57,548 nucleotides of DNA from Ectocarpus siliculosus (lineage: Eukaryota > Sar > Phaeophyceae > Ectocarpales > Ectocarpaceae): assembly GCA_000310025.1 (NCBI GenBank), contig FN649746.1, positions 2,313,105 to 2,370,652 of the forward strand. The letters run 5' to 3'. A program made the translations under genes and the position numbers. Positions 1-57,548 of the stretch are shown piece by piece. How positions within the stretch are numbered: position 1 is the first letter of the stretch; every line of letters begins with the position of its first letter. A model generated the notes under the pieces. The model was not told the origin of the DNA. It did no database searches and saw only the letters and a program-made list of their open reading frames with translations.

Positions 1-25
1 TCATATTTGTTGTCAGTTTCAGCAA

Positions 26-356
26 GGGACGCGCCAATGAGTGGAAGCACCCGTGCTGCAAATGTGTTGTCAGTTTCAGCGTAGGGACGCGCCAATGAGT
101 GGAAGCACCCGCGCTGTTGGCAAGTGGAGTTCACCGTATCCAACGCATCGAAAAAAAAAAAAAAACACGTATCAGCACGGGACGCGCCAATGAGTGGAAG
201 CACCCGTGCTGCATATGTGTTGTCAGTTTCAGCGAGGGACGCGCCAATGAGTGGAAGCACCCGCGCTGTTGGCAAGTGGAGTTCACCGTATCCAACGCAT
301 CGAAAAAAAAAAAAACACGTATCAGCACGGGACGCGCCAATGAGTGGAAGCACCCG
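26..356. repeat. composite tandem repeat
   Basis: A core beginning gggacgcgccaatgagtgga occurs five times, at about 26, 84, 179, 236 and 329. Spacing alternates 58, 95, 57 and 93 bp, so the higher-order unit is about 152 bp. The longer spacer holds a run of 13-15 A followed by cacgtatcagca. The array runs toward the left edge of the window, so its full size is unknown. Short ORFs here only reflect the repeat and are not genes. Confidence 0.85.
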
Positions 357-591
357 TGCCGATGGCGAACCGGGGTTCACCGAATCCAAGAAAATATACA
401 TATAAAAAAAAAGAAGAGAAACCATCGCTAGTGTTCCAAAGAGAGAAATATTCGGGATTGGTCGACGTCCGGTGACCGTAGCGTCAGCAGCAATAATCAC
501 TCCATTCAATCCACAGGCGTCGAGAACGAACTAACGCGAGCTCGCGATATAACAACGCGTCGTTCTGGGCCCGACGAAAACCCACGTCAGA

Positions 592-1651
592 TAGTTTCGC
601 CCGAAGATAGGATTTGTAGACCATTCTAACTGCAGATCCAGGCGCGCGATCGACTACGCCCACGATGAAGAGGAAAAGAAGTGTTCCCGCAACGCCGCCC
701 TGACGCTCGCCCGCCGCCTGCCGCCGGTCCGCTGCTTATACGACTCCAACCGCGACCAGATGCCGACACGGGCCTCCACGCGGAGCGGCAGGGCAGCGGC
801 TGGGCAAGCAGGGCGAGGTCGGGCGGCGACACCTTCGACACCACGCACGAGGAGGTCTACCGCGCGATCGGTGGCGAGCTCGACGGCTCGCCCCTCGACG
901 CGCAGCGGATCACGTACTCCCGCGAGGCGTCGAGCGGTATCCTCCTCGCGAGCGCCAGGGACAGGCACCCGCGGCGACCCCCCCGCTGATGAGACTGAGC
1001 TCGCTTCTCTCCGCGGGCTGGTGGACGGCCTGAGGGAGGAGCTGCAGCGGAAGCGCGATGAGGCTGCCGGCGATCGCCAGCAGCTTCAAGCAACGATCGA
1101 CGACCTGATCGCCACCCAAGCAGCAGGACCTGGCCTTCCGGGGGGGGGTGCAACTGGTGGGCACAACCGCCCCACCATCGGCCTCTCGGGCCCCCGCTAC
1201 ACCCAGCGCCGAGGCGGCTAAGGCTACGGCAAAGGATAGAGCGCGGATGTGGGGGGACCTCCGCCGGGTAAAAGCGTGGCTCATCCTGGGGCGGCCTCCG
1301 GCAGTTTCAAAACTGTCGCAGATGGAGTGGCAATCCTTGCTTCGCAAAGGCGTCCTGGTGACAGAGAAAGTGGCGGCATCGCTCGACACGCTCGTGGTTA
1401 CTGCTTCGCCTTCAACTCGTCGTCCGGTTGCCATGATCGTAACTGCCCACACATCCACGCCCAGAACCCTTCCCACGCTAGGCGCGGAGCGTCCGAAACT
1501 CCGGCAACCGGCGCGCGCGGCGTTGGCCACGGCAACGGGGGAGGGCGCGGAGGAGAGGCGCGCGCCGCTGGCGAGGGCGGCGCGAGACCCAAGGCCGCTG
1601 GCTTCTTCACCCACGGGAAAGACAAATAGGGGTGCGGGCTCTCCCGCGTAG
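592..1651 (+). pseudogene. gag-like ORF of a tyrosine-recombinase element, frameshifted
   Basis: Protein-like stretches lie in successive frames: an acidic/basic start (about 600-760), a segment with HEEVYRAIGGELDG (about 850-890), a predicted coiled coil with LRGLVDGLREELQRKRDEAA (about 1005-1110), a basic segment with MEWQSLLRKGVLV (about 1320), and a CCCH zinc finger of spacing C-x8-C-x4-C-x3-H with GYCFAFNSSSGCHDRNCPHI (about 1405-1465). No single frame covers them, so several indels or unseen introns are needed. Coiled coil plus a zinc finger just upstream of a tyrosine recombinase resembles the gag region of DIRS/Ngaro-type retroelements. No reverse transcriptase lies between it and the recombinase. 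It is most likely a decayed gag. The function is inferred, not shown. Confidence 0.5.
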
Positions 1652-1669
1652 CGGGGGGGCCTACCTCGG

Positions 1670-2878
1670 ATGGCAGCGCACCTGCCGCTAAATCGAACGG
1701 CAGCACGCCGGTCTACACGAGGTTGGCTCCAGGGCTATCAGCAGGTTCAGGACCTGGGACAGGCAGGACGGGACTTTGTTACCGACGTCTTGGCATGCAG
1801 CTTCGTCGAGCACTCAGTTGCGTCTTCGTCTAGAAGGACTTACACGTCAGGCTTCAACTCTTGGTGCACGTTTCGCAGGCTGACGGAGAAGCCCAAGTTC
1901 CTAGGGCAACGTGCCGGGGACCTTCATGTGTGGGAGTTGATAGACTTCGTAGCCTGGTGTTTCGAGTCTGAGGGTAATCTAGCGAGTACAATATCCGGAA
2001 AACTCACGGCTGTACAACATTTTCATAGGCTGGAAGCTTCTGTCGAGCTAGACTTGTCGTCTCCGATGTTGAAATGTGCGCTAAGGGGGATTGCGAGGAA
2101 CCACGTGGCTGTGGGGACGGTACGCCGTGTGCGCCTGCCTGTGTCTTGGCGTATGCTGCTGGACGGGGAAAGCGCAAGCCAGAACTGGGGGGAAGGGGGC
2201 AGAGTGATGTGGCTGTGTCTGTGCTTGTCCTATCTCTTTATCACACGGTCTGATGAGGTGTTCGCGAATGATGCGGGCAGGGTGCATGAGGCACACTGTC
2301 TTACGAGGGCGGACGTAGCATTGTTTGCTGGCGAGACGCAATTAGTCTTTAGTCACTATCGTAGAGCAGACCGTGTCGAAATGAGGTTTAGAGGGCACAA
2401 GGCCGATCAAGAGCAGAAAGGAAACATACGGGTTCGTACGCGAGACGAAGTCACCGGACCGCAGTCAGGTGTGAGAGCACGCGGCGGCGCGGTGGCTCTT
2501 GTGGTGGAGCTGTTATCGTGTCATGCGACGTTCCCTGACTCCGCACCGTTGGCTTCGTACCGCAGTGGAAGAGCAGTGAGAGTAGTGAGGTATACTGCTG
2601 CCCTCCGTGCACTCAGAGAAGTGGTAGCGAAGTCGGGGCGTAACCCCCAGGAGTACGCGTTGCACTCGTTGCGAATTGGAGGCGCGACGGCTCTTGCATC
2701 GGGCGGAGACATCGCAGAACGAGTGATTCAGAGAGAAGGGAAGTGGAGGTCGGATGCATACAAGCCGTACGCGCTAAACAATGTAGAGGATTCGCGGCGA
2801 GTGTCACGGAAACTTACAGACGGCAGTAGGATCGTATCGAGACAGCCGGGGGAGGGGACCGTCTGGGGGAACGGATAG
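1670..2878 (+). CDS. tyrosine recombinase/integrase of a DIRS- or Crypton-like element
   Basis: An uninterrupted 402-aa ORF. The catalytic set of the tyrosine recombinase family is visible: box I Arg near residue 193 (ITRSDEVF), a Lys in GHKAD, box II His332-x-x-Arg335 (HSLRIGGA), then W-R-S-D-A-Y-x-x-Y, with Tyr367 the probable nucleophile and Tyr364 the alternative. The N-terminal half (about residues 40-140) has the helical look of a core-binding domain. The family joins and exchanges DNA strands through a 3'-phosphotyrosine link, and in transposons it inserts circular intermediates. The start is the first Met in frame; the preceding bases overlap the gag-like remnant. It is intact while its upstream partner is broken. 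A homologous dead copy lies at 56650-57548 on the minus strand. The element class stays open because no RT or RNase H is present. Confidence 0.82.
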   Translation: MAAHLPLNRTAARRSTRGWLQGYQQVQDLGQAGRDFVTDVLACSFVEHSVASSSRRTYTSGFNSWCTFRRLTEKPKFLGQRAGDLHVWELIDFVAWCFESEGNLASTISGKLTAVQHFHRLEASVELDLSSPMLKCALRGIARNHVAVGTVRRVRLPVSWRMLLDGESASQNWGEGGRVMWLCLCLSYLFITRSDEVFANDAGRVHEAHCLTRADVALFAGETQLVFSHYRRADRVEMRFRGHKADQEQKGNIRVRTRDEVTGPQSGVRARGGAVALVVELLSCHATFPDSAPLASYRSGRAVRVVRYTAALRALREVVAKSGRNPQEYALHSLRIGGATALASGGDIAERVIQREGKWRSDAYKPYALNNVEDSRRVSRKLTDGSRIVSRQPGEGTVWGNG

Positions 2879-2964
2879 TTGAGTTATTCGGTAGTCGTCC
2901 AGAAACTGACCTCGATGTGGGTGTTGTAGAATGGTGTGTACCATTTGAGGACTTGGTCAGTTTT

Positions 2965-3099
2965 GGGACTACTGCGTTTGCAGTCGTAGTCCCCCGGCTA
3001 GTATTTGTGGGGAGAGAGATGGATTTGTAAGAGTTGACGCCGGCCTTTGCAGCTAACGCGGCCGGAGAGACGATGAGCGTTTCGTGCGTCTCTCTCCCC
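2965..3099. other. stem-loop and inverted repeat behind the recombinase
   Basis: Two inverted repeats lie just past the recombinase stop. GGGACTAC (2965-2972) pairs with GTAGTCCC (2986-2993) around a 13-nt loop. GGGGAGAGAGA (3009-3019) pairs exactly with TCTCTCTCCCC (3089-3099) around about 70 nt. They may belong to the 3' end of the recombinase element, whose DIRS/Crypton relatives have structured or repeated ends, but no matching sequence was found on the left side. Confidence 0.45.
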
Positions 3100-3132
3100 A
3101 ACACGTAGCCTAGAAACCGAAGAAATAATGAA

Positions 3133-3414
3133 GCAATTCGAAAGAAAACAAAATAAAGCCCGTGTCCGTTCTGGCTTTGCAGCCACGAACACGTCCCCCC
3201 AGGGTTGCCATCCCTGTGATCAGCGCTGTCTTGCCCGGAAAATTGCATCGACACAAGAGGTTCATCGGCTGGCTTTGCGAAGTCTCATAGACTCTTTCTC
3301 CTCATACATCGGGCGCAAAGAAATTTGTGCTCAAGGGGAGATTCGAACCCCGGACATGACACGATGACCAGTCAGCTGTTAAGAAGCACGATGACCACTA
3401 GACTACTAGTCAGC
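3133..3414 (-). mobile_element. tRNA-derived SINE (family 1), left arm
   Basis: Read on the minus strand, it starts with a tRNA-like head: an A-box-like tagtctagtggtcatcgtgc and a B box with ggggttcgaatctcccc. A body follows with gagacttcgcaaagccagcc and cgtggctgcaaagccag. It matches the plus-strand copy at 3415-3673 head to head, with modest divergence. An intergenic gap could not explain such conserved pol III promoter boxes. No coding function. Confidence 0.7.
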
Positions 3415-3673
3415 GCTGACTAGTAGTCTACAGTAGTGGTCATCGTGCTCCCTAACAAAAAGCTAAAATGTCCGGGGTTCGAATCTCCCCTTGAGCATAC
3501 ATTTCTTTGCGCCTGATTTATGAGGAGAAATGATCTATGAGACTTCGCAAAGCCAGCCAATGAACCTCTTGTACCGATACTTTTTTCCGGGCAAGACAAC
3601 GCTGGCCACAGGGATGACAACCGTGGGGGGATGTGTTCGTGGCTGCAAAGCCAGCCTGGACACGGGCATTAAC
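3415..3673 (+). mobile_element. tRNA-derived SINE (family 1), right arm
   Basis: Same order as the left arm on the opposite strand: head gctgactagtagtctacagt, B box gtccggggttcgaatctccc, then a body shared with the left arm down to cacgggcatt. The junction cagcgctgac is the exact centre of a palindrome, so the two arms form a perfect-centred inverted repeat of about 540 bp. Whether this is two SINE insertions or one foldback element is unresolved. Confidence 0.7.
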
Positions 3674-3765
3674 TTTTGTTAAGAAGCACGATGACCACTA
3701 GACTACTAGTCAGCGCTGACTAGCAGTCTAGTGGTCATTGTGCTTCTAAACAGAAGCTACACCGG
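3674..3765. repeat. second palindrome made of two truncated SINE heads
   Basis: The segment gttaagaagcacgatgacca is repeated directly from about 3377 and again meets its inverted partner at cagcgctgac (about 3712). Only about 40 bp of head is present on each side. It marks a third and fourth SINE-head remnant abutting the SINE pair, immediately before the last LRR exon of copy A. Confidence 0.6.
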
Positions 3766-3833
3766 AACACTCGCTCCATCGCCTTCCCCAATCGACATAT
3801 TCAACCGGCGACATCCAGCGGCACGATACGTAC

Positions 3834-6800
3834 AGTTTCGTCAGGGCCGTAAGAGAATCGAATATCCCAGCGGGCAGCGTCGTCAGATCGTTGAAGGGCA
3901 GGTTCCTGCGGGTTCATCGGGAGAACGAGAGAGGTAAGACGACCAAGGAGCTGGTGACACCCGTGGCTGTTGTTGCGTTTCGGTCGTGACTGGGCAGCAA
4001 AGTTCTGGGCGGCTTGATCCTCGAAAGTGAAGGCAGTGGCGGATTCATGCAACTTGGAACAGCGTACAGCCGATCTGCTTCCAGACATACCGCCTGGAAT
4101 ATCGTAGTCACTGCACCAGTTTTTACAACGCGCCAACTCTACAGCGCTGGGTTAGAGAACCGGGTCATCCCCACGGTATCCAACAAGCCACGTACATTTT
4201 GGGGACCTACCGGGCATCCGTCCCACCAAGCCGAAGTAGAGAACCACGGTGGTGCCTACCAATGACCCGAAACGCGCGCAAACTCAGCAGGTCCGTTCGT
4301 CGCGATACCGCAACCAAACCAATCGATATTATAACCTTGAAGACTCTCAGCTGAACGATACTCACAGTTCGATCAACAGGATCAGGTGGTCGAACACCCC
4401 AACGGGCAGCGTCGACAGGGAGTTGTAGCTCACATCCCTGTAATTAGGAATGAGGCACGCCGAGGTGGGGGGGAGCGATAGAAGAGATAAGTCTGGTGTT
4501 GCACCTTGGCCGTGGAAGGGACACGCTGGCTCGGAAGGCCCGATAGTTCAAGTCAAACCGGTGTCGGAGTCATGCAGCTTGACGCTCGAAGTCACATGTG
4601 TTTCAGGCTGCCAATGATGCCATGGTGTGCATGAGCCACCGTAGTACGAAAACACGAGTCTACACTAGATTTGACAGGACGGGCTGATTGGGCATAACGC
4701 AGCAAGCAACCTGAACTCTTTCGGGTGACCTCTCGACCATCCATCTCCTCCGAGAAATGCGTGTCCAAAGGTCGTGCGAGTGTTGCTGCTCGTGCCCAAC
4801 GGAGCCCCTGAACGCTTTCGTCGATCGCAATATCAACCACCCACACTACTTCCCGCGACCTACCGCTGTACCTAAACTATCCCGATTTCAGCTACAGTAA
4901 CTCGTCTTGACGAAGCAAACAACCCGACCGGCAGCATCTCCAACCCGCTACCGCTCTGGTCTGTATTTGTTCATTGGAAGAACGGGAAAGCCCGAATCGC
5001 GGGGATGAACGCAGTTATCACCCGTAAGTGGTAAATGTTCGGGTGACCTCTGACAACGTAACGGAACTGAGTCGTAATCGGCAGTAATGGCTGTCACGCA
5101 CGTACAAAAATGTTCAACCACTTAGTGCTGCCGTTCGTCACGATCTAGCAGCCATCTATCATGTGTTCTTCAGCAACATCACCCCTGCAACCTTCAGCTG
5201 TATGATGCTCACATGGTAGTCAGCTGACTGCCTGAACCAAACATCCCGGCAGGCAACGTCGTAAGTTGGTTGAAGGACAGATCCCTGTACATTTGCAGGG
5301 CACACGACAGGCAGAGGACGAGTGATTTTCAAAGCAGACGTCACCAACCTAATGTTTAATTTCAGCTAAGAAAGCGGGCGAAGGCCTTGGTATTCAGAAT
5401 ACACCATGGCGATACTACGCGACTTTTCAACAGGTCTCATTCCATGTGCCAAAGTGACTAGATATAGTCATGGAGACCGTAGCCAGGGAATCAAACGATA
5501 ACGTTCGACGGAAAGAAGATCATGAGAGAAGTACATGATCATGATCATGACCCACGGTGCGCAAGCAAACCGGACATGTTCGGTAGACCTTCCTGGCAAC
5601 CGTCCGCTCCAACTCTGACACCAAAGAGGACCAAGGGTAGCGAGATTGTGTTAGATATTGGTGCGATACCAAACACTATCGGTATTCGCGATACCGCAGC
5701 CAACCCGTATCAAGTCCATACCCTCGATACCCTGCCTACTGTGCCATACGTACAGTTCGGTCAGGGTCGGGACAGAACTGAATATCCCCGCAGGCAGCGT
5801 CGCCAGGTTGTTGTAGGTCACATCCCTACGAGTTCGTCGGGAGTTCAAAGAGGTCCGCGAGAGGAGACAAAGGAGCAAGTTTCACCCGTTTCTGTTTGGG
5901 CTTTGCGGGCACGAGTGGGCCGCTAGTTTGAGAGGCTCCATCGTCAAACGTCAAAATGCCGTGGCGGATTCATGCAACATGGGACAGCGTACAGCTGATC
6001 TGCTTCAAGACACACTGCCTGGAGTTTCGTAGTCACCGCACCAGTTTTCACACGTACGCCCACTCTGCAGCAGAGCGTTAGGGAATCGACTCTTTCCCAA
6101 CGGTTTAGCCAGCGAGTCGAATACACTGCACGACCTACCGGTCATCCATACGCACGAGGTCCAACTCATCACAGGCGGCTGCCGTTAGAATCGTCATTCG
6201 ACGAGCTGAATACGGGAGCTACACCGAAACACCTCCGTTCATCGTTTTCTCCCATGGACATCTTCTGTCGTCGAATTCCAACTGCACGATACGTACAGTT
6301 CCGTCAGAGCCGTGAGAGAATCGAACATCCCAGCAGGCAGCGTCGTCAATTCGTTGTTGGTGAGGCCCCTGTGGGTTCGTCGGGAGGTCCAAGAGGGGAC
6401 ACAAAAGAGGAAGTGTCACCCGCTTCTGTTACTGTATTTCGGTCATGAGCGGGCTGCTAGTGCAGGCGAACCAATCGTCAAACGCTAAAATGCAGTGGCG
6501 GATTCTTGCAACATGGAACAACGTACAGCCGATCTGCTTCAAGACATGCGGCCTGAAGCATCGTAGTCACTTCATCGGTTTTCTAAACGCGCTCACTCTT
6601 AAGCAGATGGTTGGAGAATCGGCTCATTCCCCACGGTAGCAAGCGAACCGAATGCATCTGCACCACCTGCCGGTCGCCCCTAAGCACAAAGTCCAACTGA
6701 TCGAAAGCGACGGCGTCGAAAGTCGTCATTCGACTACCTGCGTACGGGACTTACACCGAAACACCTCCGTTCATCGTCTACCCCTCTGGGCATCTCCTAC

Positions 6801-7448
6801 CGGCGACATCCTGCTGCGCGATACGTACAGTGTGGCAAGAGCGGGGAGAGAACCGAACATTCCAGCAGGCAGCGTCGTCAACTGGTTGTAGCCCAGGTAC
6901 CTGCGGGTTCGTCGGGAGGATGAGAGAGGTCCGGGAGACAACTGAGCAATGTCACCCGTGTCCGTTACTGCATTGCGGTCACGAGTGGGCTGCTACATTG
7001 AGAGCGTCGATCGTCAAACGTCAATGGCGGACCCTAGTGACACTTGGAACAACGTACAGCCGGTCTGCTTCGATACAGACTTGTCCGGAGTATCGTGGTC
7101 ACAATATACATATGTTACCAAATTCTACAACGCGCTCATTCCACACCAGACGTCTGGAGAATCGGCTCATTCCCTACGGTTTAGAAACAAGCACGCCGAA
7201 TTCATCTGCACGACCTTCCGGCCGTCCGTCCGTACGAAGTCCAACTCATCGAAAGCGACGACCGTGAAAGTCGTCGTTCGACCAGCTTTACACGGGAACT
7301 ACACCAGAAGAATTCCGTTCTTCGTGTTACCCAATGGACATCTTTTACCGACGACATTCAGCTGCACGATACGTACAGTAGCGTCATGGCCTGAAGCGAA
7401 TCGAAAGTCCCAGCAGGCAGCGTCGTCATGTCGTTGGAGCTCATGTAC
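3834..7448 (-). repeat. array of 72-nt LRR exons, copy A
   Basis: Exons at 7377-7448, 6829-6900, 6297-6368, 5754-5825 and 3834-3905 belong to a family of about 540-bp units. Each unit has the same exon plus a related intron with recognisable motifs (gcagtggcggattcatgcaa; acctccgttcatcgt). Exons 5213-5284 and 4366-4437 have different introns and a divergent repeat (LPAGMFGSGSQL; LPVGVFDHLILL). The exon at about 4896-4965 keeps LPVGLFASS but has lost a usable acceptor phase. The unit structure shows expansion by duplication of exon plus intron. Confidence 0.85.
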
Positions 7449-10400
7449 CTGCGGGTTCGTCGAATACACGACACAAACCGAGGAGGAGTGCCAACAGACC
7501 ACCGTCGATCGTGTCATCATAGGTTCACTCGTCGGTGGTGTTGCCAACCCAAGGATAAGACAGTAAGCGAGTGACGCAACTTTGGGTCAGCGCACCGTTC
7601 GATCTTCTTCAGGTTTCCATGTATACGCAGAGAGGCAGTTGCGGCACCAATTGAAAACACCTTCCCATACAGCATGGGCGACCGGACCGGCTCATTCGTT
7701 ACGGTTGTGCGCGTGAGTCAGACGCATTTTGGTGACTAGCTGGCAATCAATCTTAACAAGTCTTGAGTTTTACCAACCAGTCGCGAGAGTACCATTCATC
7801 CTGCTGCGAAGGATGATGCCATTCAATACCACCGTTCATCGTTGTACGACAACCAAACCCCATCGGTATCACTTTTTTGCCAGTTCATATTAATTTTTCA
7901 TCGGGAACGATGTATCGACGAGAGCTGCTACGGCCGCCCATTGCACAGCGTAGTAGGCGTCAGGATTCCGGGTTCAATCACCACGATTCCGCAAGCAAGC
8001 TGACACATTGGGACTTCGCAGACTCGTTGACCTCGGGGCAATTGGTCTACAGTACATCAAGTCGAAGCACACACAAAGGTCATGGGACATCTCTCAGCTC
8101 GCCACAGGACGGGCAGGAAATTAAATGGCAGATCGTCGGGCTGTCACAGCCAACACCCAAATATATCATATGATACCATCTCGAACCTACTGCTGTACGG
8201 CACTCACGCTTCCGTCAGGAGATTGAGAGAATCGAATAACCTTTCAGGCAGCGTCTCCAGTTCGTTGTAGCTTGGGTTTCGTGGTATTGTCGGGGGGGTG
8301 AAGATGGGCTACAGAACCGCAATAGCCACCCACCCTTGCACTTGAGCCTTTCGGCCACAAAGGAGGGTGCTAGCTCTGAAGGCGTGAGCGTCCGAGCTAA
8401 AAGCGTGGGCGACATCATCACATAGCCTGGAATCACAAACTCTACTCGATCACATTAGATTGTTTACATTTGCATGGAGTACGTTCAATTGGCAGACACC
8501 CTCATTCATAAAAGTGAGATAATTAGCTCATCAATCATGTTGCGCAACCTAGCGGGGCTTCGGCATTATTGGGTTTTTGGTCAAATTGAGTGATCGGGTC
8601 ATCATGACTCACAACCTGATTTCACCCGGTCATGACTCGGTCATGACAATCCGGGCATGACTGGGTCACGACCGAGTCATGATCACGATCGGTTCATGAC
8701 GCAGTCTTCGAGATGGAGTCATGACTCCCAGCATGACCGAAAAGTCATGCCTCGGTCATGCTTGGGTCATGACTCGGCATGACCGAGTTGCGACCAGTTC
8801 ATGGCCCTATTATGACCGAGCCATGACTCGGTAACGATTTCCTTTACAATAGACTATCGGGTTTGGCATGGGCATGAAAACGGGCTAATACCCCTTCCGC
8901 GAATCCTAACCATGACCCCAAACCCGCACGATGGGTGCTACGGTGGCGCTCGGCGGATGCGTTCTAGGTGAGGCTGCGGGCATAGGTGCTGGTTTGATTT
9001 TCAAGGCAATATTGCTAGGTGGTCTACCGGCATAGGTTCTAGGCTGGCGTTGAAGCATAAACTCTACACAGACCATCGATTCATGGTTAGACAATGACAT
9101 GATCGTGTCTTGGTCATGGTCCACTTGTAGTGACCCGGTAATGACACCATCCCCAATCGTGATTGACCTACAACCTGAAATCCTAACCCTATTGGGTATT
9201 CTCACGCTGTTGTTCTTGTTGTTGTTGTCTTCTCACTTAAACCGTTCCGGTCTCCGCTCAGTACCTTCGTGTGTCCGTACTGGTCCAACTGACGCGGACA
9301 TATTCCGTGGCCACAAGCCAAATCCCCAAAAGACCTTTCTAAAAATATTGAAAAAATGGACCCCAGAAGAGTCCTCCAAGGCGCGAGTTGTTTTCTACCG
9401 AAACGAAAAAGACAAACGAAGGGAAACTATCCGGAATACAGACGTGTGTCACAAAAAATGACTTGACAGGTTCCGACGCATATCGTAAACACGATAGTCT
9501 CCGTCACCTGACGGTCACCTCCAAAGCGAAACTCCTTGAGGCCCCAGCAAGCTATTCTCCAACTGCATTTCCAGACAACCGCCTTTCCCAGCCACCCATG
9601 GCGTGTACATCCTGGCATCTGGTGGCTATCAAACCATGCAGTTTCCGGCTCCAAATCAAAGAACGCTCACAGCTCAGCAAACGACCAACACATCGAAAAA
9701 CCGTGGTGAAGCTGCATCTAGATGGAGCGGATGTTCCAGGTTAGAGGTAAGACTGGAGTTGACCTATTACTCCAGCAACCAACAACCTTGCAATGGCAGC
9801 ATTAGCGCGGTGGGAGTGTACCAATTTGGCTCGCCAAAAAGAAACGTACCACTGTCCATCTTCGCCCTCACTTTCATGTTGCAGGTGCTTGCATGTCCCG
9901 TGGTTGACATGGGACTGTTCTACACTCAACCATCTAAACACACGATATACATTCGGTACGCACGATGGAGTCGCGGTATCATTCGTCGACATAGTATTTA
10001 GTTGTGTCCTCGATGTCGGAGGAGGCCTTCAGGCTCTCCCCAAGAACACGCTGTCCCACGTCTGCGGCAAGAGCAGCGCGATACGCCCCCCCTAACCACT
10101 CAGCTTGATGTCAGACTCACAAGTTCTGGATGTTGTTTTCTCCAAAGTTTTCGAAGCATGCCGTCAAATCTCCCGCCACGACGTCGTCATCGGTAATGTC
10201 GCACCAGCCTAGATCCCTGGAGGAATCGCCCGGAAATACCCCACAATACGTTGCGGACAAAACGTTAAATACGACCCTTTCGGTGGTGGAGCGCTTTTTC
10301 CATCGTGCTTGCGTGGCTAGCCATTTCCGCGCCAACTTATCCTTCCAAAATGTGTTGGAAGGCATGCATCTTTTGACGGCGTCAGTGCGGTTCCAAGAAT

Positions 10401-13400
10401 TTCGTGAACAACCCAACGAGCATACCAAATCTTGACATCGGCACTCACAGGTTGCTTCTGGATGAGAACGTGCACCGGCCGGTGTCGAGGTCCAAGCACG
10501 AGTTCACTGCATCGAAAGAGTGTCGATCACACAGGATGACGGCGTTATTAGGACACAAAGAACGACGAGGTCTCACGGCGATCTCAAACAGATTCACATG
10601 TTGTGGGATGGACGTCGCGATGAAAACAGCTTCCAGGAAGACAGCATGGTATGACCAAAGCCGGACGGCAAAAGACAAAGGACTCAGCACCAGACGACGG
10701 CTAAATGGCATTGGAACGGTTCAATAGAGACAAGCTCAGTTCTAGGTTGCCTTCAGCCTCAGTTGTCCTGCCCATGTATTGCCGTGACCACCAGTACAAG
10801 GGTTTTCCTAACGTGTTCCAATCCACGAAAGGGGCACCTATTGGAAAACCAAAAATATCCTCGCCCTTCCAAAACTAAGTTGACGGCGCACGATACTTCA
10901 TAATAAAATGAATTGGTTCGGAACATACGAATTGCAAGATACGATGCGTGTGATTTAGCAATGTTTTGTTCGGTTCTCGCGGCACGAGGATCTACCGACG
11001 TTTTGCCACACCAGCTCGAAAGCGACGAAAGCAATTGCGCGAATGAACGCCTGGTACATCGTCTTGAATGCAAACGATCGTGAAAAAGGTGCTAACAGTT
11101 TTTTACCGAGTGGTTGGGTACAAGCTGGTGCACAGAATGGATCCACATCTATTAACCATAGCTGCCAGACAAACATTATACACAAAATGGACATATGTGG
11201 TATCACAGTGACCCTCATGAGCAAAGGGACACATCGTCGTGGCCGGATATTCGATCTGAGTCATGGCCACAAAGTTAAGGGTTTGAGGGTACCTCAGCCC
11301 ATCGATCGCCTTCAACATGAACCGGTCGCCCCGGTGGTCTAGTTGAAAACCTCGACACCTTCTAGAGGTCAGGTCAGGGGTTCGAATCCCGGCGTAAGCG
11401 AGCATTTCTTGCAAAGTGAGTTTTTCTCTCGCTTCCGCTCCTGGCCTATAGTGGATAGCGCTAGTTCGTGTGTACACTGAGGGAAGAGAGTGCTGAACTC
11501 TTCTCGCATTAATAATCGAAGGCAAACTACCGCAGGAGGGGAGGGTAGAGAGGGGCTCTTCTGTGTGACCACGGGTTGGAGTAAACGGCGCTAGTGCTGT
11601 GAGCGCTGATTTGAAGTGAAGACAAAAAAAAAAAATGATATAAAACTCATATTCCTGCAACACCGCACTACCAGCCCCTCTCTACCACGTTTTTGTAACG
11701 TTGAAACAAAGTAATCCCTGCATTCTAAGGGACCTGGCCAAAAGACATTTGGGAAGCGAGTTATGCCCAAAAATATAATGGTTCAGCTGCCGCGATTTGG
11801 TGGCGTCGAATTTCTACTTGATTGTACCTTGGGATCAAATAGAAAGAAAGCCTCGTGATTTGCGGTGCGTAAATATCGAACGAAATGTTGAAAATTCTTT
11901 AATGCTGACAGCGTGGTGCAGAAAAATGCGGCAAACCGTTCAAGAAAATTGAGAGACCATAAGGACTCCTGACAGGCCAATTGGGGTCCTCGGTGTGGGA
12001 TCCCCGAAAGCCGGTGCCATGTGTTTGAATGTCGTTTTTCATGTTTGTTTCCGCTCAGGCATAGCGCAACAAAGCTTTCCAGTACGGTTGTATGACAACT
12101 TGTAACGCTGACGCAACAGGGTACATTGCAGTGTAAGAGGGGCCCGGCGGGTACGATTCTTCACTAATTTTGAAGAAGTTTGGGGCAAAGCAGGATGTGG
12201 GGTGATTCATTGCGCAAACGCTGACAACCTCAAGCCGTGTTTTCGAGTTAGACTCTGAAATGTATGACATATGCGCTTTGGGTCAATGCAAAACTCTGTG
12301 TGATTGTGCCTTCTGGGACAACGGATATCCGTCGACAACAGAAGAACACGAAAAAGGGTACTAGACGAGACGCAGTTTCTCATTGACCCACAGTACATGT
12401 GTGTGCAGAGTTTCAGAGTGTATATCCAAAAATCGGCGTGAGGTTTCCAGGCTGAATATCGTTTCGTAACCATGTCCGTGAACGATCTTGTAGCCGGTTC
12501 CAAACCGCACTGACTGGAACACCCTGCAGACTTGGGGTACCGATTCCAACGAGACAAACTACCACGCCGGTACAGCCACCATCGACTTCGCCCCCATCTA
12601 TTTACTGTCCGAGAGTGCATTCCATTGTAGTACTGGGACGCAGTCATTTGTTTGGAAGTGGCAATACGATTGGGTTGTAGAAACATTACTCGACAAAGAA
12701 AGCAAGCAGACTAAGGACGTTTCAAGACGGGCTCAGGGGATCAGCTTGAGACACGTTTCGAGCTAGTGGTTGACAGGAATTGCTTCTGGCAGCGGCAAAG
12801 AGCCAGAATTGGTTGGTGCGCTCATCCCTGAGATATGCAATAATCTGTTCGCGGGTGCTGGCGCGTTCTGACCACGAACATTGGACGGTCCTCAGGAGCC
12901 TTGCAAGGGTGGATAAACGTACGGGAAATGAAACAATGTCTTGAATGAATGAAGATTACTAGGCTGATCCTCCTGCGCTCGGAGCTGGCAGTCGTCTACA
13001 TCATCTCGCTGGTCCTACACGAAAAACCTCTGTTTTTCGTATGAGTTGACCTAATTGAAACGATCGCCACAAGGAGTGGAAAACCAAGACCATCAAGTAC
13101 GGGGAACACCGGGTCCTCAATTCATTGTTGCGGGCGAAAATCGAACCTCTGTGGATACATAGTCACACCGGTCACTCTTCCGCCGAAGTGGTGTCTCAAG
13201 AACGCCGTGTATGCTAACAGGGTTAGGGGCTCATGGAAACGTGGTAGGAACGCCGCGTGTCTCTCAGTGTAGCCCCAGCGACTACGTCCGTTTCGAATTC
13301 AGGATAATTGTTTCACGGCCGACTCCAAGGAGAGCAACCATTTGCTTCGCAATGCCGCCTTGTGTCGTCGTAGCACATCCTTCCACTGCCCTGTTCACCG

Positions 13401-13723
13401 GTTGTATTGATCCCATGGCTTGAACGCGAACAACGAGACATGATATTTCCGTGCAAATGGATTACCAGCTTGGGGATACGCCCATTTGAGTGGCACTGCC
13501 TCGCTAACGCAACCACCCTGAGTGTGGTCGTCGACCCACAAACTACAACCAAACAGCCAAGCGGTGGCCGCAAAATGATTGAACTCTTTCGCCGAGAAAT
13601 ATGCCCTAGGAAGACGAGTAGAGTCCCGACGCAAGCCATTGGTTGTGCCAACCTACCAGCACCGGTGATGACGCCGCCGCACGCCACCAGTAACGCGAAA
13701 ACCGGTGGGAAGAAGTTACTCAT
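3834..13723 (-). CDS. LRR gene, copy A (5' part; secreted LRR protein, 3' end not present)
   Basis: Exons in reading order: 13657-13723, 10449-10506, 10121-10216, 8208-8279 (acceptor lost), 7377-7448, 6829-6900, 6297-6368, 5754-5825, 5213-5284, about 4896-4965 (damaged), 4366-4437, 3834-3905. The first gives a signal peptide, phase 1 out. The next gives a Cys segment, phase 1 in and phase 2 out. The third is an N-cap. Each later exon is 72 nt, enters and leaves in phase 2, and encodes one LRR of form LxxNxLTTLPAGxFxSLxALTxL. Donors are GTACGT, GTGAGT or GTGAGC; acceptors are CAG. The product should be extracellular and bind through its LRR face; the ligand is unknown. The Cys-rich/vWD-like tail seen in copy B is absent: the gene meets the SINE/recombinase block at 3765 and may continue left of the window or be truncated. 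Confidence 0.7.
8208..8279 (-). pseudogene. LRR exon with lost splice acceptor (copy A)
   Basis: The coding phase and length of a normal LRR exon are kept (NPSYNELETLPERLFDSLNL), with a good donor GC|GTGAGTG, but the acceptor dinucleotide is CG instead of AG. An alternative AG inside the exon would give a 60-nt exon in frame. Because all LRR exons are phase 2 on both sides, skipping it costs one repeat and no frameshift. The copy-B partner (40443-40514) has lost both splice sites. Confidence 0.6.
8596..8850. repeat. GTCATGAC-rich palindromic repeat block, copy A
   Basis: The 8-bp palindrome GTCATGAC and near variants (tcatgaccgagtcatga) recur many times in about 250 bp, with irregular spacing. 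The same block lies at 41896-42160 in copy B, so it predates the duplication. It has no coding frame and lies in the intron between the N-cap exon and the LRR exons. Confidence 0.75.
10121..10216 (-). CDS. LRR N-cap exon of copy A
   Basis: 31 codons, phase 2 on both sides, with WCDITDDDVVAGDLTACFEN then FGENNIQN and donor TT|GTGAGT. In copy B (44199-44297) the exon is one codon longer but otherwise conserved. A 10-bp indel between copies falls in the upstream intron and so leaves the reading frame intact. It probably caps the hydrophobic core of the LRR solenoid. Confidence 0.7.
10449..10506 (-). CDS. Cys-containing exon 2 of LRR copy A
   Basis: Reads NSCLDLDTGRCTFSSRSN between gcag| and |GTGAGT, phase 1 in and phase 2 out. 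Two Cys nine residues apart suggest a small disulfide-linked N-terminal cap before the LRRs. Copy B has NSCLDLNTGQCTFESSHD with identical boundaries. Sequence on either side drifts out of frame between the copies, which supports exon limits here. Confidence 0.65.
11327..11640 (+). mobile_element. tRNA-derived SINE (family 2) with poly-A tail
   Basis: The head reads gccccggtggtctagttgaa with B box ggggttcgaatcccggcg. A conserved body follows (gagtgctgaactcttctcgc; ggctcttctgtgtgaccacg) and a run of A at the 3' end. The corresponding place in copy B (about 45445-45460) has about 17 unrelated bases and no SINE, so this insertion probably postdates the segmental duplication. It sits in the large first intron of LRR copy A. 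Confidence 0.8.
13657..13723 (-). CDS. signal-peptide exon of LRR copy A
   Basis: Starts with Met and reads MSNFFPPVFALLVACGG then VITGA, a short n-region with a hydrophobic core typical of a secretion signal. The donor G|GTAGGT leaves phase 1, which fits the phase-1 acceptor of the exon at 10449-10506 and gives a Val codon across the join. The copy-B counterpart (47403-47469) has the same length, phase and character. The predicted intron is about 3.15 kb. Confidence 0.65.
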
Positions 13724-13739
13724 TCTGGGGTAGCACGAC

Positions 13740-15900
13740 GAGCTGCCAAAACTGATCAAAGACGCAAAATGCAAGGGGGGTGCGGAACGGAAAGGTCACC
13801 ATCGTCCAAACAAGGAAACCGATCGGCTTGAGTCATCAGCAACGAGTTCTCCGGCAGGCCTCGGCGAACATTGAATCGAGCAAGAAGCAGGCATACCGTT
13901 CCACATCCAGGCGCTATTTCGGCGCGAATATAGCAAACGAATTCAATCCATTGCAACGGCACGGTGTGGGTTTCGGTGTGGACAGGTGCAAAGCGTGGGG
14001 TTCAACGACAAAAGATCAACGCGAACATGATGCTGGTGCAAGGGAGGGGGCTTCGACAGGGGGACGCCATCGAAATCGGTGCCCTACACTCGCCCGTTTC
14101 ACGTGACTCATGTACTTGTCTCACGGTGTGCTCGTTCCGATACTATTTTTCGCAGACTGCCATGGTTGCGTAAGTTTGTCGATATTTGGGGGAGTAGTGC
14201 AGTCCAGTAAATGTGCTGCTTTAGAGTGACATTACCAGCTAGTGCGTCGTCTCGACATCATAACCCATGTCTGCTCACTACCTAGAAAGTGGCTGTTCCA
14301 ACAGATGCGGACACCTTCCGTGGGCAAGACTGTCTCGACCAAAGGTATGTGCAAGAATCAAGAGACGAACAGAATGACCCCAGAAAAAGAGAGCACATGC
14401 ATGAACGACCAGTAGAAATGAGACCCCCGAAGAAAGGGCTCAGATTGATACTCGCATTTGTTAGTTTTTGCCTCTGATGCGTTTGTTTGTTGGTTTTCCT
14501 GTTTGTCAGATCACGATCCGTTAGGAATGTATTGTGCTGTCAGCTGCGGTGTCAAGCCATCGGTACACTTACGCACAATCGACAGTAGTATGTACATGGG
14601 CCTCAGCACCGTTCGGATGGCTTGTCAATGGGTCGGATGCTCCCGCACGTTTGAATGACCTTGATATGGCCGCATTTCTGTCGACAACATTTGTATACTT
14701 CGAACCCCCGGCACCTTGGCAAGCCCCCGGTGCTTTGGAATGGCACCTCGTCAAATCCAACACTTTGTTCCATGTAGCCATGACAAAGGTTCTCCCTGTC
14801 AGACAAGGGCCAATGTTCGAAAGTCCCTATTTACGAGCTTTGTTGTGAACAACGGGTAGTAGGCGGAGTCTTCGAAGGTAGGCTTATGATTATGACGGTC
14901 GAGCTGGGTGGTAGTTCGCGAAGGTGGTATAAGCGACTCCGAATCCACCGTGCGACGGCGACATCAAGCATATCAGGCTGGTGGGCATGGGCCAAAATAT
15001 CCAGCTGACGCTTCTAGAGAAGACTACGACGACCGACACCCTGGAACGTGGTGCTGGCACACCCACATAACGGCGACAAGTGTCCAGAAGTACATGTTTG
15101 ACCTCCAATATGATTAGATGAGTTGAAAGACGCACCGAATCGGTGACGGGTGAGTAGATGTCAAAGGTGTTGTTGTGTCGAGAATCCTCAAGCAATTTTG
15201 AGACAATTGTGAAATGTTGCAGTTGCACAATCAAAGCGGAAGTTGAATGAAAACAGCGCGTTGATATTTGCGTGTCAAAGATGGGGACTTTTTGCTGGAG
15301 GGCGGATACCTTGTTGGTGGTTCAGGGTACCGAAATGCCTTTGATAAGAGTTGATGCAGACGTTACCCATCGAAAATACGTATAATGACTATACAACCTG
15401 GGGTGGGGCGAATATCGTGCAATATATATGCCAACCCAGGTGTAGAAATAGTCAATATACAGCTTGGGGTAGTTTTGAAGGTGACATGCTATGACGTGGC
15501 GTGAAGGAATTGACTTCGGACCGTTTGGGTCTGTAAGCAGGGCTAATCTAACTTCTGGTTGATGCCATCAAGCAAGGGTATGCACAATGTACGATGTGTG
15601 GAGTACATAGATAGGAGGATCCAGAATCTTTTGAAGTTGAGGTTTACGTTCGAAATTTGGGATTTAGGGGGAGAGAGAGAGAGAGTCGGGTGGAGTGCGC
15701 CCTGCTGTTCAGAGTCTTCTCTGCTGTTCGCCGCCCAATAAGGCCAACAACACACACCTGTATCGCGGACACCTTTGAGACGAACACCCACAATACCTCA
15801 CCGGCACATCTACATGAATATCTGCGCGGGATAGGCCACTGCCGGCCGATCGCCCGACAAAAAAACTATCCGGGAGACCATCGAACCCGGCCAGGAACAG
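13740..15900. other. upstream region of LRR copy A, no gene recognised
   Basis: Conserved in copy B (about 47480-50030) at the DNA level, but ORFs in the two copies do not keep a common frame for long. It contains a short GA run at 15670-15685 that is much longer in copy B (49754-49795). It may include the promoter and 5' UTR of the LRR gene. No TATA box or start site could be assigned. Confidence 0.5.
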
Positions 15901-15904
15901 AACA

Positions 15905-16240
15905 ATTTTTTATGTTATATTTGACATTCAATTATTGTTCACAGCACACACGAGCTCCAATCCACGGTCACACAAAGGCCTCCTCTCCGTCACCCCTTCC
16001 TGCGGTGCTTCCCTTCGAGAAGAGTGAAGCACTCTCTTCCTCTAAAGTGCTCACCTGGTGTTCACACGAACTACTGTACTGCTTGTAGCGTTCCACAACC
16101 AGGAGCACAAGTGGGAGAAAAACTCTTTTCTAGCAAGAAGAGCTCGCTTACGTATGCCGGGGTGCGAACCCTGACCCTGGGTGCTAGAAAGTTTTGAGGA
16201 TAGCAACCAGAGTGCCGGGGCAAGGAAAACAAAGTCGAAG
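15905..16240 (-). mobile_element. SINE family 2, diverged copy
   Basis: On the minus strand the tRNA-like head carries the B-box relative agggttcgcaccccggcata, followed by the family-2 body (agtgcttcactcttctcgaa; cctttgtgtgaccgtgga). The same insertion is present in copy B (50035-50392), so it is older than the duplication. Confidence 0.65.
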
Positions 16241-17460
16241 AAAAATAGAAGAAAGAGGCGGAAACAGGCCACACCCAAAAACGAGAACAAATCTTAGAGC
16301 GAGAGAGAAGGGCATGGGGGTGCTATTCACCGCCGTGGGGTTGCACCGGCGGAGCTAATCCTCACATGCTCACCCAAAAAACACAACTCGTGTGGCTGAT
16401 CCAAGGGTCGCTCCACCGGAACAACAAAAGTCGATTGGTGGTAGACATTCAAGATGGACAGCAGCAGAGTGGATGACGCCTGCCTGTGGTAGACGTACGT
16501 TCGTTTCGCGGGGGAGACACATACGGCGTAGTGGACTTACTTGCGGTTCGCAGAGAGCTTTTGGGGAGGGTGGTTGTTGATGTTACAGGCTGAAGATGGT
16601 GGTGAACAGTGGGAAGGTGGGTTGTGTAGAGTTTGGAGCTGGAAGTGTGACGGTGTGGCTGTGATTCATGATCAGCAGACAGGCGGTAGGGTTCAACAAA
16701 TAATGGTGACGGAATTCATCCGACTTGGTCAAAATCAGCGATGGTTGAAACTTTTAACTAGGAAAAACGGCCGAGGCCTTGAATGCGTGCATCTTGTACG
16801 TTCCAGAGAGACTACATGGTTGAATGATGATTCAAAACCCCCAGAAAATAGTTGGATGTTCGTGAGAAGAAATGGAAATCTGGCGCTTCAGAGCGTTTCG
16901 AGGGCGAACATCGTTCATAGAAATTGTTTTGAATACAGTCTAGAATGTCGTCGAGTTCGTCGTTTCACTGGAAAATAGTCCTAGGGGATTGAAAGGCCCG
17001 CCCCCGGCTCCAGTGGGCGGGGCGGGGGCAATCGTAGGCAAGTAGGGCACCATGTGCAACGCCCAGAGAGCTCAAATCCAGCTTCATGTTGTCACATATA
17101 CACAGACAGGCATCTCACAGCGACCACGCAGCATCCCCGAGAATATTTACTGGAGATAGATCTGGTGGTCCATGCTGAACGTTGACCCATGTAGTAGAAT
17201 ATTGGTGGATGCATTTTCGTGGACTAAAAAATACACGCTGGTCTCTTGTTGGCCTGGGAATTTCCACCTGATTCTTCTGTGGTTTCCAGACAAAATGCAG
17301 ACCTTCCGTAAGAGTTGGTCTTCCACACAAAAGACCAATCAGGTGGCACCCCAACCCAATCCCAACCCCTCCAACTTATTAGCCGATCCTACGCTTTCCA
17401 ATGTGTATGTATGGTTACTTGGAAAAACCTTCGTAGTCTAGACGACTCTACAGCGGATGG
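16241..17460. other. region before the retrotransposon, no gene recognised
   Basis: Up to 17228 it matches 50393-51752 of copy B. A 145-codon plus-strand ORF (16541-16978) is not preserved in copy B and is probably chance. 17229-17460 is unique and ends with the target-site duplication gatgg (17456-17460). Confidence 0.5.
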
Positions 17461-17817
17461 TATTAGATATATTGGGAGTACTCGTAGCATAGTATGACGG
17501 TTGAGATGTCCGGTACGTACGTACGAAAGTAACAGTGATGAGATGCGGAGGGATAGGAACTTTCTACATATATATATTCCTTGGTTGCGAGAGGTATTTG
17601 GTGGAGATTCAGAGAGATTCGTTGAGTGACAAAGAGTGAAGGCGTGCCCAGATACCGTGAAGGTTTGACGAGCACTGGCACGCCCCCGATGAATACAATA
17701 CTTTCCAATACATTTGCATTACGTTTTCAACACGTTTCCTACCCATCCACGCTCCGCCATGAGCCACCCGCTTTGAGCTCCAACCACAAAGAACCGAGCC
17801 ACCCGAATTATCGATCA
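17461..17817 (+). repeat. 5' LTR of the copia element
   Basis: 357 bp from tattagatatattgggagt to gaattatcgatca. It contains tacgtacgtacg and a tatatatat stretch near the middle, a possible core promoter. It has one T more than the 3' LTR. Confidence 0.92.
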
Positions 17818-17904
17818 CGCTAGCGCATGACACGTCGTCTACGAGATTCGCGGTCGAGCTTGGTTTAGGAGCATCGCCTTGCGGCGATCGACAGCAGGGT
17901 CAAG

Positions 17905-20900
17905 ATGGCCTCCAGGCGCGAAGATGAATCCCGCCCAGCAGCGGAAGCCCGCCAAGCAGCGGAGGACGCCAGGATCGAAGAACTGGTCAACGAGCGAGTA
18001 GCAGCTCGGATGGAGCAGCTGATGGAGGAGAAACTGGCCAAGAAGATGGCCGAGATGGAGGTGCGGCAACGAGCCGAGCAGCAGCGGGGAGGAAATGAGG
18101 AACAAGAGGCAGCACACCAGCAAGATCCTGGGCGCCCAACACCCAACCCCTCCGCAGACGAGCTGGCAGACGCGATTGCGACTGCCATGGCCGGTCGCCT
18201 CCAAACCTCAGGGGATATCGGTGCAGTGTCTCACCCTGCAACCCTCCGTATGACTGAGAGTAGACGAATAGAGCCTTGGGATGGTGTGTTCAAGTCGGGG
18301 GACAGTAGGCAGCAGAAACTTTTGATTTTTCGATCGAGCATGGTAGCACGCTTTGCGCAGGAGGATGTTCACGAAGTAGTGATGAGCAACCAAGACATCC
18401 CAGTAGGGAGGCAGGGGATCAGTATGACTGACCTGAAGACTGAGTATGGTGAACAAAAGGTAGCCAAGGCTATAGTGGCATGGAATGTGCTAATCACGTC
18501 AATCTCGTACATGCCGATTCTGTCGGAAATCGTGTCGGACGGGAGCCCGAGTGGTGGCTGGAGGATTTTCCTCAAATATTACGAGCCACAAGCGAAAGCG
18601 GAGAAGAAAAGACTTTTGAAAGAGTACCATGGCTTCGCAATGCATGCAAACGAACATCCACAAGAGTACTTCGGTAGGTTCTCTATTTTGCGGAGTAGAC
18701 TAGCGTCGCACGGGACAGTGTATCCTGACAACGAAGCAAACGACCACCTAGTGTCTGCACTCTCGTCCGACTACAAGATAGAGAAGAAACTTTTGGACCG
18801 CACCCCTGATTTGACTTTTGAGCAGATTGAGGATTCCGTGAAGGAGGCCCACACGGACCTGGTGCGCGCACGGGAGGAGGAGCAAAAGAGTGGCGTGGGG
18901 CACGCCTTCGTCGCTTCCGGTGCGCCCCGGGGCGACGGACGTGTCCCAAATGGGTCGAGTGGGAACGGCGGCGGACAGGACGGCAAAGGCGACGGTCGGA
19001 GCAGGAGCGACGAGACCAGAGGAGACAGGCGCTGTCATTTTCATCCGTGGTCAAACCACACCAACGCGGAGTGCTACCAACAGCAGCGGGAAAAGGAGAG
19101 AAAGCAGCGGCAGCAGCAGCGGCGGCAGCAGTCATCACAGCAGCAACAACAGCATCCGCAGCAGCCTCAGCAACAGCAGTACTACCATCCTCGTCCCCAA
19201 CAGCAGCAGCAGCAGCAGCAGCAGCAACAAGGCGGCCGCGGTGGGGGGGGCTGGCGTGGTGGACCCCAGCACGGACCTCATGGCGGACGCGGAGCGCAGC
19301 AAAGGTATGGAAACTCTGTCCCCCCTCGCCCGCAGCAGCAGCAATGGCGACCCTCGCACGGGCATGCAAACGTGATGCACCACGAACACGGTGCACCGCC
19401 CTACGGGGGGCCCGCAAATAGTAGCGAGTATGGGGGTTGGGAGCAGCCGCAGCCACAGTACCAGCAGCCTCCGCCTGACTACACCCAGCAGCAGCAGCCG
19501 TACTACCCGCCACCGACGCCTTACTACGAGCAGCAACAGCCGCCGACACAGCCTCCGCCTCCGCCGACGTTCCAGCAGCAGCAGCACTCGACTCATGCCC
19601 CGCCCCACTCCTCTCCTCCCGGAGCAGCAGCACCGGCCCCGGGCTCCCTCCAATTCTTGATGGCACGTTTCGTGTCTGCAGGCGAGATTGTTCCGAGTGG
19701 TGTTGTAGCGAGTACCGAGCGTGAGAATGGTAATGGATTTGCTTTGTCTGCGCAGAACTCGCTTTCCCATTTTGGTAGAGAGAAGTTTTGGGCCGACAGC
19801 GGTGCCACGAACACCTTTGTTAGCAGTAGCCACCACATGTTCGATTTGAGGCCAGTGCCGACTGGTAAAGAGTACATACAGGTTGGAAACGGTGCTTATT
19901 TGCGCGTGCAGTGTGTGGGGAAGGTCAACATGGCCTTTCACATGCAAGACCAGTCAGGAGAGCATGATTTTTGCGTGCAGATGTCGGACGTGTACGTTGT
20001 GCCTGGAATCACCTTCAATCTTTTTTCGTTGCACCACACGCAGCGTAGGCAGCGTATCGTTCTAGACGAGACCGGCGTCCACCTATTCGATGGTAGGCTT
20101 TCCTTTGCATACTCTGACGTAGGATGCTCGCTCTGGGCTACTCGATTGCCCCAGGATTGTACTGGTAGCGCTGTGACCTACAGCCCCGATGCCCCCCCCC
20201 GTGTTTCTGCCCAAGCGTCCCCGCCTGGCGTTGGCACAGGCCTTGTTGCGGCAAACCCCCCTTTCCCACAGAGTGCAGGAGCGGGCGCGACTTCGAGTGC
20301 GAGTGCGAGTACCGGCTTCCAGTCCGTCGCTGCGGTCGGCGTTGTACCTGCGAGTTCTGGCTTCCAGTCCGTCGCAACGGCCGGCGTTGTACCTTCGACT
20401 CCTGGTGTCCAGCCCACCGGCTCCGACGGTGTAGTACCTTCGACTCCCAGCGTCCCCTCCACCACTTCCGGTGTAGTGCTGCCGATTTGTGCTTTTCCGT
20501 CTGTCGAAGTAGACCCAATCCCCACGACGATCCCTGATTTTCAGCCTGTGATTACTGCTGCCGTAGAATCGTCTTCGATTGTGCCTCCCCCTGCCGTAGA
20601 GCTGACAGACTATCGCGAGATCGGGATCAACCCCCTTGTCTCTCAGGACGAATTACCGATCATGGACATGAGCATGTTCCTAGATGTTGGGTTGATGGAT
20701 GGCAAAGACACGGTCCCCCCGGGTGATTTTTTTCCGGATGCGCATGAATTCTCTGCGTCTGCGGAGCCCCCTCCCTTGGCTTTCACTGTGCAGCATGATG
20801 ATTTGGAGGTGTTGAGAGGTTTTCTTTCCGAGTGCAATGAGCAGCAGGCCGTAGCCCCTCCGTCTCTTTCCCACGCGTTGGCGATTATCGCCCCCCGGTG

Positions 20901-20946
20901 CTTCCCCCTTTTCGGTAGGAAAATCCACGCCCACCATCGATATTAA
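17905..20946 (+). CDS. gag-protease part of the copia polyprotein
   Basis: 1013 codons. Residues 1-60 are highly charged and coiled-coil-like. About 100-330 match the general look of copia gag. A Cys/His knuckle (CHFHPWSNHTNAEC) lies at about residues 376-389. Residues 390-590 are very rich in Gln and Pro (CAG/CAA runs). The aspartic protease motif FWADSGATNTFV lies at about residues 629-640, followed by a GAG-pre-integrase region. The frame ends shortly after a run of six C at 20891-20896. Removing one C would continue into the integrase frame, so the break is either a +1 shift signal, a mutation or a homopolymer sequencing error. The product would form the particle and cut the polyprotein. 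Confidence 0.9.
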   Translation: MASRREDESRPAAEARQAAEDARIEELVNERVAARMEQLMEEKLAKKMAEMEVRQRAEQQRGGNEEQEAAHQQDPGRPTPNPSADELADAIATAMAGRLQTSGDIGAVSHPATLRMTESRRIEPWDGVFKSGDSRQQKLLIFRSSMVARFAQEDVHEVVMSNQDIPVGRQGISMTDLKTEYGEQKVAKAIVAWNVLITSISYMPILSEIVSDGSPSGGWRIFLKYYEPQAKAEKKRLLKEYHGFAMHANEHPQEYFGRFSILRSRLASHGTVYPDNEANDHLVSALSSDYKIEKKLLDRTPDLTFEQIEDSVKEAHTDLVRAREEEQKSGVGHAFVASGAPRGDGRVPNGSSGNGGGQDGKGDGRSRSDETRGDRRCHFHPWSNHTNAECYQQQREKERKQRQQQRRQQSSQQQQQHPQQPQQQQYYHPRPQQQQQQQQQQQGGRGGGGWRGGPQHGPHGGRGAQQRYGNSVPPRPQQQQWRPSHGHANVMHHEHGAPPYGGPANSSEYGGWEQPQPQYQQPPPDYTQQQQPYYPPPTPYYEQQQPPTQPPPPPTFQQQQHSTHAPPHSSPPGAAAPAPGSLQFLMARFVSAGEIVPSGVVASTERENGNGFALSAQNSLSHFGREKFWADSGATNTFVSSSHHMFDLRPVPTGKEYIQVGNGAYLRVQCVGKVNMAFHMQDQSGEHDFCVQMSDVYVVPGITFNLFSLHHTQRRQRIVLDETGVHLFDGRLSFAYSDVGCSLWATRLPQDCTGSAVTYSPDAPPRVSAQASPPGVGTGLVAANPPFPQSAGAGATSSASASTGFQSVAAVGVVPASSGFQSVATAGVVPSTPGVQPTGSDGVVPSTPSVPSTTSGVVLPICAFPSVEVDPIPTTIPDFQPVITAAVESSSIVPPPAVELTDYREIGINPLVSQDELPIMDMSMFLDVGLMDGKDTVPPGDFFPDAHEFSASAEPPPLAFTVQHDDLEVLRGFLSECNEQQAVAPPSLSHALAIIAPRCFPLFGRKIHAHHRY

Positions 20947-22561
20947 TCTGTTCCACGCTTCCACCGGCCACGTGAACGAATTTTTGATGCGTGAGACTGC
21001 CAAGCAGCAGGGTGTTCGGCTGGTCGGGGAGCTGCAGCCATGTGTGGGCTGTGTGGAGGCGAAGGGCAGGAGGGCCCCGGTGCCGCGGCGTGGGACACGC
21101 GCTGCGGTGCCGTTCGGCAAGGTCCACATCGATCTCACGGGCCCGTTCACCGAGGCGATGGACGGCTCCCGGTACCTGATCATGTTCGTGGACAGCGCAT
21201 CGCGGTGGCAACGGGCGTACGGGATGCGGGCGAAGAGCGACACCCTGAAGTACGTGAAGCGCTTCTTGGCCGACATGAACGGCATGGGCACTCCGGGATG
21301 TTTCCGCATGGACAACGGCGGCGAGTTCACCGGCGCCGCTTTCATCGAGTTCTGCGACGCCGCCGGCATCCGGCGCGAGTACACCGCGCCGAACACCCCC
21401 AAACAAAACGCCGTCGCCGAGAGCGCCATCTGGCGTGCGATGAAGGGGGGCCACGCCGCGCGACGCCACATCCTCTCCATGGCCCACGTCGACCTCGCCT
21501 CCGTCCCCAACATCGGCGCCAACGGACAACGCCTGTGGCTCTCGTCGGCGCTCTGGGCATCCGGTTGTTTCAACCGCTCCGCGACGAAGGCCAATCAGGG
21601 CTGGATGTCGCCGTTCGAGGCCTTCTTCGGCCGGAAGCCGCCCCTCACCGTCGTCCCCTTTTTCCAGGAGGGTAGGATGCGCGTGAAGCGGGCCACCAAG
21701 GCGGACGTCCAATCCGCGAGGTGCTTCTACCTGCACGGCGCCAACAACCACTCGACGTCTACCGCCGTCGTTCTTCGCGCTGACACCGGTCGCCTCGCCC
21801 TCACCAACAACGTCGTGTGGGTCAACCGCCGGGCAGGAGCGCCGGCGCCGGTGCCGGCCATCGGGGGGGGTTCTTCGGTCACCGCGGCGCCCTCGCCGGC
21901 CGCCGCCGTACCTGCGGCCGATGCCGCACCGCCGCCGCCCCCGCGGACATGGACGTACTACCCCCCTGCACCAGCGACCACCGCAGCGCCGCCCCCTTCC
22001 CCGTCGATCTTCACAGGATCTTCAGCGCCGTCGCCGATCTCCGTCGCACCATCCTCAGCCCCGCCGTCGACCGCAGCCACTCCGCCCCGTTCGCCCCCGG
22101 GCCTACCGCCGCCGCCGCCGAAGCCCGCCAGCACCGCCGTCCCCGCTCCTCCGCACCCGCCGCTTTCGAAACGAGCCGTCAAGGAGTTGGGACGAGAGGA
22201 CACGAGGGTTCACGGCCGCACACGCGGCGATGGAGTGCGGTTCATGGATGAGCAACAAAAACCGCCGTCGCCACCCAGTGGCGGCACCGCTCTCCACCAC
22301 CGCCTTGAGCTGTTGGACATGATGGACAAGGACACCCTCATCTCGTCGCTCGCCACCCGGGAGGCCGTGGATCAAGGACGCCGCGACCTACCGCCCCCGC
22401 CGCAGCCGGATCCGAGTCCTGGAGGCCGTGGAAGCGGGGGGGCTGTGGGAGCTGGGGGGCCCGTGGATTCCGGAGGGGGGGGGAGACCGCCAGATGTTCG
22501 CAACGATGTTCGCCACCCGCGAGGATGTGGACGCCGCTCTTCGCGCCGAGCGTCCTCCTGA
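20947..22561 (+). CDS. integrase part of the copia polyprotein
   Basis: The open frame begins upstream of the first Met (20972), with INLFHASTGHVNEF and CVGCVEAKG forming the HHCC zinc site. The catalytic DDE set is visible: Asp in HIDLTGPF, Asp in FRMDNGGEF, Glu in NAVAESAIWRAMKGG. A long Pro/Ala-rich tail follows, as is common before copia RT. It lies in the +1 frame relative to gag-protease. Its end is an artefact of a run of seven G at 22436-22442, after which the polyprotein continues in the next frame. Its role is insertion of element cDNA into the chromosome. Confidence 0.88.
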
Positions 22562-24140
22562 CAAGATGCCTGACCTTCCGCACTGCATGGCCAGCGACCT
22601 CCGCGAGCCGAAGACGTTCAACGAGGCCATGCGGTCTCAACATTCAGAGTTATGGAATGATGCAATCGGTCGAGAGTTTTTCGGTTTGTTGGATGCAGGA
22701 ACTTTTAGTCCGGTGTAGCAACCAGTAGAGAACGCCATCAATGCTAAGTGGGTATTCAACTGTAAGGCAGACGAGTATGGATGGCCGACGAAATTCAAGG
22801 CAAGACTTGTAGCGCGGGGGGACATGCAGAGGGCTTCGATTGATTTTGGAGAATTGTTTGCACCCACCGTATCAGTGTCTAGTGTGCGCTTGTTGGCAGC
22901 ATTAGCATGTGAGCAGAATCTTGACTTGTGCCATTTTGATATTCAGCAGGCTTTTGTGCAGTCTGAGCTTGATGAGGATGTTTTCATGCGCTTACCGCAG
23001 GGGTGTGGTAGGTTATCTGGCCTGATCGTGAAGCTGTGCAAGAGTCTGTATGGTTTGAAGCAGGCATCACGACATTGGCATGCGCACCTGACGAGGTGTT
23101 TGTTACTTTTAGGTTTTTTGCAGTGTCTGGCGGATGCATGTGTTTTTCGATTGATGGAGGAGGGACGTGTGATCATGATCATCGTGGTCCACGTGGATGA
23201 CATTTTTGCTGTAGGGCAGAAGGAGAGGTGTGACAAGTTTGGCAGGGATCTCAACGAGATGGTCCCCGTGAAGAACCTTGGAGAGTTGAGGTGGTACTCC
23301 GCGTGCTTTTACGAGAGAGACGTAGAGAGAGGGCTGTTGAGGATTTCGCAGCAGAGGTTTGCCGAAGAGTTGGCTGCAGAGTACGGAATTGAGTGGGGGA
23401 GGAGTGTGCCCTTGCCTGTGAGCGTGAAGCTCACCGACTTTGACGAGAACGAAGCGTGCGCTGATGTCCCTTTTCGCGAGTTGGTAGGATCTCTGATGTG
23501 GTTGGCCACTCAAACAAGGCCGGACATCGCGAACGCAGTACGAGCAGTAGCGCGGTATTGTGCATCTCCCAAGATGGTGCACTGGAAGGCAGCACTCGGT
23601 ATTTTAGGGTACGTACGGAGGACGAGTTGGATGGGGATTACATTTGAGAGGGGAGTGGTGACTGGGATCAGCATGCAGGTGTTTGTGGATGCCGACTATG
23701 CAAGCAAGGCGACAGACCGTAGATCGGTGTCAGGAGGGCTAGTGATGTGTGGGGGAGGGTGTGTGACTTGGTTTTCGAGGACACAAAAGTGTGTCACGCT
23801 TTCCACCACGGAAGCAGAGTATGTGGCAATTGCCGATGTCTTGAAGGAAGTGTTGTTCCTGAGGCAGGTGTGGCGTTTTATGTTGCCAGATGCAGGTATG
23901 CCGTGCATCCCGGTGTTCGAGGATAATCAGGGAGCGATTCAGATTGCGCACAACCCGATCACGAACTCCAACTCGAAACACATCGATGTACGACATCACT
24001 TTATCAGGGAGCTGGTAGAGAGGAAGGAGATTTCAATTACTCATGTGCCGACGCAATTTCAGCATGCAGATTTCTTGACGAAGGCCATTAGCAAGGAGTC
24101 TTTTGCGTTGCACCGTGACTTTGTGATGAACTTGCAGTGA
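22440..24140 (+). CDS. reverse transcriptase-RNase H part of the copia polyprotein
   Basis: The frame resumes near 22440. It carries FNEAMRSQHSELWNDAI and AKWVFNCKADEYGWPTKFKA before the palm, then FDIQQAF and the catalytic VHVDDIF box. RNase H follows with DADYASKATDRRSVSGG, LSTTEAEYVA and KHIDVRHHFIRE. An in-frame TAG at 22716-22718 (FSPV-stop-QPVENAINAKW) interrupts the start of RT; the longest Met-initiated stretch after it is 22824-24140. The stop and the two preceding frameshifts make this copy doubtful as an autonomous element. The product would copy element RNA into DNA. Confidence 0.9.
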
Positions 24141-24412
24141 AGGAAGTGTTTTGGGGTCGATTCGTATTCTGTGATGGAGAGAGTGAGAGAGACGAGAGAT
24201 TGGACAAGAGAAAAGAGAGAGTCTGGTGAAGGTTGGAGGAGTTGTTGTGTTTAGTTTTTCTTGATTGTTTTGGAGGAGTTTTGATTGTGTTTGATTTTTC
24301 TTGTGATGGACTTGGAGGATTTTGGATTGTTTTGGTGAAGATATTGGTTTTTGTTTGTTTTGGAGAGATGGTAAAGAGGAATTTGGTTTTTCTCGGAGCA
24401 TGACGATGCATA

Positions 24413-24425
24413 CGAGTAGGGGGGC
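24413..24425 (+). other. polypurine tract
   Basis: gagtaggggggc lies directly before the 3' LTR, the usual position of the primer for plus-strand DNA synthesis. The 285 bp between the RNase H stop and this tract are GT-rich and non-coding. Confidence 0.75.
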
Positions 24426-24781
24426 TATTAGATATATTGGGAGTACTCGTAGCATAGTATGACGGTTGAGATGTCCGGTACGTACGTACGAAAGTAACAG
24501 TGATGAGATGCGGAGGGATAGGAACTTTCTACATATATATATTCCTTGGTTGCGAGAGGTATTTGGTGGAGATTCAGAGAGATTCGTTGAGTGACAAAGA
24601 GTGAAGGCGTGCCCAGATACCGTGAAGGTTTGACGAGCACTGGCACGCCCCCGATGAATACAATACTTTCCAATACATTTGCATTACGTTTTCAACACGT
24701 TTCCTACCCATCCACGCTCCGCCATGAGCCACCCGCTTGAGCTCCAACCACAAAGAACCGAGCCACCCGAATTATCGATCA
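24426..24781 (+). repeat. 3' LTR of the copia element
   Basis: 356 bp, identical to the 5' LTR by eye apart from one missing T. It is followed at once by the second copy of the target-site duplication gatgg. Confidence 0.92.
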
Positions 24782-24796
24782 GATGGCCCTTTCGAC

Positions 24797-25089
24797 TCAC
24801 TGAATCCGCAGGGTATGTACGATACTTCGTAGATAGCTCAATTTTGTAGAACAAGTATGCATACATTCGAGCTCTTCCTGCTGCCGCTGTTGCTGTCGCC
24901 GCTGCTTCTCGCGGCTGGCAGCACTCTTCTTACCTTCCACTACTGCTTTCGAGTTCCCTGCCTCTGCATCTCTGCATCGACTACTGGGTCAGCAGCAGCC
25001 TTCAGGGATTCGGGGACGCTGCCGCCACCCTTCTTGCGGTCCGCTTTGTTGTAGGCATCCTCACTGGTCGTAGCGTTCGGATGATCTGA
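24797..25089 (-). pseudogene. gene fragment, charged/Gln-rich C-terminus, frameshifted by an 8-bp tandem duplication
   Basis: From a possible acceptor (accag|TCAGATC) the minus strand reads NATTSEDAYNKADRKKGGG and SVPESLKAAADPVVDAE, then runs into a stop. In the next frame the text continues smoothly as KAVVEGKKSAASREKQRR and QQQRQQEELE to a stop at 24797-24799. The switch falls exactly at tctgcatc-tctgcatc (24963-24978 on the plus strand). With a single copy of the 8-mer the frame would be continuous. The composition suggests a basic helical segment. The family is not recognised and no upstream exon was found. The copia element sits about 10 bp beyond the stop. Confidence 0.5.
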
Positions 25090-25109
25090 CTGGTTGTAAC
25101 TGGCTCCAC

Positions 25110-25260
25110 GAGACACGAGAACACGAAAGAGACAAGCTCTACTGCATGAGACACGAGACAAGACACAAAACAAGACCACGAGACCCCGAGCTCACGAGCT
25201 CACGAGCTCACGAGCTCCTGCCTGGCTCACGAGTCACGAGTCATGAGTCACAAGCTTGAC
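25110..25260. repeat. CACGAG-type low-complexity repeat
   Basis: Short imperfect repeats of cacgag/gagacacgag, with four copies of gctcacga in 25188-25227 and looser variants on both sides. Simple-sequence DNA with no coding signal. Confidence 0.7.
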
Positions 25261-25360
25261 ACCCGGGTTCGCCTCTCCAACCAAACCAGGTTCGGCGCGG
25301 GGGGGGTGACTATATACAAGTATTTAGCTGAACATTTGACTGCTGTAGGACACGGAACCC

Positions 25361-28300
25361 CTATGGCGCCGGACTTGGCCGGACGTCAAAGGAAGTGGTT
25401 GGGCAGCGCCATATGATCGGCTGCTTCGTCCAGTGCAGTGAGGGACCGATCTTGTGGCTTGCCTCGTGCCTTGTACCCCACAGCAGTGCGTGGACCACTC
25501 TCCCCGCCTCGATTTCAGCCAGAAAACTTATATCATCGCTGTTGCAGCGTGTCGGCAGTCGAGATCCTCCGGCCTCCCCACCTTCTCTGTGTTCAGGTAC
25601 TACTTTGTTTCCCACCATCCATGCATGGCTGCCGTCGGAGTGGAAGTTATGCTCGAGGTGGGTTACCTCCACGTGGGCCTGATTGCCGTCAGGAACGTCA
25701 AGAAAGTCAAGCAGCGGGGGGTGAGCGACAGACTCGGCCTGTCACCTTAAGCCGAGCCGTACTCCCGTTGTACTCTGGGGGTGATTCTGCTGTCTCGTGG
25801 CGGTCTCCTACCGCCGGTAGCCTTCGTAAGTTTTTTCGTGCGGTCCGCGCGCACTCGTGTATCACTGTATGCCAGTGTTGGATATTGGTCGGGCAGAAGG
25901 GTTCGATACAATACGCCAATCGTATCGAGAAAAAAACACAAATACCGATATTTTGTTCGATATCCCGAAAATGGCTGGATACGTATCGAGTATCGATACT
26001 CGATATCGATACGGCTGTTTTGCAGGCCTCAGGTTACAAGAAGAGCGAGCGTTACGCAACTACACGTACCCTGGCACACCCGAACCCTTATCTGAAGTAT
26101 ACAGCAGTGCGCAAGACGTGCGCGCATGGTCCGGCGGCATGCAAGTAGTGGTGTTTGCCTGGTGCCAGGTGTGTGCAGTTAGTTAGTTGAACATCACGGG
26201 CACAACAACAGCGGGCACACGTTGTGACGTGATGTTGCGCATACAATAAAAAAAAAAAAGCTGCATCGTGCAAGAGGCAGGAGTTGGTTGTGTAGCTATG
26301 TCCACCAGATATATTTTACATTTTACAGTCAGTGTGCATGTGTGTATACACGTACACACTATAACAACACCGCCGTACGGTTGCGATCGAATCAGTGCAA
26401 GCTCGGCTGCGAGCAGGATTTCGTGACAAAAAAACGCGAAAAAAACTCGAACACTTGGTTTTATATTATCTTACTACCTTCAAAGTTATGCATGCAAAAT
26501 TCCACCCACCAGTTGTGGGTGCCAAACAATCAGCAATGCACCTCGAGCGAGTATCAACTCTAGAAAAACCAACAGCCAAAAGGAAACAAAAGAAAAAACA
26601 TGGCGAAAACATTATGTGCGAAAATCAAACGCTTGCCAAACTTGAACACGACGACATCACCTACGTCTATTCATCACACGCCCAACCAAGTGGTCGGACA
26701 TGAAATCAAGCACACCTTGCCATTACGTATTACAAGTCCCAAAACCAAGTTCACACAGCATAAATTGTCCGCAGGAGGTACGGCCTCTGTTCGCACTAAT
26801 GTAGCAGTTCTACTGCTGAAACTGCGGGAAACGCCAAATCTACGTAAGGAGGCAAGCTGACTCTAAAATTAACGGGGATGACTGCTACTCCTCATTCGGC
26901 AGAGGCAGCGCTATCGCCGGCGACAAAGCCGAATTCTTGAAGGCTCATGTTGCACACCGATGTGGTTCTCAGGAGCTGAGACACAGGCGCTGTTGGTGTG
27001 GTGTGTGGCTGGCAGGGGCTGGTGTGTGTGTGGTGTGTGGTTGTGATGGCAGTGGGGGGCGACAGGAGTAGGCGCGTAGCAGGCGCCTCCGGGGAGCGAA
27101 AAAAGGGGGTAGACAGCTGGGAAACTGACCCCCCCCTGGTAAAAAGGGGGCCAAAATATCGAGTATCGAATACCGATACCGATACAATACATACCGATTC
27201 GTATCGACAAATATCGGCGTGGAAACCGGCAATACCGATAGTATGCATAGACTATGCCCGCGTACCACAAATTACAGTCAACCGCCCAGCCAGATGGTTG
27301 TTTGTCGTCTCACGCCCGGGGAGATTCCCCGGTAGCGTGTCAGTGCTGTACTACGTCAGCACGCCAGCGCAGACTGTGTCTGTGTCACCGCCTAGTCAGG
27401 TCGGTTCTGCGTCATCAGGGCTGCGGAATGGTGTGCTGTGCACACCCCTCTTCACCCCTCCTCTGTCACTCTTCTTCTTTCCCTTTCTTCCCCGAGACCA
27501 CACCGTTGGCTCTTCCTAGAGAACTACTCCTGTCCCGCAAGTCTGTCCCGCAAGTCTGTGCACTAGCGACCCCCCACCGTCGCTCCGGAAGTCTCCTATG
27601 GTCACACAGTCGAGAGAAGGTTCAACCCTTTCCGTCGGTCTGAGATAGGTCACTCTTATCACCCACAGAAAAAATTATCTGAAAAGAAGTCCGGAGGTCT
27701 ACTTGTAAGGGGCTTCAAAATCATCAGGAAAAATCACAATCTTCTTCTGGTTCTTCTCCAAGAATCTACCTGGTTGATGTCGTCCCAACCTCATATTTGC
27801 AAACCCCATCAAACCCTTTCCTCTAAACCTCTGGTCAAACCACAAGAAGAATCACCCTTGTCAAGTGTCTTCATAAATTACCACCTCTGTGAAAGACGGC
27901 GGAACCTCACACGATGGATTAGACGACGAGCAACAACCTTTCACACTCCGCCCTTGGGGCAAACGGGGCAAACAGAACGAAGAGACAAACACGCAAGAAT
28001 CAGGTGCGGGCGACTGCGGACGGCGATAACGATACCACGAAACATGCGTCTCCTGTTCAAATATACTGGCCGGTGTAGAACAGAAGACGATTTGCCATTC
28101 GGCCGAACGAACGCGATTGAACTCAAGGCCTTTACTTCAACGCGGAACCCGTTTTCGTTCGTTCCCAGAGCTTGGCCGCCACCCCGTGCCTCCAGAGCTG
28201 TCCCCATCCTCAACCGATGGCAAACCCCTGTAGATCCCAAAACTAACGCTCTCTTTTGGTAGCCTTTCCGATCCCAAAAGCATGCCTCTGTTTCTCGTTT

Positions 28301-28990
28301 GCCTGGCAAACTGTAATTTTTTTCCGAACTAAGGAGAACGAAATGCAATGCCCACAGTCTATCATCATAGCCCCGTGGTGCCAATCCTGCCGCCGCCGAC
28401 AACTTGACCACGTCCTCCTCCTACATTGTCGGGGAAATGGTGGGTAATCATGCCGCTCCGGTTGATTAAATGTGCCCATCTTGAATGAAGTCCGTGCCCA
28501 ATGCCCCCTTGACGCGGTCTGCCAAACCACAGAGAAAGCCGGGAATCAAATGGCACAAGAGGCGCAGCGATTACTGATTAGAGGAAAATCGTGAAACTGG
28601 AGGCGGAAACTCTCGACACAGGAAATTCTCCATTTCACCCCAAGAGGAAAAAACGACACAGACCAGTAACTCCGCAATCGGACACTGTGACTCGAACGAC
28701 TCCACCAGGAAATGCCAATGGGAGGTGTGTTGAGGTGCGCGGTGCTTAGTTAGGTCGTATCACGGGCAGTGATCTTACACGAACAGACCCACGAGGTAAA
28801 GACCGTTCCGAGTAGAAACAACTTGCGCGTGACATTCCAGTGTCATTCGTCGTCGTATTTCACATCGCGCCTGTAGGTGCGGGTGTTGAAAGGCTGGCAA
28901 ACCTGCCCGACAGTCAAAGTTGAGCGCATTTTATAGGGGTTTCACGTCTTGGAAGAGCAAGCATCGGCAATTGGACGGCGCCATGACAGC
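25361..28990. other. region without a supported gene
   Basis: A 103-codon minus ORF at 25361-25672 has protein-like composition but overlaps plus ORFs of equal length and has no recognisable motif. 25890-26030 and 27145-27245 hold clusters of GATACC/GTATCGATAC-type repeats. 26245-26260 is an A run. 26300-27145 and 27250-28990 contain only short ORFs with no recognised family. The 3' UTR of the minus-strand gene ending at 29004 should lie at the right end of this stretch. Confidence 0.5.
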
Positions 28991-29003
28991 AGGGTCCTAG
29001 CAT

Positions 29004-30741
29004 CTACCCAGCGGTGCTCTCGGGCATCTTACAGTGTTCCTGCTGTCCTCGGATTGCCTCCATTCCGGCCATGATCGCCTTGCCGTTGGCGTCACGCGTC
29101 GGAGTGAACGTCTCGCCAAGAATACCTTTGGCATTGCGACTGACCTGTGCGTGACAGTTCACCGGACCGTCGGGGAGTAATTGTGAAGGTACTCCTTACA
29201 GCCTCCAAACATCTACAACACCTGAAAAACGTTTCATTGCAGCCTCAGACAGTGTTTCAGCCCTCAACGAAAAAACTGTAGCCCCCCGATGCCTGCGTGT
29301 CAGACGGTACTGACTGTTTGTACCCGTCGATGCATACCTCATTGTGGTCAACGGCCATGTTCATCTGCCAGGTGAGGTGATCGGGGAGATCGTACTTGTC
29401 CGTAGGGTCGCGCATGGCGATCTGGTGAAGCCTGCCGTGACTCAGGCGGACCGTAGCCTTGGGAGTTACTATCTGGAAGGAGGCGTGCTCAGACTGGTGA
29501 GTAAACACCCCACCTTCTTCAACCTCGGCGCGAGCCACGTACTCCACGCACTCGTCCATGTCGGTGGCGGTGGGATCCTTGAGATAAGCACGTGGGCGCA
29601 AGGGAAAAGGACCAAATAACCGTCATATGTAACGAGACCAGCCATGAACTTCATATAGGGGTACCGAAGCCTCTACATTCTTGCTGATCGAAGCGTTCGT
29701 GAAACACGATGTTGTAAGCTTGGTGTCTCCGCCACCAGCAACTGCGCTTATTGACGGAAAAAAATCGGAAATTCTTACCCCGAGGATCCACTCGCCCATG
29801 CCCACCGTCGTGTTCAGCCGGCGACCGTGCCTGGCGCTCTCGAGTCTCTTGCGCTCCCAGTACTATGAGGTGGTCAGCATGTTCGGACATTCCGGGGAAT
29901 ACGAGTGCAAAACGTCTGAGTGAGACCGATTGAATTGGTTTCCTAAACTCAGGTTTCGAACCAAATCTACCCCAGAAAGCAACACAGACAGGGTATCAGC
30001 GTTGCAAGCCAAAGCAGGGCACCAGAGACGAATACATCGGTGTGATACGGCGAAAGGCGAGAATGTCATACACATTATCCGCGAACCTGTTCGAAGTCGA
30101 ACGAGCGGCAGGCTCCAGGAAGGTTGGCCGCCGAGACTTGCACGTCTTGGCCGAGGGAAACCGTCCCGGGGGCGAGCAGTTTCTCTTCATCGTCGAGAAG
30201 CACGCTCAGCGAGCCATCCGCGAGGCATGGGGACAGTCCGGCGGGGCAAGAGCTGTCGAGGTTGTGGGGTTCCCTAACTTCGATTACCACTGAATGGTGA
30301 ACGCCATTCTCGTCGGTGGCGAGGACAGACAAACCTGTTAGGGTCAACGAGAAACGCAATGAAGAATATTCGGACGTGGATGGCACGCACCGTTTAAACG
30401 TTGCCCCTGTTTCGTCGACGATTTTAGCTTGATCCTAGACACGGGAGATGGCACTCAATCGCTTTGTTGTTGGTGTGGTTTCTACGCTCCTTCTTCCGAT
30501 TAGCATGGGTTCATTTACCGAAGAAGCGCGTATCAGCGCGTCGTGAGGCCCATGAAATGATTTGAAATACAGATGGCTGTAGCCATACCGGTGATGTACG
30601 TGATCTCGGGTAGGTCGGGGACGGGCGACGTGACCCGCATGTTGATGTGCATGTTGTCGTCGGCAATGAGCGAGTACCACGCCCCGTCCTCTCCGGTGAA
30701 GTCGAACTTCTGCCCAGAAAAGCCAAACATGTGACGATCGC
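29004..30741 (-). CDS. vWD-like C-terminal module (five exons)
   Basis: The preceding exon's NPTAC-G joins 30589-30741 (DRHMFGFSGQKFDFTGEDGA, INMRVTSPVP), then 30087-30334 (LSVLATDENGVHHSVVIEVR), 29779-29862 (YWERKRLESARHGRRLNTTV), 29338-29577 (HASFQIVTPKATVRLSHGRL, HLTWQMNMAVDHNE) and 29004-29144 (VSRNAKGILGETFTPTRDAN) to a TAG. Phases match at all five joins. The motif G-D-x-H-x-x-G-x-x-G-x-x-F-D-F-x-G followed by GILGE recalls von Willebrand D or plant Root_cap domains; here Arg replaces the usual Pro in GDPH. Such domains are extracellular and mediate assembly or Ca binding, so that role is an inference. Confidence 0.8.
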
Positions 30742-33700
30742 CTGAGGAGTGACCAAGGAAGCGTTGGTTGAGATTGGTCGAAATAGAAAGTGAAAGATTC
30801 GTTGATGCGGCTTCAGGTGGAGTTCCTGTTACATGCAAACAAATGAGTCCACGACACGTGCCCAGTACTTCCGACAGCCCCCAAGCGCGGCTACAATCAT
30901 TGAGTTCCACCACTATTCCGAATCGCCCACGTCGAGATTTCGTATTCGTGACCAAGACGTACTACATGGCAGTACCATGCATGCGGGTTCGTCGCCAGGA
31001 CGACGTGTGTCAAAATGACTCCGGAGCAGCGCAGGGCGGAAAAAAGGGCGTAGTTCAAACGTTTCCGTGAAACCCCGGCGGTGTGACACCCTGCGAGCCC
31101 CCAACGCGCGGACGCAAACAGCGTACGAGAGCACTCTTCAGGATTCTCCTCAACTTGGCCATCCGTCTGCCGCCAGCGTAAAATGGGACTCGTTGATGGG
31201 GAACATCTCAGCACCAACAATCATCAGCGCGCTACTATCCCTCCGGAAACGACTCGTGAACTTGCCCTTCGCTGCGAGTCAGGTAGTCAGACCGAACACA
31301 ACGACTTATTTTACCAAACAACGAGAAGAAACAATATAGCTCGTGGGATATTTTGGAATTACTGTAGGTCAGAGCAACTTCGAGAGGCAGTCAGCATCTC
31401 ACCGCAGGCCGTCGGATTGTAGAGGAACTCGTCGTCGCGATCCACGCAAACAAGCCTATCGTCACAGCAAACCTGGTCTGTCTCGCAGTCGCGGTTGTCG
31501 TTGTTCGGATCGCACGCCACCGGCACCGCTTCAAAGGGAGGTACGACGGCGGGCGACGTCGGAGAGAACCTTAAAAACGGAATTACATCCTTTGAGAGAA
31601 AGTCGACCATCTACAGACATATGTTTGACTTGGTCAGGCCCAATTCAACCCAAGCCTGACGGAACTTTGGTGATGGGTGAAAGGGGCACTGTGCCCGTAT
31701 TTGAAGTTCGACGCGATGCCGCTCGCCTGAGTGCGCCTTGCCGGGAGATGGTCCCGACGAGGTAAGTCACGGCAAAGATCGATTCATCATAACGATCAGA
31801 AAAAGCCAACCAGATTCAGATTGCCTGGATCGTTCCTCTCACCACACGTGTATCCTGCGGGCCCAGGGGTGCATTGCAGTTCTTGTTCGCTGCACGGGTT
31901 GGAGAAGTCCCCAAATTCACATCCTGCAGGCGTTCCGCGACACACACGAAAAGGTTGGCTAGTCTCTCTCATGGTTTGGTCTATGGCGGCCAGATTCCGT
32001 CAGGTACGTCATGTCGACTTCATACAGACTATGCAATCGTTGAATGTTCCAAGTACTATCCTGGAAGCCAGCTTCACAATTTCTGCAAGGACATCCAATA
32101 TCCCTTGTCAGCACCACGCAGTGGATGCCGTACTTGCTTTCAACTCTTCTCCAATGCGACTCCCATGGAAGGTGGGCTTTGGTAAGTTTGGCGTTAGTAC
32201 CGAGCGAGTTTCCCCGAAAAACAACTTCATAGCCGATTGAAATGTAGAACATGGCTCTGAAGTTTCAGTCGTAAAATACAGGTACAAGTAGGGCCATGGA
32301 AAAGTGATTCTCATTTGTTGAATACAGCCGCACGCCAACGTCGGGTTGCCCGCCGAACTATCAAGCAAAAAACAGAGAGCAACCGACGTGTACGCACTGC
32401 AACAATACCCGGCTGTAGTACTCGATTCTCACTGCTACACTGCCCCGATCGCCGAGCATTCACTCCTTCACTACACCGCTCGTCGAGCAGAGCAATGGCG
32501 GGATGCTGCGCGAACAAGCACCTAGACGAAACACCCAAGACACCAAACAAGTACGCGAATCGCCGCTTGGTGCACCAAGGCAGTGATGCACCTAGCCCAC
32601 ATGTGAGGACTGCCCGAACGTCTGAACGCCGGCGAGCTGCTTGTATGGGTCTGTACTACGCGTTACGCCCCTCCAGCTACTCTTGGGGACTACTCACCAC
32701 ATTCCGTGCCGATTGTATCGCTAAGGTAGGCCCGGCTGCCATCATGTACAGGTTGCGGAAGTTGAAGTTACCGAGAAAGTATCAGATTAGTCACGGCGCA
32801 ATCCCTTGAGCTGTTGGTACGTGGCAGAGACCGCTCACTTTGTGTGGAGTTCTGACCCCCGGCGAGGCGCGGCATCATACCCGCGGCAAATCGGAGAAGC
32901 AGCGGAGCTGAGATCTTGGATTGATTCGAAATGTTAGCTGCTGAGCACCATCCATGCATGCATGTAAACCGTGAGGAGCTGAGTACCTTACATACACAAA
33001 GGCATCGATATATGTTTCAAGGCCCTATCCTGTATCGACCTTTCTCAACATTACGTCGGAACAATCCAAAGCAGTCCTCACATATCGGTTAATGGCAAGG
33101 TCGGCAGGCACTCCAGGTCCGTGTTGTCGCTGAGGTCTCTGAGAATCAGTCAATAAAAAATGCAGTTCGCCGGCGAAGGGACAGAGAATCAACCAACATA
33201 GACGGCGAGGCTAGCAACCTTCCTCAAGGGTGACTGCAAGACACACCCTCCATTAAGACCCGCGACAGGTTCCGTAGAATCACTTGACTCGGAAACGGCA
33301 CCAAAGTTTCAAGGATGATGCTCCATTGTAGTACTTCCAAATAGACTGTAGTATCAGAGCCAATCTACAAAAGTATTACCTGGTACTTGCCTTGCAGACG
33401 AATCTACATTTGGTCAGAAAGTCATCCTACGCGCCCTGATCTATCACCAGACGGCTCCGTCCAATTGTCACAGGTCTGCTGGCGAAAGAGAGGAACCGAG
33501 CAAGCAACTCATCGCAAATCCGACGGCAAGTGGAAACCCGTTCGTGCGACCACCTGCCATTCCCGAATAGTTTTTCCAGAAATCACAGGGTTCGGAGCGC
33601 ACCAGTTGACCTACTACAGGTCCAGCCAATCCAAATATCATGATAAAGCGGAACACTAAACCCATATCAACCACTCACTTGAAGCTACCTGCTGGGAAGG

Positions 33701-36700
33701 GACTTACAGAGTTTCCAGGGCCTCGAGAGATTCGAATATCCCGGCTGGCAGCGTCGTCAAAGAGTTGGAATTAATGGACCTTTCGAATTGTCAGGGGGGC
33801 CGCGCAGGTCGGCGAGGTGTGAGAGGAATCCAGGTTTCAAGCGACTCTTGTTTTTCCATCTCCGCCATGAAGGGTTCACTATTTGCTCGGTAGCGCCGAT
33901 AGCCCAAGATGAAGGTGTGGGTGAGTGGAAGCACTCAGCTCTCGGATGAACGTACCATCCGATATGCTGATGCAGTTAGATACACAAACAGTCGTACGTG
34001 TAGTCTTACACCCAGCAGTCATGATGAAATGGAAATAATTTCATCGTACAACAGCGACGAGGAAGGGGGTTAGTCGCAACAATACTGTTAATGAGCCAGA
34101 CACAGGTACTCTGCCGGGCGCCCGTCCACGCAATTTCTTTATTTTACAAACGAACGGTCGTGGTCGTTAGCGTACAACCTTCTGAATTGTCCGGTCCATT
34201 GGTGCAGAGCAGCAATAAACAGTGACACCCATTGCAATGCCGCCGCCACTTCATATCGGCACCAGCACCCCAGCAACGGTGACATGCTGTTACGATACTT
34301 ACAGATCGATCAGGTTCGGGAGAGAATCGAATATCCCCGAAGGAAGCATCATCAAATCGTTATCGCGAAGCTCCCTGTGGATTTGTTGGGAGCGCGACAC
34401 ACATGGCACCCGAAGAGCAGGTATGTATGTCATCTATTGGTAGTTGCATCTCAACCGTGAAATGGTACGTTCACTTGTGAATGCCGATAACCCAACATCA
34501 AGCTGTCCGCGGAGTCACCAATTTTCTGACCAACGTACCATTCGATCTGCTTGGGTCCCCTATCTGCAAACTGGAGTCAGAGCACCAATTGATTAATCAC
34601 TCACCGTAGAACGCAGACGATAGGACAGGTTCTCCGGAAGCAGGTAAAATACATTTTCTACATACTGTTTGGTACCAACTAAACTCGTTAAGACGTCGTC
34701 AGGGTGTCATTCAACCTGCTCAAGTGCGCCCAGCCATTCAGCACTTCCGTCCACGATTCGGCCATCAATCCCCATTGATTCTATATCCGCGGCTCCACGA
34801 CAGCATGCCGTCATGACACTTACAGGCTCGTCATGGCTGGCAGAGAATCGAATATCCCAGCAGGCAGCGTCGTCAGGTCATTGTAGCCCAGGTTTCTGCG
34901 GGTTTGTCGGGAGGGCGACAGAATTCCAGAAGGGAAGACGACGAAGGAGAAAGTGTCATCCTCGTCTGTTTCTGCATTTTGGTCACGGGTTGGTTACTAC
35001 TGTAGTTGGGAAGCTCGATTGTCGAAAGCGAATGCAGTGGCGGATTCATACAACATGGGACAGCGTACAGCAGAGCTGTTCCCAGACATACTGCATGCAG
35101 TATCGTTGTCACTGCTTCGTTTTCCCTAGCATGCTCACTCTACAGCAGAGTGTTAGGGATTCGGGTTATTCCCCACGGTTTAGCAAGCAAGTCAAGCACA
35201 TGTAGGGGACCCCCGGGCCATCCGTCCCCACGATTCCGTATCAAATAGTAGAGGACTACGGTGTCAATCGATTCGCCTAAATGGATGCAACAACTCAGCA
35301 CGTCCGTTCGTCACGATCCCGCAACCAACCCCATCAAGGTTCATTGGGAGAACGGGAAAGCCCGAGTTGAAGCGGTGAAAGCACGTACAACCCACCCGAG
35401 AAAGCTGAAAATGTTCCGGTGTCCTCCCGACAACGCATCCGTGCTGGATCGTAATCGGCAGTAGCGACTTTCACGCACGTACCAAAATGTTCAACCACTC
35501 AGTGTCGTCAATATCTATCAGCCAACTATCATGATTTCTTCGGCAACTTTCCCCCTCAACCTGCAGCTGTATGATACTCACATGAAAATCAGCTGGTTGC
35601 CGGAATCGAATATCCCGGCAGGCAACGACATCAGATTGTTGTCCGACAGGTCGCTGTGCGTTTGTCGGGAGGATGACATAGGTCAAGGAGGCGAAGAAAA
35701 TACCAAGTGTCACCCGCTTCTGTTGCTGCATTGCGGTCATGAACAGGCCGCCATGTTTGGGAGGTTCAATTGTCAAACGTGACACTGGGAGATTCATGCA
35801 ACACGTAACAGTGTACAGCGGATGTGCTGCTTCCAGACATCATACTGCCTGGAGCATCGCAGTCGCTGGACCAGTTTTCACGACGCGCTCACTCTACAGC
35901 AGCAGAGGGTTTGAGAATCGGCTCATTTCCCACGGTTTGGTACGCAACCCGAACACATCTCCAAGACCTGCCGAACATCCATTCGCACGAAGTCCAACTC
36001 ATCGAATACGAAGGCCCTAAAATGATTTACTACTACAGAATACCGGAAGACCTCCGTTCATCGTCTCATCCCGTGGACATCGGCTACCGGCGACATCCAG
36101 CTGTACGATACTTACATTACCGTCACGGCCGGGAGAGAATCAAATATCTCAGCAGGCAGCGTCGTCAGATCATTGTCGGACAGGTCCCTGCCAGTTCGTG
36201 AGGCGGATGGCGAGGGGTACGCCCCGGAGATCCCTCCTCTCAACGAGTAAGCAGCAAATAGCCTCAAGCCCATGTGATCCGGCCGGGTGCTAACGAGCTC
36301 TGAGCATATATTTTAATCACCATCCGGCTAGTCAACGCTGACTGGTCAGATGGTCTCATTTTATCTAATAGCGCTAACTCTACAGCGCTGGGTTAGAGAA
36401 CCGGGTCATCCCCCACGGTATCCAACAAGCCACGTACATTTTGGGGACCTGCCGGGTATCCGTCCCGCCAAGCCGAAGTAGACAACCACGGTAGTGTCTA
36501 CCAAAGACCCGAAAAGCGCGCAAACTCAGCAGGTCCGTTCGTCGCGATACCGCAACCAAACCAATCGATATTATAACCTTGAAGACTCTCAGCTGAACGA
36601 TACTCACAGTTCGGTCAACAGGATCAGGTGGTCGAACACCCCGACAGGCAGCGCCGACAGGGAGTTGTAGCTCAGATCGCTGCAGTTAGGAATGAGACAG

Positions 36701-39700
36701 GCCGAGGTGGGGCGGGTGATTGAAGAGATAAGTCTGATGTCGCACCTTGGCCGTGCAAGGGACACGCTGGCTCGGAAGGCCCGATAGCTCAACTCAGAAC
36801 CGGTGTCGCAGGCATGCAGCTTGACGCTCGTCACATGTGTTTCAGGCTTCCAATCATGCCATGGTGTGCATGAGCCACCGTATGTAGTACGAAACCACGC
36901 TCAAAACATACTACTGTACTGCAGTGTAGTTTTGACAGGACAGGCAGATTGGGCATACATAACGTAGCAAACAACCTGAACTCTTTCGCTTGACCTCTCG
37001 ACCATCCACCTCCTTCAAATAGAAATGCGTGCCCAAAAGTCGTGCGAGTGTTACGTGCCGAACGGAACCTTTGAACGCTTTCGTTGATCACAATACCAAC
37101 CACCCACGATGCTTCCCGCGACCTACCGCTGTACGCTACCCAGATTTCAGCTACACTTGCTGGTTTGAGGAAGCAAACAACCCGACCGGCAGCACCTTCA
37201 ATCCGGTACCGCTCGGGTCTGAGCTGATTAATTGGGAGAACCGGACAGCCCGATTTGGGGCGGTGAACCCAGGTAGCATCCACCCGAGCAAAGTTGTTAA
37301 TGTTCGGGTGACCTCCAGACAACGCGTCCGCACTGGGCCGTAGTTGGCAGCAACGACTGTCACGCACGTACCAAAATGTTCAACCACTCAGTGCTGCCGT
37401 TCGTCACGATCTAGCAGCCATATGTCATGCGTTCTTTGGCAGCATTGCCCCTATAATCTGCAGCTGAATGATGCTCACATGGTAGTCAGTTGATTGTCAG
37501 AACCAAACATGCCGGCAGGCAACGTCGCAAGTTGGTTGAAGGACAGACCCCTGCACATTTGTCGGGGCATAAGACAGGCCGAGCACGTGTGATTTCAAAG
37601 CAGATGTCACCAATTTTGTGCTGTTGAATTTCAGCCGTTAAAGCGCGCGAAGGCTTTAATATTCAATACATTATGACGACACTACGCGACATTGCGGCAG
37701 CTGTCATTCCTGTCTTGGAGTACCGTAGCCACGGAACCAAAAGACAACCGTTCGCCGACAAGAAGATATTGAGATAAATAGCTGATAATTCACCGCGGTG
37801 CCCAAGCAAGCCGGACATGTTCGGTTGATATGCCGGTCATCCGTCCACGGCAACTCTGACTTCCAAGAGAACGAAGGGTAATGAGCTTGACACCTGTTAG
37901 ATATTGGTGCGACACCCAACACTATCGGCAATCACGATATTACTGTAGCCAATACAACCCGTATCAACTTCATACCCTCAACATCGTTCTACCGTCCGAT
38001 ACGCACAGTTCCGTCAGGGCAGGGAGAGAACCGAAAATCCCAGTAGGCAGCGTCGCCAGGTCATTGTAGGTCACGCCCCTACGGGTTCGTCGGGGGGGTT
38101 GAACGACGTCCAACAGGGGAGACGAAGGAGCAAATGTCACCAGTTTTTCTGTTTCTGCATTACGGTCACGAGCGGGCCGCTAGTTTTGGAGGCTCGATCG
38201 TCAAACGTCAATGCAGTGGCGGATTCATGCAACATGGGACAGCGTTCAGCCGATCTGCTTCCAGACTGCCTGGAGCATCGTCGTCACCGCACCAGTTTTC
38301 ACACATACGCCCACTCTACAGCAGAGGGTGAGAGAATCCACTCTTTCCCAACGGTGTAGATAGCGAGTCGCATACACTGCACGAACCTGCTCGCTATTCA
38401 TGAATACGAGGTCCATCTCATCGAAAGCGACGGCCGTGAGTGTCATCAGTCCACTGGATGAATACGAGAGCTACACTGAAACACCTCCGTTCATCGTGTT
38501 CCCCCATGTGCATCTTCTACCACCGAATTCCAGCTGCACGATACGTACAGTTCTGTCAGAGCTGGGAGAGCACCGAACATCCCAGCAGGCAGCGTCGTCA
38601 GGTGGTTGTTGGTCATGTCCCTATGGGTTCGTCGGGAGGGTAGAACATGTCCGAGAGGGGAGACACAGGAGCAAGCGTCACCCGCTTCTGTTACTGCATT
38701 TCCGTCACGAGCGGGCTGCTAGCGCAGGAGAACCGACCGTCAAACGTGAATATGCAGTGGGGGATTCATGCGACAACATGCCACAGCGTACAGCCAATCT
38801 GTTTCCAGACGTACTGCCTGGATAGTAGGCACTGCATCGATTTTCAAACGCTCTCACTCTGCGGCAGATGATGTGAGAATCGGCTCATTCAACACGGCAT
38901 AGCAAGCGAATCTAGTACATCTGCACGACCTGCCGGCCGTCCCTACGCACGAAGTCCAACTCATCGAAAGCGACGGCCGTGAAAGTCGTCATTCGACTAC
39001 CTGAGTACGGGAGTTACACCGAAACACCTCCGTTCATCGTCTACCTTCATGGCTTCTACCGGCGACATTCAGCTGTGTGATACGTACAGTCTCGTCAGAG
39101 CCGGGAGAGAACCGAACATCCCAGCGGGCAATGTCGCCAGGTCGTTGTAGCCCAGGTACCTGCGGGTTCGTCGGGAGGGCGAGAAAGGTCCAAGAGGGGC
39201 GTCGAAGGAGCAAGTGCCCCCCGGCTCTGTTACTTCATTGCGGCCACGAAGGGCTCTTATTTGGGAGGCTCGATCCTCAAAACATGGATGCAGTGGCGGG
39301 TTGGTGTAACTTGGAACAGCGTAGCGTCGATCTGCTTCCATACACACGCCAGGATGTATGGTAGTCACAATACATTAACATATATATAGCACCAAATTTT
39401 ACACGCACTTATTCTACACCAGAGAGTTGGAGAATCGGTTGATTCCCGACGGTTTAGCAAGCACGCCGAATACCCTCAAGCCATTCGACCAGCTATATAC
39501 GGGCGCTACACCGGAAAAAATCCGTTCTTCGTATTCCCCCATGGACATTTTCCTCCGGCGACATTCAGCTGCACGATACGCACAGTAGCGTCATGGCCTG
39601 GAGCGAATCGAATGTCCCAGCAGGCAGCGTCGTCAGGGGGTTGCCGTTCATGTACCTGGGGGTTCGTCAGAGGGACGACAAAAATCGAGGAGGAGCGCCA

Positions 39701-42700
39701 AAAAAGCAGGTGTTACCCACTGCGGTAGTTGCGTATCGATCGTGTCAGCACAGGTTCGCTCGTCGGTAGTGTTGCCAGGTCAAAGTTAAAGCAATGAGCG
39801 GATGACTCAACTTTAGATCAGCGCACCGTTTAATCTTCTATAGGTTTCCATTCATGCAAGTACGCAGAGTGAATAGTAGTCGCGGCACCAATTGAAAACA
39901 CGTTAACGTACAGCACGGGCGACCAGACAGGGGTCATTCACGGTTGTGCGAACGAATCAGACGCATTTTGGTGACGTGCTGGCTATCTATCTATAACAAA
40001 TCTCAAGTTTTACATTATAAACTACTGTAGTCGCGAGAGTCCATTCACCCTGCTGCAAAGGGTGATGTCATTCAATGACACCGTTTATCGCTGTACGGCA
40101 ACCGAATTCCATCGACATCACTATTGTTATCAGTTCATATTTATCATCGAGAACGATGAATCGACGAGAGCTGCTACGGCTGCCCCTGTACAGCAGAGGC
40201 GTCAGGATTCCGGGTCCCATCATTACGATTCCTCAAGCAAGCTGCCCACATTCGGATGTACGAGACTCGTTGACCTCCGGGCTATTGATCTACATCAAAT
40301 CGAGGTAGGCACAATGGTCGTGGGACATATCTCAATTCGCTACACGGCAGGCAGGAAATGAAGTAGCACATCGTCGGGCTGTCGCAGCCAACTCCCCCAA
40401 ACTCATCATTCCATCTCGAACCTACAGCTCTACGGCACTCAGGCTTCCGTCAGGAGGTTGAGAGAATCGAATATCCTTTCAGGCATCGTCTCCAGTTCGT
40501 TATAGCCTAGGTTTCCGTGGTATGACCGGGGGGAAACCTTAAGGGGGATAGAACTGCAGCAGTCACCCACTTTCCACTATAGCCTTTCGGCCGCAAAGGA
40601 GGGTGCTACAGTAGCTCGGAAGGCGCGAGCGTACGAGCCAAAAGCGTCGGCGACATCATCACATAGCCTGGGATCACATGGTCTAAAACTCGGTCGCTTT
40701 AGATTTGTTACAATGGCATGGTGTACGTTTAGTTGACGGGCCCCCTGCCATACAATAGAGGTGACAGAATGGGCTCATCCGTCGTGCTCCGTAACCAATC
40801 GGGGCTTCGACAGTATGTTCCTTTTTGGTCAGCATGAGTGACTACATAGGGTATGGCGACTGCCCACCCCTGGAGCGGGACCGCCACCGGGATCACACTA
40901 CTCTCTTGGCGTACAGATGTAGATCGGTTTGAAAGTAAATATGTGGGCGTTATCATCGTATGATCGTGAGAAGCTGTCACGTTTCGCCGAGCGGGCTTAG
41001 TGTCATTCCTCCCGTGCGCCATCTATGTACGCCCTAACTCATTCATTATGTCTGTCAATTTGAAGTCTTGGAGAATCGTCGTTGTGAGGGAGGTATGCCG
41101 AAAGGTACACCACAAGTTAGTAAGAGGAGGAAAAGCGACAGCATTCGTGTGACGCGGTGCAACTGTTATCATTTCACGATAGACGAGTAGCGGGCGGTTT
41201 GGCGGTTTGTGGTGGAATATGTACACTGTAGAGTACGATCGTTTTCGCGAGAACCACCCGGCGCAATAGTGGTTGATTGGCTGATTATTGATGTTCAATT
41301 GGCAGAAGGCGAGCAGGCGATGGCATGCAACCCGCAACAGGAAGTGGCATCCCATCCCTAACCCAACTTGTAGCGACGTGTGCTGGTAGGTTGCGGATAG
41401 CGTGTGATATCGTACGTCTGCAATATGAGGTCAAACAGGGATGATACACAAACCAGAGACTACAGAAGAAAGTTGGAAATGCCGAGTTTTTGCGTCTTCA
41501 AGGACGTTACCCACCGTCATCTCGCGACGGAAGCGTGCGCTCTATGTTGCACGGGCAATGGTTTCAGCAGCATGTGTGTATTTTCACCCGGCAAAAAGAA
41601 ATATGGCGTGATTTACAATAGGGCGAAAAAACACGAAAAAAGCAAAATTTGGCGTAAATAAAGCCCAAAGAATTCTGAGATCGAGATGTGCGCGTCGTAC
41701 GGACTTCTACAATGAAATAAACATAGAATCTGGTCATCACGAGTCATGGTTTGTTGTTGTTGTCTTCACACATAAAAAACCGTTCCGTCTCCCATCAGTA
41801 CCTTCTAGTTTCCGTACTGGTCCAACAGACGCGGGCGCCGTGGTCACAAGCCACAACTACCCCCGAAGAAAAGGGGGTACAACTTTCAAAAACAAAATGA
41901 CCCGATTGAACCCAGTCATGACTCGGTCATGACCCGATCGTGACTCGGTCACAACCCGTGCACGACTGGGTCATGACCGAGTCATGATCACGATCAGGCC
42001 ATGACCCCCAGTCATCGAGATGGAGAGGCATGACCCCTATCATGACCGAAAAGTCATGCCTCGGTCATGCTTATTTCGTGTCTCTCGGCATGACCGACTT
42101 CTGGCCAGTTCATGACCCGGTCTTGACCGAGTCATGACTCAGTAATGACTTCCTTTGCAATAAACTATCCGCTTTGGCAGGGGTATGAAGCCGGCGAAAA
42201 AAAAATTCCACGAACCCTAACCACAACGAACACTAAACTCGTACGATAGGTGTTATGTTGGCGCTCGGCGGATGAGTTCTAGGTGGGGGGGCTGCCGGGA
42301 TAGGTGCTAAGTTGGTTATCAAGGCGACATTTCTAGGTGGATCCACCGGCGGCGTAAACGCTTCGTTATCGTTGATGGTTACATGATGACATCATCATGT
42401 CTCGGTCGTGGTCTACTCATGGTGATCCTGTCATGACGCCATCACCAATCGTGGTTGATCAACAGCCCTTACCCCAATTAATGGGTATTCCCACCGTGTG
42501 TCTCATTAAACGTCGTGGTTGTCCTCGTTAACTCCTCGGCGGTAATGGTTCCGCCGAATTACCACAGGAACCGTTTCCCGTGATCCTGTAAAAGTGGGGA
42601 TTACCGTTCCCATCCAACTCATTCACCGTGATAATCGGATCTATGTCCCGTTAACGCCCAAACCGTCAACGAAAAAATGGCAATGCCCCAAAACCGCACA

Positions 42701-45700
42701 AACAAATACCGCGCAATATCGCAATTCCCGCGTTTTCGAGTTACCGCGGAGGAAACTACCGCAAGAGCAACAACAATATATCATCTACCGCGGAGACAGA
42801 CCAAGTGAATTTCTGGGATGTTTTTCACTGTTTCTCTCGTGTCATTTGTTGCTCTTCTTGATTCTTCGCTCCTTTGTTACCTGATTGACAGATTTGACTC
42901 AGGTTTTCATTATTCATTGTTTGTTTATGTGCGGGCCTGTTGCGCGCCTGTTGCGCGGGATAATGTTCATTCTTGTTTTTGTTCTGAACCGTTGGTTTCC
43001 TTGGTTTCTCTCTGGATAAGGGAGACGGCCCTTGCTATATTTGTTCTCTCTGGTGATCGGATGGCATCAATTCTTGCCGTAGCGATGGAACTACGTCGTC
43101 GACATGAGGCCGCGAGGGCCTTCATGCAATGAAGTGGTAGTATACTGTCTGTATTTTTCCGTTTCTCTTTGGAGAGCGGTTGGGTTGACGGGCGTAATGC
43201 TCTGTGATCGTGTCGCGCACGTTGGTTGTGCCGTGACCAAATGCTTAAGCAACACGTGAACGAAAACAAAAACAGGGCACTACGTACCATGGTGTAATGA
43301 ACGGCAGAAGGGCAACCGTCGTGACCAGTTACCGCAAAAAATGCGCACATTTCTGTGCGTTACCGTGGTGGATGAAGTACAGAACAATTATCGTGGTGTA
43401 CGGAATTTACCGAGGTGGGCAATTACAGCCCAAAATTTACTGTATTGTACCTTGGTTTCTGGTGAACGCGGGAATTGATCGTGACATGAAAAATCGTTAA
43501 CGAGGACAGGTCTGTAAAACATGACTTGACAGGTTTAGATGCATAACATAGACACGATAGTTTTTCCGTCACCTGACGGTCACCTCCAAAGCGAAACTCG
43601 TTGAGGCCTCAGCAGGCCACTCCAGCAACCGCAATGCCAGATGACCCCCTTTCCCAGCCACCTAGGGAGTGTACATCCTGGCATTTGGTGGCTATCAAAC
43701 CATGCCATTACCGATTCCAAATAGAGTTCGCTCACAGCTCAGCACGCGATCAACACATCGAATAATCAGCCGTGAAGCTGCATCTAGATGGAGTGAATGT
43801 CCCTCCAGGTTAGAGGTAAGACTGGCGTTGGATTATTGCACCAGCAACTATCCTTTACGCCACACCCTTGCAATGGAAGCCTTAGCGCGGTGGAAGTGCA
43901 CCCATTCTGCTCGCCAGGAGAAACGTATCACTGTGCATCCCCACCCTTCCGTGCATGTCGCAAGTGCTTGCATGTCCCCGAGGTTGAAATTGACATGCTA
44001 CATACAACAATATAAACACATTTCATACAAGGAAAACTGGTAAGCACGATGGAGTCGTGTGACCATTCGCCGACACGGTATTTGGTTCTGCACCTACGCG
44101 GCGCAGGCCTTCAGGCTGTCTCAAGAACATGCTGTGCCAAGTCTGCGGCAATAGCAGCGCGTAACGTCCCCCCTAGCCAAATAGCTTGTCAGACTCACAG
44201 TCCGTAGATGTTGTTTTCTCCAAAGTGTTCAAAACACGCCTTCAAATCTCCCGCCACGACATCGTCATCGGTTATGCCGCACGACCAGCCGAGCTCCCTG
44301 GAATAATCGCCCGGAAATACGTGGCGGACAGAACGTGAAATACGACCCTTTCGGTGGTGCAGCGCTTTTTCCCTCGTTCATGAATGTCTAGCCATTCCCG
44401 CGCCAATTGTCCGTCCAAAAGGTGTTACAGGTATCTTATGAAGGTATCAGTGTGGTTCCAACAGAATTTCCTGAACAATCCACGGAATCGTGAGGCAAGA
44501 CCTAACGAGCATACCATGCCTGGTATCATCAGTTTGTTATGAGAATCTTGACATGGGCACTCACAGGTCGTGGCTGGATTCGAACGTGCATTGGCCGGTG
44601 TTGAGGTCCAAGCACGAATTCACTGCATCGAACATGTCGATCACACAGGATGACGGTATTATTGGGACACAATGAACGACGAGGTCTCACGACGAGTTTT
44701 GTCCAAGCAGATTAACATGTTGTGGGATGAACGTCGCGATAAATACAGCTTCCAGGAAGACAGCATGGTATGGCCAAAGCCGGACGGCACAAAACAATGG
44801 GCTGAGCACCAGACGACGACCAAGGGGCATTGGAACGGTTCAATAGATACTATTCCAGTTCTAGGTTGCCTTCAGCCTCAGTCGTCCTGCCCATGTATTG
44901 CCGTGGCCACCAGCATAGGGATTTTCCGAACGTGGTCAAAACCCACGAAATGGGCACCCAATGGAGTACGATAATATCGACAAACACCAACATCGCCCTC
45001 CACTTAGGCACGATACAGCATATTAATGTGCCTTGATTCCGAAAATACCACTTGCAAGATTCGATGTGTGTGATTTCAGGACATTTTTCGGTTCTCGTGG
45101 TACGAGGACATACCGGTATTTTGCCACACTATCTCGAAAGCGACGAAGTCATTGTGCATGTATCTGAATATATTTTATATTCGTAGTTCCTCGTCTCCAA
45201 GGCAAACGAGGATGAAAATGGTGCAAAGGCTTTTGCCAAGTTGGGTACAAGCTGGTTCACGGAAATGAAACCAGAACTAGTAACCGCAGCTGCCAGACGA
45301 ACTTTCGACATCAAAATGACACATGTGGTATCATGGAGACCCTCATGAGAAAGGAAAAAGTTATCTTAGCCGGGAGTTTGATCCGAGTCATGGTCACAAA
45401 GCTAAGGACATAAACGTCCATCAGCCAATCACATTCTTCAACATGAACCGTAGAGCTCACAATCCATGCAATACCGCACTATCAACCCCTCTTTGTACCG
45501 CAGTGTTATATTCTAGGGGACCTATGTGGCGAAAAAACATTTTGGCAGCGAGTGATGCCCAAGATGGTGGTGGTTCGGCTGACGCAATTTGGCGTCGTCG
45601 AATGTCCACTGACATTGCTTGTAAGTTGGAATCAAACACAAAAAAAGCCTCGTGGTATGCGGGGTGAATGTATCGAAGGAAATGCAGTCCTCAATTGGAC

Positions 45701-47469
45701 AATGCAACAAAGCGCGGCAAACCGTTCAACGAAAGTTGAGGGACTAACAGGCCAATAGGGGTCCTCGGTGTGGGACCCCCGAAAGCCGGTGCAATATGTT
45801 TGAATGTCGATTTTCACGATTCGTTCCGCTGAGAGATAGTGCAATATAGCTTTCCAGTACGGTTCGTAGAAAAACTTGTATCGCTGACGCAACAGGGCTT
45901 TGAAGTGTAAGAGGGGCCCCGCGGGTGCGATCCTTTACTACAATGAAGTGTTGTTTTGGGCAACTCAGGATTTGGGGTGCGCAATAAAATGGTTAAAACC
46001 TCACACCGTGCTTTTGGAGCGCCGTGTTTTTGGAGTTTGACATTGGACCTTCATGAATTTTGGGTCAATGCGGAACTCTATGTGTGTGCCTTACAAGACC
46101 ATGCATATCCGGCGACAGCAGAAGAACATGATAGGGTACTAGACAAGACAGAGTTTCGCATTGAGACCCAAAGTACATGCGTGCAGAGTTTCAGAGTGTA
46201 TCTCCAAAATCGGTGTACGGTTTTCACGTTGACCATCTGTACCTTTTCCCGTAAACCATATATTGTAGCCGGTCCCAAACCACACTGGAAAACCTTACAG
46301 AGACTTTTGCAATACGCGTCAGAATGGGGTACCGGGTCTACCTAGATATACTACCACCGGTGCAGCCACCAGCGACTTCGCCCCCAATCAAATTACTGTC
46401 CTAGAGTACACTCCATTGTACTGGGACGCAATCATTTGTTTGATATTGGGAAAGGATTGAGTTAGAAAAAAAGCCTCCTGATCAAGACCGTTCCAAGACG
46501 GATTCAGGGGATCGCCTTGAGACACGCTCCGAGCTTGTCGTTGACAGGAATTGCTTCTGGCAGCGGCAACTAGCCAGAATTGGTTGGTGCTCTCATCCCT
46601 GAGATATGCAATAATCCGTTCGCGGGTTCTGGTGCTTGCTGGCCGCGAACACTGGACGGTCCTCAGGAGCCTTGTAGGGCGGATAAACGCACGGCAAATG
46701 AAGCAATGTCTTGAATGAAAATCACTAGGCTGATCCTACTGCGCTCGGCGCTGGCGGTCGTCACATCATCACGCTGATCCTACAGGCAAAACCTCTGTTC
46801 CCATGGGTTGCCGTAGTTCAAACGGATGGCGCACGGGAAGCGGAAAACGAAGGCCATACAGCATGGGGAACACCGGGTCCTCAATTCATTGTTGCGGGGG
46901 ACCATCGATCTTCTGTTGAGTCCCACCAGCAACTTTCTGCCGAAGTGCTGTCTCGAGAACGCCGTGCAGGTGAACAGGTTTTGGGGAAGACTACTAGAAA
47001 GGTGATAGGAACGCCGCAAGACGCTCAGTGTGGCCTCGACAACTGCGTTCGCTTCGAATAATTGCTTATGGCCGACTACAAGGAGACCGACCATTTGCTT
47101 TTGCTTCCCGATGCCGCCTTGTATCGTCGGAGCACATCCATTAATTGTCCCGTTCACCGATTGGATTGATCCCGTGACTTGAACGCCCACAATGAGCCGT
47201 GAACGCAGTGAATTATGAGCTTAGGGATAATAAGCCCATTTGCGTAGCAGTACGTCGCCATTCTAGTCGCCCTGAGAGTGGTAGCAAACCCACAACCAAA
47301 CAGCCAAGCGATGGCCGCAAAAGGATTAAACTCTTTCGCCGAGAAGATACCCGAGCAACACGAGTAGAGTCCCGACGCAAGCCATTGGTTTTGTCAACCT
47401 ACCAGCACTGGTGATGACGCCGCAGCACGCCACCAGTAACGCCACAACCGGTGGGAAGAAGTTGATCAT
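29004..47469 (-). CDS. LRR gene, copy B: secreted LRR protein with Cys-rich and vWD-like C-terminus
   Basis: Exons in order: 47403-47469 (signal peptide), 44565-44622, 44199-44297 (N-cap), 40443-40514 (dead), 39584-39655, 39088-39159, 38549-38620, 38007-38078, 37479-37550, 37155-37223, 36608-36679, 36116-36187, 35582-35653, 34824-34895, 34303-34374, 33708-33779, 33082-33138 (C-cap), 32839-32907 (candidate), gap, 31843-31958, 31666-31726, 31403-31569, 30589-30741, 30087-30334, 29779-29862, 29338-29577, 29004-29144 (stop). Phases agree from exon 1 to 32839 and from 31958 to the stop. The link between these blocks (32250-32830) is not resolved, so two adjacent genes remain possible. The protein should be extracellular, with an LRR recognition face and a Cys-rich tail. 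No transmembrane helix, kinase or GTPase was seen. Confidence 0.55.
31403..32907 (-). CDS. Cys-rich linker exons between the LRR array and the vWD-like module
   Basis: 31843-31958 encodes FRVCRGTPAGCEFG then DFSNPCSEQELQCTPGPA, a Cys pattern like EGF or ephrin-receptor repeats. 31666-31726 reads ERHRVELQIRAQCPFHPSP but uses a weak donor. 31403-31569 carries VACDPNNDNRDCETDQVCCD and ends in phase 1 at TAC-G. A possible exon upstream of 31958 has NCEAGFQDSTWNIQ (about 32045-32090). 32839-32907 (SAASPICRGYDAAPRRGSEL) is a phase-2 candidate. Splicing between 32839 and 31958 is unresolved. Confidence 0.5.
33082..33138 (-). CDS. LRR C-cap exon of copy B
   Basis: Phase 2 in and out, reading DLSDNTDLECLPTLPLTD with donor AT|GTGAGG. 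It keeps the LRR start DLSDN, then turns into a Cys-Leu-Pro end typical of the last repeat in brown-algal LRR proteins as I recall them. It marks the end of the LRR array. Confidence 0.65.
33708..39655 (-). repeat. array of phase-2 LRR exons, copy B
   Basis: Twelve exons, eleven of 72 nt and one of 69 nt, each coding one LRR with the pattern L-x-x-N-x-L-x-x-LP-x-G-x-F. Examples: GLSFNQLATLPAGMFGSDNQ (37479), DLSYNSLSALPVGVFDHLIL (36608), NLGYNDLTTLPAGIFDSLPA (34824), ELRDNDLMMLPSGIFDSLPN (34303), SINSNSLTTLPAGIFESLEA (33708). All have AG acceptors and GT donors, with no stop codon. The exons at 36116, 35582, 34824, 34303 and 33708 have no full counterpart in copy A. Confidence 0.88.
40443..40514 (-). 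pseudogene. LRR exon with both splice sites lost (copy B)
   Basis: The reading frame is still open (NLGYNELETMPERIFDSLNL) but the acceptor is GG and the donor reads GC|CTGAGT. Skipping it leaves the reading frame unchanged. Confidence 0.65.
40850..41890. other. copy-B-specific insertion, no gene recognised
   Basis: Absent from copy A at the same point. Its right part (41750-41870, ttgttgttgtcttcac; gtactggtccaac) resembles 9210-9330 of copy A, so part of it was moved by a local rearrangement. The only notable ORF is 85 codons (41404-41661) without a known motif. Confidence 0.5.
41896..42160. repeat. GTCATGAC-rich palindromic repeat block, copy B
   Basis: Counterpart of the copy-A block with the same palindromic core and similar order, for example gggtcatgaccgagtcatga. 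It lies in the intron between N-cap and LRR exons. Confidence 0.75.
42520..43508. mobile_element. non-autonomous TIR DNA transposon (989 bp)
   Basis: An exact 13-bp terminal inverted repeat, TGTCCTCGTTAAC at 42520-42532 and GTTAACGAGGACA at 43496-43508, is flanked on both sides by ggt, a 3-bp target-site duplication. The element is missing from copy A. An internal plus ORF (42818-43132) ends in MASILAVAMELRRRHEAARA, which resembles the Arg-rich N-terminus of Harbinger-type transposases, but no catalytic domain is present. A PIF/Harbinger-like deletion derivative is the likeliest class, given the 3-bp duplication. Confidence 0.75.
44199..44622 (-). CDS. exons 2 and 3 (Cys exon and N-cap) of LRR copy B
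   Basis: 44565-44622 reads NSCLDLNTGQCTFESSHD. 44199-44297 reads ELGWSCGITDDDVVAGDLKA then CFEHFGENNIYG. Both end in GTGAGT donors in phase 2 and match copy A. The N-cap has one extra codon compared with copy A, in phase. Both exons are open. Confidence 0.65.
45956..46345 (+). other. 130-codon ORF of uncertain status
   Basis: Open reading frame in the first intron of LRR copy B. The copy-A counterpart (about 12170-12560) has several small indels that change frame, including two 2-bp insertions. No motif is recognised. Most likely a chance ORF or an old remnant. Confidence 0.2.
47403..47469 (-). CDS. signal-peptide exon of LRR copy B
   Basis: Reads MINFFPPVVALLVACCGVI then TSA, with donor G|GTAGGT in phase 1. 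It has the same length as the copy-A exon and keeps the hydrophobic core despite substitutions. It joins in phase to 44565-44622. Confidence 0.65.
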
Positions 47470-49749
47470 TCTGGTGTAGCACGACGGGCTGCCAAAACTG
47501 ATCGAACACGCCAAATTTGAGGGGGGTACGGTACGGAAAGATCAACGCCGTCAAGCAAGGAGACCGATCGGCTTCGGTATTAGCAACCAACGAGTTCTCC
47601 GGCAGGCCTCGGCGAAGCACGTTGAATCGAGCAAGAAGCACGCATACCGTTCCACAGCCAGGAGCAATTGCGGTTCGCATCAAACCCCGGCAAAGGAATT
47701 CAGACAACTGCAACGGCACAGTGATCTCGGGTTTCGGTGTGGATAAGCGCCAAGCGTGGGGTTCAACGAGAAACGATCAACGCGAACATGATGCTGGGTG
47801 TAAGAGCGAGGGTCCCGGCAGCCGGACGTCAACGAAATCGGTGCCCTGCTCTCGCCCCTTTCTCGTCGCTCATGTACTTGTCTCAAGGTGTGCTCGTTCC
47901 GATACCATTTTTCGCAGACTGCTGTGGTTGAATACTTTTGTGGATATTTGGGGAGTATTCCAGTAAATGGGGTGCTCAAAGAGTGATTACCGGCTAGTGC
48001 GTCGTCTCCACATCATAACCCATGTCTGGTCACTACCTAGAAATTGGCGGTTCCAACAAATGCGGATACCTTCCGTGGTCATAGGCAAGACTCCTCCCCC
48101 CCCCCCGATGTGTGGCATCATGCAACAACAACCGCCGTGACATGCTACGTATCGGCGAACGGTATGTGCAAGAATCAACAGACGAACAGAATGAACCCAT
48201 CAAAGAGAGGACACGCATGACCAGCAGAAATGAGACCCCCGAGGAAAGGGCTCAGGTTGATACTCGCTTTTTTTCGGTGCAAGGACACTCTCCCTTGTGA
48301 ACGTCGACCAAGGCGTCCCGAAACCAAAGCGGAGAAAAACACCCCAGGATGGGCATGAGGGGTGCGATGGGTTCAGAAAAGGGAAAAAGCTCCGCCGGGC
48401 AACCGCCATATGTGCTTCCGCTGTTTCACGTCCGGGACACCCAAAACAAGAATTTTCTGCCTCTATTCTTTGTTGTTTTCGTTGACGGATCACCAGCGCC
48501 CCCGTTATGGAATGTTTTGTGCTGTCAGCTGCGGCATCAAGTCAGCAGTTTAGTTTTACCTCATCGACAGTACATGGGTCTCAGCACTGTTCGGGTGGCA
48601 TGTCAATGTGTCGGATGCCCCCGCATGTTTGAATGACTTTGGCATGACCGTATTTTTATCGACAGCATTTTATAATACGACCCCCCGGCACCTTTGCAAG
48701 CCCCCGGTGCTTTGGAATAGCACCTCGTCAAATCCAACACTTTGCTACACATGGTCCTGGGCAAGGTTCTCCCTGCCAGATATAGCCCAATTTCGAAAGT
48801 CCCTACTTCTCGGGGGTACAAGCTTTGTTGTGATACAACGGGTAGGCGGAGTCTTCGAAGTAGGCCTGTGATCAGTGCATTTGCTCATGGCATCACAGGT
48901 CGAGCTGGGTGGCAGTTCGCGAAGGTGGTATACGTGACTCTGAATCCACGGTGAGACGGGGGCACCAAGCATAGGGTGAGTATGGGTCAGAATATCCATA
49001 TGATGCTTGTGGAGAAGAATATGATGACGGACACCCTGGTACCAGGAACGTGGTGCTGGCACACCCAAAAAACGGCGAAACGTGTCCAGAAGTACATGTT
49101 TCAGTTCCAAAAGGATAAGGTGGTGCTTTAGCAGTTGAAAGACGCGCCGTTTCGGTGACGAGTGAACGGATGTCAAAGGTGTTGTTGTGTCGAGAAGTCT
49201 AAACCAATTTTGATGTAGAGGATTCCAACTAAAGACAATTCTGAATTCATCTAGAGATAGATGTAGTGGTTGGTGCAATGGTACAATCAAAGCGGAATTT
49301 GAATGAAAACAGCACGTTGATATATTACGTGTGCAAGGTAGAGGGACTTGTTGCTGGAGGACAGATACCCTGGTGGTGGTTCAGGGCATCGAACGCTACA
49401 TATTGATAAGAGTTGAGTCAAACGAAACCCATCGAACATATCTACGTATAAGTAGGTGCAACCCGAGGGGGGGGCGAATGTCGTGCAATAGCCTTTTGAT
49501 GTGTGTCAACCCGAGTTTTTGGCAGAAACTACTGTATGTACTTGGGACGCAATGATGTGGTGTGAAGGAATTGACCTGAGACCGTTTGGGTCTGTGGGCA
49601 GGTCTAGGCTTACTTCTGGTTGAATGGCAGTCAAAGCAAGGGCGTGGACAATGTATGACGTGGAGATGTGGAAAGTAGGAGGATCGAGAATCTTTGGAAG
49701 TTGAGGTTTATGGTCGAAAATTGGGTTTTATTAGGGGTTTCTTCAGTTT

Positions 49750-49753
<4 letters not shown>

Positions 49754-49795
<42 letters not shown>
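49754..49795. repeat. (GA)n microsatellite
   Basis: About 21 GA units. The copy-A counterpart at 15670-15685 has only about eight, so the tract has changed length since the duplication. Confidence 0.9.
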
Positions 49796-49799
<4 letters not shown>

Positions 49800-50034
49800 C
49801 GCCCAGTTGTTGAGTGTTTGAATTCCCCTGCTGTTCCTCGCCCAAGAAGGCCAGTAACACACACTTCGATCGCGGACATCTTTGAGACAAACACACACAA
49901 GAAGACCTCACCGGCACACCTACTACATAAATGTCAGCGCGGGATAATAGGCCAACGTCGGCCGATCGCCCGACAGAAAAAAAAACTGGAAGACGATCGA
50001 ACCCGACCAACAACAGGAAAAGCTTGATTTTGTT

Positions 50035-50392
50035 ATCACTCTACAGTAAGTTTGCGCTCACATCACCCACGGTATTTATTCCTGAAGTACTGCCGTGTAG
50101 GAGCTCCAATCTGCGGCCACACAGAAGGCCTCCTCTCCGTCGTCCCCTCCTGCGTTGTATGCGTTCGATTTTTATCTCGAGGAGAGTGCGGCACCAGATA
50201 TCTTCCATCAAAGTGTACTACTTTTTTCTTGGTTCGTTCTACTGGCCATAGTGCATTCAACGCCCAGGAACACGAGCGATATAACAACTCTTTTTAGCAA
50301 GAGCAGCTCGATTTCGCCGGGGTACGAACCCCTAACCCTATTTAGTTGCTACTTGTAGAAGGTAATACACCAACCAGATGTACCGGGGCAAA
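50035..50392 (-). mobile_element. SINE family 2, copy-B counterpart of 15905-16240
   Basis: Reverse-oriented head with a B-box relative (ggggttcgtaccccggcgaa) and the family-2 body. Shared by both duplication copies, hence an old insertion. Confidence 0.65.
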
Positions 50393-51752
50393 GAAAAATA
50401 AAAAACTCTAAGTAAGAAGGAATCATGGAAACCATCGGAAACAGGGAGGCCACATCAAGCAAAACCAAATCTTAAAGGGAGAGGAGGGCGTGCGGGGGGT
50501 GGAGTTATTCGCCCCCTTGGGGTTGCACCGGCCGACAACGGCCGAGCTCATCCTCACATGTCCATCCAAAATACACGGTTCTTGTGGCTGATTCAAGGGT
50601 CGCTCCACCGGAACAATAAAATATGCAAGTAAACGTCGTTGGTGGTAGACCATTCAAGATGAACAGCAGCAGAGAGTGAGCGGACACACATCAATTTGCT
50701 CTCAACATTACCAAAGTGCTGTAGCGACATGGCACGTACTGAAGACTTACTTTCGTTTCGAGGGAGAGATACCTAAAGTAGACTTACTTGCGGTTCGCGG
50801 GATGGTGTAGGGGTGGAAAATGGGAGGTAGGTTGTGCCGAGTGGCAGAGTGTGGAGCTGGAAGTGTTACAGATTGGCTCTGAGGTTCACGATAGATAAGA
50901 AGACAGACAGGCGGTAGGGTCCGAGAGCGAAAGGTTGCGACAGGATGGAATTCGTCCAACTTGGTCAAAGGGATGATGAAAACGTCTACCTTGAAAACTT
51001 CAAGGCAAGGCCGAGGCCTCAAATCCGTGCATCTTGTACCTTGTGCACTCCTTTCCAGGGAGACCATGGTTGATTGATAATTCAAAACGTCCAGAAAATG
51101 GTTGGATGCTCGTGGAAGGGAATGGAAATCTGGTGCATGAAAATGTTTAAACTGTGAACATCATTCGATGTAAACGGATTGTAGGAACGAACGTCGTCGA
51201 GTCCGTCGTTTCACTGGAAAATAGTCCGACAAAATTTATAACCCCCCGGGGGGGGGGGTACTCTTCTTATGTTTTGCACGCAGAACCGTTAGTAGACCAT
51301 TGACCATGCGTCCTCAAGAGGACAGAGCGTTGTTTCCACAGGAGGACCGATCACCGATTGTCAATGATTCCTTCCTTTTTTTGCCAAAGGTGGCTCAACA
51401 ACTTCTTTCTCTAGTCCATCTATCTTATCCTACCGATATCATTTCCCGCCTTTCCAACCCACTTCTAACGCCCCGTACAGCTTCCACTGGAGGGAGGGGG
51501 GGCGAATCGCAAGGTAAAGGAGGGTCCCATGTGCAATGCACACAGAGAACCCAAGTCCAGCTACTTAGACTATATGTTTTCGCATTTGTACATACACGGG
51601 AACGAGCTTTTGTCACAAACGCAGGCATCTCACGGTGACCACGCAATACCCCCGAGGGTACAACCATGTAATAATGGAGATCTGGTGGTCCATCCTGAAC
51701 GTTGACCCATCCATAGCTTGGAACTTTGGTGGATGCATTTTCGTGGACTAAA

Positions 51753-53463
51753 ATCACTGAACTACGTCCGGCTCAGCGTGTAGTCGGAAAGATCCACGGT
51801 TTGACAACCTGCCGGCTCACGTTTGTAGACTAGGCATACTCCCTGTATTCTCAAACAGTCGCGTTCTCGTGAATAAGGAGACCCAGGTTTCTGTACTCTT
51901 TACCTACTACAAAGGGCTGGCGGTTATCTCTGTCGATATTTCGCAAGGACGTCTCGGGAGAGAGAGAGAGAGAGAGAGAGAGAAAAGAGAGTGCCGCCAT
52001 AAGGGTGAGGGAGACCAAAACCGAGGGTCTCGGATTCCCCAGCTCCGCAGGTGGCGCCAAGAGGGACGCATCTACAGTCGGGTCTGCTGATGATTCGTCA
52101 CCAAAAGGTTCTGCTGTCGTATGTGCAAAAATGGTTATACCTGTCCATGCATATTGCAGCAATTATTTTGGCTCTGCTCTTCTTCTGACGCGATGGTTGG
52201 GACTGCATGGCACTGCTGGGCACAAGCGTAATATGGCCGAAGTTTCCTTGCGTGCAGGCAAACGTAAACCACATTAGGTACGAAAAGACAAACGAAAAGA
52301 CGCTACCGCGCGAGCGCATCATATGACGCACAGCCCGCCAAACGGTGATCTTTGCACCCTGAGGATTCAACTTTACTGGTTGGTGCATTCTCCTGAGGAA
52401 GTTGAGTGCCTTGTAAGATCTACTCTGCCTTGCGTGCACTGCCTGCCACACGTGGTTGGGGGCAGCTACGCTCCGCGCATTGTTTTCCGGAGCTGTGTCC
52501 TTCACGCATTCGTTCGCGGTGCAAACAAACGTGTAAACCATCGACCTGCATGGTGTAAATGTGAAGATAACAACAATGGTGAACGAAACCAACCTTGGAC
52601 GTGCATCCTTCCCGTCGTGCGGAGTGAGGCAAGTTCGGAAGATCGCGACCTGTGGGGGTAAAAATATTAGAGGGACGGTGTGGTGCGGTTCTTTGCATGG
52701 AGAGATCTATTGGACGGATGCGTTTCTCAAAACGTTTCCAAACTTGCAGGGGGCTAGGAGGGACACGTCTTCCAACCCACAGGAAAGTCTGTCCACGGAA
52801 TCTCGAGACCATCGACAGAAGAAAAACAACTTGCATTTAGAGAAGTGACGGGAGATCACCAGCTCTAAGACTAAGTCACAACAGAAGGGTGGGGTGGAAC
52901 AAGTAGGGTCACAGAAAGTAGGGTTAAAATTCGAGGTCTGAGATTTTCGGCCACAGATACTGAATCCCTATCGGGCTTCAGAATGTTGGACAGAGGTTTT
53001 GGAGTTTCATTACATATTACGGGGGGAAGAAATTGTGTATGGCAACTCGACGAGTATCGTCGCGTTGCCTGTGTGAGGCTTAGCGATTTTGTCAGCGGGT
53101 AACAATCAAGACGCCCAATGAGCACACAGGAACCGGGGGACCCCAAACAACAAAGCATGAAAACTCTAAGAAAGAAGCGAGAACAAAAGAGCCAGTAGAC
53201 GCGACAGGCTTCAGGGAGGAGGCAAAAGAGAGCATAGAGAAACCAACGTCGTCGCCGCTCGCTCTGGACCACTGGAAGCTCTCACATAACACTGCATATG
53301 CAGCACACATTAGGTAGTCTAGGGCCCAAGTCCATTGCTTGGCATAACGCCCATCGCTTCACATGCAGCAGCCGAATGCACGGGTATAGCCTCTTACTCA
53401 GCAGGGAGCAAAACGACTGCGGTTGGTTGGCGTTCGATGTTGTTGGGACCCCACCGGCGAAAG

Positions 53464-53497
<34 letters not shown>

Positions 53498-55290
53498 AAA
53501 AGAAGAGAGCAGAGCGAAGACAAGGCATTAACTCTCGAGAAGACACTAACTCTCGTCCCGCTGGCCCACCGCAGGCTGTCGGACATTATGTCACATTGTG
53601 TACCGAACGGCGATATCCGATGTCGGCTCAGCAACAACAAACAAACACAACAAACAAATACGGTGTATGCGCTGCCAATTAGCGCGTTGTTCTGTCTTAT
53701 AGTATCAGTGGTATCTGTTCAAAGAGGCGCTGCCAGTGAGCACGTTTTTGGATCTTAGTGCTCAGGCTGAAAAGGGCAGGATGCGTAGACCTGCACAGTT
53801 TTGAACAGTGGATTGTTCATGTACGTTAAGAAATAATCCCTCTTTATCATTACAAAGCGGTTGAAGAGTTCCTCCGTTAGCATTCTTTCGTTGGGTCGGT
53901 ACTTTCCTCTCTATCCCGACGTCCGCCGGGTGGGTGGGTGTAAGACAAAGGGCGGGCGGGCGCGTTAGACTCGCCTCCGCTCTGTTGTCAAGGACGACCA
54001 CAAACTGGCAACATCTATCGCGCAACATGAACATGATTTGCGCACGACTGACTAACTGCTGCTGTGATATTTTTATATTATTTTTTTCTTATTATGACAC
54101 AACGAATTCATCTCTATCATAGAAAAGAGTCAGAGACAGATGAACAATGAATTCATAGCGTCAGAAAAAGCTACCTGTATGTCTACGATTTCCCAGACAG
54201 CATATAGCGGCATCTCCTTATATTTTATTTGGTTTCGAAGAAAGTGGTACTTTATGTATATCTATCTTTTCGTCAAGGAAGGAAGAAAACGGCAAACCGC
54301 TTGTTGCGTGGTCTGTTGTTTGCTGATAATAGTAACGATGCTACAAAGAAAGAAGGATCGCAGCATGAACTGCACTGCTGCGCTGTGGTGCTGTAGCGGA
54401 CTGCTCGGTATTTAGACTATTGCTTTAATTGCTGACTAAATGTTTTCTAGACAAGAAGACTATTCGCACGGCGCATAGTTTTGTTAGTAGAGTGTCCGGT
54501 CATGGAAAACGGTAGACCCCACTTTGCAGTATAGATTATATTTTGAGTCGGTTGGTTGATGTGCCTCCTCGTCTCCTCCGCAGTCCCTACTCTGTGCCGC
54601 GCGCGCGCCCTGGGGTAGTTCTTAAAGACATGGAGCTTTGTGCATTTTCAGTCGGTAGGGGACGCCCTTTTCCCTGAAGTTTCTTGAAAGTTTCTTGAAA
54701 GCTTCTCCAAAGTATAGCCCGGTGCACCTACACTCCTGGGTGTTCTATCTGAGTTGTGTAGGTACAACGCTTACCGATGCATACCACCCATCCATGCATG
54801 CGCAGCAAAAAAAACAAAAACAAGGCGGACCGTCTGTTGTCTGGTTGTTTGTCTCTTCAACTGTGCTGCCGTTGCTCTTCATAGATAACCACATTGGAAA
54901 AAGTAGGAGACGCGCATCGCCTACGCGAGCAACACGTGCAGCCCAAAACAACAGAGACGATAACCTTACGACCGTTGCAGCACATTCCGAGCATATACTG
55001 CAGCAATCGCATGTGTGTGTACAGCAGCAGCCGCAGGTTATGTGTATATGTGTACAACGGTCACTCAAGAAGAAAATCACAAAGAAACGCAAAAAAAAAC
55101 AAAGGCGGTGGCGCGCAGCACGCAGGACCCTCTTTCGCTGTTCAACCGGCCGTTCCCACGGCGAAACAGACAAGGTACAGTGAAAGCCGACTCTTGCCGG
55201 CCACACGAGGCGGAAGCTACTCAAACTCGGGGACGGGTAATGATTTGCGATTGATTGCCCACCGAACGGATATCGAACGATTTTTTGTTT
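51753..55290. other. region without a supported gene
   Basis: Two GA microsatellites (51958-51982 and 53466-53495). The largest ORFs are a 164-codon minus ORF (52098-52592), a 138-codon minus ORF (52420-52836) and a 162-codon plus ORF (54695-55183) overlapped by a 159-codon minus ORF. None has a recognisable domain, and they overlap each other on opposite strands. 53700-54700 is AT-richer and shows nothing. Confidence 0.5.
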
Positions 55291-55607
55291 TGTTTTGTTT
55301 TTTTGTTCTTCACTTCAAATCAGCGCTCACAGCACTAGTGCCGTTTATTCCAACCCGTGGTCACACAGAAGAGCCTCTCTCTATCCTCCTCTCCTGCGGT
55401 ACTTCGCCTTCAATTTTTAATGCGAGAAGAGTTCAGCACTCTGTTCCCTCTGTGTACACACGAACTAGCGCTATCCACTTGGCCAGGAGCGGAAGCGAGA
55501 GAAAACTCACTTTGCAAGAAAAGCTCGCCTACGCCGGGATTCGAACCCCTGACCTGACCTCTAGAAGATTACGAGGCTACCAACTACACCACCGGAACGA
55601 TGAGACT
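55290..55607 (-). mobile_element. tRNA-derived SINE (family 2)
   Basis: Closely matches the SINE at 11327-11640 in reverse orientation: head with B box ggggttcgaatcccggcgta, body with gagtgctgaactcttctcgc, and a T-rich (A-rich on the minus strand) end at 55280-55305. Good similarity suggests a rather young copy. Confidence 0.8.
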
Positions 55608-55754
55608 GTTTCAATTAGCTTCAGAAAAGCTTCAGCATTGCGAACCTTCCGGGGCTCAGTCATTACATGGCAAGTTAACACCCCCTCCCAACAAAAATTA
55701 AAACTGAACTAACGGGTGGCTGGGTCCATGCTCTGCTCAAGCCTTCGCTTTCGC

Positions 55755-56095
55755 CCGAGCACGCTTACCTCGCGGCTTAACGGTCATTCCTTGTCCTGCT
55801 CTTTGGCCAGAGACACGCTTACCTTGACCTACTCCTCTCATTATTCAGCCTTTCCATGCCCTGCTCAAGCCTAGAACATGCTTCCTCGACCTTCTGGTCT
55901 TTTCATGTCTCGTTCTCGCCAACAACATGCTTGCCTCCGCTTCACCGGTCGTTCCATGCCCTGCTCAGCAGCCAGGGACACGCTTACCTTGACCTTACTT
56001 GTACACCATCATGTGCCTTCCCATGCCCTGCTGTTAACACGCTACCCATGTCTAGCTTCCGCCCGAGACACGCTTACCTCGGCTTTAAAAACAAA
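55755..56095. repeat. minisatellite with ~50-bp units
   Basis: Imperfect repeats of a unit such as catgccctgctcaagcc followed by gagacacgcttacctcg. Matches to the second half start near 55761, 55806, 55876, 55925, 55976 and 56068. It lies downstream of the dead recombinase and could be part of that element's 3' end. No coding function. Confidence 0.65.
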
Positions 56096-56649
56096 AGAAA
56101 AAAACGAACCGACGATGCTCTTGCTCTCTTTCTCTGTCTGTCTCCTCCCTTCCGTACACTCGCTTCCTTCTTCCTCCTCCTCTGTCTCTCTTCTACTCCT
56201 CCACTTGTTTGCTTGTTGTCTTGCTCTTTCGTTCAGATGTTTCTTCTGTTTTGAGCAAGGTGCATCTCTTTCCTTTTTCTTTCCCTTTCGTTATCCATAC
56301 CCACCTGTCGACTATCTCTTACCTACGGTGCCCCCTTTTACCTTTCTAACCGTTTTGACAAAACACCAGGTTGTACAACACAACCTTCCACTTTTGTCTC
56401 GCACTTCCCCAAAAATGCCATTTTTATTTTTGTGTCGCCGCGCAAAGGCCGGGTCTTGGAGGTGGAACTCTCCCCCTCCCTCCCGGCCCTTGAGCCTACT
56501 AAGGAATCCACACGCTTCCTTAAGTAATAAGAACCAGGCTGACCACATTCCGCTGGTCGCCCAGCTTGGACACAAACCTCCCCATCACGAAGTCTTGTTC
56601 TTCTTACTTCTGGATCCCTCTTCCCGATTTCTTCCCCATTCCGTCCCTT

Positions 56650-57548
56650 GCCCCCCGGCTGTCTCTCCAATACACCTTCCCCTTCTTTCAACACCGCCGA
56701 CACCCATGCTGGGTCTTGCATATTCGCCCTTAGGCATGCCATTCGAATGCGTTCGACGACCACCTCCCTTCCTTCTTTATCACAGCCTCCGGTACTCCTT
56801 TCGCGGCCAGCCTCGTCGCCCCACCTATCCTTCCCGAATGTAACGCGAAATCTTCCGGTTTTAGCTTCGCCCCTGCCCCTTTTCCTTCCTTCGACCACAT
56901 GTTTCACACCGCTCTTATCCCCTTCTTCATCTGTTCTGTCGCCTTTCCTCTCTGCCATACCTCCCACTTCCCTTCCCTTCTGTGTACCATCAATGGTGCA
57001 GTTGCACTTAATCCTTCACTTCCATAAATCCCGAATAGTTCCAGCATCAATTCCACCGCTCCATTCGCCCTCCCCCTCTCCCTGACCATCATCGCTCCCT
57101 TCCTCCCTTGGTCTCCCTTCGAGCCTCTCATCTGCACTTCTATCTTATCTGCCCTTAACCTCTCCGGTCCTTCCAGCTGCTTATCGCCCTCGAAGAATGC
57201 CACGTCCCCCCTGCACAGACAGTACACTTTGTAGATTTTTCCATCCTTTTCCGCAAACAACTCTGACGCCCTCAACATCAGCAGATATGTCAAGGCCAAT
57301 CCGATCCATAGCACTCTTCCCCCTGCACCCTCACCGCCAACACTCTGCTGCATTGCACTCAACATTCCCCCATGTCAGAGGTCTCCTCACTCTTGCTTGT
57401 GTACCGTTCTCCACGTGCCCTCTCTTAATACCTCGCGCTACCCCTTTGATGTACGGGTTACTCAACGGCGAAGACATGTTTTGAAACTGTTGATGATATA
57501 AAATTACCGCCACGAGCTTCCCAATTATCGTCGAATCCCTATTTCTTA
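56650..57548 (-). pseudogene. degenerate tyrosine recombinase, runs off the right edge
   Basis: Homologous to the recombinase at 1670-2878. Matching blocks in order: MSSPLSNPYIKGVARGIKRG, GGRVLWIGLALTYLLMLRAS, GDVAFFEGDKQL, then EDFALHSGRIGGATRLAAKG (box II, H-x-x-R kept but Leu replaced by Gly) and EGRWSSNAF. At least three frameshifts are seen, at a G run near 57361, near 56870 and near 56745. The position of the catalytic Tyr reads Cys (MACLRAN). The N-terminal part lies outside the window. Clearly inactive. Confidence 0.8.

What the first reader, a model, noticed from the sequence alone, without database searches (positions are those of the whole stretch)
33082..39655. LRR exons are frame-neutral modules: one 24-residue repeat per 72-nt exon, phase 2 on both sides
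Nearly every LRR exon in both gene copies is exactly 72 nt with phase-2 introns on each side. Any exon can be skipped, duplicated or swapped without breaking the frame, which is the condition for exon shuffling or alternative LRR combinations. This matches the architecture described for Ectocarpus LRR genes proposed as candidate pathogen receptors.
Basis: partly seen in the sequence, partly recalled or inferred. Interest (0 to 1): 0.85.

Follow-up and report, generated by a model that had tools for sequence, protein, structure and literature searches.

The report
Duplicated array of 72-base LRR exons
An algal gene builds a leucine-rich-repeat protein from interchangeable 72-base exons, one repeat each, a layout already reported from brown algae; here the two duplicated copies kept the same exons in the same order, so the modules could be shuffled but at this locus have not been.

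Summary
On the minus strand, 11 of 12 LRR units in copy B (33708-40514) are AG|72 nt|GT, phase 2 on both sides; the twelfth is degenerate. A 57-nt phase-2/2 cap exon follows (33082-33138). Copy A also has 11 of 12, seven good ones in the window and four left of it. A profile trained on B exons found arrays elsewhere in the genome: 63 of 65 hits are AG|72|GT. The layout is published for brown algae (Teng 2024, citing Zambounis 2012). Two points change the reading. First, after about 0.23 dS, A and B keep the same 11 exons in the same order, with no exon swap seen; a young array on contig C15 is mosaic. Second, no ROC or COR match was found in the window, and the register differs: in published ROCO exons the ligand strand lies inside one exon, here the intron cuts it. 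The most variable residues flank the intron, and every A/B exon pairing would give Leu, Ile or Met at the split codon. Each binding rung is thus written by two exons. Splicing, isoforms and an immune role are untested.

The parts
39584..39655 (-). B LRR exon 1, 72 nt
39088..39159 (-). B LRR exon 2, 72 nt
38549..38620 (-). B LRR exon 3, 72 nt
38007..38078 (-). B LRR exon 4, 72 nt
37479..37550 (-). B LRR exon 5, 72 nt, ends AT
37152..37223 (-). B degenerate unit (AG before, GC instead of GT after; not counted as an exon)
36608..36679 (-). B LRR exon 6, 72 nt
36116..36187 (-). B LRR exon 7, 72 nt, ends AT; its upstream intron cannot be aligned to A's
35582..35653 (-). B LRR exon 8, 72 nt, ends AT
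34824..34895 (-). B LRR exon 9, 72 nt
34303..34374 (-). B LRR exon 10, 72 nt
33708..33779 (-). B LRR exon 11, 72 nt
33082..33138 (-). B terminal LRR cap exon, 57 nt, phase 2/2, DLSDNTDLECLPTLPLTD
   Evidence: reading frame kept in A
40443..40514 (-). B degenerate 5'-most LRR unit, no AG and no GT at the expected places
7377..7448 (-). A LRR exon 1, 72 nt
6829..6900 (-). A LRR exon 2, 72 nt
6297..6368 (-). A LRR exon 3, 72 nt
5754..5825 (-). A LRR exon 4, 72 nt
5213..5284 (-). A LRR exon 5, 72 nt
4366..4437 (-). A LRR exon 6, 72 nt
3834..3905 (-). A LRR exon 7, 72 nt; A exons 8-11 lie outside the window at C21:2300412-2302302
8208..8279 (-). A degenerate 5'-most LRR unit: GT present, no AG at the expected place
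27708..51753 (.). B side of the segmental duplication; A side is window 4130-17229 plus C21:2294433-2302391

Best explanation
This is a gene that encodes a curved domain of 11 typical 24-residue leucine-rich repeats. It arose by tandem duplication of a roughly 0.5-kb unit, one 72-nt exon plus its intron. Because every good unit starts and ends in phase 2 and the split codon is CT|N or AT|N, any gain, loss or swap of units keeps the frame and the structural Leu/Ile/Met (shown from sequence). The intron lies inside the ligand-facing beta-strand, so the variable residues sit at the two ends of each exon and each rung of the binding face is written by two neighbouring exons (positions shown; placing them on the concave face rests on general knowledge of the LRR fold, recalled). 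The whole locus was later copied as a segment of at least 20 kb. Since then the exon set has stayed fixed and change has come by point substitution, enriched in the concave codons (shown). The likely role is a binding or recognition protein (inferred). Its C-terminal part, location and ligand are not known.
For: AG|72|GT in 11 B exons and in 11 of 12 A units; repeat units include introns; A/B colinear over both flanks; an exon's best match in the partner copy is at the same position in 10 of 11 (A to B) and 11 of 11 (B to A); dN 0.114, dS 0.226, ratio 0.51; nonsynonymous rate at positions 1,3,4,22,23 is 0.177 against 0.085 elsewhere, Fisher p 0.005; entropy over 80 distinct exons is highest at 23, 3, 1, 4, 6, 22; in three other arrays concave pN (0.46, 0.41, 0.36) exceeds intron divergence (0.18, 0.26, 0.12) (with 12 of 12, 6 of 7 and 5 of 5 exons); LRR_8 at 5e-63.
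Against: No RNA: splicing is inferred from splice signals and conservation. A ratio of 0.51 over all codons is also compatible with relaxed constraint. Position 6 is not in the chosen concave set, yet has the most A/B nonsynonymous changes (9). In A/B, concave pN (0.177) is below concave pS (0.226), so there is no sign of positive selection there. Copy A is split by about 14 kb that includes DNA like the window's copia-type element and a run of N, so A may be dead. The best solved relatives include intracellular LRR proteins (SHOC-2, LRRD1) as well as extracellular ones (LRRTM, LRRC15) (locations recalled), so they do not tell the location. One pair of copies is a small sample.
Confidence: 0.72

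Rival explanations
1. One reading: the array is a shuffling or alternatively spliced receptor that yields many LRR combinations, as in the proposed brown-algal immune receptors.
For: Frame-neutral modules; published ROCO genes with 72-bp phase-2 exons have splice variants with different LRR sets (PMC11378527, passages, section 11); in the same genome the C15:5219581-5225081 array is mosaic, flanks and exon of one unit matching different partners.
Against: At this locus the exon set and order did not change between duplicates. Splicing could not be tested.
Confidence: 0.2
2. It is a ROCO (LRR-ROC-COR) gene whose GTPase part was missed.
For: Same exon length and phase as ROCO LRR exons.
Against: No ROC or COR match in the window; the published exon register differs; eight loci upstream of ROC matches (of 54 matches listed) held no such exons by the profile, and these and the region of the only COR match gave one poor hit in a generic scan. 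The genome search scores candidates exon by exon and can miss weak matches, and it is not shown that the sampled ROC matches are ROCO genes.
Confidence: 0.05
3. Both copies are decaying remnants and the regular exons are relics.
For: A is split by about 14 kb; degenerate units in both copies; dN/dS 0.51.
Against: 11 of 12 units in each copy are open with both splice sites after dS 0.23; the cap-exon frame is kept.
Confidence: 0.1

Closest known systems
Brown-algal ROCO LRR exons (Teng et al. 2024, PMC11378527: passages and section 11; Zambounis et al. 2012: not held, known here only as cited)
   Same: 72-nt exons, phase 2, one LRR per exon, variable concave residues, tandem arrays
   Different: No ROC/COR found here; by the paper's text the 17-residue LRR segment and the selected sites 14,16,18,19 lie within one exon, whereas here the segment is cut by the intron and the most variable sites are 22,23 and 1,3,4,6
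Non-ROCO sequences with 72-bp LRR exons, mostly LRR only (15 in Saccharina japonica, PMC11378527, passages)
   Same: LRR exons of 72 bp outside ROCO genes; may be the same class
   Different: The passages give no sequence or register, so identity could not be tested
[quoted passage not shown]
   Same: Tandem exons of exact length, phase-2 introns, unequal crossing over proposed
   Different: 90 bp and 30 residues; ciliate; thousands of genes; linked there to a LINE-like element
Animal gonadotrophin-receptor LRR exons (as discussed in PMC11378527)
   Same: Similar-sized LRR exons with phase-2 introns
   Different: Ectodomain of a G-protein-coupled receptor (recalled); register not compared here

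Membership tests
Brown-algal 72-nt LRR exon class | exon exactly 72 nt, phase 2 both sides, one LRR per exon | tested here: met
   11 of 12 profile hits in each copy; 63 of 65 in other stretches
Brown-algal 72-nt LRR exon class | host is a brown alga | tested here: inconclusive
   One light-harvesting gene in the same genome matches fucoxanthin-chlorophyll proteins, so a fucoxanthin alga; the species was not established
ROCO | ROC-COR tandem after the LRRs | tested here: not met
   no match in the window; sensitivity limited
ROCO | LRR strand and selected sites inside one exon | tested here: not met
   variable positions flank the intron against sites 14,16,18,19 in the paper
Shuffling or alternatively spliced immune receptor | different exon sets between copies | tested here: not met
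   A and B have the same 11 exons in order
Shuffling or alternatively spliced immune receptor | different exon sets between alleles or transcripts | not testable with these tools
   needs RNA or several strains
Shuffling or alternatively spliced immune receptor | binds pathogen molecules | not testable with these tools
   needs protein
Typical LRR (LRR_8) | Pfam LRR_8 above cut-off | tested here: met
   209 bits, cut-off 27, on the 11 B exons joined

The most novel reading that the evidence does not exclude
A class of LRR genes, separate from ROCO, in which the intron bisects the hypervariable beta-strand, so every exon junction makes a binding rung from two exons. With n interchangeable exons there are n x n possible rungs, all frame-safe and, for the A/B exons, all with Leu, Ile or Met at the junction. 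Splicing or recombination would then create new binding rungs, not only new orders of old ones.
Probability: 0.2. Interest if true: 0.8.

Novelty: new member of a known kind. Interest (0 to 1): 0.45.

Why it matters
Whether brown algae use LRR exon shuffling to diversify immune receptors was raised in 2012 (as cited in PMC11378527) and is still unproven. Here the same module occurs in one genome as a fixed, duplicated array and as a young mosaic array, which gives a matched pair for the test. The intron position gives a sharp prediction: exon choice changes individual binding rungs.

Tried and rejected
Considered and rejected: ROCO membership. An exon swap at A 3834 / B 36116 (made it look non-orthologous with introns included; one search shows that only B's upstream intron fails to align). 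The idea that copy A had lost four exons (they lie left of the window behind an insertion). One gene together with the downstream von-Willebrand-D-like exons at 29.3-32.0 kb: same strand and more conserved than the array, but no Pfam match; the other places of that family are far from the other LRR arrays, the nearest being C4:3564421-3565265, about 36 kb downstream of the C4 array on the same strand; left open. A first scan for any 72-nt AG..GT or AG..GC open stretch with a loose LRR motif gave mostly noise and was replaced by the profile. The paper search for animal LRR exons (passages) gave nothing on repeat register. The cap exon is not universal: seen on the array strand in 6 of 14 arrays (A, B, L004, L019, L020, L030), not in the stretches held for L005, L006, L024-L029.

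Not in print: the intron-in-strand register was not seen in the listings or in the passages read of PMC11378527 and PMC6564038. Zambounis 2012 could not be read, so it may be described there.

Full report
What is there. The minus strand of 33708-39655 holds 11 LRR exons. Each is exactly 72 nt between AG and GT and reads as 1 nt + 23 codons + 2 nt. They were first picked by that rule; a profile made from them gives a twelfth hit at about 40443-40514 that lacks both splice sites. Joined, the 11 match Pfam LRR_8 at 209 bits. Their closest solved relatives are LRR proteins of several kinds, among them LRRTM, LRRC15, LRRD1 and SHOC-2. A 57-nt exon follows at 33082-33138 with the frame kept in both copies. 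Similar Cys-containing caps (N..LxCLP) lie just past the arrays in L004, L019, L020 and L030, but were not seen for eight other arrays in the stretches held.

The second copy. Window 3834-7448 holds seven such exons. Four more lie at C21:2300412-2302302, left of the window, behind about 14 kb that includes a stretch 82% like the window's copia-type element and a run of N that is a gap or a withheld stretch. A twelfth unit, about 8208-8279, keeps GT but has no AG at the expected place. A and B are colinear over large flanks: A 4130-17229 with B 36371-51753 (aligned identity 79%, 10137 of 12876, over A 3700-17400 and B 36000-51900), and window coordinates -18671 to -10713 with B 27708-35743 (BLAST identity 83%; 86%, 6817 of 7920, in the gapped alignment). 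So a segment, not only a gene, was copied.

Was anything shuffled since? No exon swap was seen. Each of 11 B exons is most like the A exon at its own position; 10 of 11 hold in the other direction. The exception, A 3834 / B 36116, has a downstream intron that matches its own partner best (0.81) and an upstream intron that cannot be aligned, which points to a replaced intron. In a few other units an intron piece scored slightly higher against another unit (A exon 2 upstream; A exons 1, 3 and 8 downstream), as expected for related units. dN is 0.114, dS 0.226.

Where the variation lies. Between A and B, nonsynonymous change at positions 1,3,4,22,23 is 0.177 per site against 0.085 elsewhere (p 0.005; counts are averages over paths, rounded for the test, and the positions were chosen from the LRR fold and after looking at the young arrays). 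Concave pS is 0.226, so this is weaker constraint rather than positive selection. Over 80 distinct exons of 85 typed, entropy is highest at 23, 3, 1, 4, 6 and 22, then 19. In three other arrays concave pN exceeds intron divergence (one of seven L005 exons was not used); in two of the three it also exceeds concave pS (0.459/0.394, 0.362/0.311), in L005 it does not (0.412/0.443). The top six positions flank the intron. The split codon is CT|N or AT|N: 374 Leu, 85 Met, 25 Ile of 484 possible A/B junctions.

The module in the genome. With a profile from the B peptides only, 24 of 24 hits in L004-L006 and 39 of 41 in nine more stretches are AG|72|GT. Of those 39, 36 end in CT, two in AT and one in TT, which can give Phe, so the Leu/Ile/Met rule is not absolute outside A/B. 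The C15 array (12 exons, mostly about 480-bp spacing) is young and mosaic: for example unit 9 matches unit 5 upstream (98%), unit 11 downstream (99.5%), but its exon matches none above 92%. The genome total is a lower bound; candidates were limited.

Is it ROCO? No ROC or COR match falls in the window. Ten-kb stretches upstream of eight ROC loci held no such exon; a generic scan of these and of the COR-hit region gave one poor hit. Whether these ROC matches are ROCO genes is not shown. Teng et al. place the conserved 17-residue LRR segment and the selected sites 14,16,18,19 within one 72-bp exon (section 11 read in full); here that segment is divided by the intron. They also mention 15 non-ROCO sequences with 72-bp LRR exons in S. 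japonica (passages), which may be this class.

How it most likely works. Shown: tandem exon-plus-intron units, frame safety, the same exon set since duplication, concave enrichment. Inferred: a binding protein whose rungs are each written by two exons. Not tested: splicing, isoforms, strain variation, ligand, location.

Verdict. The evolutionary claim holds for the module but was not borne out at this locus.

Noticed in passing
window 17461-24781: Copia-type LTR retroelement (gag, integrase and reverse-transcriptase frames by eye) with about 357-bp end repeats 99.7% identical, so a recent insertion between the two copies.
   Followed up: partly
window 29257-32000, minus; C21:2296851-2297532: Cys-rich and von-Willebrand-D-like exons (name by eye; HMFGFSGQKFDFTGEDG) just downstream of the LRR array, over 90% alike between copies in much of the stretch, no Pfam match; the genome search listed 74 matches at E up to 10, own copies and split exons included, so an expanded uncharacterised family.
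   Followed up: partly
window 47403-47469, minus; A near 13.7 kb: Possible signal-peptide exon (MINFFPPVVALLVACCGVITSAG, with GTAGGT at its end), kept in both copies; may be the gene's 5' end.
   Followed up: partly
window 3147-3680: A 530-bp stretch that matches its own reverse complement at 83%, like a foldback element, beside the broken end of copy A.
   Followed up: no
window 1652-2875 (+) and 56904-57374 (-): Two long frames that look by eye like tyrosine recombinases of mobile elements; no Pfam match at E 0.1.
   Followed up: no
L004 (C15:5219581-5225081): Young array of 12 near-identical LRR units, three exons present twice letter for letter, with mosaic flanks; a good place to look for strain differences.
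   Followed up: partly
C92, C232, C488: Many identical-scoring light-harvesting genes in clusters (20 places at the same score, 18 on these contigs and one each on C11 and C18), a recent amplification or an assembly artefact.
   Followed up: no
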